From: Muricoccus nepalensis
Lineage (GTDB): Bacteria; Pseudomonadota; Alphaproteobacteria; Acetobacterales; Acetobacteraceae
Direction of reading: 5' to 3'
Assembly: GCF_006438825.1 (NCBI RefSeq)
Contig: NZ_RCZP01000003.1
Coordinates: 248,001 to 312,000 of the forward strand
Length of the DNA stretch: 64,000 bases
Positions 1 through 64,000 of this stretch are shown one piece after another; within the stretch, counting starts at the first letter, position 1; every line of letters starts with the position of its first letter. The notes below the pieces were generated by a model, which ran no database searches, was not told where the DNA came from, and saw nothing but the letters and a program-made list of their open reading frames with translations. Made by a program: the position numbers and the translations under genes.

Positions 1-1949
1 ACGCGCTCCGGATGGGCCTCGCCGCGCCGGACCTCGCCTGGGACGGCACCCGCTACCTCCTCCGCCTCCGCCGCGCGGGGGTGCCGGTGCTCTGGGGCGC
101 GCGGGTCGCGGCCTGCGAGGGCGAGGGGCGGCTGGAGCGCGTCCGCGTCGCCGCGCCCGGCGGCGAGCGGGTCCTCGAGGCGGGCGCCCTGGCCCTGCAC
201 CACGGCTTCGTGCCGGAGACGGGCCTCGCCCGCGCGCTCGGCGCCGCGCACCGGGCGGGGCCGTCGGGCGCGCTGGAGACGGTCACCGACGAGGAGGGCC
301 GCACCGACGTCCCGGGCGTGGCCGCGATCGGCGACGGCGCCGCGGCGGGCGGGGCGCGCGCCGCCCTCGCCATGGGGCGGATCGCCGGCCGGGCGGCGGC
401 GCGGGCGCTCGGCCTCGACGCCCCCGCCCGCGCCGCGGACCGCGCCGCGCTGGACCGCGCCCGGGCCTTCCAGGCCGCGCTCTGGCGGCTCTTCCGCGCG
501 CCCCCGCCCGCCGCCCCGCCCGACGACGTGATCGCCTGCCGCTGCGAGGAGGTGACGGCCGGCGCCGTCCGCGCCGCCGGGGGAACGGCCGTCGCCGCGC
601 GCCGCGCCACGCGGGCGGGCATGGGCGCCTGCGGCGGCCGCTTCTGCGCCTCCACCCTGCGCGACATCCTCGGCCCGGCGCCCGGAGAGGCCGGCTTCGC
701 CGCGCCCCGCGCGCCGCTCCGCCCGGTCCCCGCCGCCGCGATCTGGCACCCGCGCCCCGAGGCCGCGCGCGAGCGCCTCTACGACGCGCCCGCCCTCCCC
801 CGCCGCTGGACGACCGCCTCCCCGGCCCCGGTGCCGCCGGACTGCGACGTGCTGGTCGTGGGCGGGGGCGTCGTCGGGCTCTCCACCGCGCTGTTCCTCG
901 CGCGGGAGGGCCGCGACGTGCTGGTGGCCGAGCGCGGCGAGCCCGGCCTGGGCGCCTCCACCGCCAACGCCGGCAGCCTGCACGTCCAGCTCCTGGCCTA
1001 CGCCTTCGGGGACGTCGGCGACCCCGGGCCGCTGGCCGAGGCGCTCGCCCTCGCGCCGCCGGCCGTCGCCCTCTGGCGCGAGCTCGCGGCCGCGGCCGGG
1101 GAGACGCTCTCGATCCGCACCGAGGGCGGGCTGATCCTCGCCGACACGCCCGACGCCCTCGACTGGCTGCGCCGCAAGACCGCCTTCGAGCGCGCCCGCG
1201 GCATCGAGGCCGAGGTGATCGGCCCCGCCGAGCTCCGCGACCTCGCCCCCGCCCTGCGCCCCGGCCTCGCCGGCGCCTCCTGGTGCCCGGCCGAGGGGCA
1301 GATGGACCCGCTGCGGGGAACCGCGGCCCTGCTCCGCCTCGCGCGGGCGGCGGGGGCACGGGTGGCGCCGGGGCTCGAGGTCCTGTCCCTCGCCCGGGAC
1401 GGCGCGGGCTACCGCGTCGGCGTGCCCGGCGGCGCCTTCCGCGCGGGGCGGATCGTCAACGCCGCTGGGCCCCACGCCATGGCGGTGGCGCAAATGCTGG
1501 GGGAGGCCCTGCCGATGCGCCTCGTGGTGCAGCAGGTGATCGCCACCAGCCCGGGGCCGCCCTCGCTCCGGCCGCTCGTGCAATGGGCGCGCCGGCACCT
1601 TTCCCTGAAGCAGACGGACTCCGGGCAGCTTCTCATCGGCGGCGGCTGGCCCGGCCGCCTCGACGAGGACGGCGCGGCGCGGCTCATCCGGGAGGCGGTC
1701 GAGGGCAACCTCTGGACCGCGGGGCAGGCCCTGCCGATGCTGTCGGGCCTCCGGGTGCTGCGCGCCTGGGCCTCGCCCAACATCCACCTCGACCGCGGGC
1801 CGCTGCTGGGCGAGAGCGCCCGCAACCCCGGCCTGTTCCACGCCATCACCTCGAACGGCTGGACCCTGGGCCCGCTGGTCGGGCGCCTGGTCGCGGAGGC
1901 CATCCTCGGACGGGGCGGCCCGCCGGCGGCCTTCGCGCCGGGACGCTAG
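1..1949 (+). CDS. Fused FAD/[2Fe-2S] oxidoreductase and DAO-type flavoprotein (opine oxidase-like), 5' truncated
   Basis: The reading frame is already open at the first base, so the N-terminus lies outside the window; the first ATG, at 12, is internal to the fold. Visible residues 1-135 are the C-terminal half of a pyridine-nucleotide-disulphide-type FAD domain, with the closing IGDG motif near 107. Residues 174-215 form a BFD-like [2Fe-2S] domain with Cys176-x-Cys178 and Cys207-x4-Cys212. From about 278 a second flavoprotein starts (VVGGGVVGLS, GxGxxG) and continues as a D-amino-acid/glycine oxidase-type domain to the stop. In opine oxidases (OoxA/OoxB) and the HCN synthase HcnB/HcnC these are separate subunits; here they are one chain. 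The likely role is dehydrogenation of an amino acid, imino acid or opine. The substrate cannot be named. Confidence 0.8.
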   Translation, partial: ALRMGLAAPDLAWDGTRYLLRLRRAGVPVLWGARVAACEGEGRLERVRVAAPGGERVLEAGALALHHGFVPETGLARALGAAHRAGPSGALETVTDEEGRTDVPGVAAIGDGAAAGGARAALAMGRIAGRAAARALGLDAPARAADRAALDRARAFQAALWRLFRAPPPAAPPDDVIACRCEEVTAGAVRAAGGTAVAARRATRAGMGACGGRFCASTLRDILGPAPGEAGFAAPRAPLRPVPAAAIWHPRPEAARERLYDAPALPRRWTTASPAPVPPDCDVLVVGGGVVGLSTALFLAREGRDVLVAERGEPGLGASTANAGSLHVQLLAYAFGDVGDPGPLAEALALAPPAVALWRELAAAAGETLSIRTEGGLILADTPDALDWLRRKTAFERARGIEAEVIGPAELRDLAPALRPGLAGASWCPAEGQMDPLRGTAALLRLARAAGARVAPGLEVLSLARDGAGYRVGVPGGAFRAGRIVNAAGPHAMAVAQMLGEALPMRLVVQQVIATSPGPPSLRPLVQWARRHLSLKQTDSGQLLIGGGWPGRLDEDGAARLIREAVEGNLWTAGQALPMLSGLRVLRAWASPNIHLDRGPLLGESARNPGLFHAITSNGWTLGPLVGRLVAEAILGRGGPPAAFAPGR

Positions 1950-1968
1950 CGGCCGGGCCGCGCGCCCT

Positions 1969-2175
1969 TCAGGCGGGGCGGCGCGCCCTCAGCCTCGGCC
2001 AGGCGACGCCGAGGGCGATCGCCCCGACCACCGCCACCAGCCAGGCGGCGGAACGGGCGGCCTCGCGGTAGCCCTCCAGCTCCCACGCCGCCAGCCAGCC
2101 GTCCAGGGCCGCGAAGACCGCGGCGGCGAGGATCACCGCCGTCAGGACACCCAGCTTGTCAGCCCACCGCGCCAT
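1969..2175 (-). CDS. Small two-helix membrane protein, function unknown
   Basis: This is a 68-residue frame converging on the flavoprotein gene. It has two hydrophobic stretches, about residues 9-26 (VLTAVILAAAVFAALDG) and 43-58 (AWLVAVVGAIALGVAW), joined by a short polar linker, and a basic C-terminus (RLRARRPA). That is a plausible two-pass inner-membrane protein. I recognise no family. The hydrophobic organisation argues against a random GC-rich frame, but the size and isolation leave doubt. Confidence 0.45.
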   Translation of the reverse strand: MARWADKLGVLTAVILAAAVFAALDGWLAAWELEGYREAARSAAWLVAVVGAIALGVAWPRLRARRPA

Positions 2176-2220
2176 GCGCCCCCGCCCTTCCCGTTGCGCC
2201 CAAGGACCCGCCGCCGGGGA

Positions 2221-3183
2221 TCAGGTGTTGATCCAGGGCGTGCGGCGCCACAGCTCGGTGTAGCGGCTCTGGGTGGCGCGCATCCGCGCCTCCCAGACCG
2301 GCCCGGGCTCGACCGTCGGCTCGATGAACTGCGCCTCGAAGGCGCGCGCCGTCGCGGGGTCGGTCGCCGCCTCCTGCATCGCGTCGCGCAGCCGCTCGGT
2401 GATGCGCGACGGGGTCGCGGCGGGCACGACGAGGCCGCGCTCGGAGTACATCTCGAAATCGAGGCCCAGGCTCTTGAAGGTCGGCGTCTCCGGCGCGAAG
2501 CGGCTCCGCTCCGCCCCGCCATGCGCCATGAAGCGCGTGCCGCGCGGGTCGGGCATCGCCTCGCCGATGGAGACGCAGTTCACCTGCACGAGGTTGGACA
2601 GCAGCGCCGTGCGCTGCACCGGGGCGCCGTTGTAGTGGACGATGGTGAAGCGCGCGCCCGTCAGGCTCGAGATGAGCGCCATCATCAGGTGGTCGTCGGT
2701 CCCGATCCCCGAGGTGGAGACGGTGATGTCGTCGGGCGCCGCGAGGGCGCGGCGGATGAGGTCCGGCACGTCCTGGATGGGGCTGTCCGCCCGCACCATC
2801 AGCCCCGTCGGGTCGGTCATGATGTTGCCGAGGAAGGCGAAGCTGTCGAGGTTGTACTGCGCCCGCCGCTCCACCGGCACGGTGACGAAGGAGGGCATGT
2901 TGGTCAGCCCCAGCACGTGCCCGTCCGGCCGCGAGCGCGCGACGTAGGACAGCGCCACCTCGCTCGAGGCCCCCGGCCGGTTCGTCACCGTGATCGGCTG
3001 GCCAAGGCGCGTCTCGAGGTGCCGGGCGAAGAGCCGGGCGACGACGTCCGTGCCGCCCCCCGGCGCAAAGCCGACGACGAGTTCCACCGGCCGGTCGGGC
3101 CTCCAGTTCGAGGCGAGCGCGGGCGCGGCGAGGGGAGCTGCGAGCAGGCTGCCAAGAAGGGCACGGCGCGGAAGTGGCGTCAT
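2221..3183 (-). CDS. TTT/Bug-type periplasmic substrate-binding receptor
   Basis: This 320-residue protein belongs to the Bug (TctC-like) family of tripartite tricarboxylate receptors, which bind carboxylates in the periplasm. The start at 3183 (MTPLPRRALLGSLL) is chosen because GGAGG lies about 9 bases upstream and because it opens a signal peptide with twin arginines, ending near ALAS. A frame 33 codons longer exists but has no signal logic. The family signature WRPDRPVELVVGFAPGGGTD follows the cleavage site. No TctA/TctB membrane partners are nearby, which is common for Bug proteins. It is divergent from an acyl-CoA ligase gene across about 200 bp containing a repeat array, so the two may share control and a carboxylate substrate. 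The ligand is unknown. Confidence 0.9.
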   Translation of the reverse strand: MTPLPRRALLGSLLAAPLAAPALASNWRPDRPVELVVGFAPGGGTDVVARLFARHLETRLGQPITVTNRPGASSEVALSYVARSRPDGHVLGLTNMPSFVTVPVERRAQYNLDSFAFLGNIMTDPTGLMVRADSPIQDVPDLIRRALAAPDDITVSTSGIGTDDHLMMALISSLTGARFTIVHYNGAPVQRTALLSNLVQVNCVSIGEAMPDPRGTRFMAHGGAERSRFAPETPTFKSLGLDFEMYSERGLVVPAATPSRITERLRDAMQEAATDPATARAFEAQFIEPTVEPGPVWEARMRATQSRYTELWRRTPWINT

Positions 3184-3266
3184 CGAGGATCCTCCAGGAG
3201 GGATATCCTCAGTAACGCCACCCCGGCCGCGCCGGGAACGGCCGCCGCGCGCGGCGAGATTGAAAG

Positions 3267-3313
3267 CTGTAAAGCCTTGCACCGCGCCGGCGGTAAACCT
3301 GTAAAGCCTTTAC
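3267..3313. promoter_or_regulatory. GTAAAG repeat/palindrome array, candidate operator
   Basis: CTGTAAAGCCTT occurs twice, at 3267-3278 and 3299-3310, 32 bp apart (about three helical turns). A related GGTAAACCT lies between at 3292-3300. The downstream copy completes a perfect inverted repeat, GTAAAG-C-CTTTAC, at 3301-3313. The array sits between the divergent Bug receptor and acyl-CoA ligase genes, where a regulator of both would bind. No regulator gene is adjacent, so the binding protein is unknown. Confidence 0.4.
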
Positions 3314-3384
3314 GGCGCCGGCCCCGGAGGCTTTCGCCACCGCCAAATGATGGTAGCCTCCGCCCAACATCGAGGAGGAGGCGC

Positions 3385-4908
3385 ATGGTGGCACACCAAA
3401 CCATCGCGGGACTGCTGGCGGACGGAGCGGCCTCGTCGCCCGCGATCCGCGCGACGGAGGGCCGCCCCGCGCTGACCTACGGCGCGCTGCGGGACCTCGT
3501 CGGCACCACCGTCGCCGCGCTGAACGCGGCCGGCATCGGGCGCGGCGACCGCGTCGGCATCGTGCTGCCTAACGGCCCGGAGATGGCGGCCGCCTTCGTC
3601 GCCGTGGCCTCCGCCGCGACGACGGCCCCGCTGAACCCCTCCTACCGCCAGGAGGAGTTCGAGTTCTACCTCGACGACCTCAAGGCCCGCGCGCTCGTCG
3701 TGCTCCGCGGCGACGAGACGCCCGCGCGGGCCGCCGGGATGAAGCTCGGCGTGCCGATCCTCGAGCTCGTGCCCGACCTCGCGTCCGGTGCGGGCGCCTT
3801 CGCGCTGGAGGGCGGGGCGCCCGGCCGCGCCGCGAGGCCTGGCCCCGCGGAAGCGGAGGACGTCGCGCTCGTCCTGCACACCTCCGGCACCACCGCGCGG
3901 CCGAAGATCGTGCCGCTGACCCACGCGAACGTCACGGCCTCCGCGCGCCACATCGGCGTTGCCCTCGCGCTGACCCCCGCCGACACCTGCCTCAACATCA
4001 TGCCGCTCTTCCACATCCACGGCCTGATCGCGGCGGTGCTCTCCTCGCTCGCCGCCGGCGGCGCGGTGTGCTGCACGCCCGGCTTCGACGCGCTGCGCTT
4101 CTTCCGCTGGATAGATGAGGAGCGGCCGAGCTGGTACACGGCCGTGCCGACCATGCACCAGACGATCCTCGCGCGGGCGGAGCGCAAACGCGACATCATC
4201 GCGCGCGCCCCGCTGCGCCTCCTCCGCTCCTCCTCGGCCTCCTTGCCCGGCCCGGTGATGCAGCAGCTCGAGGCGGTCTTCGGCGCGCCGCTCGTCGAGA
4301 GCTACGGCATGACCGAGGCCGCGCACCAGATGTGCTCGAACCCGCTCGCCGGCCCGCGCAAGCCCGGCAAGGTCGGGCTGCCCGCCGGGCCGGAGGTCGC
4401 GGTCATGGCCGACGACGGCACGATCCTGCCCCAGGGCTCCATCGGCGAGGTGGTGATCCGCGGCCCGAACGTGATGGCCGGCTACGACGCGAACCCGGAG
4501 GCGAACGCGAAGGCCTTCCTCAACGGCTGGTTCCGCACCGGCGACCAGGGCCTCTTCGACGAGGACGGCTTCCTCCTGCTCACCGGCCGGCTGAAGGAGC
4601 TCATCAACCGCGGCGGCGAGAAGGTCTCGCCGCTCGAGGTGGACGGCGTCCTCTCCGAGCACCCGGCAGTGGCCCAGGCGCTCACCTTCGCCATTCCCCA
4701 CGCGAAGCTCGGCGAGGAGGTGGGGGCCGCCATCGTGCTCCGCGACGGCCAGGCGTTGACCGAGCGCGAGCTGCGCGACTTCGCCGCCGTGCGCCTCGCC
4801 GACTTCAAGGTGCCGAAGAAGGTAGTGTTCCTCCCGGAGATCCCGAAGGGGGCGACGGGCAAGCTCATGCGCATCGGCCTCGCCGAGAAGCTCGGCATCT
4901 CGCTCTGA
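3385..4908 (+). CDS. AMP-forming acyl-CoA ligase, oxalyl-CoA synthetase (AAE3/Pcs60)-like
   Basis: This 507-residue member of the ANL superfamily activates a carboxylate with ATP and CoA. The ATG at 3385 follows GAGGAGGAG closely; the frame is open far upstream but without ligase homology. The AMP-binding P-loop LHTSGTTARPKIVPLTHAN lies near residues 166-184. SYGMTEAAHQMCSNPL near 307, the GDQGLFDEDGFL segment near 385 and the C-terminal KGATGKLMRIGL with its catalytic Lys follow in order. The MTEAxHxMxSNPL and LKELINRGGEKVSPLEVD segments resemble plant AAE3/yeast Pcs60 oxalate-CoA ligases more than fatty-acyl ligases, so oxalate or another small acid is my best guess. No oxalyl-CoA decarboxylase or formyl-CoA transferase is adjacent, so the substrate is uncertain. 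Confidence 0.85.
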   Translation: MVAHQTIAGLLADGAASSPAIRATEGRPALTYGALRDLVGTTVAALNAAGIGRGDRVGIVLPNGPEMAAAFVAVASAATTAPLNPSYRQEEFEFYLDDLKARALVVLRGDETPARAAGMKLGVPILELVPDLASGAGAFALEGGAPGRAARPGPAEAEDVALVLHTSGTTARPKIVPLTHANVTASARHIGVALALTPADTCLNIMPLFHIHGLIAAVLSSLAAGGAVCCTPGFDALRFFRWIDEERPSWYTAVPTMHQTILARAERKRDIIARAPLRLLRSSSASLPGPVMQQLEAVFGAPLVESYGMTEAAHQMCSNPLAGPRKPGKVGLPAGPEVAVMADDGTILPQGSIGEVVIRGPNVMAGYDANPEANAKAFLNGWFRTGDQGLFDEDGFLLLTGRLKELINRGGEKVSPLEVDGVLSEHPAVAQALTFAIPHAKLGEEVGAAIVLRDGQALTERELRDFAAVRLADFKVPKKVVFLPEIPKGATGKLMRIGLAEKLGISL

Positions 4909-4939
4909 CCACGCGCATCGACCAGGCGAGGAGCTTCGC

Positions 4940-5923
4940 ATGAGGATCTGCATCTTCGGGGCCGGCGCGATCGGCGGCCTCATGGCCGCGCGCCTCGCGG
5001 CCAAGGGCGACGCCGAGGTCACCGTCGTGGCGCGCGGGCCGCATCTCGCGGCCATGCAGGCGAACGGCATCCTCCTCCGCAGCGAGGGCGAGGAGATCCG
5101 CGCGCGCCCGCGCTGCGTCGGCACCGCCGAGGAGGCGGGGCCGCAGGACTACGTCGTCGTCACGCTGAAGGCCCACTCCCTTCCCTCGGCCGCGCCGGGC
5201 ATGCAACCCCTTCTCGGCCCCGACACGGCGATCGTCTCCGCCGTCAACGGCGTGCCCTGGTGGTACTTCCACAAGCTGCCCGGCCCCTTCGAGGAGACGC
5301 GCGTGCGGAGCGTCGACCCGGACGGGCAGGTCTGGGAACGCCTGCACCCGTCCCGCGTCATCGGCTGCATCATCTACCCCGCCGCCGAGGTCGCCGAGCC
5401 CGGGGTGATCGAGCACACCTACGGCGACCGCTTCACCCTCGGCGAGCCCGACGGCGCCCGCACCCCCCGCATCGCGGCCCTCTCGGAGGCCCTGATCGGC
5501 GCCGGCTTCAAGGCGCCGATCCGGCCGCGCATTCGCGACGAGATCTGGGTGAAGCTCTGGGGCAACCTTGCCTTCAACCCCATCAGCGCGCTCACGGGCG
5601 CGACGCTCGACGTCATCACCGCCGATCCCGGCCAGCGCGGCGTCGCGCGCGCGATGATGGTGGAGGCGCAGGCGGTCGCGGAGCGGCTCGGCACGCGCTT
5701 CGCCATCGACGTCGACAAGCGCATCGCGGGCGCGGCCGAGGTCGGCGCCCACAAGACCTCCATGCTGCAGGACCTGGAGCGCGGCCGCCCGATGGAGATC
5801 GACGCCCTGCTCGGCGCCGTGGTGGAGCTCGCCGAGCGCGTGGAGGTGCCCGTTCCCACCTGCCGCACCGTCCTCGCGCTGCTGCGCGGCCGCGGACGCG
5901 CCGCCGGCTGCTACGAAGGCTGA
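4940..5923 (+). CDS. panE: 2-dehydropantoate 2-reductase family protein (PanE/ApbA-like)
   Basis: This 327-residue ketopantoate-reductase family protein normally makes D-pantoate with NADPH. The N-terminal Rossmann motif is ICIFGAGAIGG (residues 3-13). The family segment with the catalytic lysine is KLWGNLAFNPISALTG near residues 207-222. A second helical domain follows with DLERGRPMEIDALLG. The start has GAGGAG about 9 bases upstream and lies 31 bp after the CoA ligase, so the two are probably co-transcribed. That position, rather than with pantothenate genes, suggests a catabolic 2-keto-acid reductase instead of the housekeeping enzyme. The 3' end overlaps the convergent FAH gene by 13 bp. 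Confidence 0.85.
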   Translation: MRICIFGAGAIGGLMAARLAAKGDAEVTVVARGPHLAAMQANGILLRSEGEEIRARPRCVGTAEEAGPQDYVVVTLKAHSLPSAAPGMQPLLGPDTAIVSAVNGVPWWYFHKLPGPFEETRVRSVDPDGQVWERLHPSRVIGCIIYPAAEVAEPGVIEHTYGDRFTLGEPDGARTPRIAALSEALIGAGFKAPIRPRIRDEIWVKLWGNLAFNPISALTGATLDVITADPGQRGVARAMMVEAQAVAERLGTRFAIDVDKRIAGAAEVGAHKTSMLQDLERGRPMEIDALLGAVVELAERVEVPVPTCRTVLALLRGRGRAAGCYEG

Positions 5924-6708
5924 GCCGGCGCCCCCTCCGCGGGGGCGAAGACGTTCCGCAGCGTCCCGATGCCATCGATGGTGACCTCCACCACCATGCC
6001 CGGCCGCATCGGCAGCGCGCCGACCGAGGTGCCGCAGGCGATGACGTCGCCGGGCTCGAGCGTCATCTCGCGCGAGAGCAGGGAGACGATCCGCGCGGGC
6101 GGCAGGATCATGTCGCTGACCGGGTAGTCCTGCCGCACCCGCCCGTTGAGCGCCACGCGCACGCGCAGCGCGGAGGCGTCGAGCCCCGTCGCGATGGCGG
6201 GGCCGATCGGGCCGAAGCTGTCGCAGCCCTTCGCGCGCGCCCATTGCGGGAAGGAAGGATCGGCGTTCAGCAGGTCGAGCGCCGTCACGTCGTTCACGCA
6301 GGTCAGCCCGAAGATGGCGGAGGCCGCCTCCTCCTCCGTCGCGTCCTTGCAGCGCCGCCCGATGACGAGGCCGAGCTCCCCCTCGTAGATCACGCGCCCG
6401 GCGTAGCCGGCCGGCGGCCGGATCGCCTCCTCCGGCCCCACGACGCTCCGCGATGACTTGAGGAAGTAGAGCGGCGTCTCCGGCAGCGCCCAGCCCGCCT
6501 TGGCCGCGGCCTCGTGGAGGTTGTTCCAGAGCCCGATGAAGGCGCCCGGACGCACCGGGGCGAGGAATCGCAGGCCCGCCGCCGGGATCGTCTCGCCACT
6601 GGGCGTGGGGGCCGCGAAGAGGTCGCCGCTATGGGGCTGAATGCTGTCGCCCTCCAGCGTGCCGAAGCCCTCGCCGCCCGCGTGCTGGAACCGGACCCAC
6701 AGCGCCAT
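5911..6708 (-). CDS. Fumarylacetoacetate hydrolase (FAH) family protein
   Basis: This 265-residue FAH-family hydrolase/isomerase cleaves or isomerises acylpyruvate-type compounds with a divalent metal. Metal-ligand motifs are visible: YEGELGLVIG (Glu-x-Glu, near residues 116-125) and the Asp in CVNDVTALDL (near 149-158). The closing family motif LEPGDVIACGTSVGALP lies near 216-232. The ATG at 6708 (MALWVRFQHAG) is chosen because a purine-rich GAGGGGGCGA precedes it and the family begins there; a longer frame upstream has no homology. It converges on panE with a 13-bp overlap. The exact substrate is unknown. Confidence 0.88.
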   Translation of the reverse strand: MALWVRFQHAGGEGFGTLEGDSIQPHSGDLFAAPTPSGETIPAAGLRFLAPVRPGAFIGLWNNLHEAAAKAGWALPETPLYFLKSSRSVVGPEEAIRPPAGYAGRVIYEGELGLVIGRRCKDATEEEAASAIFGLTCVNDVTALDLLNADPSFPQWARAKGCDSFGPIGPAIATGLDASALRVRVALNGRVRQDYPVSDMILPPARIVSLLSREMTLEPGDVIACGTSVGALPMRPGMVVEVTIDGIGTLRNVFAPAEGAPAQPS

Positions 6709-6784
6709 GTCGCCCCCTCGCCATCCCCGCTCAACTCTGGCGAAGCCGGGAAGCGGTGGCAACGGGCGGCCTCCTCGCCGACAC

Positions 6785-6808
6785 CACCGATCACCGCGTC
6801 GATCGGTG
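6785..6808. promoter_or_regulatory. Inverted repeat in the 6709-7020 intergenic region
   Basis: The 312-bp gap between the divergent FAH and sorbosone dehydrogenase genes contains CACCGATC (6785-6792) and its perfect complement GATCGGTG (6801-6808), separated by 8 bp. The spacing and divergent context suit a dimeric repressor site. No poly-T follows, so a terminator is unlikely. Apart from this and the ribosome-binding site at 7007-7013, I see nothing in the gap. Confidence 0.3.
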
Positions 6809-7020
6809 AATGGCCAGGCCTCGCGCGCGCTGCAGAACCACCGCGGGGTGCATCCCTCGCCCACTATCGCGGTACCGGGCGGCCACGCGGAATGCAATTC
6901 GCCGGAAAGTTGCCGCCGAGGGCTCTCCTCACGGCGATGTCATTGCCATCGGCGCCGCGGTCTCAGCATCCTCCGCTCGCCGGTCGCGGCAAACAGCAAA
7001 AAAATTGTGGAGGTACGCTC

Positions 7021-8397
7021 GTGGAAGGTAAGGCATTCCTGGTTGGCGCCGGCCTGCTGCTGGCCTCGGTGGCGTCGATGGCGCTGGCGCAGCAGCAACA
7101 GCCTCAACCGGGCCGCGGCGTTCCCTCGAACACCGCCGGCTCCACGCCCGGCGAGACGCCGACCAACGTGCGCCCGCCGCCGGGCGGGCCCGTGCAGGGA
7201 CAGGCCGACAACCTCGAGCGGCTGCAGCAGTTCCGCACCACCGGCGCCTCCCTGCAGATCGAGACCGTTCCCCAGGAGGGGCGCCGCGCCGACGCGCTGC
7301 GCCGCAACCTCGAGCGCATCCGCCTGCCGGAGGGCTTCCGGATCGACCTCTACGCCGTCGTGCCGGACGCGCGGCACATGGCGGTGGGCGCCGGCGGCGT
7401 CGTCTTCGTCGGCACGCGCAAGACGCGCGTCTGGGCGCTGACCGACCGCGACCGCGACCGGGTCGCCGACGAGGTGAAGGTCTTCGCCCCCTCCATCGGC
7501 TTCTCCGTCCCGAACGGGCTCTGCTTCTCGCCGGACGGCATCCTCTACGTCATCGAGCACAACCGGGTCGTCGCCTTCCCGGCCGCGGAGTTCTTCTACG
7601 AGAGCCCGGACGTCGCGGCCGAGGTCGTGGTGCCGCAGGGCCAGCTCGTCCCCGCGTCGGAGGAGAGCTTCAACCACGGCGCGCGGGTCTGCCGCATCGG
7701 TCCGGACAACAAGCTCTACATCTCGCTCGGCCAGCCCTTCAACGTGCCGCCGCCGGCGAAGCTCGACCTCTACGGGCAGGTCGGCATGTCCGGCATCATC
7801 CGCATGGACCGCAACGGCCAGAACCGCGAGGTCTACGCGCGCGGCGTGCGCAACTCCGTCGGCATCGCCTTCCGGCCGAACTCGAGCGAGCTGTGGTTCA
7901 CCGACAACCAGGTGGACGGCATGGGTGACAACACCCCGCCCGGCGAGATCAACCGCAGCACCGCGGCCGGCCAGCACTTCGGCTTCCCCTGGTACGGCGG
8001 CGGCAACGTCCGCACCCGCGAGTACGCCGACAGCCAGCCCCCGGCCAACGTCGTCTTCCCGGTGGTCGAGACGCAGAACCACGCCGCCGACCTCGGCATG
8101 ACCTTCTACGACGGCCGGATGTTCCCCGAGGAGTACCGCGGCGCCATCTTCAACGCCCAGCACGGCTCCTGGAACCGCACGGAGCCCGTGGGCGCGCGGG
8201 TGATGGTGACCTTCCTCAACCCCGACGGGTCGGTGAAGGAGAGCAAGCCCTTTGCCGAGGGCTGGCTGGACGACGAGACGAACGAGTATCTCGGCCGTCC
8301 CGCCGACGTGGCCGTGCTGCGCGACGGCTCGCTGCTCGTCTCCGACGACATGGCCGGCGCCGTCTACCGCATCTCCTACAACCGCAGCCGTCGCTGA
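7021..8397 (+). CDS. Sorbosone dehydrogenase family protein (PQQ-type beta-propeller), exported
   Basis: This 458-residue periplasmic dehydrogenase has the soluble aldose/sorbosone-dehydrogenase beta-propeller fold. The start is taken as GTG at 7021 because GTGGAGGT lies 8 bases upstream and it opens a signal peptide (KAFLVGAGLLLASVASMALA). A Gln/Pro-rich linker follows to about residue 60. Family blocks include RMDRNGQNREVYARGVRNS, LWFTDNQVDGMGDNTPPGE and FNAQHGSWNRTEPVGARVM, covering the propeller and active-site His regions. The next gene, overlapping by one base, encodes a cytochrome c, the expected electron acceptor. Sugar or aldehyde oxidation in the periplasm is a family-based inference. 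Confidence 0.88.
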   Translation: MEGKAFLVGAGLLLASVASMALAQQQQPQPGRGVPSNTAGSTPGETPTNVRPPPGGPVQGQADNLERLQQFRTTGASLQIETVPQEGRRADALRRNLERIRLPEGFRIDLYAVVPDARHMAVGAGGVVFVGTRKTRVWALTDRDRDRVADEVKVFAPSIGFSVPNGLCFSPDGILYVIEHNRVVAFPAAEFFYESPDVAAEVVVPQGQLVPASEESFNHGARVCRIGPDNKLYISLGQPFNVPPPAKLDLYGQVGMSGIIRMDRNGQNREVYARGVRNSVGIAFRPNSSELWFTDNQVDGMGDNTPPGEINRSTAAGQHFGFPWYGGGNVRTREYADSQPPANVVFPVVETQNHAADLGMTFYDGRMFPEEYRGAIFNAQHGSWNRTEPVGARVMVTFLNPDGSVKESKPFAEGWLDDETNEYLGRPADVAVLRDGSLLVSDDMAGAVYRISYNRSRR

Positions 8398-8735
8398 TGC
8401 GGCGGGCAGCGGCCCTGGCGGTGCTGCTCCTGGCGGGGGCGGCCACCGCCCCCGCGCGGGCGCAGGACGGCGACGCGCGGTCCGGCCGGCGGCTCGCCGC
8501 CGGCATCTGCTCGAGCTGCCACGGGCGGGACGGCATTGCCACCCTGCCCGAGGCGCCGAACCTGGCCGGGCAGAACCCGGCCTATGTCGTGGCCCAGCTC
8601 CGCGCCTACCGGGACAAGACGCGGCAGAACGAGCAGATGACCATCGTGGCGCAGGAGCTGACCGACCAGCAGATCGCCGACCTCGCCGCCTGGTACGCGG
8701 CGATCGAGGTCACCGCGACCATCCCCGGCCGCTGA
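8397..8735 (+). CDS. Class I cytochrome c, periplasmic
   Basis: This 112-residue monohaem cytochrome of the c553/c4-like type has an N-terminal signal peptide (ALAVLLLAGAATAPARAQ). The single haem site CSSCHGRDG lies near residue 38, and the distal Met ligand is probably in NEQMTIVAQ near residue 80. Its ATG shares a base with the preceding TGA (TGATG), so it is translationally coupled to the sorbosone dehydrogenase homologue. It probably carries that enzyme's electrons to the respiratory chain. Confidence 0.9.
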   Translation: MRRAAALAVLLLAGAATAPARAQDGDARSGRRLAAGICSSCHGRDGIATLPEAPNLAGQNPAYVVAQLRAYRDKTRQNEQMTIVAQELTDQQIADLAAWYAAIEVTATIPGR

Positions 8736-8738
8736 CCA

Positions 8739-8755
8739 GCCGGGAACAACCCGGC
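8739..8755 (+). terminator. Hairpin after the dehydrogenase/cytochrome c pair
   Basis: GCCGGG and CCCGGC are separated by AACAA, starting 3 bases after the cytochrome c stop. The stem is six GC pairs. There is no T-tract, so termination efficiency is uncertain; it could simply protect the 3' end of the message. Confidence 0.35.
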
Positions 8756-8880
8756 GCCTCCGATCAGAGCGGGCCCTCATCGCAACTTAAGGTGACCACC
8801 CGCCGCGCCCGCGCGCCTAGCCGTGCCCGGCCCGACCGCCCACTTGCGCTGGCCAGCAAGAGCGGACGAGGTCTCGGAAT

Positions 8881-9945
8881 ATGGCGGGTACGGCACTGAT
8901 CGCGGGCGTGAGCGGCATCGTGGGCAACAACCTGGCCCGGCACCTGCTGCGGAACGGCTGGCAGGTCAGTGGCCTCGCCCGTCGCCCGCCGGCGGGGATC
9001 GAGGGGTTGCGGCCCGTCGCCGCCGACCTCCTCGACCCCGCCGCGCTCCGGGCCGCGCTCGCGGAGGAGCGCCCGAGCCACGTCTTCATCACCACCTGGC
9101 TGCGGCAGCCGACGGAGGCGGAGAACATCCGCGTCAACGCCGCCATGGTGCGCAACCTGCTGGACGCGCTCCGCCCGGGCGGCGGGCTGCGGCACGTCGC
9201 GCTGGTGACCGGGCTGAAGCATTACCTTGGGCCCTTCGAGAACTACGGCAAGGGAAGCCTGCCCGCCACGCCCTTCCGCGAGGAGCAGCCGCGCCTCGAC
9301 GTCGAGAACTTCTACTACGCGCAGGAGGACGAGGTCTTCGCCGCCAGCGCGCGCGACGGCTTCGGCTGGAGCGTGCACCGCCCGCACACCATCATCGGCT
9401 ACGCCGTCGGCAACGCGATGAACATGGGCGTGACGCTGGCCGCCTACGCCACGCTCTGCCGCGAGACCGGCCGCCCCTTCCTCTTCCCGGGCTCCGCCGC
9501 GCAGTGGAACGGCCTCACCGACATGACCGACGCCCGCCTCCTCGCGCGCCATCTCGAATGGGCCGCGACCACCCCGGCCGCGCGCGACCAGGCCTTCAAC
9601 GTCGTCGACGGCGACGTCTTCCGCTGGAGCTGGATGTGGGGCCGCCTCGCGGCCTGGTTCGGCCTCGAGCCCGCCCCCTTCCCCGGCCAGGGCACGCCGC
9701 TCGAGGCGCAGCTCGCCGACGCCGCGCCCCTCTGGCGGGAGATCGCGGCGCGGCACGGCCTCGTGGAGCCCGACCTCGGCCGCCTCGCCTCCGCCTGGCA
9801 CACGGACGCCGACCTCGGCCGTCCCATCGAGGTCGTCACCGATATGAGCAAGAGCCGCCGCCTCGGCTTCCTGGACTACCAGGCAACGGACGACGCCTTC
9901 CTCGACCTCTTCGCCACCCTGCGGGAGGCGCGCGTCATCCCCTGA
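8881..9945 (+). CDS. PRISE-type SDR reductase (progesterone 5-beta-reductase/iridoid synthase-like)
   Basis: This 354-residue extended short-chain dehydrogenase has an N-terminal nucleotide-binding motif GVSGIVGNNLARHLL (residues 9-23). HVFITTWLR is near residue 65 and the family-specific NFYYAQEDEVF near 141-151 carries the catalytic Tyr. GWSVHRPHTIIGYAVGNAMN follows. Together these mark the PRISE family, which reduces activated enones with NADPH, rather than sugar epimerases. The start has ACGAGGT about 10 bases upstream. The gene stands alone between the cytochrome and a convergent Bug receptor, 15 bp apart. The substrate is unknown. Confidence 0.82.
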   Translation: MAGTALIAGVSGIVGNNLARHLLRNGWQVSGLARRPPAGIEGLRPVAADLLDPAALRAALAEERPSHVFITTWLRQPTEAENIRVNAAMVRNLLDALRPGGGLRHVALVTGLKHYLGPFENYGKGSLPATPFREEQPRLDVENFYYAQEDEVFAASARDGFGWSVHRPHTIIGYAVGNAMNMGVTLAAYATLCRETGRPFLFPGSAAQWNGLTDMTDARLLARHLEWAATTPAARDQAFNVVDGDVFRWSWMWGRLAAWFGLEPAPFPGQGTPLEAQLADAAPLWREIAARHGLVEPDLGRLASAWHTDADLGRPIEVVTDMSKSRRLGFLDYQATDDAFLDLFATLREARVIP

Positions 9946-9960
9946 CGGCACGCCGTTCCC

Positions 9961-10932
9961 TCACCCCCGTGGAAGCAGGTTCTCGCGCGCGGCGAGCTCC
10001 CAGCGCGCGTCCTCCTGCCGCATCAGCTCGGCGAGCGCGTCGAGGCCCATGGGCGCGGCGTCGACGGCCAGGCTGTCCAGGCGCTGCTTCATCACGGCCT
10101 CGCCGAAGGCCGCGTTGATCGCGTCGTTGAGCCGCGACGCCACCGCCGGCGGCAGGCGCGCCGGGCCGAAGAGGCCGAACCAGCCGATGAAGTCCGCGCC
10201 CTCCACGCCGCTCTCCCGCAGCGTCGGGACGTCCGGCAGGAAGCGCGACCGTTGCGGGGCGCTGATCGCGAGCACCTTCACCGTGCCGGCCGCGCGCAGC
10301 GGCATGACGGTCGCCGTGCTCGCCCAGGCCACGGGGATGTGGCCGCCGGTGAGGTCGGCCAGGTAGGCGCCGCTGCCGCGATAGGGCACCTCCACCATCT
10401 CCACGCCCGCGCGCTTGGCGAGGTTGTTGGCGGTGAAGGAGGTCTGCGCGTCCGCCGTCGCCTGGGCGATCGTCCCCGGCCGCGCCTTCGCCGCGCGGAT
10501 GAGGTCGGCGACGCTCGCGAACTCGCTCCCCGGCCCGGTGACGAGCACGAGCGGGTAGCGTGCGAGGAGTGCGACCGGCGTGAAGTCGTTCACGGGGTGG
10601 TAGGCCAGCCGCGGCACGATCTGCCGGTTCATGATGTGCGTGCTCGTCGCCGCGACGAAGGTGTAGCCGTCCGGCGCCGCCCGGGCCACGGCCTCGGTCC
10701 CGACCACGCCGTTGGCGCCGGCCCGGTTCTCGACGACGAAGTTCTGCCCGAGGGTGTGCGACAGCAGCTCCCCGATCGCGCGCGTGGTCACGTCCGTCCC
10801 GCCGCCCGGCGCGTAGGGCACGATGACGCGGACGGGCCGGTCGGGCCAGGCCTGCGCCCGCGCCGCGCGCGGGAGCGCCAGCAGGGCGGGGACCGTGGCG
10901 GCCCCGAGGATCCCGCGCCGCGTGATCGTCAT
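9961..10932 (-). CDS. TTT/Bug-type periplasmic substrate-binding receptor
   Basis: This 323-residue Bug-family receptor has a signal peptide with twin Arg (TITRRGILGAATVPALLALP, ending near ARAQA) followed by WPDRPVRVIVPYAPGGGTD, the family hallmark. The start at 10932 is preceded by AGGGAGAGAG; the frame continues upstream into the neighbouring monooxygenase but without homology. It lies 56 bp downstream of the LLM monooxygenase and so probably belongs to the minus-strand unit citE-CoA-transferase-monooxygenase-receptor. In that setting it may capture the acid that the unit degrades. Confidence 0.9.
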   Translation of the reverse strand: MTITRRGILGAATVPALLALPRAARAQAWPDRPVRVIVPYAPGGGTDVTTRAIGELLSHTLGQNFVVENRAGANGVVGTEAVARAAPDGYTFVAATSTHIMNRQIVPRLAYHPVNDFTPVALLARYPLVLVTGPGSEFASVADLIRAAKARPGTIAQATADAQTSFTANNLAKRAGVEMVEVPYRGSGAYLADLTGGHIPVAWASTATVMPLRAAGTVKVLAISAPQRSRFLPDVPTLRESGVEGADFIGWFGLFGPARLPPAVASRLNDAINAAFGEAVMKQRLDSLAVDAAPMGLDALAELMRQEDARWELAARENLLPRG

Positions 10933-10988
10933 GTCTCTCTCCCTCTCGACCCCGGTGCCGCGCCCGGCGCGCGCCACCACCCGCCCCG

Positions 10989-12350
10989 TCACGCCGCCGA
11001 CCGCCGCAGGCCGCCCGCCGGGTGCATCGGCAGGCGCAGGTTCTCGCGCAGCGTCGCGCCCTGGTATTCCTTCTGGAACAGCCCGCGCCGCTGCAGCTCC
11101 GGCACGACGTGGCGCACGAAGTCCTCGTAGGACCCCGGCATGTGCGTGGCCGCGAGGACGAAGCCGTCGCAGGCGCTGCCGAACCACTCCTCCATCCCGT
11201 CCGCGACCTGCTTGGCCGTGCCCACGAAGCAGGGGAACTCGCGGATCGTGCCGCGCCCGGAGAAGTGCACGAAGTCGCGCACTGTCGGGTTCGCCTTGCC
11301 GCTGAGGGAGACCACGCGGTCGCGGAAGCCGTGCCAGGAGAGGCCGGCCAGCTCCTCGTCGCTGAAGGGCTCGTCCATCGGCTTCTTGCTGAAGTCGACG
11401 TTCAGCACCTCGCAGAGAAGGTTCAGCCCGTCCACCGGCTTCGCCAGCCCGTCGATATAGGCCTTCTTGTCCTCGGCCATCGACTGCGTCTCGCCGACGA
11501 TCGCGTAGACCGCGGGGGCGATGCTGACGCTGGCGGGATCGCGCCCGGCCGCGGCCAGCGCCGCCTTCATCTCGGCGTAGCCCTTGCGGCCCGCGGCCAG
11601 GTTGGGGAAGACCGCGAAGATCATCTCCGCCCAGCGCGAGGCGAAGGCCCGCCCGCGCCCGCTCTGCCCGGCCTGGATCAGCACGGGCTGCCCCTGCGGG
11701 GAGCGCGGCACGGGGAAGGGCCCGCGGGAGCGGAAGTACTTCCCCTCGTAGTCCAGGCGCCGCACCTTCGCCGCGTCGGCGAAGCGCCCGCTCTCCTTGT
11801 CGAGGATCAGCGCGTCGTCGTCCCAGCTGTTCCAGTGGCCCGTCACCACCTCCAGGAACTCGTCCGCGCGGTCGTAGCGCGCGTCGTGCTCGAGGTGCTC
11901 GGACCGGCCGAAATTCGCCGCCTCCGAATCGTTCAGCGACGTCACGATGTTCCAGGCGGCCCGCCCGCCGATCATCAGGTCGAGCGTCGCGAAGAGGCGC
12001 GCCACGTGGAAAGGCTCGTAGTAGGTGGTGGAGTAGGTCGCGCCGAGCCCGAGCCGCGAGGTCGCGAGCCCCATCGCCGTCACGATCGGCATGAGGTCCA
12101 TCTTCACCGCGCGCACCCCGTTCTCGACGGTGGAGGCGTGGTCGTTGCCGTAGATGTCGGGAATCGCCAGCCGGTCGTCGAAGAAGGCCATCTGGAACTT
12201 GCCGGCCTCCAGCACGCGGGCGATGCGCTGGTAGTACTCGGGCCTCAGGAAGTCGCTCATGCTCCCCTCGTGCCGCCACGAGGCCGGGTAGTTGGAGCAG
12301 TTCTGGGCCTGGAGGAAGGCCACGAGGTTCATCTGGCGGGGCGCGGTCAT
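10989..12350 (-). CDS. LLM-class flavin-dependent monooxygenase (NtaA/SnaA/DszA family)
   Basis: This 453-residue FMN-dependent two-component monooxygenase belongs to the nitrilotriacetate/dibenzothiophene-sulfone/pristinamycin branch of the bacterial luciferase-like superfamily. Recognisable blocks are MNLVAFLQAQNCSNYPASWR near the start, KFQMAFFDDRLAIPDIYG near 51-68, ARLFATLDLMIGGRAAWNIVTS near 119-140 and PVLIQAGQSGRGRAFASRWAE near 220-240. Length matches the family. The start at 12350 (MTAPRQMN) has CAGGAGT upstream. A separate FMN reductase would be required and is not nearby. Oxidative cleavage of a C-N or C-S bond is the family role; the substrate is unknown. Confidence 0.87.
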   Translation of the reverse strand: MTAPRQMNLVAFLQAQNCSNYPASWRHEGSMSDFLRPEYYQRIARVLEAGKFQMAFFDDRLAIPDIYGNDHASTVENGVRAVKMDLMPIVTAMGLATSRLGLGATYSTTYYEPFHVARLFATLDLMIGGRAAWNIVTSLNDSEAANFGRSEHLEHDARYDRADEFLEVVTGHWNSWDDDALILDKESGRFADAAKVRRLDYEGKYFRSRGPFPVPRSPQGQPVLIQAGQSGRGRAFASRWAEMIFAVFPNLAAGRKGYAEMKAALAAAGRDPASVSIAPAVYAIVGETQSMAEDKKAYIDGLAKPVDGLNLLCEVLNVDFSKKPMDEPFSDEELAGLSWHGFRDRVVSLSGKANPTVRDFVHFSGRGTIREFPCFVGTAKQVADGMEEWFGSACDGFVLAATHMPGSYEDFVRHVVPELQRRGLFQKEYQGATLRENLRLPMHPAGGLRRSAA

Positions 12351-12378
12351 CGCGGGGGCACTCCTGGCGGATCGGTCT

Positions 12379-13611
12379 TCAGACGGCACCGGCGGCGCGC
12401 AGGGCGGCGATCTCCGCCTCCTCCAGGCGCAGCAGGTCGCGGAGGATGGCGTCGGTGTCGGCGCCCAGCGCGCGCCCGGTGTGGCGCAGCGCGGGCGGCG
12501 TCTCGGACAGCGCGGGCACGCCCGCCGGCAGCACCACGCGGCCGATGCGCGGGTCCTCCACGTCGAGCATGTTGCCGCGCGCGCGGAACTGCGGGTCCTC
12601 GAAGATGTCGGCGATGCTGTTGATGGGGCCGCAGGGCACGCCGTGCCGGTCGCAGGCCGCGATCAGCCCCTCGTAGTCCTGCGCGCCCACCCATTCCGCG
12701 ACGAGGGCGTTCACCGCCTCCCGCCCCGCCACGCGCTGGGCCGTGCGGCCGAAGGGCCCGGCCCCCGCCAGCTCCGGCCGCCCCATGGCCACGGCCAGCC
12801 GCTCGAACATCTTGTCGCTGCTGCAGGCGAGCGCGATCCAGCGGCCGTCCCGCGTGCACCAGTGCCCGTGGGGCACCACCGCCGGCACGTCCGCGCCCAT
12901 GCGCTCCCTGACGGTGCCGTGCGCGGCGTAGACCGGCGCGATCTCGTCGAGCATCCGGAAGATGCTCTCGTAGAGGCCGATGTCCACGACCTGCCCGCGC
13001 CCGGTGCTCTCGGCCTGCCGCAGCGCCATCATCACGCCGACGCAGCCCCAGACCCCCGACATGTAGTCGGCGAGCGACGTGCTCCCCGGCACCACCGGCG
13101 GCCGCCCCGGCTCCCCCGCGAGATAGGAGAGACCCGCGAAGCCGTGGGCGATCCGCGCGAAGCCCGGCTTCTCGCGCATCGGCCCGGTCTGGCCGTAGGC
13201 GCTGATCCGCAGCATCACCAGCTTCGGGTTGATCGCGCTCAGCGCCTCCCAGCCGAAGCCCCATTTCTCCATCGTGCCCGGGCGAAAGTTCTCGATCAGC
13301 ACGTCGGCCTCGGCCACCAGCCGGCGGAACACCGCGGCGCCCTCGGGGCTGCGCAGGTCGAGCGTCATGCAGCGCTTGTTCCGCGCCTCGCTCAGCCAGG
13401 CGAAGGTGTCGCCGCACTCCGTCGGCGTGCCGAAGCCGCGCAGCGGGTCGCCGCTGCCGGGCTGCTCGACCTTGATCACGTCGGCGCCGAAGTCGCCCAT
13501 GATCGTGCCGCAGAAGGGACCCGCCAGGAAGGTCGCGATGTCGAGCACGCGCACGCCGGTCAGCGGCTGCGTCGCCGTGCCCACGCCGGCCGCCGGGATC
13601 GCGTCGGTCAT
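12379..13611 (-). CDS. CaiB/BaiF family III CoA-transferase
   Basis: This 410-residue family III CoA-transferase moves CoA between carboxylates through an aspartyl-CoA intermediate. LTGVRVLDIATFLAGPFCG near residues 17-35 and VEQPGSGDPLRGFG near 48-61 are family blocks. The catalytic Asp is probably Asp182 in SLADYMSGVWG. The ATG at 13611 overlaps the upstream lyase stop by 3 bases (ATGA), so the two are translationally coupled. A CoA-transferase with a CitE-type lyase is the pairing seen in citramalate, itaconate and mesaconyl-CoA pathways: the transferase activates the acid and the lyase splits it. Confidence 0.9.
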   Translation of the reverse strand: MTDAIPAAGVGTATQPLTGVRVLDIATFLAGPFCGTIMGDFGADVIKVEQPGSGDPLRGFGTPTECGDTFAWLSEARNKRCMTLDLRSPEGAAVFRRLVAEADVLIENFRPGTMEKWGFGWEALSAINPKLVMLRISAYGQTGPMREKPGFARIAHGFAGLSYLAGEPGRPPVVPGSTSLADYMSGVWGCVGVMMALRQAESTGRGQVVDIGLYESIFRMLDEIAPVYAAHGTVRERMGADVPAVVPHGHWCTRDGRWIALACSSDKMFERLAVAMGRPELAGAGPFGRTAQRVAGREAVNALVAEWVGAQDYEGLIAACDRHGVPCGPINSIADIFEDPQFRARGNMLDVEDPRIGRVVLPAGVPALSETPPALRHTGRALGADTDAILRDLLRLEEAEIAALRAAGAV

Positions 13612-14585
13612 CCGTCCTCTCCTCCCTCGCGGCGCGCGATCAGCGCGGCCCGCTCCATGATCGCCCGCGCCCGCCGCGCGTGGACGAGGTCCACGAGCAC
13701 GCCGTCCATCCCCACCGCGCCGCCGCCCTCCGCCGCCGCCCCGTCCAGCGCCGCCGTCACGGCCCTTGCCCATTCGAGCTGCTCCGGCGCGGGGGAGAAG
13801 GCGCGGTTGGCGGCCTCCACCTGCGTCGGGTGGATCGCCCATTTTCCCTCGAAGCCGAGGGCACGCGCCCGCGCCGCGCTGGCCGCGAAGCCCTCGGGAT
13901 CGCGGTAGTCGGTGTAGGGTCCGTCGATCGGCCGCAGCCCGTTGGCGCGGCAGGCGTTCACCACCCGCGCCAGCGCGTAGTGCCACTGGTCGTTCCAGTG
14001 CAGCGCCCGCGCGCCCTCCGCGCCGGGGTCGGTCAACACCGCGTAGTCTGGGCTCGGCCGGCCGAAGACCGTGTCGGGCGTGCGCAGGTCCGCGCTGTAG
14101 TCGCCCACGCCGAAGACCATCGCCTCCAGCCGCGGCGAGGCGGCGGCGATCTCGTCGGCATGGACGATGCCGCGCGCCGTCTCCAGCAGCACCTCGATCC
14201 CGACCGGCCGGTCGCGCGGGCGCTCGCGCTCCACGCTCGCCAGCAGCTCCGCCACGAAGCGCACGTCGAAGGCGCTCTCGGCCTTGGGCAGCAGGATGAG
14301 GTCGAGCCGCGGGCAGGCGCGCGCCACGTCCACGATGTCCCGCAGCACCCAGGGCGTGCCGAGCGCGTTCACGCGCACCGCCATGGCGCGCCGGCCCCAG
14401 TCGATGCCCTGCAGCGCCTCGATCACCCGCTCGCGCGCCACCTCCTTGGCGGCGGGCGCGACGGCGTCCTCGAGGTCGAGGAAGACGATGTCGGCCGGTC
14501 CCTGCGCCGCCTTGCCGAAGAAGCGCGGTTGGATGCCGGGCACCGCGAGCTCCGAGCGGTGCAGCCTCGCCGGGCGCTCAGCCAT
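13608..14585 (-). CDS. CitE/HpcH-family CoA-ester lyase (malyl-/citramalyl-CoA lyase-like)
   Basis: This 325-residue TIM-barrel lyase has RSELAVPGIQPRFFGKA at the start (CoA-binding Arg region), DIVFLDLEDAVAP near 32-44 with metal-associated acids, LILLPKAES near 96-104 and GIEVLLETARGI near 128-139 supplying the Mg-binding Glu. EGKWAIHPTQVEAAN near 242-256 is the conserved C-terminal block. Length matches Mcl/Ccl-type enzymes rather than the shorter citrate-lyase CitE. It is the first gene of the minus-strand unit and divergent from a LysR regulator with a strong palindrome between them. Reversible cleavage of malyl-, methylmalyl- or citramalyl-CoA is likely. Confidence 0.88.
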   Translation of the reverse strand: MAERPARLHRSELAVPGIQPRFFGKAAQGPADIVFLDLEDAVAPAAKEVARERVIEALQGIDWGRRAMAVRVNALGTPWVLRDIVDVARACPRLDLILLPKAESAFDVRFVAELLASVERERPRDRPVGIEVLLETARGIVHADEIAAASPRLEAMVFGVGDYSADLRTPDTVFGRPSPDYAVLTDPGAEGARALHWNDQWHYALARVVNACRANGLRPIDGPYTDYRDPEGFAASAARARALGFEGKWAIHPTQVEAANRAFSPAPEQLEWARAVTAALDGAAAEGGGAVGMDGVLVDLVHARRARAIMERAALIARREGGEDG

Positions 14586-14747
14586 GCCGCCCCCCGCGCC
14601 CGGGGGCGCCGGGCCGTCCCGGGCGGGTCACGAAGGCCGGCGCGGCTCTGCTGCTCAATGGATGCCCCTCCCCGCCCGGTCTACGCCGGCGTCGTGGCGG
14701 GATGGAGCCAGGGACGGCCCTCGACGTCCAACGCAAAGGCCTGACAT

Positions 14748-14770
14748 ATTGATCAGCGCCGCTGATCAAT
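14748..14770. promoter_or_regulatory. LysR-type operator, perfect inverted repeat
   Basis: ATTGATCAGC (14748-14757) and GCTGATCAAT (14761-14770) are perfect 10-bp arms around a 3-bp centre. The repeat ends 22 bp before the lysR start, in the 207-bp region between citE and lysR. LysR proteins typically bind such sites to repress their own gene and activate the divergent operon. A single imperfect half-site (GCTGCTCAAT, 14650-14659) closer to citE may be the activation site. Confidence 0.65.
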
Positions 14771-14792
14771 GCCGCCGGGCGGAGTCCGCTGG

Positions 14793-15713
14793 ATGAACGT
14801 CAACCTGAACCTCCTCCCGACCTTCGTCGCCGTGGCGGAAGGGGGCAGCTTCCGCCTCGCCGCCGAGACGATCGGGCGCACGCAGTCGGCCGTCAGCATG
14901 CAGATCCAGCAGCTCGAGGCGCAGCTCGGCCGGCGCCTCTTCAGCCGCACCACCCGCCGCGTCGCCCTGACGCCGGAGGGCGAGCAGCTCCTCGGCAAGG
15001 TCCGCGCCGCGCTGGAGGATCTCTCGGACGGGCTGCGGCAGGCGAGCGGCCTCGTCGCCTCGCATCGCGGCCGCGTCTCCGTCGCTTGCGCCCCCAGCCT
15101 GGCGGGCTCGCGCCTGCCGGGCGTGATCGCGGCCTTCCAGAAGGCCCACCCGGCCGTCAGCCTGCGGCTCCGCGAGCTGCCGCTGGCCGGCATCACCGAG
15201 AGCGTGCGGCGGCAGGAATCCGACTTCGGCGTCGGCCCGCCCCCGCTCTCGCCCGCCGGCCTCCTCTTCCAGCCGCTCCTCACCGACCCGGTCTGCGTCC
15301 TGTTCCGGACCGGCCTGCTCCGCGGTCAGCGCAGCGTCCGCCTCGCCGCCGTCGCGGACCAGCCGATCGTGCTGATGGGCGGCCTGCGCCCGATGATGGA
15401 GGAGGCGGCGCGGCGCTCCGGCCTCGCCTTGCCCGTCCGCCACGAGGCGCAGCAGATCCTGACCGTGCTCGGCCTCGTACGGGACGGGCTGGGCGTCGGG
15501 ATCGTGCCCGGCATCGCCGTCCCCGACCCGCTGGAGGAGGGGCTGTCGGCGCTCCCGCTCGGCGGGCCGGGGCTGCACCGCGAGATCGGCATCATCACCC
15601 GCGCCGAGCGGCCGCTCCCGCCGGTGGCCACGGCCCTCGTCGCCCTGCTCCGCCGCTGCCTCTCCCCCGCGGCGGCCGCCAGGCCGCGCCCGGGGCCCCG
15701 GCGCCCGGCGTGA
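14793..15713 (+). CDS. LysR-family transcriptional regulator
   Basis: This 306-residue regulator starts at 14793 (MNVNLNLLPTFVAV), with GGAG about 9 bases upstream; the frame extends 8 codons further without homology. The winged HTH spans residues 1-60, with SFRLAAETIGRTQSAVSMQIQQLE as the recognition segment, followed by the usual linker helix and an effector-binding domain (GRVSVACAPSLAGSRLPGVI onward). Position and the adjacent palindrome suggest it controls the divergent citE-CoA-transferase-monooxygenase-Bug unit and itself. The inducer is probably the transported acid or its CoA ester. Confidence 0.92.
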   Translation: MNVNLNLLPTFVAVAEGGSFRLAAETIGRTQSAVSMQIQQLEAQLGRRLFSRTTRRVALTPEGEQLLGKVRAALEDLSDGLRQASGLVASHRGRVSVACAPSLAGSRLPGVIAAFQKAHPAVSLRLRELPLAGITESVRRQESDFGVGPPPLSPAGLLFQPLLTDPVCVLFRTGLLRGQRSVRLAAVADQPIVLMGGLRPMMEEAARRSGLALPVRHEAQQILTVLGLVRDGLGVGIVPGIAVPDPLEEGLSALPLGGPGLHREIGIITRAERPLPPVATALVALLRRCLSPAAAARPRPGPRRPA

Positions 15714-15830
15714 CGGGGCTCCCGCCCCGGGGCGGCCGGTGATACCCTGGCGGACCATCCCGCGGCCCGCCGCGGAACCACGGTGCCGGCCGCGGCCGGC
15801 GCGCCAGGCTGCGGGGGACGCGAGGCAAGG

Positions 15831-16520
15831 ATGCGCGGCTGGGGCGAGTTCATCGCGGCCTTCCTGGCCTTCCTTCTCTCCCACGCGCTGCCGGCCCGGC
15901 CCCTCCTGCGCCGCCGCCTGACCGCGCGGCTCGGCGAGCGGGGCTACCTCGCCCTCTACAGCCTCGCCTCCCTGGCCGTACTCGCCTGGCTCGTGGCCGC
16001 CACCGGGCGCGCGCCCTACGTCCCGCTCTGGACAGCCGAGCCCTGGCACCTCGCGGTGCCGAACCTCGCGGTGCCGCTGGCCTGCCTGCTCGTGGCCTTC
16101 GCCGCCGGGGCGCCCAACCCCCTCTCCTTCGGCGGCCCCGCCACCGGCTTCGACCCGGCGCATCCCGGCATCGCCGGCCTCGCGCGGCACCCCCTGCTGC
16201 TCGCGATCGGGCTCTGGGCCCTTGCCCACGCCGTGCCGAACGGCGACCTCGCCCACGCCGTGCTCTTCGGCAGCTTCGCGGGCTTCGCGCTGCTCGGCAT
16301 GCTGGCGATCGACCGGCGCAAGCGCCGCCGGCTCGGCGCGCCGGAATGGGAGGCCCTGGCCGCGAGGACCTCGCTCTGGCCCGGGGCGGCGCTGCTCGCC
16401 GGCCGCTGGCGCCCCTCGGCGCCGCCCTCCGCGACCCGCCTCGCGGCCGGGCTCCTGCTCTGGCTCCTCCTGCTCCTCCTGCACCGCCCGGTCATCGGCG
16501 TCTCGCCGCTGCCGCCCTGA
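15831..16520 (+). CDS. NnrU-family integral membrane protein
   Basis: This 229-residue polytopic membrane protein has hydrophobic segments near residues 5-20, 38-56, 72-92, 118-136, 140-158 and 200-220. The blocks SHALPARPLLRRRL, NPLSFGG and ITGLARHP-like GIAGLARHPLL match the NnrU/isoprenylcysteine-methyltransferase-like superfamily. NnrU genes sit beside nitric-oxide reduction genes in some denitrifiers, but none is present here. GAGGCAAGG directly precedes the ATG at 15831. The molecular function of the family is not settled. Confidence 0.8.
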   Translation: MRGWGEFIAAFLAFLLSHALPARPLLRRRLTARLGERGYLALYSLASLAVLAWLVAATGRAPYVPLWTAEPWHLAVPNLAVPLACLLVAFAAGAPNPLSFGGPATGFDPAHPGIAGLARHPLLLAIGLWALAHAVPNGDLAHAVLFGSFAGFALLGMLAIDRRKRRRLGAPEWEALAARTSLWPGAALLAGRWRPSAPPSATRLAAGLLLWLLLLLLHRPVIGVSPLPP

Positions 16521-16545
16521 CCACCGGCGGGGGCCGGGAGGCTCC

Positions 16546-17742
16546 TTAGAGCGGCAGCCCCTTCAGCCGCGCCACCGCCGCCATCACCCCGCGCAGCTCC
16601 GCCAGGCCCCGTAGCCGCCCGATCAGCGGGTAGCCCGGGAAGGTCGGCTTGCCGATGTCGTCGGCCAGCTCGTGGCCGTGGTCGGGCCGGAAGGGGATGC
16701 GCCAGTCCGCGCGCCCGGCGTCCCGGCGCCGCCCCTCCTCCGCGAGAAGCGCCTCCACCACCGCCACCATGTCGGTGTCGCCGCCGAGGTGGTCGGCCTC
16801 CATGAAGGACCCGTCCGGCTCCTTCGCCACGTTGCGCAGGTGGGCGAAGTGGATGCGGTCCGCGAAGCGCGCGGCGATGCGGGCGGGGTCGTTCGCCGGG
16901 TGCGCGCCGAGCGACCCCGTGCAGAGCGTCAGCCCGTTGGCCGGGCTGTCCGCCATGGCCAGGAGGTCGGCGATGTCCTCCTCCGTCGAGACGACGCGCG
17001 GCAGGCCGAAGAGCGGGCGCGGCGGGTCGTCGGGGTGCATGGCCAGGCGCATGCCCAGCTCCTCGGCGGTCGGGACGACCTCCTCCAGGAAGCGCCGGAG
17101 ATTCGCCTTCAGGTCCGCCGCCGTCATCCCGCCATAGGCCGCGAGGATGCGCCGCAGCCCCGCGACGTCGTAGCGGTCGTAGGCGCCGGGCAGCCCCGCC
17201 ATGATGGAGGCCAGCAGCACCGCCTTGTCCTCGTCGCTCGCCGCCTCCACCCAAGCCCTGGCGCGGGCGAGGAGATCGGGCGCCACCCCCTCCTCCGCCC
17301 CGGCCCGCCCGAGGATGAAGACGTCGAAGCCGACATACTCGTGGGCGTTGAAGCGCAGCGCCCGCCCGCCGCCCGGCAGCGTGTGCCGCAGCTCCGTGCG
17401 GGTCCAGTCGAGCACGGGCATGAAGTTGTAGCAGATGGTCGTCACCCCGCAGGCCGCGAGGTGGCGCATCGACCGGCGATAGTTCTCGAACAGCGCCCCG
17501 CAATCCGCGTCGCCGCGCCGGATCTTCTCGTGCACCGGCAGGCTCTCGACCACGCGCCAGTGCAGCCCGAGGGAGGGGTCCGCCGCCAGCACCGCCTGGC
17601 GCCGCTCGATCTCCTCCACCGTCCACACCTCCCCGTAGGGAACGTGGTGCAGCGCGGTGACGATGCCGCGCGGGCCCGCCTGCCGGATGTGGTCCAGCCG
17701 GACGGCGTCGTCGGGGCCGAACCAGCGCCAGGTTTCTTCCAT
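16546..17742 (-). CDS. uxuA: Mannonate dehydratase
   Basis: This 398-residue UxuA dehydrates D-mannonate to 2-keto-3-deoxygluconate. Family blocks include RWFGPDDAVRLDHIRQAGPRGIVTALHH at residues 6-33 (seen as consecutive short motifs), VVESLPVHEKIRRG, NFMPVLDWTRTEL and the metal-site MHPDDPPRPLFGLPRVVST. Length is typical. It is the last gene of the gntR-adh-dctPQM-uxuB-uxuA operon, 26 bp after uxuB with AAGGA before the start. It would take the mannonate made by uxuB to the KDG stage. KDG kinase and aldolase genes are not in the window. Confidence 0.93.
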   Translation of the reverse strand: MEETWRWFGPDDAVRLDHIRQAGPRGIVTALHHVPYGEVWTVEEIERRQAVLAADPSLGLHWRVVESLPVHEKIRRGDADCGALFENYRRSMRHLAACGVTTICYNFMPVLDWTRTELRHTLPGGGRALRFNAHEYVGFDVFILGRAGAEEGVAPDLLARARAWVEAASDEDKAVLLASIMAGLPGAYDRYDVAGLRRILAAYGGMTAADLKANLRRFLEEVVPTAEELGMRLAMHPDDPPRPLFGLPRVVSTEEDIADLLAMADSPANGLTLCTGSLGAHPANDPARIAARFADRIHFAHLRNVAKEPDGSFMEADHLGGDTDMVAVVEALLAEEGRRRDAGRADWRIPFRPDHGHELADDIGKPTFPGYPLIGRLRGLAELRGVMAAVARLKGLPL

Positions 17743-17768
17743 CGCTCGCGGTCCTTGCGGAAGGGGTG

Positions 17769-19250
17769 TCAGCCCGCCGCGGCGGCGCGGGCGCCGCTCG
17801 CCAGCAGGCGTTCATAGGCGCCGGCCACGGCGGCGCGGAAGCCGGCATGGGCCGGCAGGTCGGTCCCGAAGATCGCCTCGAGGCCGAGCAGGGCGCCGAG
17901 GCGCGCCTTCGCATCCCCGCCCGAGGCCAGGGCGGCGCGGATCGCTGGCGCCAGTGGGTCGCGCAGCTCGATCGGCGCGCCCGTCTCGTCCAGGCCCTCG
18001 GCGTGGCGCGCCCAGGCCGCGACGGCGAGGGCGAGCGCGGGGATGGGCAGCCCGGCCGCGAGCCGCTCGCGCACCGTCGAGAGAAGGCGCTGCGGCAGCT
18101 TCTGCGACCCGTCCATGGCGATCTGCGCCGTCAGGTGCCGTATTGCGGGATTGCCGAAGCGCGCGAGCAGCTCGTCGGTGTAGGCCTCCAGCCCCTGCCC
18201 GGGGGGGGGCGGCACCATCGGCCGCACCTCCGCCCAGAGCCGCGCGAGATAGGCCGCGAGGGCGGGGTCGCCGACCGCCTCCACGATCGTGCGGTGCCCG
18301 GCGAGGGTGCCGAGATAGGCGAGCGCGGAGTGCGCGCCGTTCAGCAGCCGCAGCTTCATGTGCTCGAAGGGCCGCACGTCCGCCGTGAGCTGGGCGCCCG
18401 CCAGCTCCCAGGCGGGGCGGTCGCCGCCTTCGAAGCGGTCCTCGATCACCCATTGCCGGAAGGGCTCGTGCACGACCGGCGCCTCGTCCCGTAAGCCCGT
18501 CGCGGCCTGCACCTCCGCCCGGTCGTCCTCCACCGTCGCCGGCACGATGCGGTCGACCATCGTGGAGGGAAACGGCACCGCCTCCGCCACCCAGTCCGCC
18601 AGCCCCGGGTCGACGCGAGCGGCGAAGGCGCGGACGAGGCCCGCGAGCAGCGCGCCGTTGTCCGGCAGGTTGTCGCAGCAGAGCACCGTGAAGGGCCGCA
18701 GCCCCGCGTCGCGCCGGCGGCGGAGCGCCGCGGCCAGGAAGCCGACGGCCGTGCGCGGCGCGTCGGGCGAGGCAAGGTCGTGCCGGATGTCCGGGTGGTC
18801 CTCGCGCAGCCGCCCCGTCGCCGGGTCGTGGCAGTAGCCCTTCTCCGTCACGGTCAGGCTGACGATCCGCGTCTCCGGCGCGGCGAGCAGGGCGACGACC
18901 CCGGCCGGGTCCTCGGGCGCGACGTGCACCCCCAGCAGGTTGCCGACGACCCGCGCGCGCGCCCCGCCCGGCCCCCGCTCCAGCGCCGTGTAGAGCCCGC
19001 CCTGCGGCCCTAGCCGGTCGCGCTGGTCCGGCCGCTGGAGAGAGACGCCGACGATTCCCCAGTCCCCGCCCCGCGCGTTCAGCACGTCCTCCGTGAGGAG
19101 CGCGCCGTGCGCCCGGAAGAAGGCGCCGAGCCCGAGATGCACGATCGCGGGGCTCAGCCGCGCGCGGTCGTAGCGCGGCAGGGCCACCCCCGCGGGCGGC
19201 GGGTGCGCGGCCAGGGCATCGGGCGAGAGGCGGGGCATGGGATCGGGCAT
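17769..19250 (-). CDS. uxuB: D-mannonate oxidoreductase/fructuronate reductase (mannitol dehydrogenase family)
   Basis: This 493-residue polyol-specific long-chain dehydrogenase has IVHLGLGAFFRAHGA near residues 35-49 for NAD binding. The catalytic Lys-x4-Asn-x2-His is visible in MKLRLLNGAHSALAYLG. Family members act on mannitol, fructuronate or tagaturonate; the adjacent uxuA favours interconversion of D-fructuronate and D-mannonate. The start at 19250 (MPDPMPRLS) has GAGG about 12 bases upstream. An in-frame GTG at 19280 overlapping the dctM stop (GTGA) would add 10 residues and cannot be excluded. Confidence 0.87.
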   Translation of the reverse strand: MPDPMPRLSPDALAAHPPPAGVALPRYDRARLSPAIVHLGLGAFFRAHGALLTEDVLNARGGDWGIVGVSLQRPDQRDRLGPQGGLYTALERGPGGARARVVGNLLGVHVAPEDPAGVVALLAAPETRIVSLTVTEKGYCHDPATGRLREDHPDIRHDLASPDAPRTAVGFLAAALRRRRDAGLRPFTVLCCDNLPDNGALLAGLVRAFAARVDPGLADWVAEAVPFPSTMVDRIVPATVEDDRAEVQAATGLRDEAPVVHEPFRQWVIEDRFEGGDRPAWELAGAQLTADVRPFEHMKLRLLNGAHSALAYLGTLAGHRTIVEAVGDPALAAYLARLWAEVRPMVPPPPGQGLEAYTDELLARFGNPAIRHLTAQIAMDGSQKLPQRLLSTVRERLAAGLPIPALALAVAAWARHAEGLDETGAPIELRDPLAPAIRAALASGGDAKARLGALLGLEAIFGTDLPAHAGFRAAVAGAYERLLASGARAAAAG

Positions 19251-19276
19251 CGCGGCCGTGTCCTCGGGGGCGGCGT

Positions 19277-20554
19277 TCACTTGAAGTAGAGGCCCGGCAG
19301 CCAGAGGGCGAGCCAGGGCACGTAGCTGACGACGAAGAGCACGATGATGTTGCAGATCAGGAAGGGCACGATCGCCTTGCTGATGGAGCCGAGCGAGACC
19401 TTCGCGATGTTCGCCGCCACGAAGAGACAGACGCCGACCGGCGGCGTCGTCAGCCCGATCATGAGGTTCAGCACCGCGATGATCGCGAAGTGGATCGGAT
19501 CGACCCCGACCGCCACCGCCACCGCGAGCAGCGGCGGGAAGAGGATGATCAGGGCCGCGATCGTCTCCATGAAGGTGCCGACGATCAGCAGCAGGATGTT
19601 GATCAGGAGAAGGATCAGGTACTTGTTCGTCGTCAGCGACAGCATGGCCGCGGCGATGGCCTGAGGGATCTGCTCGCTCGTCAGGATCCAGCCGAAGACG
19701 TTGGCGAAGCCCACCAGCAGGATCAGCGCCCCGGAGCCGATGGCGCTCTCGAGCAGGATGGCCGGGATCTGCCGGAGGCGGAACCCCTTGTAGACGAAGA
19801 GCCCGACGACCAGCGCGTAGAGGGCGGCGACCACCGAGGCCTCCGTCGGCGTGAACAGCCCGCCGACGATGCCGTAGAGGATGACCGCCGTCATCAGCAG
19901 CGCCCAAAAGGCCCCGCGCGAGGAGCGGAGGATCTCGCGGAACCCCGCCCACTCGCCCCGCGGGTATTCGCGGCGGACGGAGACGATGTAGACCGTGACC
20001 ATCATCGCGATGCCCAGCAGCAGCCCCGGGATGGCGCCGGCGAGGAACATCTTGCCCACCGAGAGCCCGGACAGCGTACCCACGATGATCATCGGCACGC
20101 TCGGCGGGATGATCGGCCCGACCGTGGAGGCGGCGGCGGTGACCGCGGCGGCGAAGGGCGCGTCGTAGCCGGCCTTGCGCATCGCCGGGATCATGACGGC
20201 GCCGATGGAGGCGGTCTCGGCGACGGCCGTGCCGGAGATCCCCGCGAAGATCATCGACCCCGTGACGTTGGCCAGCCCCAGCCCGCCCCGGATGTGCCCG
20301 ACGAGGGAGTTGCCGAAGCGCACGATCTGGTCGGTGATCCCGCCGCCGTTCATCAGGTTGCCCGCCAGCACGAAGCCGGGGATGCAGAGGAGCACGAAGC
20401 TGTCCATGCCCGCGTAGGCGTATTGCGCGACGACCGAGAGGTCGATGTCGGCGCCGATAAGGTAGACGGCGCTGGCCAGGCCGAGCGCGATGCCGACGGG
20501 CACCCCGAGCACGAGGCAGAGCGCGAAGGTCGCGAAAAGCAGCGACACAAGCAT
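19277..20554 (-). CDS. dctM: TRAP transporter large permease (DctM)
   Basis: This 425-residue DctM-type subunit is the ion-coupled channel of a TRAP transporter. It has about twelve hydrophobic segments and family motifs such as GIPVGIALGL-like GVPVGIALGLASAVYL, FVLLCIPGFVLAGNLMNGGGIT, GMIFAGISGTAVAETASIG-like SMIFAGISGTAVAETAS, PIIPPSVPMIIVG and PPVGVCLFVAANIA. It overlaps the dctQ stop by one base and the alternative uxuB start by four, so these genes are tightly coupled. With dctP and dctQ it imports the sugar acid used by the operon. Confidence 0.95.
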   Translation of the reverse strand: MLVSLLFATFALCLVLGVPVGIALGLASAVYLIGADIDLSVVAQYAYAGMDSFVLLCIPGFVLAGNLMNGGGITDQIVRFGNSLVGHIRGGLGLANVTGSMIFAGISGTAVAETASIGAVMIPAMRKAGYDAPFAAAVTAAASTVGPIIPPSVPMIIVGTLSGLSVGKMFLAGAIPGLLLGIAMMVTVYIVSVRREYPRGEWAGFREILRSSRGAFWALLMTAVILYGIVGGLFTPTEASVVAALYALVVGLFVYKGFRLRQIPAILLESAIGSGALILLVGFANVFGWILTSEQIPQAIAAAMLSLTTNKYLILLLINILLLIVGTFMETIAALIILFPPLLAVAVAVGVDPIHFAIIAVLNLMIGLTTPPVGVCLFVAANIAKVSLGSISKAIVPFLICNIIVLFVVSYVPWLALWLPGLYFK

Positions 20555-21054
20555 CAGGTGAGCTCCCCGTGCGAGGCGGGCGGCGTCTCGGCGAAGCCCA
20601 GGAGGCGGAAGAGCGAGAAGAAGGCGAGCGCGGCGGGGATCAGCAGCATGACCGCGTAGACCGTGATCATCGGCAGGTCGACCGAGCGCGCCCGCTCGCC
20701 GAGGCTGAAGGCGACGTAGTCGTAGGCGCCGGGGATGATGACGAGGCTGAAGCCGAGGACGATGACGTCCACCACGCGCTCGATGACGCGCCGGGCGGAG
20801 GCCGGCAGGGGTGCGACGAAGAGGTCCACGTTCACCATCTCGCCCCGGAGCAGCGCCAGCCCGCAGGAGAAGCCGACGAGGTAGACGAGGGCGAAGCGCG
20901 CGATCTCCTCGGTCCAGGAGGGGGCGGGGAAGCCGGGGATGCGGCCGAGGACCTGCACGGTGACCACACCGATCAGCACGGCGAAGGCCGCGAGCGTTCC
21001 CGCCCGGCAGACCGCGCGGACGGCGGCCAGGATGGCGGCGAGGGCCAGGCGCAT
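20554..21054 (-). CDS. dctQ: TRAP transporter small permease (DctQ)
   Basis: This 166-residue protein has four predicted membrane helices (about residues 5-28, 45-65, 88-108 and 126-150) and the family-typical SWTEEIARFALVYLVGFSCG and LLRGEMVNVDLF segments. It couples the periplasmic receptor to DctM. It starts 56 bp after dctP, the space being filled by a large GC hairpin, and its stop shares a base with the dctM start. Confidence 0.93.
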   Translation of the reverse strand: MRLALAAILAAVRAVCRAGTLAAFAVLIGVVTVQVLGRIPGFPAPSWTEEIARFALVYLVGFSCGLALLRGEMVNVDLFVAPLPASARRVIERVVDVIVLGFSLVIIPGAYDYVAFSLGERARSVDLPMITVYAVMLLIPAALAFFSLFRLLGFAETPPASHGELT

Positions 21055-21073
21055 GGGGTGTCCTTGTTGAAGG

Positions 21074-21107
21074 CCGCCGCCCGCCGCTCGGGCGCGGCGG
21101 GCGGCGG
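21074..21107 (-). terminator. 14-bp intercistronic hairpin between dctP and dctQ
   Basis: CCGCCGCCCGCCGC and GCGGCGGGCGGCGG are perfect complements around a 6-base loop (21088-21093), starting 2 bases beyond the dctP stop. There is no T-tract. An attenuator or 3'-end-protecting structure that yields more receptor than permease is the likely role, as known for binding-protein operons. It may terminate part of the transcription. Confidence 0.6.
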
Positions 21108-21109
21108 GG

Positions 21110-22099
21110 TCAGGCCGCGATGATCTGCTCGTAGACCGGGCGGATGTCGGCGTTGAGCGCGGCGATGACCGCGTCCCGGGCCTTGGCGGCGTAAGCGGCC
21201 TTGTCCACCTCGGCGAAGGTCATGCCCTTTGCCGTCAGCTCGCTTGCAAGGTTCCGCTCGTCCTCCAGGAACAGCCCGCGCTCATACTCCTGCGCCGCCT
21301 TCGCCGCCGCCATCACCGCCGCCTGCTGGTCGGCCGGCAGCCGCCCGAGCTTCCGCGTGCCGCCGACGAGGTAGATCCAGCTCAGCACGTGCTCCGTGCG
21401 GTTGATGGTCGACTGGACCTCGCTGAAGCTCGCGGACTTGATGAGCGCCAGCGGGTTCTCCTGCGCGTCGATGGTGTGGTTCTGGAGCGAGGTGAAGACC
21501 TCCGAGAAGGCCATCGGCGTGGCCTTGGCGCCCAGCGCCTCCCAGAAGCGCACGAAGAGCGGCACGTTGGGCACTCGGACCTTGAGCCCGCTCAGCTCCG
21601 CCGGCGTCGGGCAGGCGCGGTTGGCCGTCAGGTAGCGCGGCCCGCGCGCGAAGTAGCAGAGCGGCCGGAGCTGCGTCCTGCCGGAGATGTCCTCGGCGAT
21701 CCGCTGCCCGATCGGCCCCTCCACCACCCGGTCCATGTGGGCGAGGTCGCGCACGGCGTAGGGCACGGCCAGCAGCGCCGCGGCCGGCGCCCAGTTCTGC
21801 AGCGACTCCCCCGTGATGGTGAAGTCCACCGTGCCGAGCTGGATGCCCTTGATGAGGTCCGTCTCCTTGCCGAGCTGCTCGTTCGGGAAGACGCGCACCT
21901 CCAGCGCGCCGCCCGTGCGGCGGGCGACCTCCTCGGCGAACCTCAGGCTCGCCTTGTGCCAGGTGTTGTCCTCGTTCCCGAGATGGCCGAGCTTCAGCGT
22001 CGCCGCCGCCCGCGCGTTGAACGCGGGCGCGACGCCGAGCGCCAGGATGCCGGCCATGCCGCCGAGCGCCGCCCGGCGCGGGGTCTTCGTGGTCCTCAT
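21110..22099 (-). CDS. dctP: TRAP transporter substrate-binding protein (DctP)
   Basis: This 329-residue periplasmic DctP-type receptor has a signal peptide with basic start and hydrophobic core (RRAALGGMAGILALGVAPAF, cleavage near ARA). It is followed by TLKLGHLGNEDNTWHKASLRF, FPNEQLGKETDLIKGIQLGT and the LSGLKVRVPN block whose Arg binds the ligand carboxylate. FTSLQNHTIDAQENPLALI is the classic ligand-pocket segment. GAGAGGACG precedes the ATG. Neighbouring uxuAB and the dehydrogenase suggest a hexonate such as L-gulonate or D-mannonate as ligand. Confidence 0.94.
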   Translation of the reverse strand: MRTTKTPRRAALGGMAGILALGVAPAFNARAAATLKLGHLGNEDNTWHKASLRFAEEVARRTGGALEVRVFPNEQLGKETDLIKGIQLGTVDFTITGESLQNWAPAAALLAVPYAVRDLAHMDRVVEGPIGQRIAEDISGRTQLRPLCYFARGPRYLTANRACPTPAELSGLKVRVPNVPLFVRFWEALGAKATPMAFSEVFTSLQNHTIDAQENPLALIKSASFSEVQSTINRTEHVLSWIYLVGGTRKLGRLPADQQAAVMAAAKAAQEYERGLFLEDERNLASELTAKGMTFAEVDKAAYAAKARDAVIAALNADIRPVYEQIIAA

Positions 22100-22127
22100 G
22101 GTCGCGTCCTCTCCTCGTGCGATGGGG

Positions 22128-23144
22128 TCAGTCGAAGGCGAGCTGCACCTTCACGGTGCGGCCGGGGTCCCGCTCGATCAGCTCGAAGGCCTCGCGCGCG
22201 TCGCCGGCCGCGAAGGTCTGGGTGATCATCGCGGCCGGCCGCAGCTGGCCGCTCTCCAGCCACGCCACGACCTGCGGCAGCAGGCGGCAGTTCAGCCGCG
22301 ACCCGGCGAGGGTGAGCTCCTTCTTGACGATCTCCTGCTGGCTGACGTTGCAGGGGGCCGGCGAGAAGCCGAGGATCCCGATGCGCCCGGCCGGGCTCGC
22401 GACGCGGCAGGCCTCCTCCAGCAGCGCCGGCACGCCCGCCGCGTCGATCACCACCGAAGGCCCGAGCCCGTCGTGCTCGCCCGCCACCGCCTCGGGCACC
22501 GACCGCGCGCGGGAATGGACGACCACCTCCGCGCCGAAGGCCCGCGCGCGCTCCAGCCGCGCCTCGTCGAGGTCGGCCACGATGCAGCGCGCGCCGTGCA
22601 GCCGGGCCACCTGCAGCACGGTCAGGCCGATCGTCCCGGCCCCGTAGATAAGCACGGAATCCTCCGCGGTGATCCCGGTGCGGGCGAGCACGTTCGCCGC
22701 GATGGAGAAGGGCTCGGCCAGCGCCGCGACCTCCATGGGAAGGCCGGCCGGCAGCTTCACCGCGTTCCCGGCGGGCACGGCGACGCGGCTGCGGAAGCCG
22801 CCGTCGCGGTGCACGCCGAAGACCTCGAGCTTCCCGCAGACGTTCGGGCGCCCGGCGCGGCAGGCGTAGCAGCGCCCGCAGGAGACGACGGGATCCACCA
22901 CCACGCGGTCGCCCTCGGCCAGGCCCGAAACCGCGCCTCCCACCGCCTCGACCACGCCGGCGAACTCGTGCCCGATGATCCGCGGGTAGCGCGCGAAGGG
23001 GTTGCTGCCGTGGTAGATGTGCAGGTCGGACCCGCAGATCCCGGCCCGCTGCACCCGGACGAGGACCTCCTCCGGCCCGGGGACCGGCACCTCGTCGGCA
23101 AAGAGCTGCAGGACATGCGGCGTGGCGACGGCGATCGCGACCAT
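22128..23144 (-). CDS. Zinc-dependent sugar-acid/alcohol dehydrogenase (MDR family; possible L-gulonate 5-dehydrogenase)
   Basis: This 338-residue medium-chain dehydrogenase has catalytic-zinc residues in GICGSDLHIYHG (Cys near 37) and PRIIGHEFAGVVE (His-Glu near 58). The structural-zinc cysteines are in CGRCYACRAGRPNVC near 88-102, and the Rossmann motif is VLIYGAGTIGL near 163. RspB, GulD and LgoD-type enzymes share this layout. Being in an operon with uxuB and uxuA, oxidation of L-gulonate (or an epimer) to D-fructuronate would complete a three-step route to KDG. That substrate is an inference. AAGGGG precedes the ATG. Confidence 0.85.
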   Translation of the reverse strand: MVAIAVATPHVLQLFADEVPVPGPEEVLVRVQRAGICGSDLHIYHGSNPFARYPRIIGHEFAGVVEAVGGAVSGLAEGDRVVVDPVVSCGRCYACRAGRPNVCGKLEVFGVHRDGGFRSRVAVPAGNAVKLPAGLPMEVAALAEPFSIAANVLARTGITAEDSVLIYGAGTIGLTVLQVARLHGARCIVADLDEARLERARAFGAEVVVHSRARSVPEAVAGEHDGLGPSVVIDAAGVPALLEEACRVASPAGRIGILGFSPAPCNVSQQEIVKKELTLAGSRLNCRLLPQVVAWLESGQLRPAAMITQTFAAGDAREAFELIERDPGRTVKVQLAFD

Positions 23145-23169
23145 GGAGGGGTCCCTTCGGGCGGGCGCG

Positions 23170-23853
23170 TCAGCGCCGCGGACTGAAGAATTCGGGCTTG
23201 CTGTGCAGCAGCCGCTCGATGGCGGCGAAGACCGTCCGCAGGTGCCCGCGCATCACCGCCTCCGCGCCGTCGGCATCGCCGTCGAGCACGCGCTCCACCA
23301 GCCGCTCGTGCTCCACGAGCAGCATCTCGAACCAGTCCTGGCTGGCGAAGGACAGATAGCGCACGCGGTCGAGCTGGACCTTCACGCCCTGGATCACGTC
23401 CCAGACCGCCGGCCGCCCGGCGAGGCGCGTCAACTCGCTGTGAAGCCGCTCGTCGGAGCCGAAGAAGGCGACCTCGTCCCGTGCCGCGACGGCGAGGCGC
23501 TGCGCCTCGAGCTGCCCGGCCAGGCCGGCGCCGTCGCGCCCCGCGGCCTCGGCGGCCAGCCGGACGGTGCGGCACTCGAGCGTCTCGCGCACGAACTGGC
23601 CGTCATGCACCGCGGAGAGGCGGATCGGCGCGACGAAAGTGCCGACCTGCGGGCGGATCTCGAGCAGCCCCTCGTCGGCCAGGCGGCGGAAGACCTCCCG
23701 CACAGGCGTGCGGCTCACGCTGAGCCGCCCGGCGATCGGCGCCTCCGAGATGGCGGTGCCGGGCACCAGCACGCCGCGCAGGATCTGCTGGCGGAGCGCC
23801 GCGTGGAGCTCACGGGCGATGGGCTCCCGCCCTTCCAGGTTCAGGTCGAGCAC
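23170..23853 (-). CDS. GntR-family regulator, FCD (FadR) subfamily, of the uxu/TRAP operon
   Basis: This 227-residue regulator has an N-terminal winged HTH at residues 8-75 (SVSRTPVREVFRRLADEGLLE is the recognition region) and an FCD effector domain from about 90 on. Acidic and His ligands lie in the metal/acid pocket (DERLHSELTRLAG). The start is GTG at 23853. It is the first gene of the minus-strand sugar-acid operon, 25 bp before the dehydrogenase. A TGGTATACTA near-palindrome lies just upstream, so autoregulation with a hexuronate or hexonate effector is likely, as for ExuR/UxuR proteins. Confidence 0.92.
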   Translation of the reverse strand: MLDLNLEGREPIARELHAALRQQILRGVLVPGTAISEAPIAGRLSVSRTPVREVFRRLADEGLLEIRPQVGTFVAPIRLSAVHDGQFVRETLECRTVRLAAEAAGRDGAGLAGQLEAQRLAVAARDEVAFFGSDERLHSELTRLAGRPAVWDVIQGVKVQLDRVRYLSFASQDWFEMLLVEHERLVERVLDGDADGAEAVMRGHLRTVFAAIERLLHSKPEFFSPRR

Positions 23854-23871
23854 GAGGCGGCGTTTCCTTGC

Positions 23872-23881
23872 TGGTATACTA
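23872..23881. promoter_or_regulatory. GTATAC-centred GntR operator (TGGTATACTA)
   Basis: TGGTATACTA is palindromic except at one pair and lies 19-28 bp upstream of the gntR start. UxuR/ExuR-type FCD regulators are known to bind TGGTATACCA-like sites. This is the only such site I found before the operon, so it probably carries autoregulation and induction of all seven genes. Confidence 0.55.
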
Positions 23882-23956
23882 GTGACCCGCCCGCGGCTCG
23901 CCGGTCAAGCCCCGCCCCGCGGCCCCCTGCCGTTCAACGACCCGCCCGCGGCGGCC

Positions 23957-24970
23957 TCAGCGCCCCCCGCCCATCGCCGCGTTCCAGTAGGTTGGATCGA
24001 CGTAGCGCGAGGGGTCCGAGAGCTCCTTCGGGCGCGTGGCGTAGCGGGCGCGCAGGTCGAGCACCTTGCGCAGCCCTTCCTCGCTCACTCTCGCCCCGCG
24101 GAAGAAGCCCTCCTGCGGGTCGAGCAGCTCCGCGTGGGTCTCCGCCGCGAGCGCCGCGCCCATGTCCGGCAGGTTGCGGCGCAGGATGGCGATCGCCTCC
24201 TCGCGGTTCCCCGGCTCGTAGAGCCAGTCGATCGCGGCGGCGTAGGCGCGCACGTAGCCCACGACCCTGTCCGGATGGGCTGCCGCCCAGCCGCGCCGCG
24301 CGGCCGCGACGTTCCCCTGGTAGGGGCCGATCACCTGCGTCGCCCGGGCGAGCTGGCGGAACCCGCGCGCCTTGGCGAGGATGTCGTAGGGGCAGGACAG
24401 GATCGTCCCCGCCTGCTCGCCGCGCTGAAGCGCCTCCCAGCGCTGCGTCATGCCGCCCACCGTGACGATCGAGAGGTCGCCCTCCCCAAGCCCCTCGCGC
24501 GCCAGCATCTCGAGCAGCACGAAGGCGTAGCCGGTGGTCCGCGCGTCGACCGAGAGCGTGCGGCCCCGCAGGTCGGCGAAGCGCTCGATGCCCGGCGCCA
24601 CGCAGACGCTCAGGAAGCCGCTGTCGCTGCCCATGAAGGCGAAGAAATCCGGCTGCGGCCCGATGGGCGCGGCGCCCTGCCCCTCCACATAGGCGACGAT
24701 GTTGTCGACCGCAGTCATCGCGATGTCGAAGCGCCCGGCGGCGAGGTCCGTCATCTGCTCCATCGACCCGCGCGTGCCCAGCATCCGCACGCGCAGCCCC
24801 TCGCGCGCGAAGAAGCCCCGGGCCGTGCCCGCGAAGATCGGCCAGTTGAAGCCGCCCGGGAACACGTTGACCGTGACCTCGGCCAGCCCGGCGTCGCCCG
24901 CCTGCGCGGCCGCGCGACGCGGGACGAAGGGCGCGCCGAGCGCGCCGGCGAGAAGGGGACGTCTCCGCAT
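23957..24970 (-). CDS. NitT/TauT-type ABC substrate-binding protein (SsuA/THI5-like)
   Basis: This 337-residue periplasmic binding protein has an N-terminal signal (RRRPLLAGALGAPFVPRRAAAQA) and the family blocks VNVFPGGFNWPIFAGTARGFF, FDIAMTAVDNIVAY and DLRGRTLSVDARTTGYAFVLLEML. These match the SsuA/NMT1 group that binds sulfonates, nitrate, pyrimidine precursors or other N/S compounds. The ATG at 24970 has GGAGCACGAGG upstream. No matching permease or ATPase is adjacent. It is divergent from a PuuE-like deacetylase-fold gene across 235 bp in which I see no clear motif, so a shared nitrogenous substrate is possible. Confidence 0.87.
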   Translation of the reverse strand: MRRRPLLAGALGAPFVPRRAAAQAGDAGLAEVTVNVFPGGFNWPIFAGTARGFFAREGLRVRMLGTRGSMEQMTDLAAGRFDIAMTAVDNIVAYVEGQGAAPIGPQPDFFAFMGSDSGFLSVCVAPGIERFADLRGRTLSVDARTTGYAFVLLEMLAREGLGEGDLSIVTVGGMTQRWEALQRGEQAGTILSCPYDILAKARGFRQLARATQVIGPYQGNVAAARRGWAAAHPDRVVGYVRAYAAAIDWLYEPGNREEAIAILRRNLPDMGAALAAETHAELLDPQEGFFRGARVSEEGLRKVLDLRARYATRPKELSDPSRYVDPTYWNAAMGGGR

Positions 24971-25205
24971 GGCCTCGTGCTCCTGATCCGTCGCCGGAGG
25001 CGCCCGGCGCCGTTCGCCCGGCGCCAGACTGCCGCCCGTATCCCCCGTCGTCGAGCGAAACCGCGGGGCTGACCGAGGACGCTGCGTGGCAGAGACCACC
25101 GAGGGGGGGCTTGCCGTCGCCCGCGCCGTCGCGGCAGCCTTCGCGCGGCCGGACCGGCCGCCCATGGCGGCGCCGGCCGCCCGGCCCCAGCCTGGAGTGC
25201 CCGCG

Positions 25206-26105
25206 ATGATCCAGCCGCGCGACCGCGCCCCCTTCTCCGCCATCGTCGACCGCCCGCCGCTCCGCCTGCCGGGTGACGCGCGCGTGGTGGTCTGGACGAT
25301 CGTCAACCTCGAGGTGTGGGACATCGCCAACCCCATGGCACGCCAGATCCTCCCCGCGCCCACCGGCCAGGTCCTCCTGCCCGACGTGCCCAACTGGTCC
25401 TGGCACGAGTACGGCATGCGCGTCGGCTTCTGGCGCTTCCACGCCCTCTACGAGCGGCTCGGCCTCCGCCCCACCCTCTCGATCAACGCGCGCGTCTGCG
25501 ACGACTACGAGCGCGTGGCCGCCGCCTGCCGCGACGCCGGCTGGGAGTTCATGGGGCATTCCTGGCAGCAGGGCCCCATCCACAAGGAGCCGGACCAGCG
25601 CGCCATGATCCACCGCTCCATGGACCGGCTGGAGGCCTTCACCGGCCGCCGCCCCGTCGGCTGGCTCGGGCCCGGCCTGACCCAGACCTACGACACGCCC
25701 GAGCTCCTGGCCGAGGCCGGCGTGAAGTACATCGGCGACTGGGTCTGGGACGACGAGCCCTGCGAGATCCACACCGAGAAGGGCCCGCTGGTCACCCTGC
25801 CCTACACGGTCGAGCTGAACGACATCCCCACCATGGTCGTCCAGCACCACGAGAGCGCCTACTGGGCCACGCGCTGCCGCGACACGCTCGACCGCCTGCA
25901 CCAGGAGGGCGCCGGGCGCGCGAAGATCATGGCCATCGCCATCCACCCCTACATCTCCGGCCAGCCCCACCGCATCCGCTACCTCGAGGAGGTCTACGAC
26001 TACGCCCGCGGCAAGGAGGGCGTCCTCTTCATGAACGGCGCCGAGATCCTCGACTGGTACCGCGCCGCCGCGCAGCCGGAGCGCCGGGGCGAGCCGCGCG
26101 GCTAG
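25206..26105 (+). CDS. Polysaccharide-deacetylase-fold protein, PuuE allantoinase-like (paralogue 1)
   Basis: This 299-residue NodB-fold protein starts at ATG 25206 (MIQPRDRAPF), which has TGGAG 9 bases upstream and aligns with its paralogue at 27762; the frame is open 40 codons further. The canonical metal motif TFDD is replaced by IVNLEVWD (residues 31-38), and the HxxxH motif reads GHSWQQGP, lacking the second His. This pattern is known from metal-independent PuuE-type allantoinases. WHEYGMRVGFWRFHALYERLG and GWLGPGLTQTYDTPELL are shared with the paralogue. Hydrolysis of a cyclic amide or ureide is more likely than sugar deacetylation. Its 3' end overlaps the convergent gntR by 4 bp. Confidence 0.82.
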   Translation: MIQPRDRAPFSAIVDRPPLRLPGDARVVVWTIVNLEVWDIANPMARQILPAPTGQVLLPDVPNWSWHEYGMRVGFWRFHALYERLGLRPTLSINARVCDDYERVAAACRDAGWEFMGHSWQQGPIHKEPDQRAMIHRSMDRLEAFTGRRPVGWLGPGLTQTYDTPELLAEAGVKYIGDWVWDDEPCEIHTEKGPLVTLPYTVELNDIPTMVVQHHESAYWATRCRDTLDRLHQEGAGRAKIMAIAIHPYISGQPHRIRYLEEVYDYARGKEGVLFMNGAEILDWYRAAAQPERRGEPRG

Positions 26106-26797
26106 GGCCCGGCGACCCCCGTCAGCCCCGCCTTGATGCTCGCGACGTGGTCGCACATGAGGTTCTCCGCCCGCCGCGCGTCGCGCCGCAGCACCGCCTC
26201 GAGGATACGGTGGTGGTCGTCGTGGCGCCGGCGGACCCGGCGGTACTCGAAGGCCACGACGTGGTGGTGCGAGGACAGGGGCAGGTTCTGGCTGAGGCGC
26301 AGCATCTCGCCCAGCATGCGGCTGCCGGAGGCGCCGTGCAGGGCCTCGTGGAAGGCGGCGTTCATCCGGATATAGGCGGGCCGGCTGCCCTCGGGCAGCT
26401 CCCCCCGCGACAGCAGCGCGTCGCCTTCCGCGAGGATCGCCTCCAGCCGGGCGCGCGCCGCCTCCTCCAGCCCGCGCTCCGCGGCGAAGCGCGCGGCCAG
26501 GCCCTCCAGCGCCGCGCGGATCTCGAAGGCGTTCAGGATCTCCGTCGCGTCGAAGCGGCGCACGCTGTAGCCACGGCGCGGCGCGTGCTCCAGCAGACCA
26601 TCGGCCGCCAGCGCCTGCAGCGCGAGCCGCACGGGGGTGCGCGACACGCCGAGCCGCTTGCTCAGCCGCACCTCCTGCAACCGCTCGCCCGGGCCGAACT
26701 CCCCCGCGATCACCGCGGCCCGGAGCTCGTCCGCGACCGACAGGGACCGCGGGAGGCGCCGCGCGCCGGCGGGCCGCGCTTCAGACCGGGTATCCAC
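26102..26797 (-). CDS. GntR-family regulator, FCD subfamily, of the FAH/deacetylase/liv operon
   Basis: This 231-residue regulator starts at GTG 26797 with GGGGAGCG upstream. The winged HTH is at residues 15-80 (LSKRLGVSRTPVRLALQALAADGLLE), followed by an FCD domain with the ligand/metal His cluster (HEALHG, HDDHHRILEAVL). It is divergent from the FAH-led operon. Two near-identical sites, YTGCATRCAATCC, lie in the 232-bp region between them and are its probable binding sites. The effector is unknown but is likely the substrate of the Liv-type importer. Confidence 0.92.
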   Translation of the reverse strand: MDTRSEARPAGARRLPRSLSVADELRAAVIAGEFGPGERLQEVRLSKRLGVSRTPVRLALQALAADGLLEHAPRRGYSVRRFDATEILNAFEIRAALEGLAARFAAERGLEEAARARLEAILAEGDALLSRGELPEGSRPAYIRMNAAFHEALHGASGSRMLGEMLRLSQNLPLSSHHHVVAFEYRRVRRRHDDHHRILEAVLRRDARRAENLMCDHVASIKAGLTGVAGP

Positions 26798-26867
26798 GCC
26801 GCTCCCCTAACCGATCGTCCCGTAGGGATCCCTGCTTAAGGTCCGTCATCGCCCGGGACAACACCCG

Positions 26868-26880
26868 CTGCATGCAATCC
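26868..26880. promoter_or_regulatory. GntR operator copy 1
   Basis: CTGCATGCAATCC contains the perfect 8-bp palindrome TGCATGCA (26869-26876) and matches operator copy 2 at 11 of 13 positions. It lies 71 bp upstream of the gntR start, in the 26798-27029 divergent region. A separate perfect palindrome AGGGATCCCT (26824-26833) also lies nearer gntR. Confidence 0.45.
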
Positions 26881-26943
26881 GCCCCCGGCGCCGCCCTGGC
26901 CAGCTCCACCCGTCCGGCGGAAAGCCCGTTGACGCCGGCGATA

Positions 26944-26956
26944 TTGCATACAATCC
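26944..26956. promoter_or_regulatory. GntR operator copy 2
   Basis: TTGCATACAATCC, inside the near-palindrome ATTGCATACAAT (26943-26954), repeats copy 1 exactly 76 bp away. It lies 74 bp before the FAH start. TTGTATACAA-like sites are typical of FCD-type GntR proteins. Two sites about seven helical turns apart would allow looping over both promoters. Confidence 0.5.
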
Positions 26957-27029
26957 TCCCCTCCGAGGGCGACCGCTGCCGCCGCGAGGCGGCCGGCGGG
27001 GGATCCCCTGGCCCGAGCGGGAGCATGCC

Positions 27030-27758
27030 ATGACCGACGCGCCGCCCGGCTACGTCCTGCCGCCGCCCCCCGTCGCCTCGCTGCCCGTGGCCGGCCGCGC
27101 GGCGCGCCTGCCGGTCCGCCGGATCTACTGCGTCGGCCGGAACTACGTCGCCCATATCCGCGAGATGAAGGAGGCGGACGAGCGCGACCCGCCCTTCTTC
27201 TTCCAGAAACCGCGCGACAGCCTCGTGCCCGACGGCGCCACCATCCCCTATCCGGCCGACACCGCCGACTTCCAGTACGAGGTCGAGCTCGTGGCCGCGA
27301 TCGGCACGGGCGGGCGCGACATCCCCGCGGCCGAGGCGCTGCGCCACGTCTTCGGCTACGCCATCGGCATCGACCTCACCCGCCGCGACCGCCAGCGCGA
27401 CGCGCGGGACCGCCAGCTCCCCTGGGAGATGGGCAAGTCCTTCGATCTCTCCGCCCCCTGCGGCCCCGTCCACCCCGCCGCGCCCGGCGGGGCGCCCGGC
27501 GGCGCCATCGCGCTGGCCGTGAACGGCGTGGAGCACCAGCGCGGGCAGATCGGCGAGATGATCTGGAGCGTGCCGGAGGTGATCGCGCAGCTCTCGCGAA
27601 GCTACGCGCTGGAGCCCGGCGACCTCGTCTTCACGGGTACGCCGGCCGGCGTCGGCCCCCTCGTCCCCGGCGACGTCGTCACCGCCTCCATCGAGGGGCT
27701 GGGCACCCTCACCCTGACGATCGGCCCGCCCGAAGCGCCGGGCGGCAAGAGGGACTAA
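27030..27758 (+). CDS. Fumarylacetoacetate hydrolase (FAH) family protein (fumarylpyruvate hydrolase-like)
   Basis: This 242-residue compact FAH-family protein has the opening RRIYCVGRNYVAHIREM near residues 30-46, the metal-binding Glu-x-Glu in FQYEVELVAAIG near 81-92 and the Asp in YAIGIDLTRRD. The C-terminal LEPGDLVFTGTPAGVGPL is also present. This short form resembles fumarylpyruvate/acylpyruvate hydrolases. GGGAGC precedes the ATG. It heads an operon of deacetylase, Liv importer and amidohydrolase genes, where it would cleave a C-C bond in an acylpyruvate-type intermediate. Confidence 0.9.
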   Translation: MTDAPPGYVLPPPPVASLPVAGRAARLPVRRIYCVGRNYVAHIREMKEADERDPPFFFQKPRDSLVPDGATIPYPADTADFQYEVELVAAIGTGGRDIPAAEALRHVFGYAIGIDLTRRDRQRDARDRQLPWEMGKSFDLSAPCGPVHPAAPGGAPGGAIALAVNGVEHQRGQIGEMIWSVPEVIAQLSRSYALEPGDLVFTGTPAGVGPLVPGDVVTASIEGLGTLTLTIGPPEAPGGKRD

Positions 27759-27761
27759 GCG

Positions 27762-28643
27762 ATGCTCCCGACCGAACGCCTCTCCTTCTCCCCCATCGCT
27801 GGCCGCCCGCGCCACGCGCTGCCGGGCGGCGCCCGGATGGTCGTCTGGGTGATCGTCAACGTCGAGGAATGGGACCCGCGCGAGGTGATGCCCCGCACCG
27901 TCCTCACGCCCCCCGCCGGCGGCGCCCCGATGCCCGACATCCCCAACTGGTGCTGGCACGAGTACGGCAACCGCGTCGGCTTCTGGCGCATGCTGGAGGC
28001 GCTCGACGACAACGGCGTCCGCGCCGTGCTCGCCATCAACGGCAAGGCCATCGCGAGCTACGAGCCGATCGCGCGCGCGGCCCTCGACCGCGGCTGGGAG
28101 TTCATCGGCCACGGCTACGGCCAGAAAAACATGCAGAAGGTCCCGGACGAGCGCGAGGACATCCGCCGCACCACCGAGGCCATCGCCGCCTTCACCGGCA
28201 AGCCGCCCCGCGGCTGGCTCGGCCCCGGCCTCACCGAGACCTGGGAGACCCCCGACATCCTGTCCGAGCAGAACTACGACTACGTCTGCGACTGGGTGCT
28301 CGACGACCAGCCCGTGGAGCTCCGCACCCGGACCGGCAGCATCACCAACATCCCCTACACCCAGGAATGCAACGACGTCGCCATGATGCTCATCCAGCAT
28401 CACAAGGCCTCGGAATACGCCGACCGCGCGCTCGACCAGTTCGAGCAGCTCTACCACGACAGCCGCCACGGCCCGCGCGTCATGGCGCTCGTCGTTCACC
28501 CCTACATCATGGGCGCGCCGCACCGCCTGAAGTACTTCCGCCGCGTGCTCGAAGCGGTCCGCGCGCGGGAGGACGTGCTGGTCTGGACCGGCGAACAGAT
28601 CCTCGACTGGCACCGGGCCACGACGCCCAAGCCCGCGGAATGA
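27762..28643 (+). CDS. Polysaccharide-deacetylase-fold protein, PuuE allantoinase-like (paralogue 2)
   Basis: This 293-residue paralogue of the 25206 protein starts 3 bp after the FAH stop. It shares PNWCWHEYGNRVGFWRMLEAL, WLGPGLTETWETPDIL and the C-terminal HPYIMGAPHRLKYFRRVLE with it. The NodB metal motifs are again absent: VIVNVEEWDP stands in for TFDD and GHGYGQKNM for HxxxH. This argues for a metal-independent PuuE-like hydrolase acting on a cyclic amide. Its TGA overlaps the livH ATG (ATGA), so enzyme and importer are coupled. Confidence 0.83.
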   Translation: MLPTERLSFSPIAGRPRHALPGGARMVVWVIVNVEEWDPREVMPRTVLTPPAGGAPMPDIPNWCWHEYGNRVGFWRMLEALDDNGVRAVLAINGKAIASYEPIARAALDRGWEFIGHGYGQKNMQKVPDEREDIRRTTEAIAAFTGKPPRGWLGPGLTETWETPDILSEQNYDYVCDWVLDDQPVELRTRTGSITNIPYTQECNDVAMMLIQHHKASEYADRALDQFEQLYHDSRHGPRVMALVVHPYIMGAPHRLKYFRRVLEAVRAREDVLVWTGEQILDWHRATTPKPAE

Positions 28644-29500
28644 ACAGCCTCAACCTCTTCCAGCTTCTCAACGGCCTCACCTTCGCGGCCCTGCTCTTCG
28701 TCGTCGCCTCCGGCTTCACCCTCATCTTCGGCCTGCTGCGCATCGTCAACCTCGCGCACGGCGCGCTCTACCTCCTCGGCGGCTACATCGGCTACGCGGC
28801 CGCCCTCGCCACCGGCTCCTTCCTCCTCGCGGTGCTCGCCGCCATGGCCAGCGTCGCCCTTGCCGGCCTCGCCCTCGACCAGGGGCTGCTCCGCTTCGTC
28901 CGGGGCTTCGAGCTGCGCCAGGTCCTCCTCACCCTCGGCGTCGCCTTCATCCTGAACGACCTCGGCCTGCTCGCCTGGGGCGGCGACACCTTCACCGTCC
29001 CCGTGCCCGAGGCGCTCCGCGGCGCCCTGCGCTTCGCGGGCGTCTTCTACCCGAAGTACCGCCTCTTCGTGCTCGCCCTCGGCCTCGTCGTCTTCCTCCT
29101 CCTCTGGCTCCTGCTGAACCGCACCCGCCTCGGCGCGCTCATCCGCGCGGGCGTGGACGACGCCGAGACGCTGGAGGCGATGGGGGTCAACATCCGCCGC
29201 ATCTTCCTCGTCACCTTCATGCTCGGCGCGGCGCTCGCCGGCCTCGGTGGCGTGGTCGGCGGCGCCTTCCTCACGCTCTACCCGGGCGCGGATTCCGAGA
29301 TCCTGGTCTTCTCCCTCGCCGTCGTCATCATCGGCGGCCGCGGCAGCCTGCCCGGCGCCGCCATCGGCGCGCTCATGGTCGGCCTGCTGAACTCCATCGG
29401 GCAGGTCATGTTCCCGGAGCTCGCCTACTTTGTGATCTTCGGCCCCATGGCGCTCATCCTCGCCTTCCGCCCCCTCGGCCTCTTCGGAAGGGCCGCCTGA
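28640..29500 (+). CDS. livH: Branched-chain amino-acid-type ABC permease LivH
   Basis: This 286-residue membrane protein has about eight hydrophobic segments. LivH-family motifs are ASGFTLIFGLLRIVNLAHGALYLLG near the start, GFELRQVLLTLGVAFIL and the C-terminal IIGGRGSLPGAAIGALMVGLLNS. The ATG at 28640 overlaps the deacetylase stop. With LivM, two ATPases and a binding protein it forms a complete HAAT-type importer. Here the neighbours suggest an aromatic or N-heterocyclic acid or amide rather than leucine. Confidence 0.93.
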   Translation: MNSLNLFQLLNGLTFAALLFVVASGFTLIFGLLRIVNLAHGALYLLGGYIGYAAALATGSFLLAVLAAMASVALAGLALDQGLLRFVRGFELRQVLLTLGVAFILNDLGLLAWGGDTFTVPVPEALRGALRFAGVFYPKYRLFVLALGLVVFLLLWLLLNRTRLGALIRAGVDDAETLEAMGVNIRRIFLVTFMLGAALAGLGGVVGGAFLTLYPGADSEILVFSLAVVIIGGRGSLPGAAIGALMVGLLNSIGQVMFPELAYFVIFGPMALILAFRPLGLFGRAA

Positions 29501-30432
29501 TGCCGCGCGCGGGCCCCAGCCTTCCCCGTCTCGGCGTCGCCCTCGGCGTCCTCCTCTTCGCGGCCCTGCCGCTCGTCCTCCCGACCTACCAGGTGAGCGT
29601 CGCCACTCGCATCCTCGTCTTCAGCCTCCTCGCCGTCTCGATCGACGTGCTCGCGGGCTACACCGGGCGCACGCCGCTCGGCCACGGCGCCATCTTCGGC
29701 GTCTCCACCTACGTCACCATCTACTGGGTCACCGTCGCCGGCGGCTCGCCCTGGGCGGGCATGGCGCTCGGCGTCCTCGCCGCGACCGGCCTCGCCGCCG
29801 TCTTCGCCCTCCTCGCGGTGCGCACCTCGGGCGTCTACTTCCTCCTCCTCACCCTCGCGCTAGGCATGGTCGTCTGGGGCGTCTGCCTGCGCTGGAGCAC
29901 GGTGACGGGCGGCGAGAACGGCCTGCGCGGCAGCGTCCGCCCCGCCGCGCTCGCCTCGCAGGTCAGCTTCTACTACGCCGTCCTCGCCCTCGTCCTCGCC
30001 GCCACCTTCCTCGTCTGGCGCCTCGTCCGCTCGCCCTTCGGCCTCACGCTCCGCGGCATCCGCGACAGCGAGAGCCGCATGCGCGCCCTCGGCTACAACG
30101 TCCCGCTGCACCTCTTCATCGCCTTCACCCTCTCGGGCATGGCAGCCGGCGTCGCGGGCGCCGCCTACGCGCTGTTCAACGAGTTCGTCAGCCCGACCAC
30201 CGTCTCCCTCGCGCAGTCGGTGCAGGGGCTGCTGATGGCGATCGTGGGAGGGGTCGGCACCCTTTTCGGGGGCTTCATCGGGGCGGCCGCCATCATCGTC
30301 CTCGAGAACACCGTCAGCTTCTACACGGAGCGCTGGCAGACGGTGATGGGCCTCATGTTCGTGCTCCTCATGATCTTCGCGCCCGAGGGCGTCATCGGCC
30401 GGGGCCTCGCGCTGCTCCGGCGCCGCCGCTGA
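29500..30432 (+). CDS. livM: Branched-chain amino-acid-type ABC permease LivM
   Basis: This 310-residue membrane protein has about nine hydrophobic segments and the LivM blocks SIDVLAGYTGRTPLGHGAIFGV, SPFGLTLRGIRDSESRMRALGYN and SLAQSVQGLLMAIVGGVGTLFGG. Its ATG shares one base with the livH stop (TGATG). It is the second permease subunit of the importer. Confidence 0.93.
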   Translation: MPRAGPSLPRLGVALGVLLFAALPLVLPTYQVSVATRILVFSLLAVSIDVLAGYTGRTPLGHGAIFGVSTYVTIYWVTVAGGSPWAGMALGVLAATGLAAVFALLAVRTSGVYFLLLTLALGMVVWGVCLRWSTVTGGENGLRGSVRPAALASQVSFYYAVLALVLAATFLVWRLVRSPFGLTLRGIRDSESRMRALGYNVPLHLFIAFTLSGMAAGVAGAAYALFNEFVSPTTVSLAQSVQGLLMAIVGGVGTLFGGFIGAAAIIVLENTVSFYTERWQTVMGLMFVLLMIFAPEGVIGRGLALLRRRR

Positions 30433-30461
30433 CCCGCAACCCCGCAGAAAGGCCCCCGCCC

Positions 30462-31700
30462 ATGCTTCGCAGACACCTCCTCGGCGCCGCGGCGATCGGC
30501 ACCCTCGCCCGGCCGGCCCTCCTCCGCGCGCAGGAGGGCCCGATCCGCATCGGCCTCATGGCGCCCCTCACCGGCGTCGTCGCCTCCGGCGGGCGCGAGA
30601 TGGTGGACGACTTCAACTGGTACCTCTCCCAGCGCAACAACGAGATCGCCGGCCGCAAGGTCGAGGTCATGGTGGAGGACGACGGCTCCAACCCCGACAC
30701 CGCCCTGCAGAAGGCCCGCCGCCTCGTCGAGCAGGGCCGGGCGGGGCTCCTCTTCGGCAACCTCCTCGCCAACACGGGGCTCGCCGTCGCCAACTACGTC
30801 AAGGGCACCGGCACCCCCTACTTCATCCCCATCATCGCCGCCGACGACCTGACGCAGCGCGGCCGCATCAAGAACGTGGTCCGCGTGGCCGGCTACAGCG
30901 CGAGCCAGACGACGCGCCCGCTGGCGGACTGGGCGCTCAAGCAGGGCTACCGCAAGATCGCGACCGTCAGCCAGGACTACGCCTTCGGCCACGAGCAGTG
31001 CGGCGGGCTCGCCCAGACCTTCACCGAGGGCGGCGGGCAGATCGCCGCGCAGTTCTGGCACCCCATCAACACCGCCGACTTCTCGCCCTATCTCGGCCAG
31101 CTCGCGAACTCGGGCGTCGACGCGATCTTCACGATGCAGACGGGCGCGGACGGCACGCGCTTCATCCAGCAATACGCGTCCTTCGGCCTCAAGGGCCAGA
31201 TCCCGCTCCTCGGCTCGATGAACGCGACCGACCAGTCCGTCATCCGCACGATGGGCCCGGAGGTCGAGGGCATCGTCACCGCCGCCCATTTCGCCGAGGG
31301 CTCCGACAACCCGACCGTCCAGGCCTTCGTGCGCGGCCACGTCGCCCGCTTCGGCACCATCCCCTCCCTCTACGGCTTCTCGATGTACTCGGGCGCCATG
31401 TGGGTGGCCGAGGCGCTGGAGAAGATCAACGGCCGCACCGACGACCCCAACCTGCTGATCGACACCGTGCTCAAGACCGACCTCGTCGGCTCCCCCCTCG
31501 GCCGCGCCGTCCGCCTCGACGACCTCGGCAACCCGATCTACGACATCCAGATCCGCAAGGTCGTCCGCAACGCCGAGGGCAAGTTCTGGAACGCCCCCAT
31601 GGCCTCCTACCCGGAGGTCTCGCAGTTCTGGAAGTACGACCAGGCCACCTACCTCCGCCAGCCGCCCTACTCGCGCAACTTCCAGGGCATCCGCCGCTGA
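30462..31700 (+). CDS. livK: Branched-chain amino-acid-type ABC substrate-binding protein
   Basis: This 412-residue periplasmic type I binding protein has the signal peptide LRRHLLGAAAIGTLARPALLRAQ, followed by IRIGLMAPLTGVVASGGREMVD and PDTALQKARRLVEQGRAGLLFG. The mature protein resembles the amide/urea/aromatic-acid group of LivK-like receptors. AAAGG precedes the ATG. The gene is followed at once by a 12-bp hairpin, consistent with excess receptor synthesis. The ligand is unknown. Confidence 0.9.
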   Translation: MLRRHLLGAAAIGTLARPALLRAQEGPIRIGLMAPLTGVVASGGREMVDDFNWYLSQRNNEIAGRKVEVMVEDDGSNPDTALQKARRLVEQGRAGLLFGNLLANTGLAVANYVKGTGTPYFIPIIAADDLTQRGRIKNVVRVAGYSASQTTRPLADWALKQGYRKIATVSQDYAFGHEQCGGLAQTFTEGGGQIAAQFWHPINTADFSPYLGQLANSGVDAIFTMQTGADGTRFIQQYASFGLKGQIPLLGSMNATDQSVIRTMGPEVEGIVTAAHFAEGSDNPTVQAFVRGHVARFGTIPSLYGFSMYSGAMWVAEALEKINGRTDDPNLLIDTVLKTDLVGSPLGRAVRLDDLGNPIYDIQIRKVVRNAEGKFWNAPMASYPEVSQFWKYDQATYLRQPPYSRNFQGIRR

Positions 31701-31709
31701 CCCCTCCCC

Positions 31710-31737
31710 CCGGCGGCGGGCCCGCGCCCGCCGCCGG
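31710..31737 (+). terminator. 12-bp intercistronic hairpin after the binding-protein gene
   Basis: CCGGCGGCGGGC and GCCCGCCGCCGG are perfect complements around a CCGC loop, starting 9 bp after the livK stop and 24 bp before livG. There is no T-tract. It is placed like the hairpin after dctP and probably raises the ratio of receptor to ATPase by attenuation or by blocking 3' exonucleases. Confidence 0.6.
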
Positions 31738-31761
31738 CAACCCCGCGAGGCGCCCCGCCCC

Positions 31762-32517
31762 ATGGAAGACTGCCTGGTCCTCGACGACGTCGGCGTCCGC
31801 TTCGGCGGCCTGAAGGCCGTCGACGGGGTCTCGCTCCGCGTGCCGGCCGGGCAGCGCCGCGCCATCATCGGCCCCAACGGCGCCGGCAAGACGACGCTCT
31901 TCAACGCCGTCACCGGCGTCGTCCGCGCGACCTCCGGGCGCGTCCTCCTCGAGGGCCGCGACGTCACCCGCCTGCCCGTCCACGCCCGCGCCCACCGCGG
32001 CATGGGCCGCACCTTCCAGATCACGAACCTCTTCCCGCGGCTCACCGTCATCGAGAACATGCACCTCGCGCTCCGCGGTCTCTCGCCCCGCCGCTTCGCG
32101 CTCCTCGGCGAGGATCGCCTGGACGCCGCGGAGCGCGCGCGCGTCGAGGCCGCCCTCGGCCTCTCCCGCCTCGCGGGCCGCCTCGACCGCGAGGTGCGCG
32201 AGCTCTCCTACGGCGAGCAGCGCCAGCTCGAGATGGCGATGGCGCTGGCCACCGAGCCCCGCCTCCTCCTCCTCGACGAGCCGGCCGCCGGCCTCTCGCC
32301 GGTCGAGCGCGCCATCGTCTCCGACATCATCCGCGCCCTTCCCCGCGCGATGACCGTCGTCCTGATCGAGCACGACATGGACCTCGTCCTCAGCCTCGTC
32401 GACTGGGTCACCTGCCTCGACAACGGCCGCCTCCTCGTGGAGGCCGCGCCCGACGCGATCCGGGGCGACGCGCGGGTGCAGGAGGTCTATCTCGGCAAGG
32501 CCCGCCACGATGCTTGA
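31762..32517 (+). CDS. livG: ABC transporter ATP-binding protein LivG
   Basis: This 251-residue ATPase has Walker A GPNGAGKTTLFNAVTG near residues 37-52, signature LSYGEQRQLEMAMALA near 151-166 and Walker B LLLLDEPAAGLSPVE near 171-185. The LivG-specific RGMGRTFQITNLFPRLTVIEN block lies near 76-96. It overlaps livF by 8 bp. Confidence 0.95.
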   Translation: MEDCLVLDDVGVRFGGLKAVDGVSLRVPAGQRRAIIGPNGAGKTTLFNAVTGVVRATSGRVLLEGRDVTRLPVHARAHRGMGRTFQITNLFPRLTVIENMHLALRGLSPRRFALLGEDRLDAAERARVEAALGLSRLAGRLDREVRELSYGEQRQLEMAMALATEPRLLLLDEPAAGLSPVERAIVSDIIRALPRAMTVVLIEHDMDLVLSLVDWVTCLDNGRLLVEAAPDAIRGDARVQEVYLGKARHDA

Positions 32518-33214
32518 GGTCGAGGGTCTGCACAGCTTCTACGGCGACGCCCACGTCCTGCACGGCGCCTCGCTCACCCTTCCCGAAGGCGAGGTGCTCG
32601 CGCTTCTCGGCCGCAACGGCATGGGCAAGACCACCCTCATCCGCTCCATCATGGGCCTGCGCCCGCCCGCGGTCCGCCAGGGCTCGATCCGCTGGAAGGG
32701 CGAGGAGCTGCTCGGCCTCCCCGCGCACGAGATCGCCCGGCGCCGCGTCGGCATCGTGCCCCAGGGCCGCCGCCTCTTCCCCTCCCTCACCGTGCTCGAG
32801 CACCTGACCACCCTCAAGCCCGCGCGCGCCACGGGGGGCTGGACCGTCGCCAAGGCCTTCGAGTTCTTCCCGCGCCTCGCCGAGCGCAAGGCCAACCGCG
32901 GCCACGAGCTCTCGGGCGGCGAGCGGCAGATGCTCGCCATCGCCCGCGCCCTCATGACCGACCCCGCGCTCCTCCTGATGGACGAGCCCACGGAAGGCCT
33001 CGCCCCCGTCATGGTGCAGCAGGTCGAGCGCATCGTCCTCGAGCTCCGGCGCGCGGGCCTGACCATCCTCCTCGTCGAGCAGAACCTCTACAGCGCCCTC
33101 GCGCTCGCCGACCGCGTCTCCATCCTCGAGACCGGCCGCGTCGTGCACGAGGCGGCCGCGAGCGAGGCCGGCCACGACCACGCCACCCTCACCCGCTTCC
33201 TCGGCGTCCACTGA
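32510..33214 (+). CDS. livF: ABC transporter ATP-binding protein LivF
   Basis: This 234-residue ATPase has Walker A GRNGMGKTTLIRSIMG near residues 34-49, signature LSGGERQMLAIARALM and Walker B LLLMDEPTEGLAPVM. VGIVPQGRRLFPSLTVLEHL is the LivF-type Q-loop region. Its start lies inside the end of livG, which implies coupled translation. Confidence 0.95.
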   Translation: MLEVEGLHSFYGDAHVLHGASLTLPEGEVLALLGRNGMGKTTLIRSIMGLRPPAVRQGSIRWKGEELLGLPAHEIARRRVGIVPQGRRLFPSLTVLEHLTTLKPARATGGWTVAKAFEFFPRLAERKANRGHELSGGERQMLAIARALMTDPALLLMDEPTEGLAPVMVQQVERIVLELRRAGLTILLVEQNLYSALALADRVSILETGRVVHEAAASEAGHDHATLTRFLGVH

Positions 33215-33240
33215 GCAAGCCCGGCACCGGACCCTCGCCC

Positions 33241-34242
33241 ATGATCATCGACATCCACGCGCACACCTTCTGCCCGGCGGTGGAGCCGCTGCTGCGCGAC
33301 CAGCCCGGCCACGCCGCCATTCCCTACAAGCGCGACATTCACCCCGACAGCGCCGCCACCGACGCCGGCCAGGCGGCCCTGCTGCGCGAGCCCTTCAACG
33401 ACCTCGCGCGCCGGCGGGCCGACATGGCGCGCATGCGGGTCGACGCCCAGCTCGTCGCCCCCGCCCCGGGCCAGCAGCACTACTGGGCCGAGCCCGCCCT
33501 GCTCGCCCGCGTCTCGGCGATGCAGAACGACCACGTCGCGGGCCTCGTCGCCGAGGCCCCCGGCCTCCTCGCGGGCCTCGGCACCCTGCCCATGGCCGAC
33601 GTCCCCGCCGCCATCGCCGAGGCGCGCCGCGCGGCGGAGGGCCTCGGCCTCCGCGGCTTCCAGATCGACTCCCGCGTCAACGAGCGCGAGCTCTCCGACC
33701 CTGCCTTCGACCCCCTCTGGGAGGAGCTCTCCCAGCTCGGCGCCGTCCTCGTCATCCACCCGCTCGGCTTCTCCGACGGCGCCCGCCTCGGCCCCTTCTT
33801 CATGGTCAACACGGTGGGCCAGCCGCTGGAGGAAACCATCGCCTTCCACCACCTCGTCCTCGGCGGCGTGCTCGACCGCCACCCCGGCCTGAAGGTCCTC
33901 ATCTGCCACGGCGGCGGCTACGTGCCCTCCTATGTCGGCCGCCTCGACCACGCCTGGGAGCACCGGCCCGAGCTCCGCCGCCTCATCCCCCGGCCGCCCT
34001 CGGCCTACCTGCCGCGCCTCTTCTTCGACACCTGCGTCTTCCGCCCCGACCTCATCGAGAACCTCGTCCGCCTCGCCGGGGCCGAGCGGGTGATGCTCGG
34101 CTCCGACTACCCCTTCGACATGGGCGACCCCGACCCACTGGCCACGCTCGACGCGGCCGGGGCGCTGCCCGCGGCCGACCGCGCGGCGATCGCGGGCGGC
34201 AACGCGGCCCGCCTCTTCCGGATGGCCCCGCCCCCCGCCTGA
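33241..34242 (+). CDS. ACMSD-like amidohydrolase/decarboxylase
   Basis: This 333-residue TIM-barrel protein belongs to the aminocarboxymuconate-semialdehyde decarboxylase (ACMSD/amidohydrolase_2) group. Metal ligands are visible: IDIHAHTF (HxH, residues 3-10), VLVIHPLGF, KVLICHGGGYVPSY and the Asp in VMLGSDYPFDMGDP. Members decarboxylate or hydrolyse aromatic or vinylogous acids. It lies 26 bp after livF and is the last gene of the operon, which suggests an imported (hetero)aromatic acid processed by this enzyme, FAH and the PuuE-like protein. The order of steps is not known. Confidence 0.87.
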   Translation: MIIDIHAHTFCPAVEPLLRDQPGHAAIPYKRDIHPDSAATDAGQAALLREPFNDLARRRADMARMRVDAQLVAPAPGQQHYWAEPALLARVSAMQNDHVAGLVAEAPGLLAGLGTLPMADVPAAIAEARRAAEGLGLRGFQIDSRVNERELSDPAFDPLWEELSQLGAVLVIHPLGFSDGARLGPFFMVNTVGQPLEETIAFHHLVLGGVLDRHPGLKVLICHGGGYVPSYVGRLDHAWEHRPELRRLIPRPPSAYLPRLFFDTCVFRPDLIENLVRLAGAERVMLGSDYPFDMGDPDPLATLDAAGALPAADRAAIAGGNAARLFRMAPPPA

Positions 34243-34327
34243 GCCGCGGCTCGGCGCGCGTCGCCGGGCGCGAGGCCGGGCCGTCCTTCCTGTGCAGCAC
34301 CGCTCCCGCCGCGCGGCGCCGCCGGCC

Positions 34328-36643
34328 TCAGCCCCGCAGCACCTGCCGCGCCGTCGCCGCCGCCTCGATCCCCGTCCAGGCGTAGCGCATCGGCACCATC
34401 TCGCAGGCCGCCCAGGCCGCGTGCTGGTCGGCGTAGTGGGGACTTCCTGGCCGGCCCGACGCGCCGTGGAACACCGCCCAGCGGCAGGCCTCCCAGTGGC
34501 CGACGTCGAAGGCGTAGCGCGCGAGCGGCCCGTAGGCCGCGGCCGTCCCCGCGGAGGCGACCACGCCCTGCGCGAGCACCGTGTCCCCGTCGCCCCCGAT
34601 CGCCCGCGCCGGGGCGTCCAGCAGCGCGGCCGCCTCCGGGAAGAGGGCCGAGAGGGGATGCGCGAAGCGCGGCCGGTGCGCCTCCCCCCAGGGCCGCCCC
34701 GCCTCGACCTCCGGGGCCGCGGCCGCCTCGGCGAGCGCGGCGCCCATCGCCTCCTCCCAGCTCCAGCCGCCCAGCAGCGAGGCGTCGTCCGCCCGCAGCA
34801 GGGCCGGCAGCGCCCACCAGAGTTGGTTGAGCGGCACCACCCCCGGCGAGGGCGAGAGCCAGGCATGCCCCGCGACCCCCGCGAGCCCGCTCCGCGCCGC
34901 CAGCACCCCCGTCAGCGCGCGGCGGAGCGCGACATAGGCCGTCGCCGCCGCGCTGCCCGCCTCCATCCGCCCGTCCCAGCCGAGCAGCCGCGCCCGCAGC
35001 GCCGCCGCGGCCTCCCCGGCCGGCGCCGGCTGGCGCGCCAGGCGCTCCTGGAACAGCAGCGCGATGGGGGAGAGGACGTCGCCGTGGATGGCCCCCGCGC
35101 CCCCCGGCCCCGGCCTGCCCGCCGCCAGCAGCTCGGCGATCCGCCGCGCCCGGTGCGGCGGGTGGCAGTCGGTGCAGAGGTAGTCGGGATGCCCGTCCGC
35201 CACCACGCGGTTGTTCGCCGTCACGATCACGCCGCCCAGCGGGTCCAGCACCACCGGCATCGCCCCGGGCTCGATCCACCCCTCCCACTCATGCCGCCCG
35301 AGCCAGCCCGGCACGGGCAGCCACCCGTTCTCCCGCGCCCGCCGCGGCACCTTCGCGCGCACGAGGTGGCCGATCCGCCCCGCCGTGTCCGCCGCGACCA
35401 GGTTGTGGTCGATCACGCCCCAGCCCCGCGTCGCCTCGAACAGCGCCTCCACGCCCCCGGCCCGCAGCATCCGCGGCAGGCAGTCGAAGGACCGGTCGGT
35501 CTCGGCGAACTGCACGGAGCGCAGCGCGAGCGCCGTCCCGGACTCCGGGTCGCCCGCGATGACCGGCCCGTGCGCCGTCTCGACGACCGTCACCGCGCGG
35601 TCCGCCCCGCCGCGCACCCGCACCACCTCCGTGCGGCGCGAGACCGGCCGCCAGCCCTCGGCCGTCAGGGTGTTCGCCGCGCCCTCGTCGAAGCGCTCGA
35701 GGTAGAGGTCGTGGATGTCCATGAAGGCGTGCGTGACGCAGTAGGCGACGCGCCCGTTATGGGCGAAGTGCGGGAAGCCCGGCACGCCCGGCACGGTCAG
35801 CCCGATCACGTCGAAGGCGTCGCAGGCGAGGTGGTGCTGCGCGTACATGTTCGGCATCTCGAAGACCCGGTGCGGGTCGCCCGCCAGCACCGGCCGCCCC
35901 GTCGCGCTGCGCGACGGCCCGACCGCCCAGTTGTTGCTCCCGCCCCCCGTCGCGTCCCCGCCCTGGGCTTCGAGCAGGGCAGCAATGGCCGGGGCGAGCG
36001 CGGCGAGGTCCGCCTCCCACCGCGCCGCTTCCGCGCCCGGCGGGATGCAGAGCAGGTCCCCGCCCCCGTCGTCGTAGCGAAGCTTCGCCGCGCCCGCCGC
36101 CCCCACCACGGGCAGCGCCGCCGCCCGCCACAGCTTGAACCAGACCGAGCCCATCAGCAGCCCGAGGCGGCGCATGACCGCGATCGGGTGCCAGGGCTCC
36201 CAGGCCTCCGGCGCGGCGCCGAGCAGCGCGTACTCGATCGGCAGCGGCGCGCCGGCGCCGAGAAAGGCGTTCACCCCCGCCGCGTAGGCCTCGAGCATCG
36301 CGCGCGCCTCCGGCGAGGCCGCCGCGAAGTCGCGCCGGCTGGCCGCCTCCACCCCCAGGCGCCGCGCCAGCGCGTCCCCCTCCGCCGCCGCCGGGCCGAG
36401 CCATTCCGCGGCCCGCCCGAGCGCGCGGCGGCGGTTCAGCTCCATCTGGAACAGCCGGTCCTGCGCGTGCACGGCGCCGAGCGCGAACCAAGCGTCGGCC
36501 TCGCCCGCCGCCCGGATGTGCGGCACGCCCCACTCGTCCCGCAGCACCTCGACCGGGGCCGCGAGGCCGGGCAGGCGCAGCTCCCCCGCCAGCGGCGGCA
36601 GCGCCGCCTCCAGCATCTCGGGCGTCAGCTTCGCGGCGGCCAT
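34328..36643 (-). CDS. Penicillin acylase family Ntn-hydrolase, no visible signal peptide
   Basis: This 771-residue protein belongs to the penicillin G acylase/AHL acylase family. VEVLRDEWGVPHIRAAGEADAWFALG near the start is the family opening. The autoprocessing and nucleophile site is GGGSNNWAVGP with Ser236. LAGDPHRVFEMPNMYAQHHL, VPGVPGFPHFAHNGRVAYCVTH and the Asn-containing VIVTANNRV complete the active site. The ATG at 36643 (MAAAKLTPEML) begins where homology begins; the longer frame upstream comes from the AT-rich operator. Most characterised members are periplasmic, but no signal peptide is visible here, so this may act in the cytoplasm on an imported amide. Confidence 0.87.
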   Translation of the reverse strand: MAAAKLTPEMLEAALPPLAGELRLPGLAAPVEVLRDEWGVPHIRAAGEADAWFALGAVHAQDRLFQMELNRRRALGRAAEWLGPAAAEGDALARRLGVEAASRRDFAAASPEARAMLEAYAAGVNAFLGAGAPLPIEYALLGAAPEAWEPWHPIAVMRRLGLLMGSVWFKLWRAAALPVVGAAGAAKLRYDDGGGDLLCIPPGAEAARWEADLAALAPAIAALLEAQGGDATGGGSNNWAVGPSRSATGRPVLAGDPHRVFEMPNMYAQHHLACDAFDVIGLTVPGVPGFPHFAHNGRVAYCVTHAFMDIHDLYLERFDEGAANTLTAEGWRPVSRRTEVVRVRGGADRAVTVVETAHGPVIAGDPESGTALALRSVQFAETDRSFDCLPRMLRAGGVEALFEATRGWGVIDHNLVAADTAGRIGHLVRAKVPRRARENGWLPVPGWLGRHEWEGWIEPGAMPVVLDPLGGVIVTANNRVVADGHPDYLCTDCHPPHRARRIAELLAAGRPGPGGAGAIHGDVLSPIALLFQERLARQPAPAGEAAAALRARLLGWDGRMEAGSAAATAYVALRRALTGVLAARSGLAGVAGHAWLSPSPGVVPLNQLWWALPALLRADDASLLGGWSWEEAMGAALAEAAAAPEVEAGRPWGEAHRPRFAHPLSALFPEAAALLDAPARAIGGDGDTVLAQGVVASAGTAAAYGPLARYAFDVGHWEACRWAVFHGASGRPGSPHYADQHAAWAACEMVPMRYAWTGIEAAATARQVLRG

Positions 36644-36671
36644 GGGATCGTCCGGGACTGTTCGCCGGCGA

Positions 36672-36681
36672 TGATATATCA
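36672..36681. promoter_or_regulatory. TGATATATCA palindrome, site 1
   Basis: This perfect 10-bp palindrome lies in the 95-bp region between the divergent penicillin acylase and gntR genes, 29 bp from one start and 58 bp from the other. The identical site recurs at 42206 and a one-mismatch copy at 45174, each in a divergent promoter region. It is the likely operator of the adjacent GntR protein. Confidence 0.6.
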
Positions 36682-36738
36682 AATACTCTTCCTGTCGATT
36701 TCCCGGAGAGCCATCCTGCCCACCGTCGCCGAGCCCCG

Positions 36739-37425
36739 ATGACCGATCCCCTCGCCTCCCTCGCGCCCATCGGCCGGGACAACCTCGCCGGGCGCGTCTA
36801 CGCGGAGCTCCGCGACGCCCTGCTGGAGGGCCGCCTGGCCCCGGGCCAGCGGCTCAAGATCCGCGGGCTCGCGGCGGCGATGGGCGTCTCCGAGACGCCG
36901 GTGCGCGAGGCGGTGATGCAGCTCGTCCGGGAGCGGGCACTCCGCATGGAGGCCGCCCGCTCGATCACCGTCGCCGGCCTCACCCTCGAGCAATACCTCG
37001 AGCTCCGCCTCGTGCGCCTCGAGCTTGAGGGCCTGGCCGCCGAGGCGGCGGCGCTGCGCATCCGCCCGGAGGCCATCGAGGCGCTCGCTTCCGACCATGA
37101 GGCCCTCGTCGCGGCGGAGGCGCGCGGCGACGCGCCGGCCGCGAACCGCGCGAACTGGCGCTTCCACCACGGCATCCACCGCGCGGCCGCCATGCCCGAG
37201 CTGCAGGCGATCATCGAGGGCATCTGGCTCCGCAACGGCCCGACCCTGGCCCACCTCTACCCCCACGCCCCCCCGACCTATCCCGGCCGCCACCGCCATC
37301 TCGACGTGCTGGACGGCCTGCGCGCGCGCGACCCCGTCGCCACGCGCGCGGCCCTCGCCGCCGACATGACCGAGGGCGGCGCGGGCCTCGTGCGCCGCCT
37401 GCGCGACCTGGAGGAGAACGCGTGA
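36739..37425 (+). CDS. GntR-family regulator, FCD subfamily, of the acylase/amidase genes
   Basis: This 228-residue regulator has a winged HTH at residues 15-80 (AAAMGVSETPVREAVMQLVRERAL) and an FCD domain with the His-rich pocket (WRFHHGIHRAAAM and RHRHLDVLDGL). It is divergent from penicillin acylase, and its stop overlaps the GTG of the E1 fusion gene (GTGA). The TGATATATCA palindrome upstream recurs before the two family-5 binding-protein/enzyme pairs downstream, so it probably controls all of them. The effector is unknown. Confidence 0.92.
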   Translation: MTDPLASLAPIGRDNLAGRVYAELRDALLEGRLAPGQRLKIRGLAAAMGVSETPVREAVMQLVRERALRMEAARSITVAGLTLEQYLELRLVRLELEGLAAEAAALRIRPEAIEALASDHEALVAAEARGDAPAANRANWRFHHGIHRAAAMPELQAIIEGIWLRNGPTLAHLYPHAPPTYPGRHRHLDVLDGLRARDPVATRAALAADMTEGGAGLVRRLRDLEENA

Positions 37426-39590
37426 CGACCACCCCGCTCCGCACCGACACCCCCTGGTTCCGCCTCGAGACGGAGGAGGAGGACTGGACCCGGGAATCGC
37501 CGGCCGACCTCGCGCGCTGGATGGAGCAGCTCCTCGTCATCCGCCGCTTCGAGGAGGCCATCCTCGACCTCCACGGCAAGGGGCTCGTCCACGGCCCCGC
37601 CCACGCCTCCATCGGCCAGGAGGCGGGCGCGGTCGGCGCGATGTCGGTGCTCTCGAGCGCGGACAAGATCAACGGCACGCACCGCGCGCACCACCAGATC
37701 CTCGCCAAGCTCCTCAACCACGCGACCCCGCCCGGCCACGACCCCCGCCACGACCCGCCCGCCGAGGGGGCCGCGGCCCTCGTCCGGGGCGCCATGGCGG
37801 AGATCATGGGCCTCTCCTCCGGCTTCTGCGGCGGCCGCGGCGGCTCCATGCACATGCGCCACGCGGCCTCGGGCATCGTCGGCAGCTCCGCCATCATCGG
37901 CGGCAACGTGCCCCACGCCGCCGGCTACGCGCTCGCCGACAAGGTGCTCGGCCGCGACCACCTCTCGGTCGCCTTCTTCGGCGACGGCACGCTGATGGCG
38001 GGCCAGACGCTGGAGGCGATCAACCTCGCGGCCCTCTACGCGCTGCCCGTCGTCTTCTTCCTCGAGAACAACCTCTACGCCGTCTCCACCCACGTCTCGG
38101 AGCAGACGCGCGAGACGCGCCTCACCACCCGCGGCGCCATGCTCGGCGTGCCCGCCATCGAGTGCGACGGCATGGACCTGCTCGCCGTCCGCCGCGCCAT
38201 GCAGTGGGCGGCCACCACCATCCGCGAGCGCGGCGGCCCCGTCCTCATCGAGGCGACCCTCTACCGCTTCCTCCACCAGTCCGGCCCCCTGCTCGGCAGC
38301 CAGCTCGGCTACCGCAGCAAGGAGGAGGAGGAGGCCTGGCGCGCGCGCGACCCGCTGCTCACCCTGCCGGCGCGGCTGAGGGCGCTCGGCGTCCTCGACG
38401 ACGCGGGGCTCGCGGCGCTCGAGGCGCGGGCGCGGCGCCTCGTGGAGGAGGCGGTCGACGCGCTGACGGAGACGCCGCCCGGCGCCAACGCCCCCGCGCT
38501 CCGCCCCGGCCTCCTCCCCGATCCTGCGGAGGTCGACCGCGGCATCCGGGGCGACCTCGCCGAGCTCGCCGGGGAGCGCTTCCGCGAGGCCGGCACCCTC
38601 CCGGCCGAGCCGGTGCGCGAGACGCGCTACATCGACGCCGTCGCCGCCGCCCTGCTGCGCAACATGGAGCGCGACCCGCGCGTCGTCGTCATCGGCGAGG
38701 ACATCCACCGCCTCCGCGGCGGCGTCTCCGGCTCGACGAAGGGCGTGATGGAGCGCTTCCCCAACCGCGTCTTCGCCACCCCCATCTGCGAGAACGGCTT
38801 CACCGGCATGGCGCTCGGCGCCGCCCTCTGCGGGCTGAGGCCGGTCGTGGACATCATGTTCGGCGACTTCACCATCGTCGCGGCCGACCAGATGTTCAAC
38901 GGCATCGGCAAGTTCGCGCATATGTTCGGCGGCGGCTTCGGCGTGCCCCTCGTCGTGCGAGCCCGCGTCAGCCCCGGCACCGGCTATGGCTCGCAGCACT
39001 CCATGGACCCCTCCGCCCTCTTTGCGATGCACCCGGGCTGGCGCATCGTCTCGCCCTCGACGCCGCACGACTACGTCGGGCTGATGAACAGCGCGATCCG
39101 CTGCGAAGACCCCGTGCTGGTCATCGAGCACGCGGAGCTCTTCGCCGAGACCGGGCCAGTGCCGCTCGACCCCGACTACTGCGTCCCGCTCGGCCGCGCC
39201 CGCGTCGCGCGCCCCGGCTCGGCCTGCACCGTCCTCACCTACGCCGCCATGGTGCGGGCGAGCGAGGAGGCCGCGCGCGAGACCGGGGTCGACGCCGAGG
39301 TCATCGACCTCCGCACCCTCGATCCCTTCGGCCTCGACTGGGAGACGGTGGAGGCGAGCGTCCGCCGCACCAGCCGGGTTCTTATCGCCGAGCAGACCGC
39401 GCGCGGCACCTCCCTCGGCGCGCGCCTGGCCGCGGAGATCGGCGAGCGCTGCTTCGACTGGCTCGACGCCGAGATCCTCCGCGTCAGCGGCGGTGAGGCG
39501 GCGCCGACGGTCTCGCGACCCCTGAACCGGGCGGCGCTGGGGGACGCGGCGAAGGTCGCGGCGGCCCTCCGGCGCCTGGTGCCGGGCTGA
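37422..39590 (+). CDS. Fused E1 alpha-beta subunit of a TPP-dependent 2-oxoacid/acetoin-type dehydrogenase
   Basis: This 722-residue chain joins both E1 subunits. Residues 25-325 are E1 alpha (LLVIRRFEEAILDLHGKG, GSMHMRHAASG and the TPP motif GDGTLMAGQTLEAINLAAL ending at ENNLYA). Residues 395-720 are E1 beta (YIDAVAAALLRNMERDPRVVVIGED, FATPICENGFTGMALGAAL, DLRTLDPFGLDWETV). About 70 linker residues join them. No E2 or E3 gene is near, so partner enzymes must be elsewhere, or it works as a decarboxylase or with another acceptor. The start is GTG at 37422, overlapping the gntR stop, so it is co-expressed with the regulator. Confidence 0.88.
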   Translation: MTTTPLRTDTPWFRLETEEEDWTRESPADLARWMEQLLVIRRFEEAILDLHGKGLVHGPAHASIGQEAGAVGAMSVLSSADKINGTHRAHHQILAKLLNHATPPGHDPRHDPPAEGAAALVRGAMAEIMGLSSGFCGGRGGSMHMRHAASGIVGSSAIIGGNVPHAAGYALADKVLGRDHLSVAFFGDGTLMAGQTLEAINLAALYALPVVFFLENNLYAVSTHVSEQTRETRLTTRGAMLGVPAIECDGMDLLAVRRAMQWAATTIRERGGPVLIEATLYRFLHQSGPLLGSQLGYRSKEEEEAWRARDPLLTLPARLRALGVLDDAGLAALEARARRLVEEAVDALTETPPGANAPALRPGLLPDPAEVDRGIRGDLAELAGERFREAGTLPAEPVRETRYIDAVAAALLRNMERDPRVVVIGEDIHRLRGGVSGSTKGVMERFPNRVFATPICENGFTGMALGAALCGLRPVVDIMFGDFTIVAADQMFNGIGKFAHMFGGGFGVPLVVRARVSPGTGYGSQHSMDPSALFAMHPGWRIVSPSTPHDYVGLMNSAIRCEDPVLVIEHAELFAETGPVPLDPDYCVPLGRARVARPGSACTVLTYAAMVRASEEAARETGVDAEVIDLRTLDPFGLDWETVEASVRRTSRVLIAEQTARGTSLGARLAAEIGERCFDWLDAEILRVSGGEAAPTVSRPLNRAALGDAAKVAAALRRLVPG

Positions 39591-39623
39591 GAGGCCCGAC
39601 CCTCAACCCCGGCGGGTTTTCTC

Positions 39624-39634
39624 GTAAACTTTAC
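39624..39634 (+). promoter_or_regulatory. GTAAA-C-TTTAC inverted repeat, candidate enhancer site
   Basis: Perfect 5-bp arms flank a single central base, 62 bp upstream of the -24/-12-like element of the PEP-CTERM gene. Activators of sigma-54 promoters bind at such distances. The binding protein is unknown. Confidence 0.35.
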
Positions 39635-39695
39635 ATCTCTGGGCTGCAACCCGCGGTCGCTCCGGCAACACCCTGTTCCGCCTGGACAATTTCTC

Positions 39696-39711
39696 TGGCA
39701 TGCCGCTTGCC
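39696..39711 (+). promoter_or_regulatory. Candidate sigma-54 promoter
   Basis: TGGCATGCCGCTTGCC has GG (39697-39698) and GC (39709-39710) with exactly 10 bases between them and near-consensus TGGCA-N-TTGC flanks. It lies 74 bp before the PEP-CTERM gene start. PEP-CTERM genes are known to be controlled by RpoN with PrsK/PrsR in some bacteria, which supports the call. Confidence 0.5.
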
Positions 39712-39784
39712 GTCTGCTGGTCGCCCCGTCCGTGATCCGGTCGGGGCATTCGCGTCCACGAGAATCGTAGCAGAGGAAGGACCC

Positions 39785-40564
39785 ATGGGAGCTTCGATAA
39801 AAGCCGCCCTGCTGGCAGCCTGCGCGTTCTTAGGTGCCACAGCCGCGCAAGCGACACCCTTCACCCTCACCTCACCCACCGGCGGCCTCCTGCCCGCCGG
39901 CGTGTCGGAGGTCGGCGGCATCGTCATCGACCTCACGGGCGCGAGCGGCACGCGCGTCGTCAGCCAGGTGGCGGCCAGCACCGAGTTTGTCGGCAACCAG
40001 AGCGCCAGCAACAACCCGCTGCTCTTCGGCACGCAGACCGGCTTCACCTCCTCGATCGTCTCGTCGCTCGGCGGCGGGCTCACCGCCGCCTCCTTCCGCA
40101 TCACCCTCTACGACGGCGACAGCCAGGCCGGCGACTTCGACTTCAACGAGAACAACCTGCTGGTCAACGGCGTGAACTTCGGCAACTTCAGCAGCGTCGC
40201 CACGCAGGAGACGAACGGCACGGGCACCACCGTGCTCTCGAGCGGCCTGGGCTTCGGGAACAACATCCTTGGCACCGGCTTCTTCAGCTCCACCAACAGC
40301 AGCATTCTCTCGGCCCTGTTCGGTACGCTCGCGAGCGGCAGTCTGCAGTTCCAGGTGAACGACGCCAGCCCCGGCGACCAGTTCTACGACTTCACCCAGG
40401 GGCTCGACGCCTCGCTCATCAACGTCGGCAGCGGACCCGTGATCGCCCCGCCCGGCGGCGGCACCGTCCCTCCGGTCACCAGCGTGCCCGAGCCCGCCTC
40501 CCTCGCGCTCTTCGGCCTCGGCCTTGCCGGGCTCGGCTTGGCGCGCCGCCGGCGCCCCGCCTGA
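39785..40564 (+). CDS. PEP-CTERM sorting-domain protein, exported
   Basis: This 259-residue secreted protein has an N-terminal signal peptide (MGASIKAALLAACAFLGATAAQA). The mature region is rich in Gly, Ser, Asn and Thr and low in charge. The C-terminus is a classic PEP-CTERM tripartite signal: VPEPASLALF, a hydrophobic stretch and a basic tail RRRRPA. An exosortase would cleave it; none is in the window. The ATG at 39785 has AGAGGAAGGA upstream. PEP-CTERM proteins usually act in exopolysaccharide or biofilm matrix. The specific role of this one is unknown. An upstream sigma-54-like element suggests regulated expression. Confidence 0.88.
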   Translation: MGASIKAALLAACAFLGATAAQATPFTLTSPTGGLLPAGVSEVGGIVIDLTGASGTRVVSQVAASTEFVGNQSASNNPLLFGTQTGFTSSIVSSLGGGLTAASFRITLYDGDSQAGDFDFNENNLLVNGVNFGNFSSVATQETNGTGTTVLSSGLGFGNNILGTGFFSSTNSSILSALFGTLASGSLQFQVNDASPGDQFYDFTQGLDASLINVGSGPVIAPPGGGTVPPVTSVPEPASLALFGLGLAGLGLARRRRPA

Positions 40565-40586
40565 GGGAGGGCGCACACCGACGCGG

Positions 40587-40612
40587 CGGGCGGCCTTCCC
40601 AGAGGCTGCCCG
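40587..40612. terminator. Bidirectional hairpin between convergent genes
   Basis: CGGGCGGCC (40587-40595) and GGCTGCCCG (40604-40612) pair over 9 positions with one G-U and an 8-base loop, in the 58-bp space between the convergent PEP-CTERM and binding-protein genes. There is no long T-tract, but the position suits a shared terminator. Confidence 0.45.
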
Positions 40613-40622
40613 TTGCCCGCAC

Positions 40623-42161
40623 CTAGCGCAGCCGCAGGTCCTGCACCCGCACCAGCCCGTCCGGATGGGCCCGCAGCCCCTCCAGCCGCGACGAGGCCCC
40701 GTGCAGCACCCGCGAGTGCCAGAGGTAGATGTAGGGGCGATCGCGCAGCAGCACGCGCATCGCCGCCTCGTAGGCCGCGGCGCGGCGCGCCGGGTCCACG
40801 CTCGTGCGGCCCTCGCGCAGCGCGGCATCGGCCTCGGCGGAGCAGTACCTGCCGCCGTTCAGGCTCTCCCCGCAGGCGTTGAAGCCCCAGAGGTTGCCGT
40901 CGAGGTCGACGCGCCCCGACCAGGCGATCAGCAGCGCCTCGAAGTCGCCTGCCGTCCATTGCCGCAGCAACGTCGCCGTCTCGACGAGCTGCAGCTCGAC
41001 CTCGATCCTGGCCTCGGCCGCCATCGCCTGGATGACCTCCGCCGCCTGGGTGTACTCGCTCGTGTTCGGCACGGAGAGGCGGAGCTTCGCGCGGCCCTCG
41101 AAGCCGGCCTCGCGCAGGAGCGCCCGCGCGCGGGGAAGGTCCCGCCCCGGCACGGGCAGGGCGGCCACGTAGTTCGGGCTCGCCGGCGAGGCCGACTGGT
41201 TGCCCGGCAGGTACTGGCCATCGAAGGCGACCTGCACGAGGGCCTGGCGGTCGATCGCGCGCTCCAGCGCCTCGCGCGCCCGCGGGTCGCGGCCAAAGGG
41301 CGTCGCGGCGCGCGGCCCGTTCGCGACGTTCACCGCGATGTAGACGCTGTTCAGGCTCGGCGCGGCCGCGATCCGCACCCGGCGGTCGGCGCCCAGCTCC
41401 GGCAGGTCCGTCGCGGCCACGCGCTCGGCGACGTCGAGCGTCCCGGCGCGGAGGTTCGCGGCCGTGACCGTGCTGTCGGTGATGGGGCGGTAGACCAGCC
41501 GGTCGACGTGGATCCGCGCCGCGTCCCAGTAGCCCGCGAAGCGCTCGAGCTCGATCCGGTCCTGCGCCACGCGGCGCACGAAGCGGAAGGGGCCGGCGCA
41601 GAGGGGCTCGCGCGCGAAGTCCTGGTTCACGCGCCCCGCCGCGCCCGGCGAGACGATCATCCCCGCGCGGTCGGACAGGGCGGCGAGCAGCGGCGCGAAG
41701 GGCTGCTCCAGCCGCAGCGTCACCTCCAGCGGCCCGGTGGCGACGACCTCGCGCAGCGGCCCCATCTCGCCGCGGCGGGTCGAGGCGGGCGTGTCGAGGT
41801 GGCGCCGCAGCCCCGCGGCCACCGCCGCCGCGTCCATCGCCGCGCCGTCGTGGAAGCGCACGCCCGGGCGGAGCGCGAGCACGAGGGCGCGCCCCTCCTC
41901 CTCCCACCGCCAGGCCGTCGCGAGCTGCGGCACGAGCCGCCCCTCGGCGTCGAGGTCGAGGAGCTTGTCGCACATCGCCGCGAAGACCTGCCGCGCGGCG
42001 AGGCTGCGGGAGAGCGTCGGGTCCAGCACGTCCGGGTCGCTCGCGATGCCGATCCGGAGCGTGGCGCCCGGCGCGCCCCCTTGCGCCAGGGCGGGCGTCG
42101 CCGACGGGGCAGCAAGGGCGGCGAGCACGAGGCCCGTCAGGGCGAGGCGCGGCATCCGCAT
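40623..42161 (-). CDS. Family-5 (peptide/nickel-type) ABC substrate-binding protein, orphan
   Basis: This 512-residue periplasmic binding protein has the signal peptide RLALTGLVLAALAAPSATPALA. The DppA/OppA-type blocks are TLRIGIASDPDVLDPTLSRSL, LVPQLATAWRWEEEGRALVL, RPGVRFHDGAAMDAAAVAAG and the C-terminal RDRPYIYLWHSRVLHG. No permease or ATPase follows. It is divergent from the class III aminotransferase-fold gene, with the TGATATATCA site between them, so it is probably induced with it. Ligands of this family are peptides, opines or other amide-containing compounds. Confidence 0.9.
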   Translation of the reverse strand: MRMPRLALTGLVLAALAAPSATPALAQGGAPGATLRIGIASDPDVLDPTLSRSLAARQVFAAMCDKLLDLDAEGRLVPQLATAWRWEEEGRALVLALRPGVRFHDGAAMDAAAVAAGLRRHLDTPASTRRGEMGPLREVVATGPLEVTLRLEQPFAPLLAALSDRAGMIVSPGAAGRVNQDFAREPLCAGPFRFVRRVAQDRIELERFAGYWDAARIHVDRLVYRPITDSTVTAANLRAGTLDVAERVAATDLPELGADRRVRIAAAPSLNSVYIAVNVANGPRAATPFGRDPRAREALERAIDRQALVQVAFDGQYLPGNQSASPASPNYVAALPVPGRDLPRARALLREAGFEGRAKLRLSVPNTSEYTQAAEVIQAMAAEARIEVELQLVETATLLRQWTAGDFEALLIAWSGRVDLDGNLWGFNACGESLNGGRYCSAEADAALREGRTSVDPARRAAAYEAAMRVLLRDRPYIYLWHSRVLHGASSRLEGLRAHPDGLVRVQDLRLR

Positions 42162-42205
42162 GGGGACCCTCCCGGAGGACTGGCGAAATCCTGCCCCGCC
42201 CGATA

Positions 42206-42215
42206 TGATATATCA
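42206..42215. promoter_or_regulatory. TGATATATCA palindrome, site 2
   Basis: This copy is identical to site 1, in the 78-bp region between the divergent binding-protein and aminotransferase-fold genes. It lies 45 bp and 25 bp from their starts. GATAT is repeated just before it (42202-42206). Confidence 0.6.
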
Positions 42216-42239
42216 ACCCTCCAGCAAAGGACCGCGCCC

Positions 42240-43502
42240 GTGTCCCAGGCCATCGCCGCCGCGCCGGCGCCCCTTCCTGCCCCCGCGTTGCCCCTCGACA
42301 CGGCGCTGCGCGCCCGCGCGAGCCGGGTCATCCCCGGCGGCCTCTGGGGCCACCTCAACGCCGCCCGCCTGCCCGAGGGCTACCCGCAGTTCTTCGCGCG
42401 CGCCGAGGGCTGCCGTCTCTGGGACGCGGACGGGCGGGAGTTCATCGACTTCATGTGCTCCTGGGGCCCCATCGTCCTCGGGCACCGCCACCCCGTGGTG
42501 GAGGAGGCGGCGCGCGCGCAGGCAGCGCGGGGCGACTGCCTGAACGGCCCCGCCCCGGTGCTGGTGGAGCTCGCCGAGTTGCTGGTCGCGACGATCCCGC
42601 ACGCCGAGTGGTGCCTGCTGGCCAAGAACGGCACCGACGCGACGACGAGCTGCGTCACCGTCGCCCGCGCGGAGACGAGGCGGCGCAAGATCCTCGTCGC
42701 GCGCGGCGCCTACCACGGGGCGGTGCCCTGGTGCTCGCCCTCCATCGCGGGGGTGACGGAGGAGGACCGCGCGCACCTCATCCCCTTCGACTACAACGAT
42801 GCCGCGAGCCTTGAGGCCGCGGCCGGCTGCGCGGGCGCGGACCTCGCGGGAATCATCGTCTCCGCCTTCCGCCACGACATGGGCGTCGCCCTCGAGCTGC
42901 CCGACCCCGCCTTCGCGCGCGCCGCCCGCGCGGCGGCGGACGCGGCCGGCGCCGCGCTGATCCTCGACGACGTGCGCGCGGGCTTCCGCCTCGACCTCGG
43001 CGGCTCCTGGGAGACGGTGGGCGTGCGGCCGGACCTCGCGGCCTACAGCAAGGCGATCGCCAACGGCCACGCGCTGGCCGCCGTCACCGGCGCCGAGCGC
43101 TTCCGCGACGCCGCCACGCGCGTCTTCACCACCGGGTCCTTCTGGTGCACCGCCGTGCCCATGGCGGCGGCGGTCGCCACCCTCACGGAGCTCCGTCGCC
43201 TGGATGGCCCCGCGCGGATGCGGGCGATGGGCGAGCGCCTGCGCGCGGGCCTCGACCGCCTGGCCGCGCGGCACGGGCTCGCGATCCGCAACAGCGGGCC
43301 GCCGGCGATGCCGCTGATGCAGTTCGCCGACGACCCCGGCGCCCGCCTCGGCGAGGCCTTCTGCGCGGCGGCGCTGCGGGCGGGCGCCTACTTCCACCCG
43401 CGCCACAACATGTTCCTCTCCTGCGCCCACGGCGAGGCCGAGATCGACGCGGCGCTGGAGGCCGCCGACGCCGGCTTCGCCGCCGTCGCGCGGCTCGGCT
43501 AG
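42240..43502 (+). CDS. Class III PLP aminotransferase/glutamate-1-semialdehyde aminomutase-like protein
   Basis: This 420-residue fold-type I PLP enzyme opens with RASRVIPGGLWGHLNAARLP (residues 24-43), has DADGREFIDFMCSWGPIVLGH and LLAKNGTDATTSCVTVAR for cofactor contact. ALILDDVRAGFR supplies the PLP-binding Asp and YSKAIANGHALAAVTG the Schiff-base Lys. The start is GTG at 42240 with AAAGGA about 9 bases upstream. It resembles the HemL-like branch used in amino-acid catabolism. It shares a TGATATATCA promoter region with an orphan binding protein and overlaps the next convergent gene by 4 bp. The substrate is unknown. Confidence 0.87.
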   Translation: MSQAIAAAPAPLPAPALPLDTALRARASRVIPGGLWGHLNAARLPEGYPQFFARAEGCRLWDADGREFIDFMCSWGPIVLGHRHPVVEEAARAQAARGDCLNGPAPVLVELAELLVATIPHAEWCLLAKNGTDATTSCVTVARAETRRRKILVARGAYHGAVPWCSPSIAGVTEEDRAHLIPFDYNDAASLEAAAGCAGADLAGIIVSAFRHDMGVALELPDPAFARAARAAADAAGAALILDDVRAGFRLDLGGSWETVGVRPDLAAYSKAIANGHALAAVTGAERFRDAATRVFTTGSFWCTAVPMAAAVATLTELRRLDGPARMRAMGERLRAGLDRLAARHGLAIRNSGPPAMPLMQFADDPGARLGEAFCAAALRAGAYFHPRHNMFLSCAHGEAEIDAALEAADAGFAAVARLG

Positions 43503-45082
43503 ACCGAGACCTCCCAGAAGATCGGGAAGCTGGAGCGGAGGAGGCCCTTCATCCGGCTGCGGTAGCCGGCCGGGCGCGAGAACTGGCCCCACATGAGGTT
43601 CGGCACGAGCTCGTAGGCGATCACCTGGATCTCGTCCGCGAGGCGCCGCTTCTCCTCCATCGTTCCCGCCTTGGCGAAGCGCTCGACGAGGGTCGGGATG
43701 CGCGCGTCGCAGCTCCAGCCCGGGTAGTCCGCGCAGGTGCTCGCGATGTAGAAGTGGTTCAGCGGCGAGACCATGTCGACGCCGTTGGAGTAGACGGGGA
43801 AGAGGCTCCAGCCCTGCTTGTTCGCGCGGCGCGCGAGCACGGTGCCCCAGTCCATCACCTGCTCGTCCACCGTGAAGCCCGCCTCCTTCAGCGCCTGGGC
43901 GAAGACGTTGGCCGCGGTCTGCGAGATGGAGCCCGAGACCTCCAGCATCACCACCGGCTCGCCCCTGTAGCTCGTGCGGCGAAGCATCTCGCGCGCGGCG
44001 GCCACGTCGTAGCGCGCGGGCTCCGCGCCCGCCCGCGTCTCGAGCGGCGCGTCGCACATCCAGAAGGAGTTGCAGCCGGGCTTGGCGAAGCGCGCGGGGA
44101 TGCCGATCGCCTGCATGATGCTCGACTGGTCCACGAGGTGCCAGAGCACCTTGCGCACCTCGGGGTCGGCGAAGGGGCCGCTCGCGTGGTTGAGGCGGAA
44201 GTTGCCCTGGAACATGTGGATGCCCGAGAGGCCCATCAGCTCCACGCCCCGCGCCCGCTCCAGCCGCTGGAGCTGGTCGAAGGCGAGGTACTGCACGTAG
44301 TCGACCTCGCCGGCCGAGAGGGCGCTGGCCGCCGTGCCGTCGTCGGGCATGACGCGCAGCACGAGGCTCTCGACCTTCGCGCGCTTGCCCCCCGCGAGGA
44401 AGTCCGGCGGCTCCTCGCGCGGGACGTAGAGCGGGTTGCGGGCGAGCACCATCCGGTCGCCCGCCCGCCACTCCGCCGCGCGGAAGGCGAAGGGGCCGGA
44501 GCCGACGATCTCGGTGACGCGCGCTCCGGGATCGGCGGGAAGGACGCGGGCCGGCAGCATGAAGGGCACGGGCGCGTTGGGCTTGCCCAGCACGTCCAGC
44601 AGCAGCGGGAAGGGCTCCTTCAGCGCGATCGTGAAGACCGCGGCGCTTCGCGGCTCGATGGAGGCGGTGACCGCCTGCAGCATTCGCCCCAGCGGGTCGC
44701 GCGGCATCCAGCGCCGGAGCGAGGCCACGCAGTCCGCCGCCGTCACCGGCGCGCCGTCGTGCCAGAGCAACCCGTCCCGCAGCGTGAAGGTCCAGAGGAG
44801 GCCGTCGGGCGAGCGCTCGTGGGAGCGCACCATCTGCGGCCGGATCTCCCCGTTCTCCGCCATGGCAAAGAGCGTGTCCCAGACGTGGTAGCCGAAGGTG
44901 CGCGTGATCGCCGCGGTGGTCGTGTAGGGGTCGAGGATGACGACCTCGGATTCCAGCACCAGCGTCAGCGTCCCGGCCTCCTGCGGGGCGCGCTGGGCGA
45001 GGGCGGGCCGGGCCGCGCCGCCGGCGGCGAGGGCCGCGCCGGCCCGCAAGAGGGCGCGCCGCCCCGGATCCTGCTTCAGCAT
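43499..45082 (-). CDS. Family-5 (peptide-type) ABC substrate-binding protein, orphan, Tat-like signal
   Basis: This 527-residue binding protein starts at 45082 (MLKQDPGRRALLRAG) with GGAAGGAAGA upstream; the open frame extends 29 codons further. The leader has twin Arg followed by AGAALAAGGAARPALA. DppA-type blocks are DPYTTTAAITRTFGYHVWDTL, WTFTLRDGLLWHDGAPVTAADCV and ELVPNLMWGQFSRPAGYRS. No transport partners are adjacent. It is divergent from the amidase, with a degenerate TGATATATCA site in between, which suggests capture of an amide that the amidase then hydrolyses. Confidence 0.9.
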   Translation of the reverse strand: MLKQDPGRRALLRAGAALAAGGAARPALAQRAPQEAGTLTLVLESEVVILDPYTTTAAITRTFGYHVWDTLFAMAENGEIRPQMVRSHERSPDGLLWTFTLRDGLLWHDGAPVTAADCVASLRRWMPRDPLGRMLQAVTASIEPRSAAVFTIALKEPFPLLLDVLGKPNAPVPFMLPARVLPADPGARVTEIVGSGPFAFRAAEWRAGDRMVLARNPLYVPREEPPDFLAGGKRAKVESLVLRVMPDDGTAASALSAGEVDYVQYLAFDQLQRLERARGVELMGLSGIHMFQGNFRLNHASGPFADPEVRKVLWHLVDQSSIMQAIGIPARFAKPGCNSFWMCDAPLETRAGAEPARYDVAAAREMLRRTSYRGEPVVMLEVSGSISQTAANVFAQALKEAGFTVDEQVMDWGTVLARRANKQGWSLFPVYSNGVDMVSPLNHFYIASTCADYPGWSCDARIPTLVERFAKAGTMEEKRRLADEIQVIAYELVPNLMWGQFSRPAGYRSRMKGLLRSSFPIFWEVSV

Positions 45083-45173
45083 CGCGTCTTCCTTCCTGGA
45101 CAAGGGGAGCAAGCGGTTGGCCGCGTTGGATCGCGGCGCGGGACGGGGCGCCTCCTTGGTGGGCGCCACCGGA

Positions 45174-45190
45174 CGATATATCAGATATCG
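45174..45190. promoter_or_regulatory. TGATATATCA-like site 3 inside a larger inverted repeat
   Basis: CGATATATCA (45174-45183) differs from sites 1 and 2 at the first base. It is part of CGATAT-ATCAG-ATATCG (45174-45190), with perfect 6-bp arms. It lies in the 155-bp divergent region, 92 bp from the binding-protein start and 48 bp from the amidase start. Confidence 0.5.
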
Positions 45191-45237
45191 AAGCGGCGGC
45201 TCCAGCAGGATCGGGCCGCGCCCCGAGGAGCCCGCCC

Positions 45238-46671
45238 GTGCCCGACGATAGTCCCCTCTTCCTCACGGCCGCCCAGGCCGGCGCGCTCATCCGGCGGCGA
45301 GCCCTCTCGCCTGTCGAGTACGCGGAGGCCGTGCTGGCGGCGGCCGAGCGCGCCCAGCCCCGCCTCAACGCCTTCGTCACCATCACCCGCGAGCGCGCCC
45401 TGGCCGAGGCGCGGGCGGCCGAGGCCGCGGTGATGGCGGGCGCGCCGCTCGGCCCGCTGCACGGCATCCCCGTCAGCATCAAGGACCAAGTGGACACCGC
45501 GGGCATCCGCACCACCCACGGCTCCGCCATCTTCGCCGACAACGTGCCGGCGCGGGACGATATCTTGGTGACGCGGCTGCGCGCGGCCGGGGCGGTGCTG
45601 ATCGGCAAGACCCGCCTTCCCGAGTTCGGCCACAAGGGCCTGACGGACGGCCCCTCCTTTGGCGCGACGCCCAACCCCTGGGACCCCTCCCGCACCTCGG
45701 GCGGCTCGAGCGGGGGCGCGGCGGCGGCGCTCGCCGTGGGCCTCGGCCCGATCGCGCTCGGCACGGACGGGGCGGGCTCGATCCGCATCCCCGCCGCCTG
45801 CTGCGGCGTGGTGGGGTTGAAGCCGACCCTCGGCGCGGTGCCATGGGAGTCGGCCGCGGACGCCTTCGGCAACTACACCTACGCCGGCCCCATGGCGCGC
45901 AGCGTGACGGACGCCGCGCTGATGCTGCAGGCCATCGCCGGACCCAGCCCGCAGGACCCCTGGAGCCTGGGCCGGACCGGCCTCGCCACCCTGTCGCCGG
46001 GTCTCCTCGGCGAGGACCTCTCGGGGCTCCGCGTCGGCTTCATCGAGCGCGCCGCCAACCCGCGGCTGGACCGCGACATGGAGGCCAACACGCGCGCCTC
46101 CCTTGACGCGCTCGCCGCCCTCGGCGCGGCAGTGGAGCCGGTGACCGAGGCGATCGACTGGATCGAGCTCCCGGGGCGCATGATGTACCAGGGCAACTAC
46201 GCCGTCTCGATGGCGAAGCACCTGCCGGAATGGCGCGGGCGGATGGACCCGGCGCTCCTCGCCTTTGTCGAGCGCGGCGGCGCCTTCACCCTCGCCGAGT
46301 TCCGCCAGGCGCAGTACGCGCGCACGCGCCTCTTCCGCGCCGTGCAGGCCCTGTTCGAGCGCTACGACGTGCTCGTCTCCCCCACCCTCACCCGCACGGC
46401 GCTCCCGATCGACTTCGATGCCGCGAACGACGAGGTGGAGGTCGAGGGCGAGCGCTGCGGGATCACGCGGCAGGGCTGGAGCGCCTATGTCTACCCCTTC
46501 AACCTCACGGGCCACCCCGCCCTCACCGTCCCTTCCGGCGTGGCGCGCGACGGGCTGCCGACGGCGGTGCAGATCGTGGGCCGTTGGGGCGCGGACCTCG
46601 ACGTGCTGCGCCTCGGCGCGCTGCTCGAATCGGCGCGCCCCTGGTCGGGCCGCCGCCCGCCGGCGGCCTAA
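45238..46671 (+). CDS. Amidase signature family hydrolase
   Basis: This 477-residue amidase has the Ser-cisSer-Lys triad: Lys in GIPVSIKDQVDTAGI near residue 82, and the Ser pair in RTSGGSSGGAAAALAVGLGP near 155-174 with PIALGTDGAGSIRIPAACCG following. Length is typical. The start is GTG at 45238 with GAGGAGC upstream. It hydrolyses carboxamides to acid plus ammonia or amine. Together with penicillin acylase it gives the locus two unrelated amide-cleaving enzymes, probably under one regulator. Confidence 0.92.
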   Translation: MPDDSPLFLTAAQAGALIRRRALSPVEYAEAVLAAAERAQPRLNAFVTITRERALAEARAAEAAVMAGAPLGPLHGIPVSIKDQVDTAGIRTTHGSAIFADNVPARDDILVTRLRAAGAVLIGKTRLPEFGHKGLTDGPSFGATPNPWDPSRTSGGSSGGAAAALAVGLGPIALGTDGAGSIRIPAACCGVVGLKPTLGAVPWESAADAFGNYTYAGPMARSVTDAALMLQAIAGPSPQDPWSLGRTGLATLSPGLLGEDLSGLRVGFIERAANPRLDRDMEANTRASLDALAALGAAVEPVTEAIDWIELPGRMMYQGNYAVSMAKHLPEWRGRMDPALLAFVERGGAFTLAEFRQAQYARTRLFRAVQALFERYDVLVSPTLTRTALPIDFDAANDEVEVEGERCGITRQGWSAYVYPFNLTGHPALTVPSGVARDGLPTAVQIVGRWGADLDVLRLGALLESARPWSGRRPPAA

Positions 46672-46851
46672 CCCAGCGGGCGACGAAGCGGCGCGGCACA
46701 CGGCAAGGGGCGACCGCCGGCACACCGGGGTCACGTGCCAAGCCGCCCCCCAAATTCAGTGATTGAACGTAACGATACGATTCCGCTACGCATCGGTCTG
46801 CCTAAGACGCCTGAGCGCCTGACCTTAGGAAAATTTTAGAGTTCAGCCGGC

Positions 46852-46857
46852 TACAAT
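46852..46857 (+). promoter_or_regulatory. Possible -10 element of the tad operon in the 46672-47044 gap
   Basis: The 373-bp gap before flp1 turns AT-richer from about 46760. TACAAT at 46852 resembles a -10 box, but no convincing -35 lies 16-18 bp upstream (GAAAAT-like only). Downstream, the presumed leader contains GGCAGGC (46899-46905) and GCCTGCC (46921-46927) as perfect arms, and CCAGA/TCTGG arms at 46952-46967. Confidence 0.3.
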
Positions 46858-47044
46858 CGAGTCATCCGGCGTGAAACCTCGACGAGGAAGCCGACCGGGG
46901 CAGGCGCTTCACCGACACTTGCCTGCCTGATCGATGCGTGTCGTGACACCGCCAGAAAAACCTCTGGAGGAACCTTCCGGGCAGGACGCCCTCCCCCAAC
47001 GAGTGTCCGCCACGGCGCCCGAGCGCCCTGGCCAGGAGAGCCCC

Positions 47045-47248
47045 ATGCTGCAGCACTCTTCTTCCGCCCTTCTCGTCAAGCTCGCGGTCCTGCGCGACCG
47101 CTTCTCCCGGGACCGCGAGGGCGTCACGGCCGTCGAGTACGGCCTGCTCGCCGCCCTCATCGCCGTGGTCATCATCGGCGGCGTGACCGCCTTCGGCGGC
47201 TCGCTGAACGCCTTCTTCAACGGCCTCGCCGCCAAGCTGAAGATCTGA
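47045..47248 (+). CDS. flp: Flp/Fap-type pilin, copy 1
   Basis: This 67-residue Flp pilin, the structural subunit of the Tad pilus, has a basic leader (LLVKLAVLRDRFSRDREG) ending at the prepilin-peptidase site REG-VTAVEYGLL, with the conserved Glu five residues after the cut. The hydrophobic helix LLAALIAVVIIGGVTAFGG follows, then a short polar tail ending KLKI. GGAGAG precedes the ATG. The gene leads the tad operon and is followed by an 8-bp hairpin, in keeping with high expression. Confidence 0.93.
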   Translation: MLQHSSSALLVKLAVLRDRFSRDREGVTAVEYGLLAALIAVVIIGGVTAFGGSLNAFFNGLAAKLKI

Positions 47249-47260
47249 CCGGCCGAGGGC

Positions 47261-47280
47261 GCGGGACCCTCCGGTCCCGC
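47261..47280 (+). terminator. 8-bp hairpin after flp1
   Basis: GCGGGACC and GGTCCCGC pair perfectly around CTCC, starting 12 bp after the flp1 stop. No T-tract follows. It probably stabilises the pilin message or attenuates transcription into the rest of the tad operon. Confidence 0.55.
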
Positions 47281-47415
47281 CACCCCCGCCCTCTGGCTGC
47301 CGCAAACCGGTGGACCGTCATCCCGGGCCTTCACCAGACGGCCCTCCGGGCAAGACGCCCGTCTCAACGCGTGTCCGCCGCGGCGCCGAAGCGCCTTGGC
47401 CGGGAGAACACCATC

Positions 47416-47616
47416 TTGCAACACCCTTCCTCCAGGCTTCTCGTCCGGCTCGCCATCCTGCGCGGGCGCTTCCTCCAGGACCGCGCGGGCGTCACGGCCG
47501 TCGAGTACGGCCTGCTCGCCGCCCTCATCGCCGTCGTCATCATCGGCGGCGTCACCGCCTTCGGCGAGTCGCTCAACGGCTTCTTCAACGGCCTCGCGGC
47601 CAAGCTGAAGCTCTGA
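47416..47616 (+). CDS. flp: Flp/Fap-type pilin, copy 2, non-ATG start
   Basis: This is a duplicate of the upstream pilin with the same AG-VTAVEYGLLAALIAVVIIGG core and tail (GESLNGFFNGLAAKLKL). Where copy 1 has ATG-CTG, this copy has ATC-TTG, so the ancestral start codon is lost. TTG at 47416 sits 8 bases from GGGAGA and is my preferred start (66 residues). An in-frame GTG at 47371 would give 81 residues but lacks a good ribosome-binding site. Weak initiation would make it a minor pilin. Confidence 0.85.
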   Translation: MQHPSSRLLVRLAILRGRFLQDRAGVTAVEYGLLAALIAVVIIGGVTAFGESLNGFFNGLAAKLKL

Positions 47617-47771
47617 CGGGGCGGGCGGCGGATCGTGCCGGCCCCTCCCTCCCCCTCCCCCGGCGCGCGCGCGACGCCAACGCCGCAGCGGCCGCGGGGA
47701 ATGAACAGGCCGCAAAACGCCCCCTGGCTCTCTTCATCCTTCGGCAAGCAACGGCCGGTACCATCCCCCTC

Positions 47772-48296
47772 ATGACGCCCGGTTTCCACTACTTCCTCGC
47801 CCTTGCCGCTGCGCTGCCGCTGGCAGCCGCCGCGATCTCGGACGTGGCCACCCGCACCCTGCCGGACCGCGCCGCCCTGGCGGTTGCCGCGCTCGGCCTC
47901 GCCGCGCGCCTGCCGGAGGGCGCTGCCTCCCTGCTGTGGTCGCTCGCGGCCGCCGCCGCGGTCTTCGGTGGATGCTTTCTCCTCTGGCTGCGCGGCTGGC
48001 TCGGCGGCGGCGACGCGAAGCTCCTCCCCGCCGTCGCCCTCCTGGTGCCCGCCGCGGCCGTGCCCGCCCTGCTGCTCGCGGTCGCCATGGCGGGCGGCGT
48101 CCTGGCCGTCGCCTACCTCGCCCTTCCGCACCTCCTCCCGGCCGCGCTGCCGGCGCTGCCTGGCCGCGGCGGCGCGCTGGCCGCCCGCCTGCGGGCCGTG
48201 GAGGCCCGCCGCCTGCGGCGCGGCGCCCCCCTGCCCTACGGCGTCGCCATCGGCGCCGGCGCCCTCGCCGCCACCCTGCTCGCTTCAGGACGCTGA
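47772..48296 (+). CDS. cpaA: Prepilin peptidase CpaA/TadV (A24 family)
   Basis: This 174-residue membrane aspartyl protease matures Flp prepilins. The two catalytic Asp are visible: Asp24 in AAISDVATRTLP and Asp81 in the GxGD-type motif GWLGGGDAKLLP. Five or six hydrophobic segments surround them. The size fits the short TadV type without methylase domain. No good ribosome-binding site precedes the ATG at 47772, but homology starts there. Confidence 0.9.
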   Translation: MTPGFHYFLALAAALPLAAAAISDVATRTLPDRAALAVAALGLAARLPEGAASLLWSLAAAAAVFGGCFLLWLRGWLGGGDAKLLPAVALLVPAAAVPALLLAVAMAGGVLAVAYLALPHLLPAALPALPGRGGALAARLRAVEARRLRRGAPLPYGVAIGAGALAATLLASGR

Positions 48297-48299
48297 ACC

Positions 48300-49148
48300 A
48301 TGCTCGGACGCACCGTCGTCGCTCTCCTGATCACGCTGATCGCGGTCAGTGGCCTCGGCGTGCTGGCCGTCTCCCTGCTGCCCGAGACGCCCGCCACCGT
48401 GGCGGCCGCGCCCCCGGCTACCGTGACGGTGCTCACGGCCGCGAACGCGGTGCAGGGCGGCACGCTCCTTCGCATGGAGGACGTCGGCAGCCAGGAGATC
48501 CCCACCGCCAACCTGCCGGAGGGCGCGATCCGCGACAGCCAGGCGGCGCGCATGGACGTGGTGGGCTCCATGGTCCGCCGCTCCCTTCCCGCGGGCGAGG
48601 CGCTGCGCGCCGAGGCGCTGCTGCGCCCGGGCGACCACGGCTTCCTCGCCGCGGTGCTCTCGCCCGGCCGCCGGGCTGTGACCGTCGGTGTCGACGCCGT
48701 GACCGGCACCGCCGGGCTGATCTGGCCCGGCGACCGGGTGGACGTGATCCTCACGCAAAGCCTCGACGAGGCGGAGCAGCCGATCGGCCGCCGCGTCCTC
48801 GGCGAGCGCGTGCTGAGCGCCGTCCGCGTGATCGCGGTGGACCGCTCGCTCGTGCAGGGCGCCCAGCCCGGCGGCGTGGTGGACCCGATGCGCGACGCCA
48901 ACCGCACCGTGACGCTGGAGGTCTCGGCCGACGAGGCGACCCGCGTCGCCGTGGCGTCCCGCCTGGGCAAGCTCTCGCTCTCCGTCCGCGCCGCCGGCAC
49001 CCCGGCGAGCGCCGACGCGGTGCCGCTCCACGTCTGGGGCGGCGATGTGAGCCCGGCTCTCGCCGGGGCGCGGGGGAACGCCGCAGGCGGCTCCGCCGTG
49101 CGGGTGTTCAAGGGTACGCAGAACGTCGAGGAGATCCGGTTTCGATGA
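48300..49148 (+). CDS. cpaB: Tad pilus assembly protein CpaB/RcpC
   Basis: This 282-residue protein has an N-terminal membrane anchor (TVVALLITLIAVSGLGVLAVSLL) and an SAF-type domain near residues 40-115 (TVLTAANAVQGGTLLRMEDV, RRSLPAGEALRAEALL). A CpaB C-terminal domain follows (VTVGVDAVTGTAGLIWPGDRVDVIL and NRTVTLEVSADEATRVAVAS). It works with the secretin in the periplasm. AGGA precedes the ATG, 3 bp after cpaA. Its stop overlaps the cpaC start (ATGA). Confidence 0.92.
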   Translation: MLGRTVVALLITLIAVSGLGVLAVSLLPETPATVAAAPPATVTVLTAANAVQGGTLLRMEDVGSQEIPTANLPEGAIRDSQAARMDVVGSMVRRSLPAGEALRAEALLRPGDHGFLAAVLSPGRRAVTVGVDAVTGTAGLIWPGDRVDVILTQSLDEAEQPIGRRVLGERVLSAVRVIAVDRSLVQGAQPGGVVDPMRDANRTVTLEVSADEATRVAVASRLGKLSLSVRAAGTPASADAVPLHVWGGDVSPALAGARGNAAGGSAVRVFKGTQNVEEIRFR

Positions 49149-50671
49149 CGAAGAACCTCCCGCTGCAGGACGCACGGGATCGGCGGCGCCAAAAGGCGAC
49201 GATCGCCACGGCTCTCCTGTGCTGTCTCCTCGCGCCCGGCGCGGCCCCTGCGCAGGCGCCGGACGCGACCTCGATCGAGCCTGCGCGGCGGCCCGCCGCG
49301 CAGCGCCCGGCCTCGAGGGTTTCCTCGCCAACCGGTCCGCGCACGCCCACCCTGGCCCTAGAGGCAGGCCAGGGTCGGCTCGTGACCCTGCCCGGCCCGG
49401 CGGCCTCCCTCTTCGCGGCCGACCCGAAGGTGGCAGAGCTGCGCCCGGCGAGCCCCACGACGGTGTTCCTCTTCGGCGTGGGCGCCGGCCGGACCACCCT
49501 CGCCGCGATCGACGAGGAGGGCCGCCCGCTCGCGCAGTGGGACGTGACGGTGCGCCCCTCCTCCGCCCTGATCAGCGACGCCCAGTCCTCCCTGCGTCGC
49601 TCCTTCCCTGGCAGCAGCATGCGCGTCGAGGCCGGCCCCACGGGCGTGGTCCTGTCGGGCGAGGTGTCGACCCCGGCCGAGGCCGAGCGAGCCGTGGCGA
49701 TGCTGCGCACGCGCCTGGCCGACGAGAAGGTGACGGTCGACAACCGGCTGGACATGATCGGCACCACGCAGGTCAACCTGCGCGTCCGCATCGCCGAGGT
49801 CAGCCGCGAGGTGACGCGGCAGTTCGGCATCAACTGGTCCGCGCTGGGCGGTATCGGCCGCATCGGCACCACGGCGGTTCTTGGCGGCGCGGGCCCGGGC
49901 GGGCTGGCCCTGGCGACGGCGAACGCCCTCCTCGACAGCACCAACCCGGTCGACGCGCTGGGCTTCGGCATCCGAACGGGCGCTCGGGAGTTGCGGGACA
50001 TCAACGCGGTGATCGACGCGCTGGCGCGCGACAACCTCATCACCATCCTGGCCGAGCCGAATCTGACGGCCAACACCGGCGAGGCGGCCTCCTTCCTCGC
50101 AGGTGGGGAGTTCCCCATCCCCGTCAGCCAGCGCGACAACCAGGTGACAATCGAGTTCAAGCAGTTCGGCGTCTCCCTCGCCTTCGTCCCAACCGTTTTG
50201 AGCGAGGGACGCATCTCCCTCCGCGTGCGCCCGGAGGTGAGCGAGATCTCCGAGAGCGGCTCGGTCCGCCTCCTCGGCGGCAACAACAACGCCGTGACGG
50301 TGCCAGGCCTGACGGTGCGCCGGGCCGAGACGACGGTGGAGCTCGGCAGCGGCCAATCCTTCGCCGTTGCCGGCCTGCTGCAGGACAGCTCGCGCCAGAG
50401 TGGGCGGGCGACGCCCTGGGTCGGTGAGGTGCCGGTCCTGGGCGCCCTGTTCCGGTCAGACCGCTTCCAGCGTAACGAGACCGAGTTGGTGATCATCGTC
50501 ACCCCCTACCTTGTCCGCCCGGCGAACGCCGCCTCCGCGCTGGCGACACCGGCGGACAGCTACGTCCCGCCCTCCGACGTCGAGCGCATCCTCTACATGC
50601 GGCAGGTCGGCCGCGGCGCACCGCCGCCGCGGGGCCGCCTGCCAGGCAATGTCGGCTTCGTCTTGGACTGA
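49145..50671 (+). CDS. cpaC: Tad pilus outer-membrane secretin CpaC/RcpA
   Basis: This 508-residue secretin has a signal peptide near residues 17-38 (ATIATALLCCLLAPGAAPAQA). The N-terminal pilus-assembly domain is near 65-140 (RLVTLPGPAASLFAADPKVAEL), a BON-like region near 145-195 and the secretin core (VNLRVRIAEVSREVTRQFGINW, LITILAEPNLTANTGEAASFLAGGEF, ELVIIVTPYLV). It forms the channel through which the Flp pilus leaves. Start and stop are tightly packed with neighbours. Confidence 0.94.
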   Translation: MTKNLPLQDARDRRRQKATIATALLCCLLAPGAAPAQAPDATSIEPARRPAAQRPASRVSSPTGPRTPTLALEAGQGRLVTLPGPAASLFAADPKVAELRPASPTTVFLFGVGAGRTTLAAIDEEGRPLAQWDVTVRPSSALISDAQSSLRRSFPGSSMRVEAGPTGVVLSGEVSTPAEAERAVAMLRTRLADEKVTVDNRLDMIGTTQVNLRVRIAEVSREVTRQFGINWSALGGIGRIGTTAVLGGAGPGGLALATANALLDSTNPVDALGFGIRTGARELRDINAVIDALARDNLITILAEPNLTANTGEAASFLAGGEFPIPVSQRDNQVTIEFKQFGVSLAFVPTVLSEGRISLRVRPEVSEISESGSVRLLGGNNNAVTVPGLTVRRAETTVELGSGQSFAVAGLLQDSSRQSGRATPWVGEVPVLGALFRSDRFQRNETELVIIVTPYLVRPANAASALATPADSYVPPSDVERILYMRQVGRGAPPPRGRLPGNVGFVLD

Positions 50672-50674
50672 CCC

Positions 50675-50977
50675 ATGAACCAGACCCCACGCCTCTCCCT
50701 GCTCGCCCTTCTCCTCCTCCTCTCAGCCTGCGAGGCAGCGGTCGTCGACCCGTACCTTGCAGAGGGGCGGTGGCGCCCCTCCGGCGTCAACGAAGCGAAC
50801 CTCCGCGCGATGGTGGCCAACCCGGGCCATCTCGTGAGCGGCCAGGGCCCGATCCGGGTCGACGCCCAGTCGGCCGCCGCCGCCGTCGCCCGCTACCGCG
50901 CGGACCAGGTCCGGCCCCTGCCGCGGACCAGCAGCTCCGACATCGGCGTCGAGATCGGGGGCGCCAATGGCCGCTGA
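50675..50977 (+). CDS. cpaD: Short CpaD-like pilus lipoprotein
   Basis: This 100-residue lipoprotein has a lipobox (LLLLLLSAC, Cys near 19). It occupies the place of cpaD between the secretin and cpaE. GVNEANLRAMVANPGHLVSGQG near residues 37-58 matches the conserved core of CpaD (GCxTQxNLxxMVAxPxDL), but the usual protein is about twice as long, and here the N-terminal beta-rich half appears missing. CpaD is thought to help the secretin. The last 11 bases overlap the cpaE start. Confidence 0.6.
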   Translation: MNQTPRLSLLALLLLLSACEAAVVDPYLAEGRWRPSGVNEANLRAMVANPGHLVSGQGPIRVDAQSAAAAVARYRADQVRPLPRTSSSDIGVEIGGANGR

Positions 50978-52187
50978 CGGCGGGGTCGGGCCCCTTCCCG
51001 CCGCCGGCGGCATCGAGCGTCCGGTCCTCCTGGCCTTCGTGACCGATGGCGAGAGCGAGTCCATGCTGCGGGACGCGCTCCTGGCCGACGTCGGCGAGGG
51101 CGCGGACATCCGCCGCGGCGACCTCCAGGCGGCGGCGCGCACCCTCCGGAAAGGCGTGACGCCCCGCACCCTGGTGGTGGACGTGTCGGGGCTGGACCAG
51201 CCGCTCTCCGCGCTGGAGGAGCTCGCGCAGGTCGTCGAGCCCGACGTCCGCGTGCTCGTCATCGGTGACCGCACCGACGCGGCCTTCTACCGCCAGCTCA
51301 CCCGCGGGCTTGGCGTGCTGGAGTACCTGCACAAGCCGCTTGGTCAGGAGATGCTCGCGCGGCACTTCATGCCGGTCATCAAGGGGGCGGCCGGGGTCGC
51401 GCCGGAGCTCTACCTGCGGGGCGGGCGGGTCGTCGCGGTCGTGGGCGCGCGCGGCGGCGCCGGTTCGACTTCGATCGCCGGCAACCTCGCATGGCATCTG
51501 GCGGAGCAGAGCCGCCGTCACACGGTCTTGCTCGATGCCGACCTGCACGCGGCCGGGGCCGCCCTGCTGCTCGGCGCGCGCACGACCAACGGCCTCCGCG
51601 TCGCGCTCGAGAACCCCGACCGCGTGGACGAATTGTTCGTCGAGCGAACGGCCCAGCCCGTAAGCGAGCGCCTCTTCGTGCTGGCCGCCGAGGAGGCGCT
51701 GTTCGACGGGCCGCGTGTGGCTCCGGGCGCGCTGCCGCGGCTTATGGACACGCTCCGACGGCGGTTCAACTTCGTCGTCGTCGACGTCCCGCTCCGGGCT
51801 GGTCCGCTCGCACGTGAGGTGCTGGACCTCGCCCACCAGCGGGTCCTGGTCACGGACCCGACGCTTCTCGGCACGCGCGAGATGCTGCGCTTCGCCGCGC
51901 TGCCCAGCGCGCCCATGCAGGCGCGGCGCGCCTTCAAGGTGATTAACCGCATGGGCCAGCCCGGCATGCTGAACCGCGAGCAGGTCAAGCAGGCCCTGGG
52001 CGAGGAGCCGGACCTCGTCATTCCCTGGCTGCCCAAGCTCGTGGCGCCCGCCGCCGATCTCGGCAACCCGGCGGCTGGCCGCCGCGGCGCCTTCCGGGAC
52101 GCGATTGACCGCCTGTCGCACGAGATCGCGTCGAGCAGCGGCCGCCCGCCGGCGAAGCCCGGCCTGCTGCAGCGGATCTTCCGTTGA
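50967..52187 (+). CDS. cpaE: Tad pilus localisation ATPase CpaE/TadZ
   Basis: This 406-residue protein has a receiver-like N-terminal domain at residues 14-140 (LLAFVTDGESESMLRDALLAD) and a ParA/MinD-type domain from about 150. The deviant P-loop reads VVGARGGAGSTSIAGNLAW, with Arg where MinD has the signature Lys, which is usual for CpaE-type proteins. VLLDADLHAAGAALLLG and FNFVVVDVPLRAG are the Walker A' and B regions. It positions the pilus machinery at the pole or membrane. It overlaps both neighbours. Confidence 0.92.
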   Translation: MAADGGVGPLPAAGGIERPVLLAFVTDGESESMLRDALLADVGEGADIRRGDLQAAARTLRKGVTPRTLVVDVSGLDQPLSALEELAQVVEPDVRVLVIGDRTDAAFYRQLTRGLGVLEYLHKPLGQEMLARHFMPVIKGAAGVAPELYLRGGRVVAVVGARGGAGSTSIAGNLAWHLAEQSRRHTVLLDADLHAAGAALLLGARTTNGLRVALENPDRVDELFVERTAQPVSERLFVLAAEEALFDGPRVAPGALPRLMDTLRRRFNFVVVDVPLRAGPLAREVLDLAHQRVLVTDPTLLGTREMLRFAALPSAPMQARRAFKVINRMGQPGMLNREQVKQALGEEPDLVIPWLPKLVAPAADLGNPAAGRRGAFRDAIDRLSHEIASSSGRPPAKPGLLQRIFR

Positions 52188-53566
52188 GCGCCGCCTCCTC
52201 GAGCGGCTTCGGCCGGAAGAGCGCCGAGCGCGAGCTCGCCGCCGCTCCCGTCGCGGCCCCTCCCCCGCCGCCCCGGCCGGAACGCGCCGCGGAACCGGCC
52301 GTCGTCCCGCGCGCGAGGCAGGAGCTGCGCGCGGCCTGCCTCGCACGGATCGATCCCGGCACCGTCGGCGCGCTGTCGCCCGAGGCGCTCATGGGCGAGG
52401 TGGAACGCCTCCTCGCGGAGATCGCGGACGCGCAGCGAATCGGCCTGTCCGGGCGCGAGCAGCGCGAGTTGGCGGCAGAACTGGTCGACGACATGCTCGG
52501 TCTCGGCCCGCTGGCTCCGCTGCTGGAGGACGACAGCGTCACCGACATCATGGTGAACGGGCCGAACCGCGTGTTCGTCGAGCAGCACGGCCGCGTCACC
52601 CTCTCGCCTGCTCGCTTCCGCGACAACGGGCATCTCGGGGGCATTGCCCAGCGGATCGCCGCGGCGGTGGGGCGCCGCATCGACGAATCCTCGCCCATGG
52701 TCGACGCGCGCCTGGCGGACGGCTCGCGCGTGAACATCATCTTCCCGCCGCTCGCCCTTAACGGACCCTGCCTGTCCATCCGCAAGTTCGCGAAGCGGAA
52801 GATCGACTTCGACCAGCTGGTCGCGAGCGGCTCGGTCCCGCCGCCCATGGCGCGGGTGCTCGAGATCGCGTCCCGCTGCCGGCTCAACATCATCGTTTCC
52901 GGCGGCACCGGATCGGGCAAGACCACCCTGCTCAACGCCCTCTCGCGCCTGATCGACCAGGGGGAGCGGATCGTCACCATCGAGGACGCGGCCGAGCTTC
53001 AGCTCCAGCAGCCCCACGTCGTCCGCCTCGAAACGCGCCCGGCAAACCTCGAGGGCAAGGGCGAGGTCAACCAGCGCGACCTCGTCCGCAACGCGCTCCG
53101 CATGCGGCCGGACCGCATCATCCTCGGCGAGTGCCGCGGGCCGGAAGCCTTCGACATGCTCCAGGCGATGAACACCGGCCACGACGGCTCGATGTCCACC
53201 ATTCACGCCAACACCACGCGCGACGCGGTCGCGCGCATCGAGAACATGGTCCTGATGGGCCAGGCGAGCCTGCCGGCACGCGCCATTCGCACGCAGATCA
53301 CCTCGGCCGTGGACCTCATCGTGCAGGTTGAGCGCATGCGCGACGGCGTGCGGCGCGTGACCCAGATGACGGAGGTGCAGGGCCTCGAGGGCGACGTCGT
53401 AATTCTTCACGACATCTTCCAGTGGGTCTACGAGGGCGAGGACTTGGAGGGGCGGCTGCGCGGGACCTACCGGGTCAGCCGCGCGCGGCCGGCCTTCTCG
53501 CCGAGGCTGGCCTATTTTGAGCTAGAGCGGGCCTGGACGGCGGCGCTCGAGGGGACCGCCCCATGA
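52184..53566 (+). CDS. cpaF: Tad pilus motor ATPase CpaF/TadA
   Basis: This 460-residue secretion ATPase of the VirB11/GspE type powers Flp pilus extension. Its N-terminal domain ([27 protein letters not shown]) precedes Walker [20 protein letters not shown] near 236-254. The Asp box is [21 protein letters not shown], Walker [20 protein letters not shown] and the His box [12 protein letters not shown]. The start appears to be TTG at 52184 overlapping the cpaE stop (TTGA), because the next start codons would remove the conserved N-terminal helices. It overlaps tadB by 4 bp. Confidence 0.94.
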
Positions 53567-54522
53567 CGCGCCTGCAGCTTTTCCTCCTCGGCGTTGCCCT
53601 GAGCGCCACGGCTGGCCTCGTCCTGCTGCGGGCGCTCTCCGGTGGCAAGCAGGCGCGGATGCTCTCAGGTCGGCTCGCCGGCGTCGCACACGCCCTGGCT
53701 CCCGCCCGCGTCATGCAGGAGGGCGCGCGGCGGCGGCGTTCGATCCTTGTCCTGCCGGCGAACTTGCCGCACGCGGTCGCGGCCACCTTCGGCTACCGGC
53801 TGGAGCGGCTGGACCAGTACCCGCTGCCGCCCCTGGCCATCGTGCTCGCGGCCCTGCTGCCCGCGACAGTCGCGGGCCTCTACGCCGCTTCGTTCTTCAG
53901 CGGATGGGCGCGCCTGCTCGTGCTTCCGCTCTGGCTGCTCTTCGCGCGCATGGCCTTCGGCAAAATCCACGCACGGCGCGCGGCAAAGCTCTACCTTCAG
54001 CTTCCGGACACGCTTTCTATGGTCGTCCGCGCCGTGCGCGCCGGCATTCCTGTAGTTGAGGCCCTTCGCACCGTGGGGCGAGAGGTCATGGACCCCACGG
54101 GCGCCGAGTTCCGGCGCATGTCCGACCAGCTCTCCATCGGCATCACGCTCGAGACCGCCCTCCGCGGGCTGGCGCTGCGCTCGGGCCTTTCCGAGTACGG
54201 GTTCTTCGCGGTGGCGCTGACCCTCCAGAACGCCGCAGGCGGCAACCTGACGGACACGCTGGACAATCTCGCGGACGTCGTCCGCAAGCGCGTCGCCGCG
54301 CGCCAGCGCGGCGCGGCCATGGCGAGCCAGGCGCGCACAAGCGCCTACATCCTCGCCTCCGTGCCCGTGGTCACGATCGCCGCGCTTCTGCTGATCAATC
54401 CCGACTACATCATGCTCCTCTTCGAGGATCCCCGCGGCAACACGCTCATTGCCCTTGCCCTCGCCTCGCTCGGCTGCGGCCTGGGCTCCATGCGCCTGAT
54501 GATCACGCGGAGCCTGTCGTGA
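53563..54522 (+). CDS. tadB: Tad pilus platform protein TadB (type II secretion F domain)
   Basis: This 319-residue inner-membrane protein has hydrophobic segments near residues 5-22, 88-110, 115-132, 258-275 and 288-306. A T2SF domain lies near 145-270 (LPDTLSMVVRAVRAGIPVVEALRTVGREV, GNLTDTLDNLADVVRKRVAARQRGAAMAS). With TadC it forms the platform for CpaF. It overlaps its neighbours by 4 bp on both sides. Confidence 0.93.
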   Translation: MTRLQLFLLGVALSATAGLVLLRALSGGKQARMLSGRLAGVAHALAPARVMQEGARRRRSILVLPANLPHAVAATFGYRLERLDQYPLPPLAIVLAALLPATVAGLYAASFFSGWARLLVLPLWLLFARMAFGKIHARRAAKLYLQLPDTLSMVVRAVRAGIPVVEALRTVGREVMDPTGAEFRRMSDQLSIGITLETALRGLALRSGLSEYGFFAVALTLQNAAGGNLTDTLDNLADVVRKRVAARQRGAAMASQARTSAYILASVPVVTIAALLLINPDYIMLLFEDPRGNTLIALALASLGCGLGSMRLMITRSLS

Positions 54523-55436
54523 CCCGGTCGCTCGCGCTCTCCATCCTCGGCAGCGTCCTCGTCCTCTCGGTGCTCGGGACGCTGATCGTCCTGCCCCGGA
54601 TGCGCCGGAACGCGGCGTTGGCCGAGCGCCTTCGCTGGCGTGGCGCCCGCGGGGTGGCGCCGCGGCAGAACGGGGAGGCGCTGGCCGGGCTTATCGGCCG
54701 GATCGGCAACGCGCTTCTCGCCACCGGCGTCGTCGGCGCCGGCACGCTCGACGAGCTCCGGCGCACGGTGACCGCGGCCGGCTTCCGCGGCAGCGCCTCC
54801 GTCTCGGTGTTCCTCGGCGCGAAGATCCTGCTCGCGCTTCTACTGCCGACGGTCGCCTGGGTCGCTACGCGCGGCGGAGAGCCGGGCCGCCAGATTATTA
54901 TTGTCGCCGTCGCCGTGGGGTTCGGCCTGCTGCTGCCGGACCTCGCGCTTCGCTCCGTCCGCCAGCGCCACCGCAAGGCCGTGTCCAAGGGGCTGCCCGA
55001 CGCGCTGGACCTGCTGGTCATCTGCGCGGAGGCAGGCCTGCCGCTCGACGCGGCGGTAGAGCGCGTGGCGGCGGAGCTCGCCGACGCCTCGCCCGCCGTG
55101 GCGGGAGAGCTGGCGCTGACCGCGACCGAGCTGCGCATCCTTTCCGACCGCCGTTCCGCCCTGCTCAACATGGGCACGCGGACGGAGCTCGACTCCCTCC
55201 GGCGCCTCGGCGGCACGCTCGCGCAGACGCTGCAGTACGGCACGCCCCTAACTCAGGCGCTGCGCGCGCTGGCGGTCGAGCTGCGCCACGAGACGCTGAT
55301 GGCCTTCGAGACCCGGGCCGCGCGCCTGCCCGCGCTGCTCACCCTGCCGACCATCCTCTTCATCCTTCCCTGCCTTTTCCTCGTCGTCGGGGGCCCGGCC
55401 GTGCTGCGCGTGCTGGACCTGTTCGGCGGCCCCTGA
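54519..55436 (+). CDS. tadC: Tad pilus platform protein TadC (type II secretion F domain)
   Basis: This 305-residue inner-membrane protein starts with GTG at 54519, overlapping the tadB stop (GTGA). Membrane segments lie near residues 5-25, 105-120, 125-145 and 275-298. The T2SF region is GLPDALDLLVICAEAGLPLDAAVERVA and GGTLAQTLQYGTPLTQALRALAVELR. It pairs with TadB. Confidence 0.93.
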   Translation: MTRSLALSILGSVLVLSVLGTLIVLPRMRRNAALAERLRWRGARGVAPRQNGEALAGLIGRIGNALLATGVVGAGTLDELRRTVTAAGFRGSASVSVFLGAKILLALLLPTVAWVATRGGEPGRQIIIVAVAVGFGLLLPDLALRSVRQRHRKAVSKGLPDALDLLVICAEAGLPLDAAVERVAAELADASPAVAGELALTATELRILSDRRSALLNMGTRTELDSLRRLGGTLAQTLQYGTPLTQALRALAVELRHETLMAFETRAARLPALLTLPTILFILPCLFLVVGGPAVLRVLDLFGGP

Positions 55437-55450
55437 TTCTGGAGACAGAC

Positions 55451-56026
55451 ATGTCAAGCATTCGTCGTGCCCTCTCCACCGCCGGCCTCGCGCTCGGGGC
55501 CTCGCTCTCGCTCCTCGCCTGCGCGGAGCCGGGCTCGGCGCCCCGGCCAGTGGCATCCGCCGGCGCCGCGCCTGTTGCCACGGGCGGCAAGCTCGCGGCG
55601 GGGCGGACGGCCCTGGCAGCCGGCGATGCCATCCGAGCCGAGTCCCTCCTCAACGACGCCCTCCGCGAGGGCTCGAAGGACGCGATCACCCTCTCGTTGC
55701 TCGGCGTGTCGCTGGATATGCAGGGCAAGCAGGCCCAGGCGCAGGCGCGGTACCGTGAGGCGCTGGCCCTCGATCCTGCCCATGCCGGGGCGCGGAACAA
55801 CCTCGCGCTCTCGCTTGCCCTCTCCGGGCGCGGCTCGGACGCGGTGGTCATCCTCGAGCCCCTCGCCGGCGGCACCGGCGCCGGTGGCCGCGCGCGCCAT
55901 AACCTGGCCGTCGCCTACGCGGCGTCCGGCGATGCGACCCGGGCGGCGGGGCTGCTGGCGCCCGAGCTCGGCGGCGGCGCCACGGCCGCGGCCGATGCCT
56001 GGCGCGCGGCCCTCGCCGGTTCATGA
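55451..56026 (+). CDS. tadD: Tad pilus TPR lipoprotein TadD
   Basis: This 191-residue lipoprotein has a lipobox LLACAEPG (Cys near 24). Two or three TPR-like repeats are visible: LAAGRTALAAGDAIRAESLL, DAITLSLLGVSLDMQGKQAQ and HAGARNNLALSLALSGRGSD. TadD probably helps outer-membrane assembly of the secretin. TGGAGA precedes the ATG. The stop overlaps the tadE start (ATGA). Confidence 0.88.
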   Translation: MSSIRRALSTAGLALGASLSLLACAEPGSAPRPVASAGAAPVATGGKLAAGRTALAAGDAIRAESLLNDALREGSKDAITLSLLGVSLDMQGKQAQAQARYREALALDPAHAGARNNLALSLALSGRGSDAVVILEPLAGGTGAGGRARHNLAVAYAASGDATRAAGLLAPELGGGATAAADAWRAALAGS

Positions 56027-56526
56027 CACCACGCCGCCCGCCACGGCCGGGGGCGAGGCGGGGCTCCGCCCTTGCCGAGTTCGGCCTCGTGGCGCCGCTG
56101 TTCATGATGCTCACCCTCGGGCTGATCGAGGGCGCCTGGCAGACGCTCACGGCGGCCGTGCTGGACCTCGGCGTGCGGCAGGCGAGCCGCTTCGGGGCCA
56201 TCGGCAGCGCCGCGCCCGACTGGCTGCCCGCCCCCGCCCCCGCCAGCCGCGAGGACGCGCTGCGCCGTATCGTCCTTCACTACGGCAGCGGCGTGCTCGA
56301 CCCCAGCCGACTGAGCGTGACGCTCACCGCCTATGCCGGGCCGACGGCGCTGCGCACGGGGGTTGGCGGCGTTTCGGGCACGGCGGGCGAAGGATCCGCG
56401 ATGGTCATGTACCGCTTTGACTACATCCAGCCCGCCTTCACGCTCTCCCCGTTGATGCAGCAGCTCTGGGGACGCACCAGCTTCCAGCACCAGTCCCGCA
56501 CGGTGGTCCGCAATGAACCCTTCTGA
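56023..56526 (+). CDS. tadE: TadE-type pseudopilin
   Basis: This 167-residue TadE-like protein opens with RRGSALAEFGLVAPLFMMLTLGLIEGA near residues 8-35, a basic leader plus hydrophobic helix with the conserved Glu as in pseudopilins. A periplasmic domain follows. It is probably processed by the prepilin peptidase and needed for pilus assembly. Its end overlaps the next gene by 14 bp. Confidence 0.9.
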   Translation: MTPRRPPRPGARRGSALAEFGLVAPLFMMLTLGLIEGAWQTLTAAVLDLGVRQASRFGAIGSAAPDWLPAPAPASREDALRRIVLHYGSGVLDPSRLSVTLTAYAGPTALRTGVGGVSGTAGEGSAMVMYRFDYIQPAFTLSPLMQQLWGRTSFQHQSRTVVRNEPF

Positions 56527-57103
56527 GCGGACCCTGCCCTGCCTCGGACGCCGGGGTGTCGCCGCAGTCGAGTTCGCGATCATGCTGCCCTTCCTGCTGA
56601 CGCTCACCCTGGCGACGGTGGATTTCGTCTCCCTCCTGCGGGACAACCTGCGGATCGAGCGGGTTGCGGGCGAGGTCGCGACGCTGGTCAGCCAGTACGA
56701 GACGCTGCGCGCCGGCGGCGCGGCGAACGATTTCACCGATATCTTCGACGTCGCCGCCAAGATCGCCGACCCGCTGACCGTGACCGCGAGCGGGGGCACG
56801 GTGATCGTCTCCGGCCTGGCCGAGACGGGGACGGGACCGACGGTGCTCTGGCAGCAGTCGCGGGGGCTGCCGGGCAATCTCAGCGCCTTCGGGGCCGCGG
56901 GGGGACGCGTCACCTTCCCCGCCGCCGTTCCCGACCCGGTTCTCGCCCCCGGCCAGGGCGCGGTGGTTGTCGAGGTGTTCCTTCAGCGCCAGCCCTGGAC
57001 CCTGCCCCTCCTGCAAGAATGGCTGCCCGCCTCCTACGCCCGGCTCTGGAGCTTTGCGGTGCAGCGGCCGCGGCTGGTCGGCATCCTGCGGGTGACCGCG
57101 TGA
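56513..57103 (+). CDS. tadF: TadF-like (TadE-family) pseudopilin
   Basis: This 196-residue protein has the TadE/TadF N-terminus RRGVAAVEFAIMLPFLLTLTLATVDF near residues 10-36 and a periplasmic domain with no recognisable motif. It is the second minor pseudopilin of the locus. The start lies inside the end of tadE, and the TGA overlaps the GTG of tadG. Confidence 0.87.
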   Translation: MNPSERTLPCLGRRGVAAVEFAIMLPFLLTLTLATVDFVSLLRDNLRIERVAGEVATLVSQYETLRAGGAANDFTDIFDVAAKIADPLTVTASGGTVIVSGLAETGTGPTVLWQQSRGLPGNLSAFGAAGGRVTFPAAVPDPVLAPGQGAVVVEVFLQRQPWTLPLLQEWLPASYARLWSFAVQRPRLVGILRVTA

Positions 57104-58680
57104 GGGGGGCGACCGCGGCGCGGGCCGGCCGCAGCCTCGCGCGGCTCCGCGCCTGCCGGCGCGGCGGCGTGGCGGCGATGATGGCCGCGATGCTGGTGCC
57201 GCTGATGCTGGCGGCGGGCCTCGCGATCGACCTGACACGGCTCTACGTCCTGCAGTCGCGCCTCAGCGCGGCAGCGGACGCGGCGGCCCTGGCCGGGGCG
57301 CGGGCCATCTTCGACGCCGACCGGGACACCCAGGTGCGCCGGTGGTTCTGGACGAACTTCACGCGCGAATCCACCACCAGCAACCGCGGCTTCATCGGCG
57401 CGACCGTCGCCCCGTCGGACTTCGTCATCTCGTCGGATGCGGAGAACAAGATCCTCCGCGTCACGGTGAAGGCGACGCTGCCGACGAGCTTCATGCAGCT
57501 TGCCTTAATCCCCTCCATGACCGCCTACGCCGACCAGTCGGCCCGCCGGCAGGACCGCGGCATGGAACTGGCGCTGGTGCTGGATGTGACCGGCTCGATG
57601 TCGGATTCGGCTGGGGCGGGCCAGGGCAGCAAGATCGCGGCGCTGCGCAACGCCGCATCGGAGCTGGTGAACACGCTCTACGGCAACAATGCGACCGTGC
57701 CGAACTTCTGGGTGTCGCTGATTCCGTATACCACCACGGTCAACATCGGGCGCGGGCACTCGGCCTGGCTTGCGCCGGGCTCCTACCAGGCGTCGGACTT
57801 CCTGCCCACGGTCTGGCGCGGCTGCGTCGAGGCGCGGAGCGGCGGCGAGGACATGACGGACACGCCGCCGACGATCGTGCCTTTCCGACCCTTCCTGTGG
57901 ACCTCCACCCGCAACCGCTACCTGCCCTGGATCGGCGACAACGAGTGGCCGACTCTCGGCGGCACGGTCACAGAGGCCAACCCCGAGACGCCGAAGAGCG
58001 ACGCCCTCCAGCATCCCAACGAGGGCGTCAACGAGGTCGGCCCGAATGTCGGCTGCGAACGCGCCCTCACGGCCATGAGCCAGAGCAAGGCGACCGTGCT
58101 GAGTGAGATCGCCGCGCTGCGGGCCGGGGCGGACCGCGGTGGCACGGTCACGAACCAGGGGCTGCAATGGGGCTGGGCGACGCTGTCGCCGCGCTGGTCC
58201 GGGCTCTGGGGGCCGGCGAACATGCCCCTCGCCTACAACACGCCCAACATGGACAAGGTGCTCATTCTGATGACCGACGGGGTGAACGACCTCGCGGACT
58301 GGTCGGGCGGGGCGCCCGGAGCCTGCACCGCCCAGTCTTGCCGGGATAATCCCCGACCGGCCAGCGCGGCGGCGACGGACAGCGATTACACCTCCTACGG
58401 CCGGCTCGCCGAGAACCGCCTCGGCCTCGCCCAGGCGACCAGGGCGAACTACATCAGCGAATTTAACCGCCGCACCTCCGTTCTCTGCGAGAGCATCAAG
58501 GCTAAGGGCATCCGAATTTACACGATCACCTTCGCCCTGACGAACGTCACCACCCAAAACCTCTTCCGCAACTGCGCCAGCCGCTCGGACTACTACTTCA
58601 ACAGCCCGGACGCCGAAGCCTTGAAGGGCGCATTCCGCGAGATCGCCCAGCAGCTTGCGAACCTCCGCCTCGTCCGCTGA
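57100..58680 (+). CDS. tadG: TadG-type protein with von Willebrand A domain
   Basis: This 526-residue protein starts with GTG at 57100, overlapping the previous stop. The N-terminal TadG-like helix is RRGGVAAMMAAMLVPLMLAAGLAIDLTRL near residues 23-51, with AAADAAALAGAR following. A vWA domain begins with the MIDAS motif LVLDVTGSMSDSA near 160-172 and includes VLILMTDGVNDL near 385-397 and GIRIYTITFAL near 470. The role is likely pilus anchoring or adhesion at the envelope. It is the last gene of the tad operon; no hairpin with T-tract is visible after it. Confidence 0.92.
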   Translation: MRGATAARAGRSLARLRACRRGGVAAMMAAMLVPLMLAAGLAIDLTRLYVLQSRLSAAADAAALAGARAIFDADRDTQVRRWFWTNFTRESTTSNRGFIGATVAPSDFVISSDAENKILRVTVKATLPTSFMQLALIPSMTAYADQSARRQDRGMELALVLDVTGSMSDSAGAGQGSKIAALRNAASELVNTLYGNNATVPNFWVSLIPYTTTVNIGRGHSAWLAPGSYQASDFLPTVWRGCVEARSGGEDMTDTPPTIVPFRPFLWTSTRNRYLPWIGDNEWPTLGGTVTEANPETPKSDALQHPNEGVNEVGPNVGCERALTAMSQSKATVLSEIAALRAGADRGGTVTNQGLQWGWATLSPRWSGLWGPANMPLAYNTPNMDKVLILMTDGVNDLADWSGGAPGACTAQSCRDNPRPASAAATDSDYTSYGRLAENRLGLAQATRANYISEFNRRTSVLCESIKAKGIRIYTITFALTNVTTQNLFRNCASRSDYYFNSPDAEALKGAFREIAQQLANLRLVR

Positions 58681-59463
58681 GGTGCTGGAGGAGCGGCGGA
58701 CTGTCTCCCGTCATGGCCCTCCTCGGGTGGCCGTCGTCGGCTGCCGCGGAAGATGGCCGACGCGGCCTGACATCGCGGCGGCAGTGGGACGCGCTTCGCT
58801 AATGATGCGGGACCTACACGGGTCTCGCGCGCACCCCGCCGGCAGGACCCAGATCAGGCCGCGTGCGGCTACCTTGCTGGGTGGATGCTGCCGCCCGGCC
58901 ACAATCTACGCGGCTTGGCCTGGTAATCGCTCGCGGAAGAGCTCGCTCCACTCGTTTCGCAGGCGCGTTTCGCCCTAGTCTCTAAGACTGATCTCATGCC
59001 AAGCGGCCGAACAATGATGTATTCAGTCTCTGAGCTGCGTGTTTCTATAAGACAGGACCAAACACAAGCATTCTGTAACGCAGTATGTTTCATAATGCCT
59101 GGTACACCTTACAGGCAATGTTGCTCGCCCGCCGCTGCGTCGTGCCTTCCGTTCGCGGCTCCAAGCGCTATCACAACCGCCATCGAAGTTAGCCAATAGA
59201 AGTTTCCGCACCCGAGGATCTTCGGATCGCGCTGACAACCCTGGGTACGAGCAGGGACGCGCAAAGACGCTGAACGAGGCCGAGCCTCAGTCTCCGTTCG
59301 TCGCCGGTTGATCCGAGGAAACGGGCAAATGGCGGAGGGGATGGCCGCCAAACGCCCATCCAGCCCTGCTTCTTCGTGCTCGAAAAAGCCGAGCAATGCT
59401 TGACGTTCTGGCTACCGCTTGTCCAAGTGCGCTCACGTCTGCTCCCACAAATCCAGCTCCAAT
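58681..59463. other. Non-coding, AT-richer region upstream of the integrase
   Basis: No convincing gene, tRNA or terminator is visible across this stretch. The part from about 58980 to 59200 is clearly AT-richer than the rest of the window and includes TGCCTG/CAGGCA arms at 59096-59101 and 59112-59117. The base composition change, together with the integrase, marks probable transferred DNA. Confidence 0.5.
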
Positions 59464-59485
59464 TGTGGGGGCAAGTGTGGGGGCA
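59444..59485. repeat. TGTGGGGGCA direct repeats and inverted CCCACAA, probable integrase arm sites
   Basis: TGTGGGGGCA occurs at 59464-59473 and 59476-59485 (12-bp period), and CCCACAA at 59444-59450 is inverted to TTGTGGG at 59463-59469. They lie just upstream of the integrase gene, where phage and island integrases commonly have arm-type binding sites and attP. Confidence 0.45.
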
Positions 59486-59506
59486 GGGATGATGGCGGAG
59501 AGGCGC

Positions 59507-60787
59507 ATGGGAAAGCTGACGGCCAAGGCGGTGCAGCACGCGAAGCCTGGTGTGCATGGTGACGGCGGCGGCCTCTACCTGCGGGTCAAGCCGGACCGTC
59601 GGGCCTTCTGGTTCTACCGCTTCATGCTGGTCGGCAAGCGCCGAGACATGGGCATCGGCGCCGCGAACGGGCCGGCGGCCGTGCCCCTCGCCGCGGCGCG
59701 GGAGAAGGCCGCTGCGGCGCGTCGGCTGGTGAAGGCTGGGAGCGATCCCCTGGTCCATCGCGACGCCGCGGAGGCCGCGGCAGCCACGGAGGTGAAGGCC
59801 GCCCAGGCGCAGCGCAAGACGTTCCGGGACGTGACGGACCTGTTCCTGGCCGCGCAGGAGGCCGGCTGGCGCAACGCGAAGCACCGGGCGCAATGGCGCA
59901 GCACCCTCGAAGCCTACGCCTTCCCGCATTTTGGCGACCGCCCGGTCGCCGATGTGAACACCGGTGCCGTGACGGCAGCCCTCAAGCCGATCTGGGAGAA
60001 GAAGCCGGAGACAGCTTCTCGCGTGCGCGGCCGGATCGAAGCCGTCTGGAACTACGCGAAGGTGATGGGGTGGTGTGTGGGCGAGAACCCCGCCCGCTGG
60101 CGAGGGCACCTCGCGAACGCCTTCCCGCGCCGCTCGAAGGTGAAGCCGGTGAAACACCACGCCGCCCTCCGTTGGCAGGACATAGGCGCCTTCATGGCGG
60201 CGCTACGCGCCAGGGAGGCGGTATCGGCCAGGGCCCTCGAATTCGTCATTCTGACCGCCGCACGCTCCGGGGAGGTCCTTGGGGCGCGGTGGTCGGAAGT
60301 GGACATGGACGCCGCCGTTTGGACGGTGCCGAGGGAGCGCATGAAGGCCGGGAAGGAGCACCGCGTGCCCCTCACGCCGGCCGCGCTGGCGGTGCTGCGC
60401 GGCGTCTTGCCATTGCGGACGGATGCGGCCGCGGACGCACTGATCTTCCCCGGCCAGCTCGCCGCAAACCGAAAGGAGCCGAAAGCCCTGTCCGTAATGG
60501 CCATGACCATGGCGCTGCGCCGAATGGAGCGCGGCGACCTCACGGTCCACGGCTTCCGCTCCACCTTCCGCGATTGGGCCGGGGAGACAACCGGGCATCC
60601 GCGCGAGGTGGTGGAGGCCGCACTGGCGCACCGCACGGGAGATAAGATGGAACAGGCTTACGCCCGCGGCGACCTGTTCGAGAAGCGACGGCGCTTGATG
60701 GCGGAGTGGTCCGCCTTCTGCGCCAAGACGCCAGCCAAGGTGGCGAGGCTCCCCACCCGACACGAGCCGGAGGCCGCCGTAGGCTGA
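59507..60787 (+). CDS. Tyrosine recombinase/integrase with DUF4102 arm-binding domain (P4-like)
   Basis: This 426-residue integrase starts at 59507 (MGKLTAKAVQHAKPG) because GGAGAGG lies 5 bases upstream and the family starts that way; ATG at 59489 is an alternative. The N-terminal DUF4102 domain (DGGGLYLRVKPDRRAFWFYRF) spans residues 1-90 and the core-binding domain about 110-200. The catalytic domain shows Arg in TAARSGEVLGARWSEVD, HGFRSTFRDWAGE (His-x-x-Arg) and the Tyr in GDKMEQAYARGDLFEKRR. It looks intact. No excisionase, cargo or tRNA target is visible in the window. Confidence 0.92.
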   Translation: MGKLTAKAVQHAKPGVHGDGGGLYLRVKPDRRAFWFYRFMLVGKRRDMGIGAANGPAAVPLAAAREKAAAARRLVKAGSDPLVHRDAAEAAAATEVKAAQAQRKTFRDVTDLFLAAQEAGWRNAKHRAQWRSTLEAYAFPHFGDRPVADVNTGAVTAALKPIWEKKPETASRVRGRIEAVWNYAKVMGWCVGENPARWRGHLANAFPRRSKVKPVKHHAALRWQDIGAFMAALRAREAVSARALEFVILTAARSGEVLGARWSEVDMDAAVWTVPRERMKAGKEHRVPLTPAALAVLRGVLPLRTDAAADALIFPGQLAANRKEPKALSVMAMTMALRRMERGDLTVHGFRSTFRDWAGETTGHPREVVEAALAHRTGDKMEQAYARGDLFEKRRRLMAEWSAFCAKTPAKVARLPTRHEPEAAVG

Positions 60788-61235
60788 CGCGCGCCTCTCC
60801 GCCCGGCTAGACCCGGTGGCGGCGCGCTTCGCGGCCGGGGTGGGCACCGCCTGTGCCGGAGCGCGCCGTGAGGCCGTCGAAGGTGGCTGAGACTTACGAT
60901 CTGGCGTCGGCCACCGCCTCTACTGCCACAGCACGGAACGCTACACAGTAGGCCGCTTCCAGCGCGTTGCGGCCGTTCCTATTAGGGCAAGGACCATTCA
61001 GGAAGAACTCCCGATCACTCCGGTCCTTTTGCTCCGGAGCGGTAAGCCTTGCGCCGTCTAATGATGCGAAGGAGCCGGCCAAAAGCCGAATGACCACTTT
61101 TGGTTTGCAAACATTTAAGAGCAGACGTTCATTAAGCTTTCCGTTGAGTACCGGTTTGCAACACAAAGTAGTCACCAGCTTCGCTGGGAAGGCCGCTGCC
61201 CCTTTTGAATCGTTGGGCCGTCACACAAGCGCTTA
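60788..61235. other. AT-richer intergenic region after the integrase, possible decayed element
   Basis: This is a 448-bp stretch with lower GC from about 60890. Frames of 93 codons (60894-61175, minus) and 112 codons (60967-61305, plus, running into the next gene) are open, but neither has a ribosome-binding site or a known family. It contains the perfect palindrome GTTTGCAAAC (61103-61112) with a related GGTTTGCAAC further on. A remnant of a mobile element is possible. Confidence 0.35.
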
Positions 61236-62891
61236 TCAGGCGGATTTCACAATCGGCAGTCGAGCTTGTAACTCGTCCACCAGGACGCGCTTGTTCTCGG
61301 AGTAGTCGATCGGCACCACCACGAGATGCACGCCTCCGGCGCTGAATGCCGCCTCGAGGGTCGGGACGAGATCATCAGTGGCTCCGACGCGATGCCCCGT
61401 CGCGCCATAAGCCTCTGCATAGCGAACGAAATCCGGATTGCCGAAGGTCATGCCGAAGTCGGGAAACCCGTCGACCGACTGCTTCCACCGGATCATGCCG
61501 TAGGCGCTGTCCTCCAGGACGAGCACCACCAGGTTCAGTCGAAGCCGGATTGCCGTCTCCATCTCCTGGCTGTTCATCATGAAGCCGCCATCGCCGCAGA
61601 CCGCGAGTGTCCGGCGAGCCGGGTTCAGCATCGCCGCCATCATCGCCGATGGAAGGCCCGCCCCCATGGTGGCCAGCGCGTTGTCCAGCAGCAGCGTGTT
61701 GGCCACCGTGGTGCGGTAGTTGCGGGCAAACCAGATCTTGTACATGCCGTTGTCGAGCGCGACGACCCCGTCCTCGGGCATGACGCGTCGGACATCCCGC
61801 ACCAGGCGCTGCGGCGTCGGCGGGAACCGCTCCTCATCGGCGCGATCGGTGATGCGGGCGAGGATGCCCTCGCGCAGCGGCAGCAGCGCCCCAGCCTGGG
61901 GCAGGCGGCCCTCCAGGCGATCGGCCAGCAGCTCCAGGCTCGGGCCGACATCGCCGACCACCTCGGCATGCGGGAAGTAGACCTGCTCGACATGGGCCGG
62001 GGTGTAGGAGACGTGGACCACCTTCGGCCCGCCCGGGCCCATGAGGAAGGGCGGCTTCTCCACCGTGTCATGGCCGATGGCGATGATGAGGTCGGCGCGC
62101 TCGATCGCCTCGTGGACGTAGTCGCGCTCCGAAAGCGCGGCGGTGCCCATGTAGAGGCTGGAACCGCCGGGCACGGTGCCCTTGCCCATCTGCGTGGTGA
62201 AGAAGGGAATACGGGTGCGGTGAACGAAGCCCGCCAGACCCCTCGTGGCGCGCGGACGGCTGGTCGCGGCGCCGAGCATCACCAGGGGGCGTTCGGCGGC
62301 CAGGATCATCTCGGCCGCGCGGTCGATCGCGGCGGGGTGCGCCACGGGGATCTCGATCGGGTGCGGCGGGACCAGGGGCGGCGGATCGGCCACCTCCTCA
62401 CCGGCCACGTCCTCCGGCAGCTCGAGGTGCACCGGACCCGGCCGCTCCTCCTGCGCCACCCGGAAGGCATCGCGGACCAGGGCGGGGATCGTGGCGGGGG
62501 AGACGATCTGCCGGGTAAGCTTGGTCAGCGGCCGCATGGCGGCGACCGTGTCCACGATCTGGAAGCCTGCCTGACGGCTGCTCATGATTCCCTTCTGGCC
62601 CGTGATCATGACCATCGGCATGGCACCGAGTTGCGCATAGGCGGCGCCCGTGACGAGGTTCAGCGCGCCGGGGCCGAGGGTGCTGAGGCACACGCCCGGC
62701 CTGCCGGTCAGGCGACCATGGGTGGCGGCCATGAAGGCCGCCGGTTGCTCGTGCCGGGTGAGCACGAGCTTGATCCGGGACGTCCGGAGGGATTCGAGAA
62801 CGTCGAGGTTCTCCTCGCCCGGCACCCCGAAGATGCGGTCCACGCCTTCGTTCTCGAGCGCTGCCACCAGTAAGTCCGAAGTCTTGGCCAT
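61236..62891 (-). CDS. Acetolactate synthase-like TPP enzyme (AlsS/IlvB family large subunit)
   Basis: This 551-residue TPP-dependent enzyme has the N-terminal PYR domain with VDRIFGVPGEENLDVLESL and the catalytic Glu in VLTRHEQPAAFMAATHG near 50-66. The central domain is near 195-330. The PP domain motif AVCGDGGFMMNSQEMETAI is followed by LEDSAYGMIRWKQ where TPP-Mg binds. The combination of GDG...EDSAYGM resembles catabolic AlsS more than biosynthetic IlvB/IlvI, and no small subunit is adjacent. The ATG at 62891 has GAAGGGAAG upstream. It may make acetolactate or condense another 2-keto acid. Confidence 0.87.
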   Translation of the reverse strand: MAKTSDLLVAALENEGVDRIFGVPGEENLDVLESLRTSRIKLVLTRHEQPAAFMAATHGRLTGRPGVCLSTLGPGALNLVTGAAYAQLGAMPMVMITGQKGIMSSRQAGFQIVDTVAAMRPLTKLTRQIVSPATIPALVRDAFRVAQEERPGPVHLELPEDVAGEEVADPPPLVPPHPIEIPVAHPAAIDRAAEMILAAERPLVMLGAATSRPRATRGLAGFVHRTRIPFFTTQMGKGTVPGGSSLYMGTAALSERDYVHEAIERADLIIAIGHDTVEKPPFLMGPGGPKVVHVSYTPAHVEQVYFPHAEVVGDVGPSLELLADRLEGRLPQAGALLPLREGILARITDRADEERFPPTPQRLVRDVRRVMPEDGVVALDNGMYKIWFARNYRTTVANTLLLDNALATMGAGLPSAMMAAMLNPARRTLAVCGDGGFMMNSQEMETAIRLRLNLVVLVLEDSAYGMIRWKQSVDGFPDFGMTFGNPDFVRYAEAYGATGHRVGATDDLVPTLEAAFSAGGVHLVVVPIDYSENKRVLVDELQARLPIVKSA

Positions 62892-63024
62892 CGCGTGCTT
62901 CCCTTCGAGGTTCCGTCCGTCCGGCAATCGCCATCGCGGCTTGCCTGCGCGTCACGCTCCCAGTCCGTGCGGAACGAGGCCGCCCTGACCTCGCCCCTCC
63001 TCCGTCCCGGCATCGTAACCCCAA

Positions 63025-64000
63025 TCAGTCCACCTGCACGCGAGCGTCCCGCACGACCTTGCCCCATTGCTGATGCTCGGCGGTGAGGAAGGATCGGAAC
63101 TCCTCGGGTGTGGAACCCATCGGCTCACTTCCCTCAGCGGCGAGCCGCGCCACCACCTCGTCCTGGCGAAGCGCCTTCCGGACCTCCTCGTTGAGGCGCG
63201 CGACGACGGGGGCGGGCGTGCGGGCGGGGGCCACCAACCCGGTCCAGTTGACCGCCTGGAAGCCCTCGTAGCCCGCCTCGGCGATCGTCGGCACATCCGG
63301 GAGCGTCCGCATGCGCGCGGCGGAGGTGACGGCGATCGCGCGCAAGTCACCCGATTCCAGCGCGCCCTTCACGGCGAGGGGATTGGCGAAGAACAGGTCG
63401 ACGCGGCCGCCCAGCAGGTCAGTCAGGACCGGCCCGGCACCCCGGTAGGGCACGGAGACGAACTCAACCCCGGCCCGGAGGGCGAACATCTCCCCGGCCA
63501 GATGGCCCACCGTCCCGCTGCCCGCATTTCCCGCCGTCAACCCGCCACGCTTCGCCTTCGCCGCCGCGACGACGTCCGCGAGGGTCTGGTAGGACGCGTT
63601 CTTCGCCACGACAAGGACGTTGGGCTGGGATGCCACGGTGGACACGAGCGCGAAGTCGCGCAGCGGATCGAAGGGCATGCGCGGGTAGAGCGCCGGGTTG
63701 ATCGCCAGGTTGGAGGCCTGTCCCATGCCGATCGTGTAGCCATCCGGCGCCGCCTTCGCGACGGCGTCGAGGCCGATGTTGCCGCCCGCCCCGGGGCGGT
63801 TGTCCACCACGAGGTTCCAGCCGGTGGCGGCGCCCAGCTTCGCGGCAATCTCGCGCGAGATCACGTCCGTGCCACCGGCCGGTGGGAAGGGCACGATGAG
63901 GCGGATCGGCCGGTCGGGCCAGTTGCCTTGGGCACGGGACGGGTTGGGCAGGACGTCCGTCAGGGCGGCGCCCATGGCGCCAAGGAACATGTCGCGTCGA
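63025..64000 (-). CDS. TTT/Bug-type periplasmic receptor, 5' truncated by the window end
   Basis: This Bug-family receptor is open through the last base of the window. The residues before the first internal Met are RRD, so the true start of a Tat-like leader (RRDMFLGAMGAAL) lies just outside. The mature part begins QGNWPDRPIRLIVPFPPAGGTD, the family hallmark. It lies 133 bp upstream of the acetolactate-synthase-like gene on the same strand, possibly in one transcript, so the enzyme may use the bound acid or its product. The ligand is unknown. Confidence 0.9.
   Translation of the reverse strand, partial: RRDMFLGAMGAALTDVLPNPSRAQGNWPDRPIRLIVPFPPAGGTDVISREIAAKLGAATGWNLVVDNRPGAGGNIGLDAVAKAAPDGYTIGMGQASNLAINPALYPRMPFDPLRDFALVSTVASQPNVLVVAKNASYQTLADVVAAAKAKRGGLTAGNAGSGTVGHLAGEMFALRAGVEFVSVPYRGAGPVLTDLLGGRVDLFFANPLAVKGALESGDLRAIAVTSAARMRTLPDVPTIAEAGYEGFQAVNWTGLVAPARTPAPVVARLNEEVRKALRQDEVVARLAAEGSEPMGSTPEEFRSFLTAEHQQWGKVVRDARVQVD

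What the first reader, a model, noticed from the sequence alone, without database searches (positions are those of the whole stretch)
36672..45190. Three divergent promoters share TGATATATCA: a local GntR regulon for amide or peptide-like compounds
Sites at 36672-36681 and 42206-42215 are identical perfect palindromes, and 45174-45183 has one mismatch. They fall exactly in the three divergent regions: penicillin acylase/gntR, binding protein/aminotransferase, and binding protein/amidase. A 10-mer with eight A/T is very unlikely by chance three times in such GC-rich DNA, and I found no copy elsewhere in the window. The set (two unrelated amide hydrolases, a PLP enzyme, two orphan receptors and an E1 fusion) reads as a capture-hydrolyse-transaminate-oxidise pathway. 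I know of no described system with this composition.
Basis: partly seen in the sequence, partly recalled or inferred. Interest (0 to 1): 0.82.

Follow-up and report, generated by a model that had tools for sequence, protein, structure and literature searches.

The report
GntR regulon for amide-linked amines
Three promoters in this bacterium share a rare DNA switch that almost certainly belongs to one GntR-type regulator, whose targets look like an undescribed pathway that frees an amine from an amide, turns it into a ketone and then splits it.

Summary
TGATATATCA occurs exactly twice in the 6.53 Mb genome assembly, both times in this locus; the third site has one mismatch. The sites mark a GntR/FCD regulon conserved across genomes.

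In ten genomes that carry the regulator (own included), 32 of 37 YGATATATCA places lie before regulon-type genes, some of them unlinked aminotransferase, binding-protein and ABC genes. Among 80 aminotransferase loci, GATATATC is in 19 of 21 with a linked GntR orthologue and 5 of 59 without (Fisher p = 6.5e-12); four of those five have an orthologue elsewhere in the genome. Operator and recognition helix (SETP[VI]REAxxQL) go together, with exceptions.

The aminotransferase is closest to fumonisin aminopentol aminotransferase FumI. In other lineages the E1 slot holds a split transketolase, or an OtnK kinase plus aldolase is present. I infer catabolism of N-acylated amines, probably 2-amino alcohols: amide hydrolysis, transamination to a hydroxyketone, C-C cleavage. 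The regulon is well supported; the substrate is a hypothesis. My paper searches, in an open-licence library, showed no description of it.

The parts
36672..36681 (.). operator TGATATATCA between penicillin acylase (-) and gntR (+)
   Evidence: conserved in orthologous loci
42206..42215 (.). operator TGATATATCA between binding protein A (-) and class III aminotransferase (+)
   Evidence: also before unlinked aminotransferase orthologues in G005 and G009, and before the aminotransferase in Variovorax and Rhizobium
45174..45183 (.). operator CGATATATCA (followed by GATATC) between binding protein B (-) and amidase (+)
   Evidence: core conserved between the same two genes in L057, L058, L061
36739..37425 (+). 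GntR/FCD regulator, predicted to bind the three operators and to regulate itself
   Evidence: Pfam GntR + FCD; co-occurrence with the site
37422..39590 (+). E1 alpha+beta fusion (ThDP enzyme); its start overlaps the end of gntR
   Evidence: ThDP motif GDG..N at residue 187
34328..36643 (-). penicillin acylase-family Ntn hydrolase, closest solved relative glutaryl-7-ACA acylase 4hsr; nucleophile Ser in GGSNNW
40623..42161 (-). SBP_bac_5 binding protein A
   Evidence: orthologues behind the same operator in G002 and G007
42240..43502 (+). class III PLP aminotransferase, closest solved relative FumI
43499..45082 (-). SBP_bac_5 binding protein B
45238..46671 (+). amidase-signature hydrolase (GGSSGG and IKD motifs)

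Best explanation
The three palindromes are operators of the GntR/FCD protein encoded at 36739. It most likely acts as an autoregulated repressor: it sits on the divergent promoters and is released by a small pathway ligand bound in its FCD domain. It controls one catabolic regulon: two peptide-type binding proteins, a penicillin-acylase-like and an amidase-signature hydrolase, a FumI-like aminotransferase and an E1-type ThDP enzyme. Shown here by comparative genomics: the site-regulator-gene association. Inferred: repression, ligand release and the chemistry. The chemistry I commit to: an N-acylated amine, probably a 2-amino alcohol or aminodiol, is captured, deacylated, transaminated to a hydroxyketone and cleaved by the ThDP enzyme (in relatives also by a split transketolase or an OtnK-type kinase plus class II aldolase). 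Confidence in the regulon is about 0.93 and in the amino-alcohol chemistry about 0.35.
For: (1) Rarity: 2 exact places in the 6.53 Mb assembly, both here. (2) Footprinting: GATATATC at regulon promoters in 10 of 10 loci around >=72% GntR orthologues, 24 places. (3) Trans-regulation: 32 of 37 YGATATATCA places in ten regulator-bearing genomes (29 of 34 without the own genome) lie before regulon-type genes, among them unlinked aminotransferase (G005, G009), binding protein A (G002, G007), binding protein B (G002) and ABC operon (G005, G009) genes. (4) Co-occurrence: 19 of 21 against 5 of 59 loci, p = 6.5e-12; eight other 8-mers of the same composition show no such pattern; whole-genome check of 24 loci. 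(5) Across classes: CATGATATATCATG before the Variovorax aminotransferase, TGATATATCA before that of Rhizobium SSA_523. (6) The recognition helix goes with the site: 27 of 29 distinct loci with the signature, 2 of 8 without. (7) FumI is the best solved relative, 405.6 bits against 174.3 for the next. (8) E1 or split transketolase, or OtnK plus aldolase, in 14 of 21 gntR-linked loci against 1 of 59.
Against: No binding or expression data. Loci are not phylogenetically independent. L138 has a 60% orthologue with the same helix but no GATATATC, and L135 only a variant, AATATATCC. L201 (G366) has a 40% GntR near a split transketolase, an ABC transporter and an amidase but no GATATATC. In G018 and G019 only 1 of 4 and 1 of 2 places are regulon promoters, and one place in G005 is unexplained. 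L147 has a site before the aminotransferase but no GntR match in its assembly. The YGATATATCA places in the 14 more distant genomes were not examined. Aminotransferase relatives without the GntR sit near other genes, such as gamma-glutamyltranspeptidase and PhyH, so the aminotransferase alone does not fix the substrate. 7 of 21 gntR-linked loci show neither ThDP enzyme nor kinase plus aldolase within the fetched stretch.
Confidence: 0.8

Rival explanations
1. The motif is a chance or generic AT-rich promoter element (-10-like), not a specific operator.
For: The sites lie 24-91 bp upstream of start codons, where promoters are.
Against: Only 2 exact copies in the genome assembly; perfect palindrome; the site is absent from the same genes in relatives that lack the GntR.
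Confidence: 0.02
2. The sites are bound by another FCD-GntR paralogue rather than the 36739 protein.
For: In G003, G004 and G011, which lack the orthologue, TGATATATCA stands at the start of a different GntR gene (35-37% identity), so the operator type is shared.
Against: None of the 19 other GntR matches of the own genome has GATATATC in its fetched stretch, up to 1.5 kb on each side; the site comes and goes with the 36739 orthologue across 80 loci; one site lies at its own promoter.
Confidence: 0.05
3. Same regulon, but the substrate is an N-acyl beta-amino acid: the acylase frees a beta-amino acid, the aminotransferase makes a beta-keto acid.
For: The DMFA2 protein found beside the regulon in relatives matches N-acetyl-(R)-beta-phenylalanine acylase (8huy, 461 bits) slightly better than dimethylformamidase (436 bits); class III beta-phenylalanine aminotransferases are more distant relatives of the aminotransferase (4ao9, 115 bits).
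Against: FumI is far closer (405.6 bits). A beta-keto acid needs no ThDP enzyme, kinase or aldolase (chemical reasoning). No DMFA2 match in the own genome (a search without a positive control).
Confidence: 0.2
4. Same regulon, but the substrate is an acyl-homoserine lactone, a beta-lactam side-chain compound or a small peptide amide.
For: Variovorax paradoxus VAI-C, which carries the related cluster, grows on acyl-homoserine lactones and has eight loci annotated as penicillin acylases (PMC8142574, whole text read); the nearest solved acylase is glutaryl-7-ACA acylase; SBP_bac_5 receptors commonly bind peptides (recalled).
Against: PvdQ is only a weak match (47.9 bits, cut-off 950). The paper does not single out this cluster. 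Neither chemistry explains a FumI-like aminotransferase together with an E1 or transketolase.
Confidence: 0.15
5. The GntR protein is an activator, or a dual regulator, rather than a repressor.
For: The position of the sites relative to transcription starts is unknown.
Against: Most characterised FCD-GntR catabolic regulators are repressors (recalled, no call); the sites are close to the start codons.
Confidence: 0.12

Closest known systems
GntR/FCD catabolic regulators (PdhR, LldR, PhnR, McbR type)
   Same: GntR winged helix plus FCD domain and, as recalled for the family, short palindromic operators and local catabolic targets; best solved relative McbR 4p9f (84.7 bits).
   Different: Below the curated cut-off of all 7 NCBIfam models matched (best PRK11414, 103 of 225 bits); no paper with this operator beside GntR was found (two unrelated papers).
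Fumonisin degradation by Sphingopyxis MTA144 (FumD, FumI)
   Same: A hydrolase first, then a pyruvate-dependent aminotransferase (PMC5408185, passages seen); FumI is the best solved relative of the aminotransferase. That its substrate is a 2-amino-3-hydroxy compound is recalled.
   Different: Here the hydrolases found are amide hydrolases, with ABC receptors, an E1 fusion and a GntR regulator; I did not search for a FumD-like carboxylesterase.
Acetoin dehydrogenase (AcoA/AcoB/AcoC)
   Same: ThDP E1-type enzyme; E1 fusions of 59-60% identity in Agrobacterium T29 and Shinella HZN7 lie near an E2 annotated as acetoin dehydrogenase E2; the Agrobacterium one passes the NCBIfam cut-off (380 over 307).
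   Different: No such E2 found in the own genome (best 43 bits); alpha and beta fused; substrate unknown.
Cephalosporin/glutaryl-7-ACA acylases (4hsr) and D-succinylase
   Same: 736.7 bits to the 4hsr beta chain; nucleophile Ser in GGSNNW.
   Different: Natural substrate unknown here; in this case the gene is tied to a transamination regulon.

Membership tests
GntR/FCD regulators | GntR winged-helix domain and FCD effector domain above Pfam gathering scores | tested here: met
   55.3 over 27 and 59.6 over 24.3 bits
GntR/FCD regulators | palindromic operator at its own promoter and its targets | tested here: met
   (comparative evidence, no binding assay)
GntR/FCD regulators | ligand-controlled DNA binding | not testable with these tools
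   needs protein
Named GntR equivalogs (PhnR, PdhR, LldR, CsiR; NanR subfamily) | score above curated cut-off | tested here: not met
   7 of 7 matched models below cut-off
FumI-type aminotransferase | closest solved relative is FumI, with clear margin | tested here: met
   405.6 against 174.3 bits; alignment
FumI-type aminotransferase | pyruvate-dependent deamination of a 2-amino-3-hydroxy substrate | not testable with these tools
   activity assay needed
Acetoin dehydrogenase complex | E1 alpha and beta with ThDP motif | tested here: met
Acetoin dehydrogenase complex | dedicated AcoC-type E2 in the genome | tested here: not met
   best match 43 bits, partial (assembly 98% complete); so not filed as this complex
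Penicillin acylase family (Ntn hydrolase) | Pfam Penicil_amidase and N-terminal Ser of the beta chain | tested here: met
   573.8 bits; GG-SNNW; the 4hsr beta chain aligns from its residue 1 to query residue 235
Amidase signature family | Amidase domain with GGSSGG and catalytic Lys motif | tested here: met
   345.7 bits; motifs

The most novel reading that the evidence does not exclude
A GntR-governed, modular catabolic regulon for N-acylated 2-amino alcohols or aminodiols (sphingoid-like, amphenicol-like or aminopolyol amides): interchangeable amide hydrolases free the amine, a FumI-type aminotransferase makes a hydroxyketone, and interchangeable C-C cleavage modules (E1 fusion, split transketolase, or OtnK kinase plus class II aldolase) split it. 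The same GATATATC operator and the same regulator recognition helix are kept from Acetobacteraceae through Rhizobium to the betaproteobacterium Variovorax.
Probability: 0.35. Interest if true: 0.7.

Novelty: new variant of a known kind. Interest (0 to 1): 0.5.

Why it matters
It gives a precise, testable operator-regulator pair that works as a genomic tracer for an undescribed amide-catabolic pathway: members can be found where the site occurs, even when unlinked. If the chemistry is right, it would be a general bacterial route for using acylated amino alcohols and would supply an inducible sensor for them. It would also place FumI, known from mycotoxin degradation, in a wider natural metabolism.

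Tried and rejected
Generic promoter element: rejected on genome-wide rarity and on loss of the site together with the regulator. Regulation by another GntR: considered, less likely. Acetoin dehydrogenase complex proper: not filed for this genome, no E2 found. Membership in named GntR equivalogs: not met. Chloramphenicol-base catabolism as a described parallel: recalled only; the listings seen (20 of 1,027 papers; 5 of 5; 6 of 6) showed nothing useful and none of those papers was opened. Sites in the fetched stretches of the Agrobacterium T29 and Shinella HZN7 plasmids: no GATATATC, so there the E1-aminotransferase set has other control. The PEP-CTERM gene at 39707-40561 is left out of the system: in G005 and G009 E1 is followed directly by binding protein A.

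Paper searches for prior description: 0 papers; 1, unrelated; 15 of 233 listed, none on this; 0; 2, unrelated; listings only. The FumI characterisation paper (PMC3136697) is not held. One search listed 8 of 420; one of them was read whole (PMC8142574).

Full report
OBSERVATION. TGATATATCA occurs at 36672-36681 and 42206-42215 and, with one mismatch, at 45174-45183; nothing else in the window matches within one mismatch, and 0 of 100 dinucleotide shuffles reach three. The own genome assembly (6.53 Mb, 152 contigs) holds two exact places, both here, and the reversed control none. At one mismatch there are seven places, three of them here; the control gives two. The other four (L052, L053, L054, L056) all change the GATATATC core; I looked only at the open frames around them. 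The sites lie between divergent genes, 24-91 bp from the likely start codons. Pfam confirms the gene identities.

CONSERVATION. The GntR protein (GntR + FCD) has orthologues of 72-88% identity in 10 of the 59 other genomes. In stretches of about 20 kb around all ten, GATATATC occurs in 10 of 10, 24 places in all, at the promoters of the penicillin acylase, gntR, ABC operon, aminotransferase, binding protein B and amidase genes. In five of the ten an ABC operon lies between the acylase and gntR (polyamine-type by Pfam in L059); there the site stays with the acylase/ABC promoter.

TRANS-REGULATION. I listed every YGATATATCA place in 36 genomes, the own one included and G029 not, and fetched the unlinked places of the own family. 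In the ten genomes that bear the regulator there are 37 places (a palindrome counted once) and 32 stand before regulon-type genes: G000 3 of 3, G001 3 of 3, G002 4 of 4, G005 4 of 5, G006 3 of 3, G007 4 of 4, G009 6 of 6 (two beside more distant relatives of 46-60% identity), G010 3 of 3, G018 1 of 4, G019 1 of 2. The unlinked ones include the aminotransferase in G005 and G009 (81 and 85%), binding protein A in G002 and G007 (83%), binding protein B in G002 (67%) and the ABC operon in G005 and G009 (81-83%). The site follows the genes, not the neighbourhood. In the 12 same-family genomes without the orthologue there are 12 places, and 6 of them (in G003, G004, G011, G017 and two in G020) lie at or near other GntR genes, so this operator type is shared by some other FCD-GntR proteins. 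The places in the 14 more distant genomes were not examined.

CO-OCCURRENCE TEST. A scan of the genome collection with an aminotransferase alignment found 489 relatives and returned the best 80 loci, which I used without dropping any. GATATATC is present in 19 of 21 loci with a GntR orthologue of >=40% identity and >100 bits, and in 5 of 59 without (Fisher p = 6.5e-12). For loci of >=18 kb it is 14 of 16 against 4 of 33 (p = 4.3e-7). Eight other 8-mers of the same composition show no such pattern. I searched the whole genomes of 24 of the 80 loci for the regulator at E <= 1e-30: all five exceptions, three positives and 16 of the 54 loci with neither. Of the five exceptions, four (L097, L098, L108, L137) have an orthologue of 51-88% elsewhere in their genome and one (L147, a short MAG contig) has no match. 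Of the 16, 11 have no match and five (L104, L105, L114, L128, L149) only a 36-42% relative. Ten of the 16 (L109, L114, L116, L117, L126, L127, L136, L141, L168, L171) hold acylase, binding-protein or amidase genes at 62-75% identity without GATATATC. The contrast holds inside genera: Neoroseomonas oryzicola and N. marina have regulator and site, N. lacus neither; Plastoroseomonas hellenica has both, P. arctica neither. The loci are related by descent, so the p-value overstates independence.

RECOGNITION HELIX. In one search, which read the best GntR match of each long locus, the signature SETP[VI]REAxxQL occurs in 34 loci, five of them second copies of the same stretch; of the 29 distinct ones, 27 hold GATATATC (misses: L135, which has AATATATCC before the aminotransferase, and L138). 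Of the eight more distant GntR proteins without the signature, two have a site (L139, L204). L166 could not be read through this region. Site and regulator extend to Pseudoroseomonas (68%), Rhizobium SSA_523 (55%) and the betaproteobacterium Variovorax paradoxus VAI-C (46%). A search centred on the regulator matched 9 of 385 class members at E <= 1e-35, the own genome included. Of the nine stretches fetched from the other eight genomes, three have the site (G217 first copy, G375, G408) and six do not; the six have GntR proteins of 40-43% without the signature.

WHAT THE REGULON DOES. The aminotransferase is closest to FumI, aminopentol aminotransferase (405.6 bits; next, a glutamate-1-semialdehyde aminomutase, 174.3). 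FumI deaminates hydrolysed fumonisin in the presence of pyruvate (PMC5408185, passages seen). The acylase is closest to glutaryl-7-ACA acylase 4hsr, and the amidase to an aryl acylamidase. In relatives the neighbourhood adds a DMFA2 protein close to N-acetyl-(R)-beta-phenylalanine acylase and dimethylformamidase, a PotA-type ABC transporter, an OtnK kinase that passes the 3-oxo-tetronate kinase cut-off in L067, and a class II aldolase nearest, but below the cut-off of, fuculose-phosphate aldolase. In Variovorax and Rhizobium SSA_523, and in more diverged form in G375 and L135, the place beside gntR is taken by a split transketolase and no E1 fusion was found in the stretch. Among the 21 gntR-linked loci, 19 hold an amide hydrolase and 14 hold a ThDP enzyme or kinase plus aldolase; among the other 59 the numbers are 19 and 1. 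In the Agrobacterium and Shinella plasmids an E1 fusion of 59-60% identity lies near an acetoin-dehydrogenase-type E2. No such E2 was found in the own genome.

MECHANISM. What unites FumI, acetoin-type E1, transketolase and kinase plus fuculose-type aldolase is chemistry on a hydroxyketone next to a former amino carbon (my reasoning from the known reactions of these families). I therefore infer: capture of an N-acyl amine, amide hydrolysis, transamination of a 2-amino alcohol to a hydroxyketone, and C-C cleavage. This last part is inference at about 0.35. An N-acyl beta-amino acid is the main rival. Repression by the GntR is assumed from the family and from the position of the sites.

KNOWN OR NEW. 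The regulator type is well known; the operator, the target set and the pathway were not seen in print (listings; open-licence library only, and one search listed 15 of 233 papers).

Noticed in passing
window 39707-40561: A PEP-CTERM protein gene stands between E1 and binding protein A; the closest relatives G005 and G009 lack it there.
   Followed up: partly
window 29500-34242: Branched-chain-type ABC transporter genes (by reading) with a Peripla_BP_6 receptor and an Amidohydro_2 protein just upstream; no operator site there.
   Followed up: no
L081, L086, L090 (G011, G004, G003): A different FCD-GntR-like gene (35-37% identity) has TGATATATCA at its start, so another regulator group seems to use the same operator.
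   Followed up: partly
L145, L163: FumI-like aminotransferases without a linked GntR orthologue sit near gamma-glutamyltranspeptidase and PhyH dioxygenase genes, possibly a separate amine route.
   Followed up: partly
L068, L069: Agrobacterium T29 and Shinella HZN7 plasmids carry E1 fusion, acetoin-type E2, OtnK-like kinase, class II aldolase, binding protein and FumI-like aminotransferase together, without GATATATC.
   Followed up: partly
L093 (G005:C53), L075, L076 (G018), L078 (G019): Unlinked CGATATATCA places with no recognised regulon gene beside them; in L093 Liv-type ABC genes follow.
   Followed up: no
window 47300-52200: Downstream open frames read like Flp/Tad pilus assembly genes (CpaA-, CpaB-, CpaC-, CpaE-like); judged by eye from the translations, not tested.
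   Followed up: no
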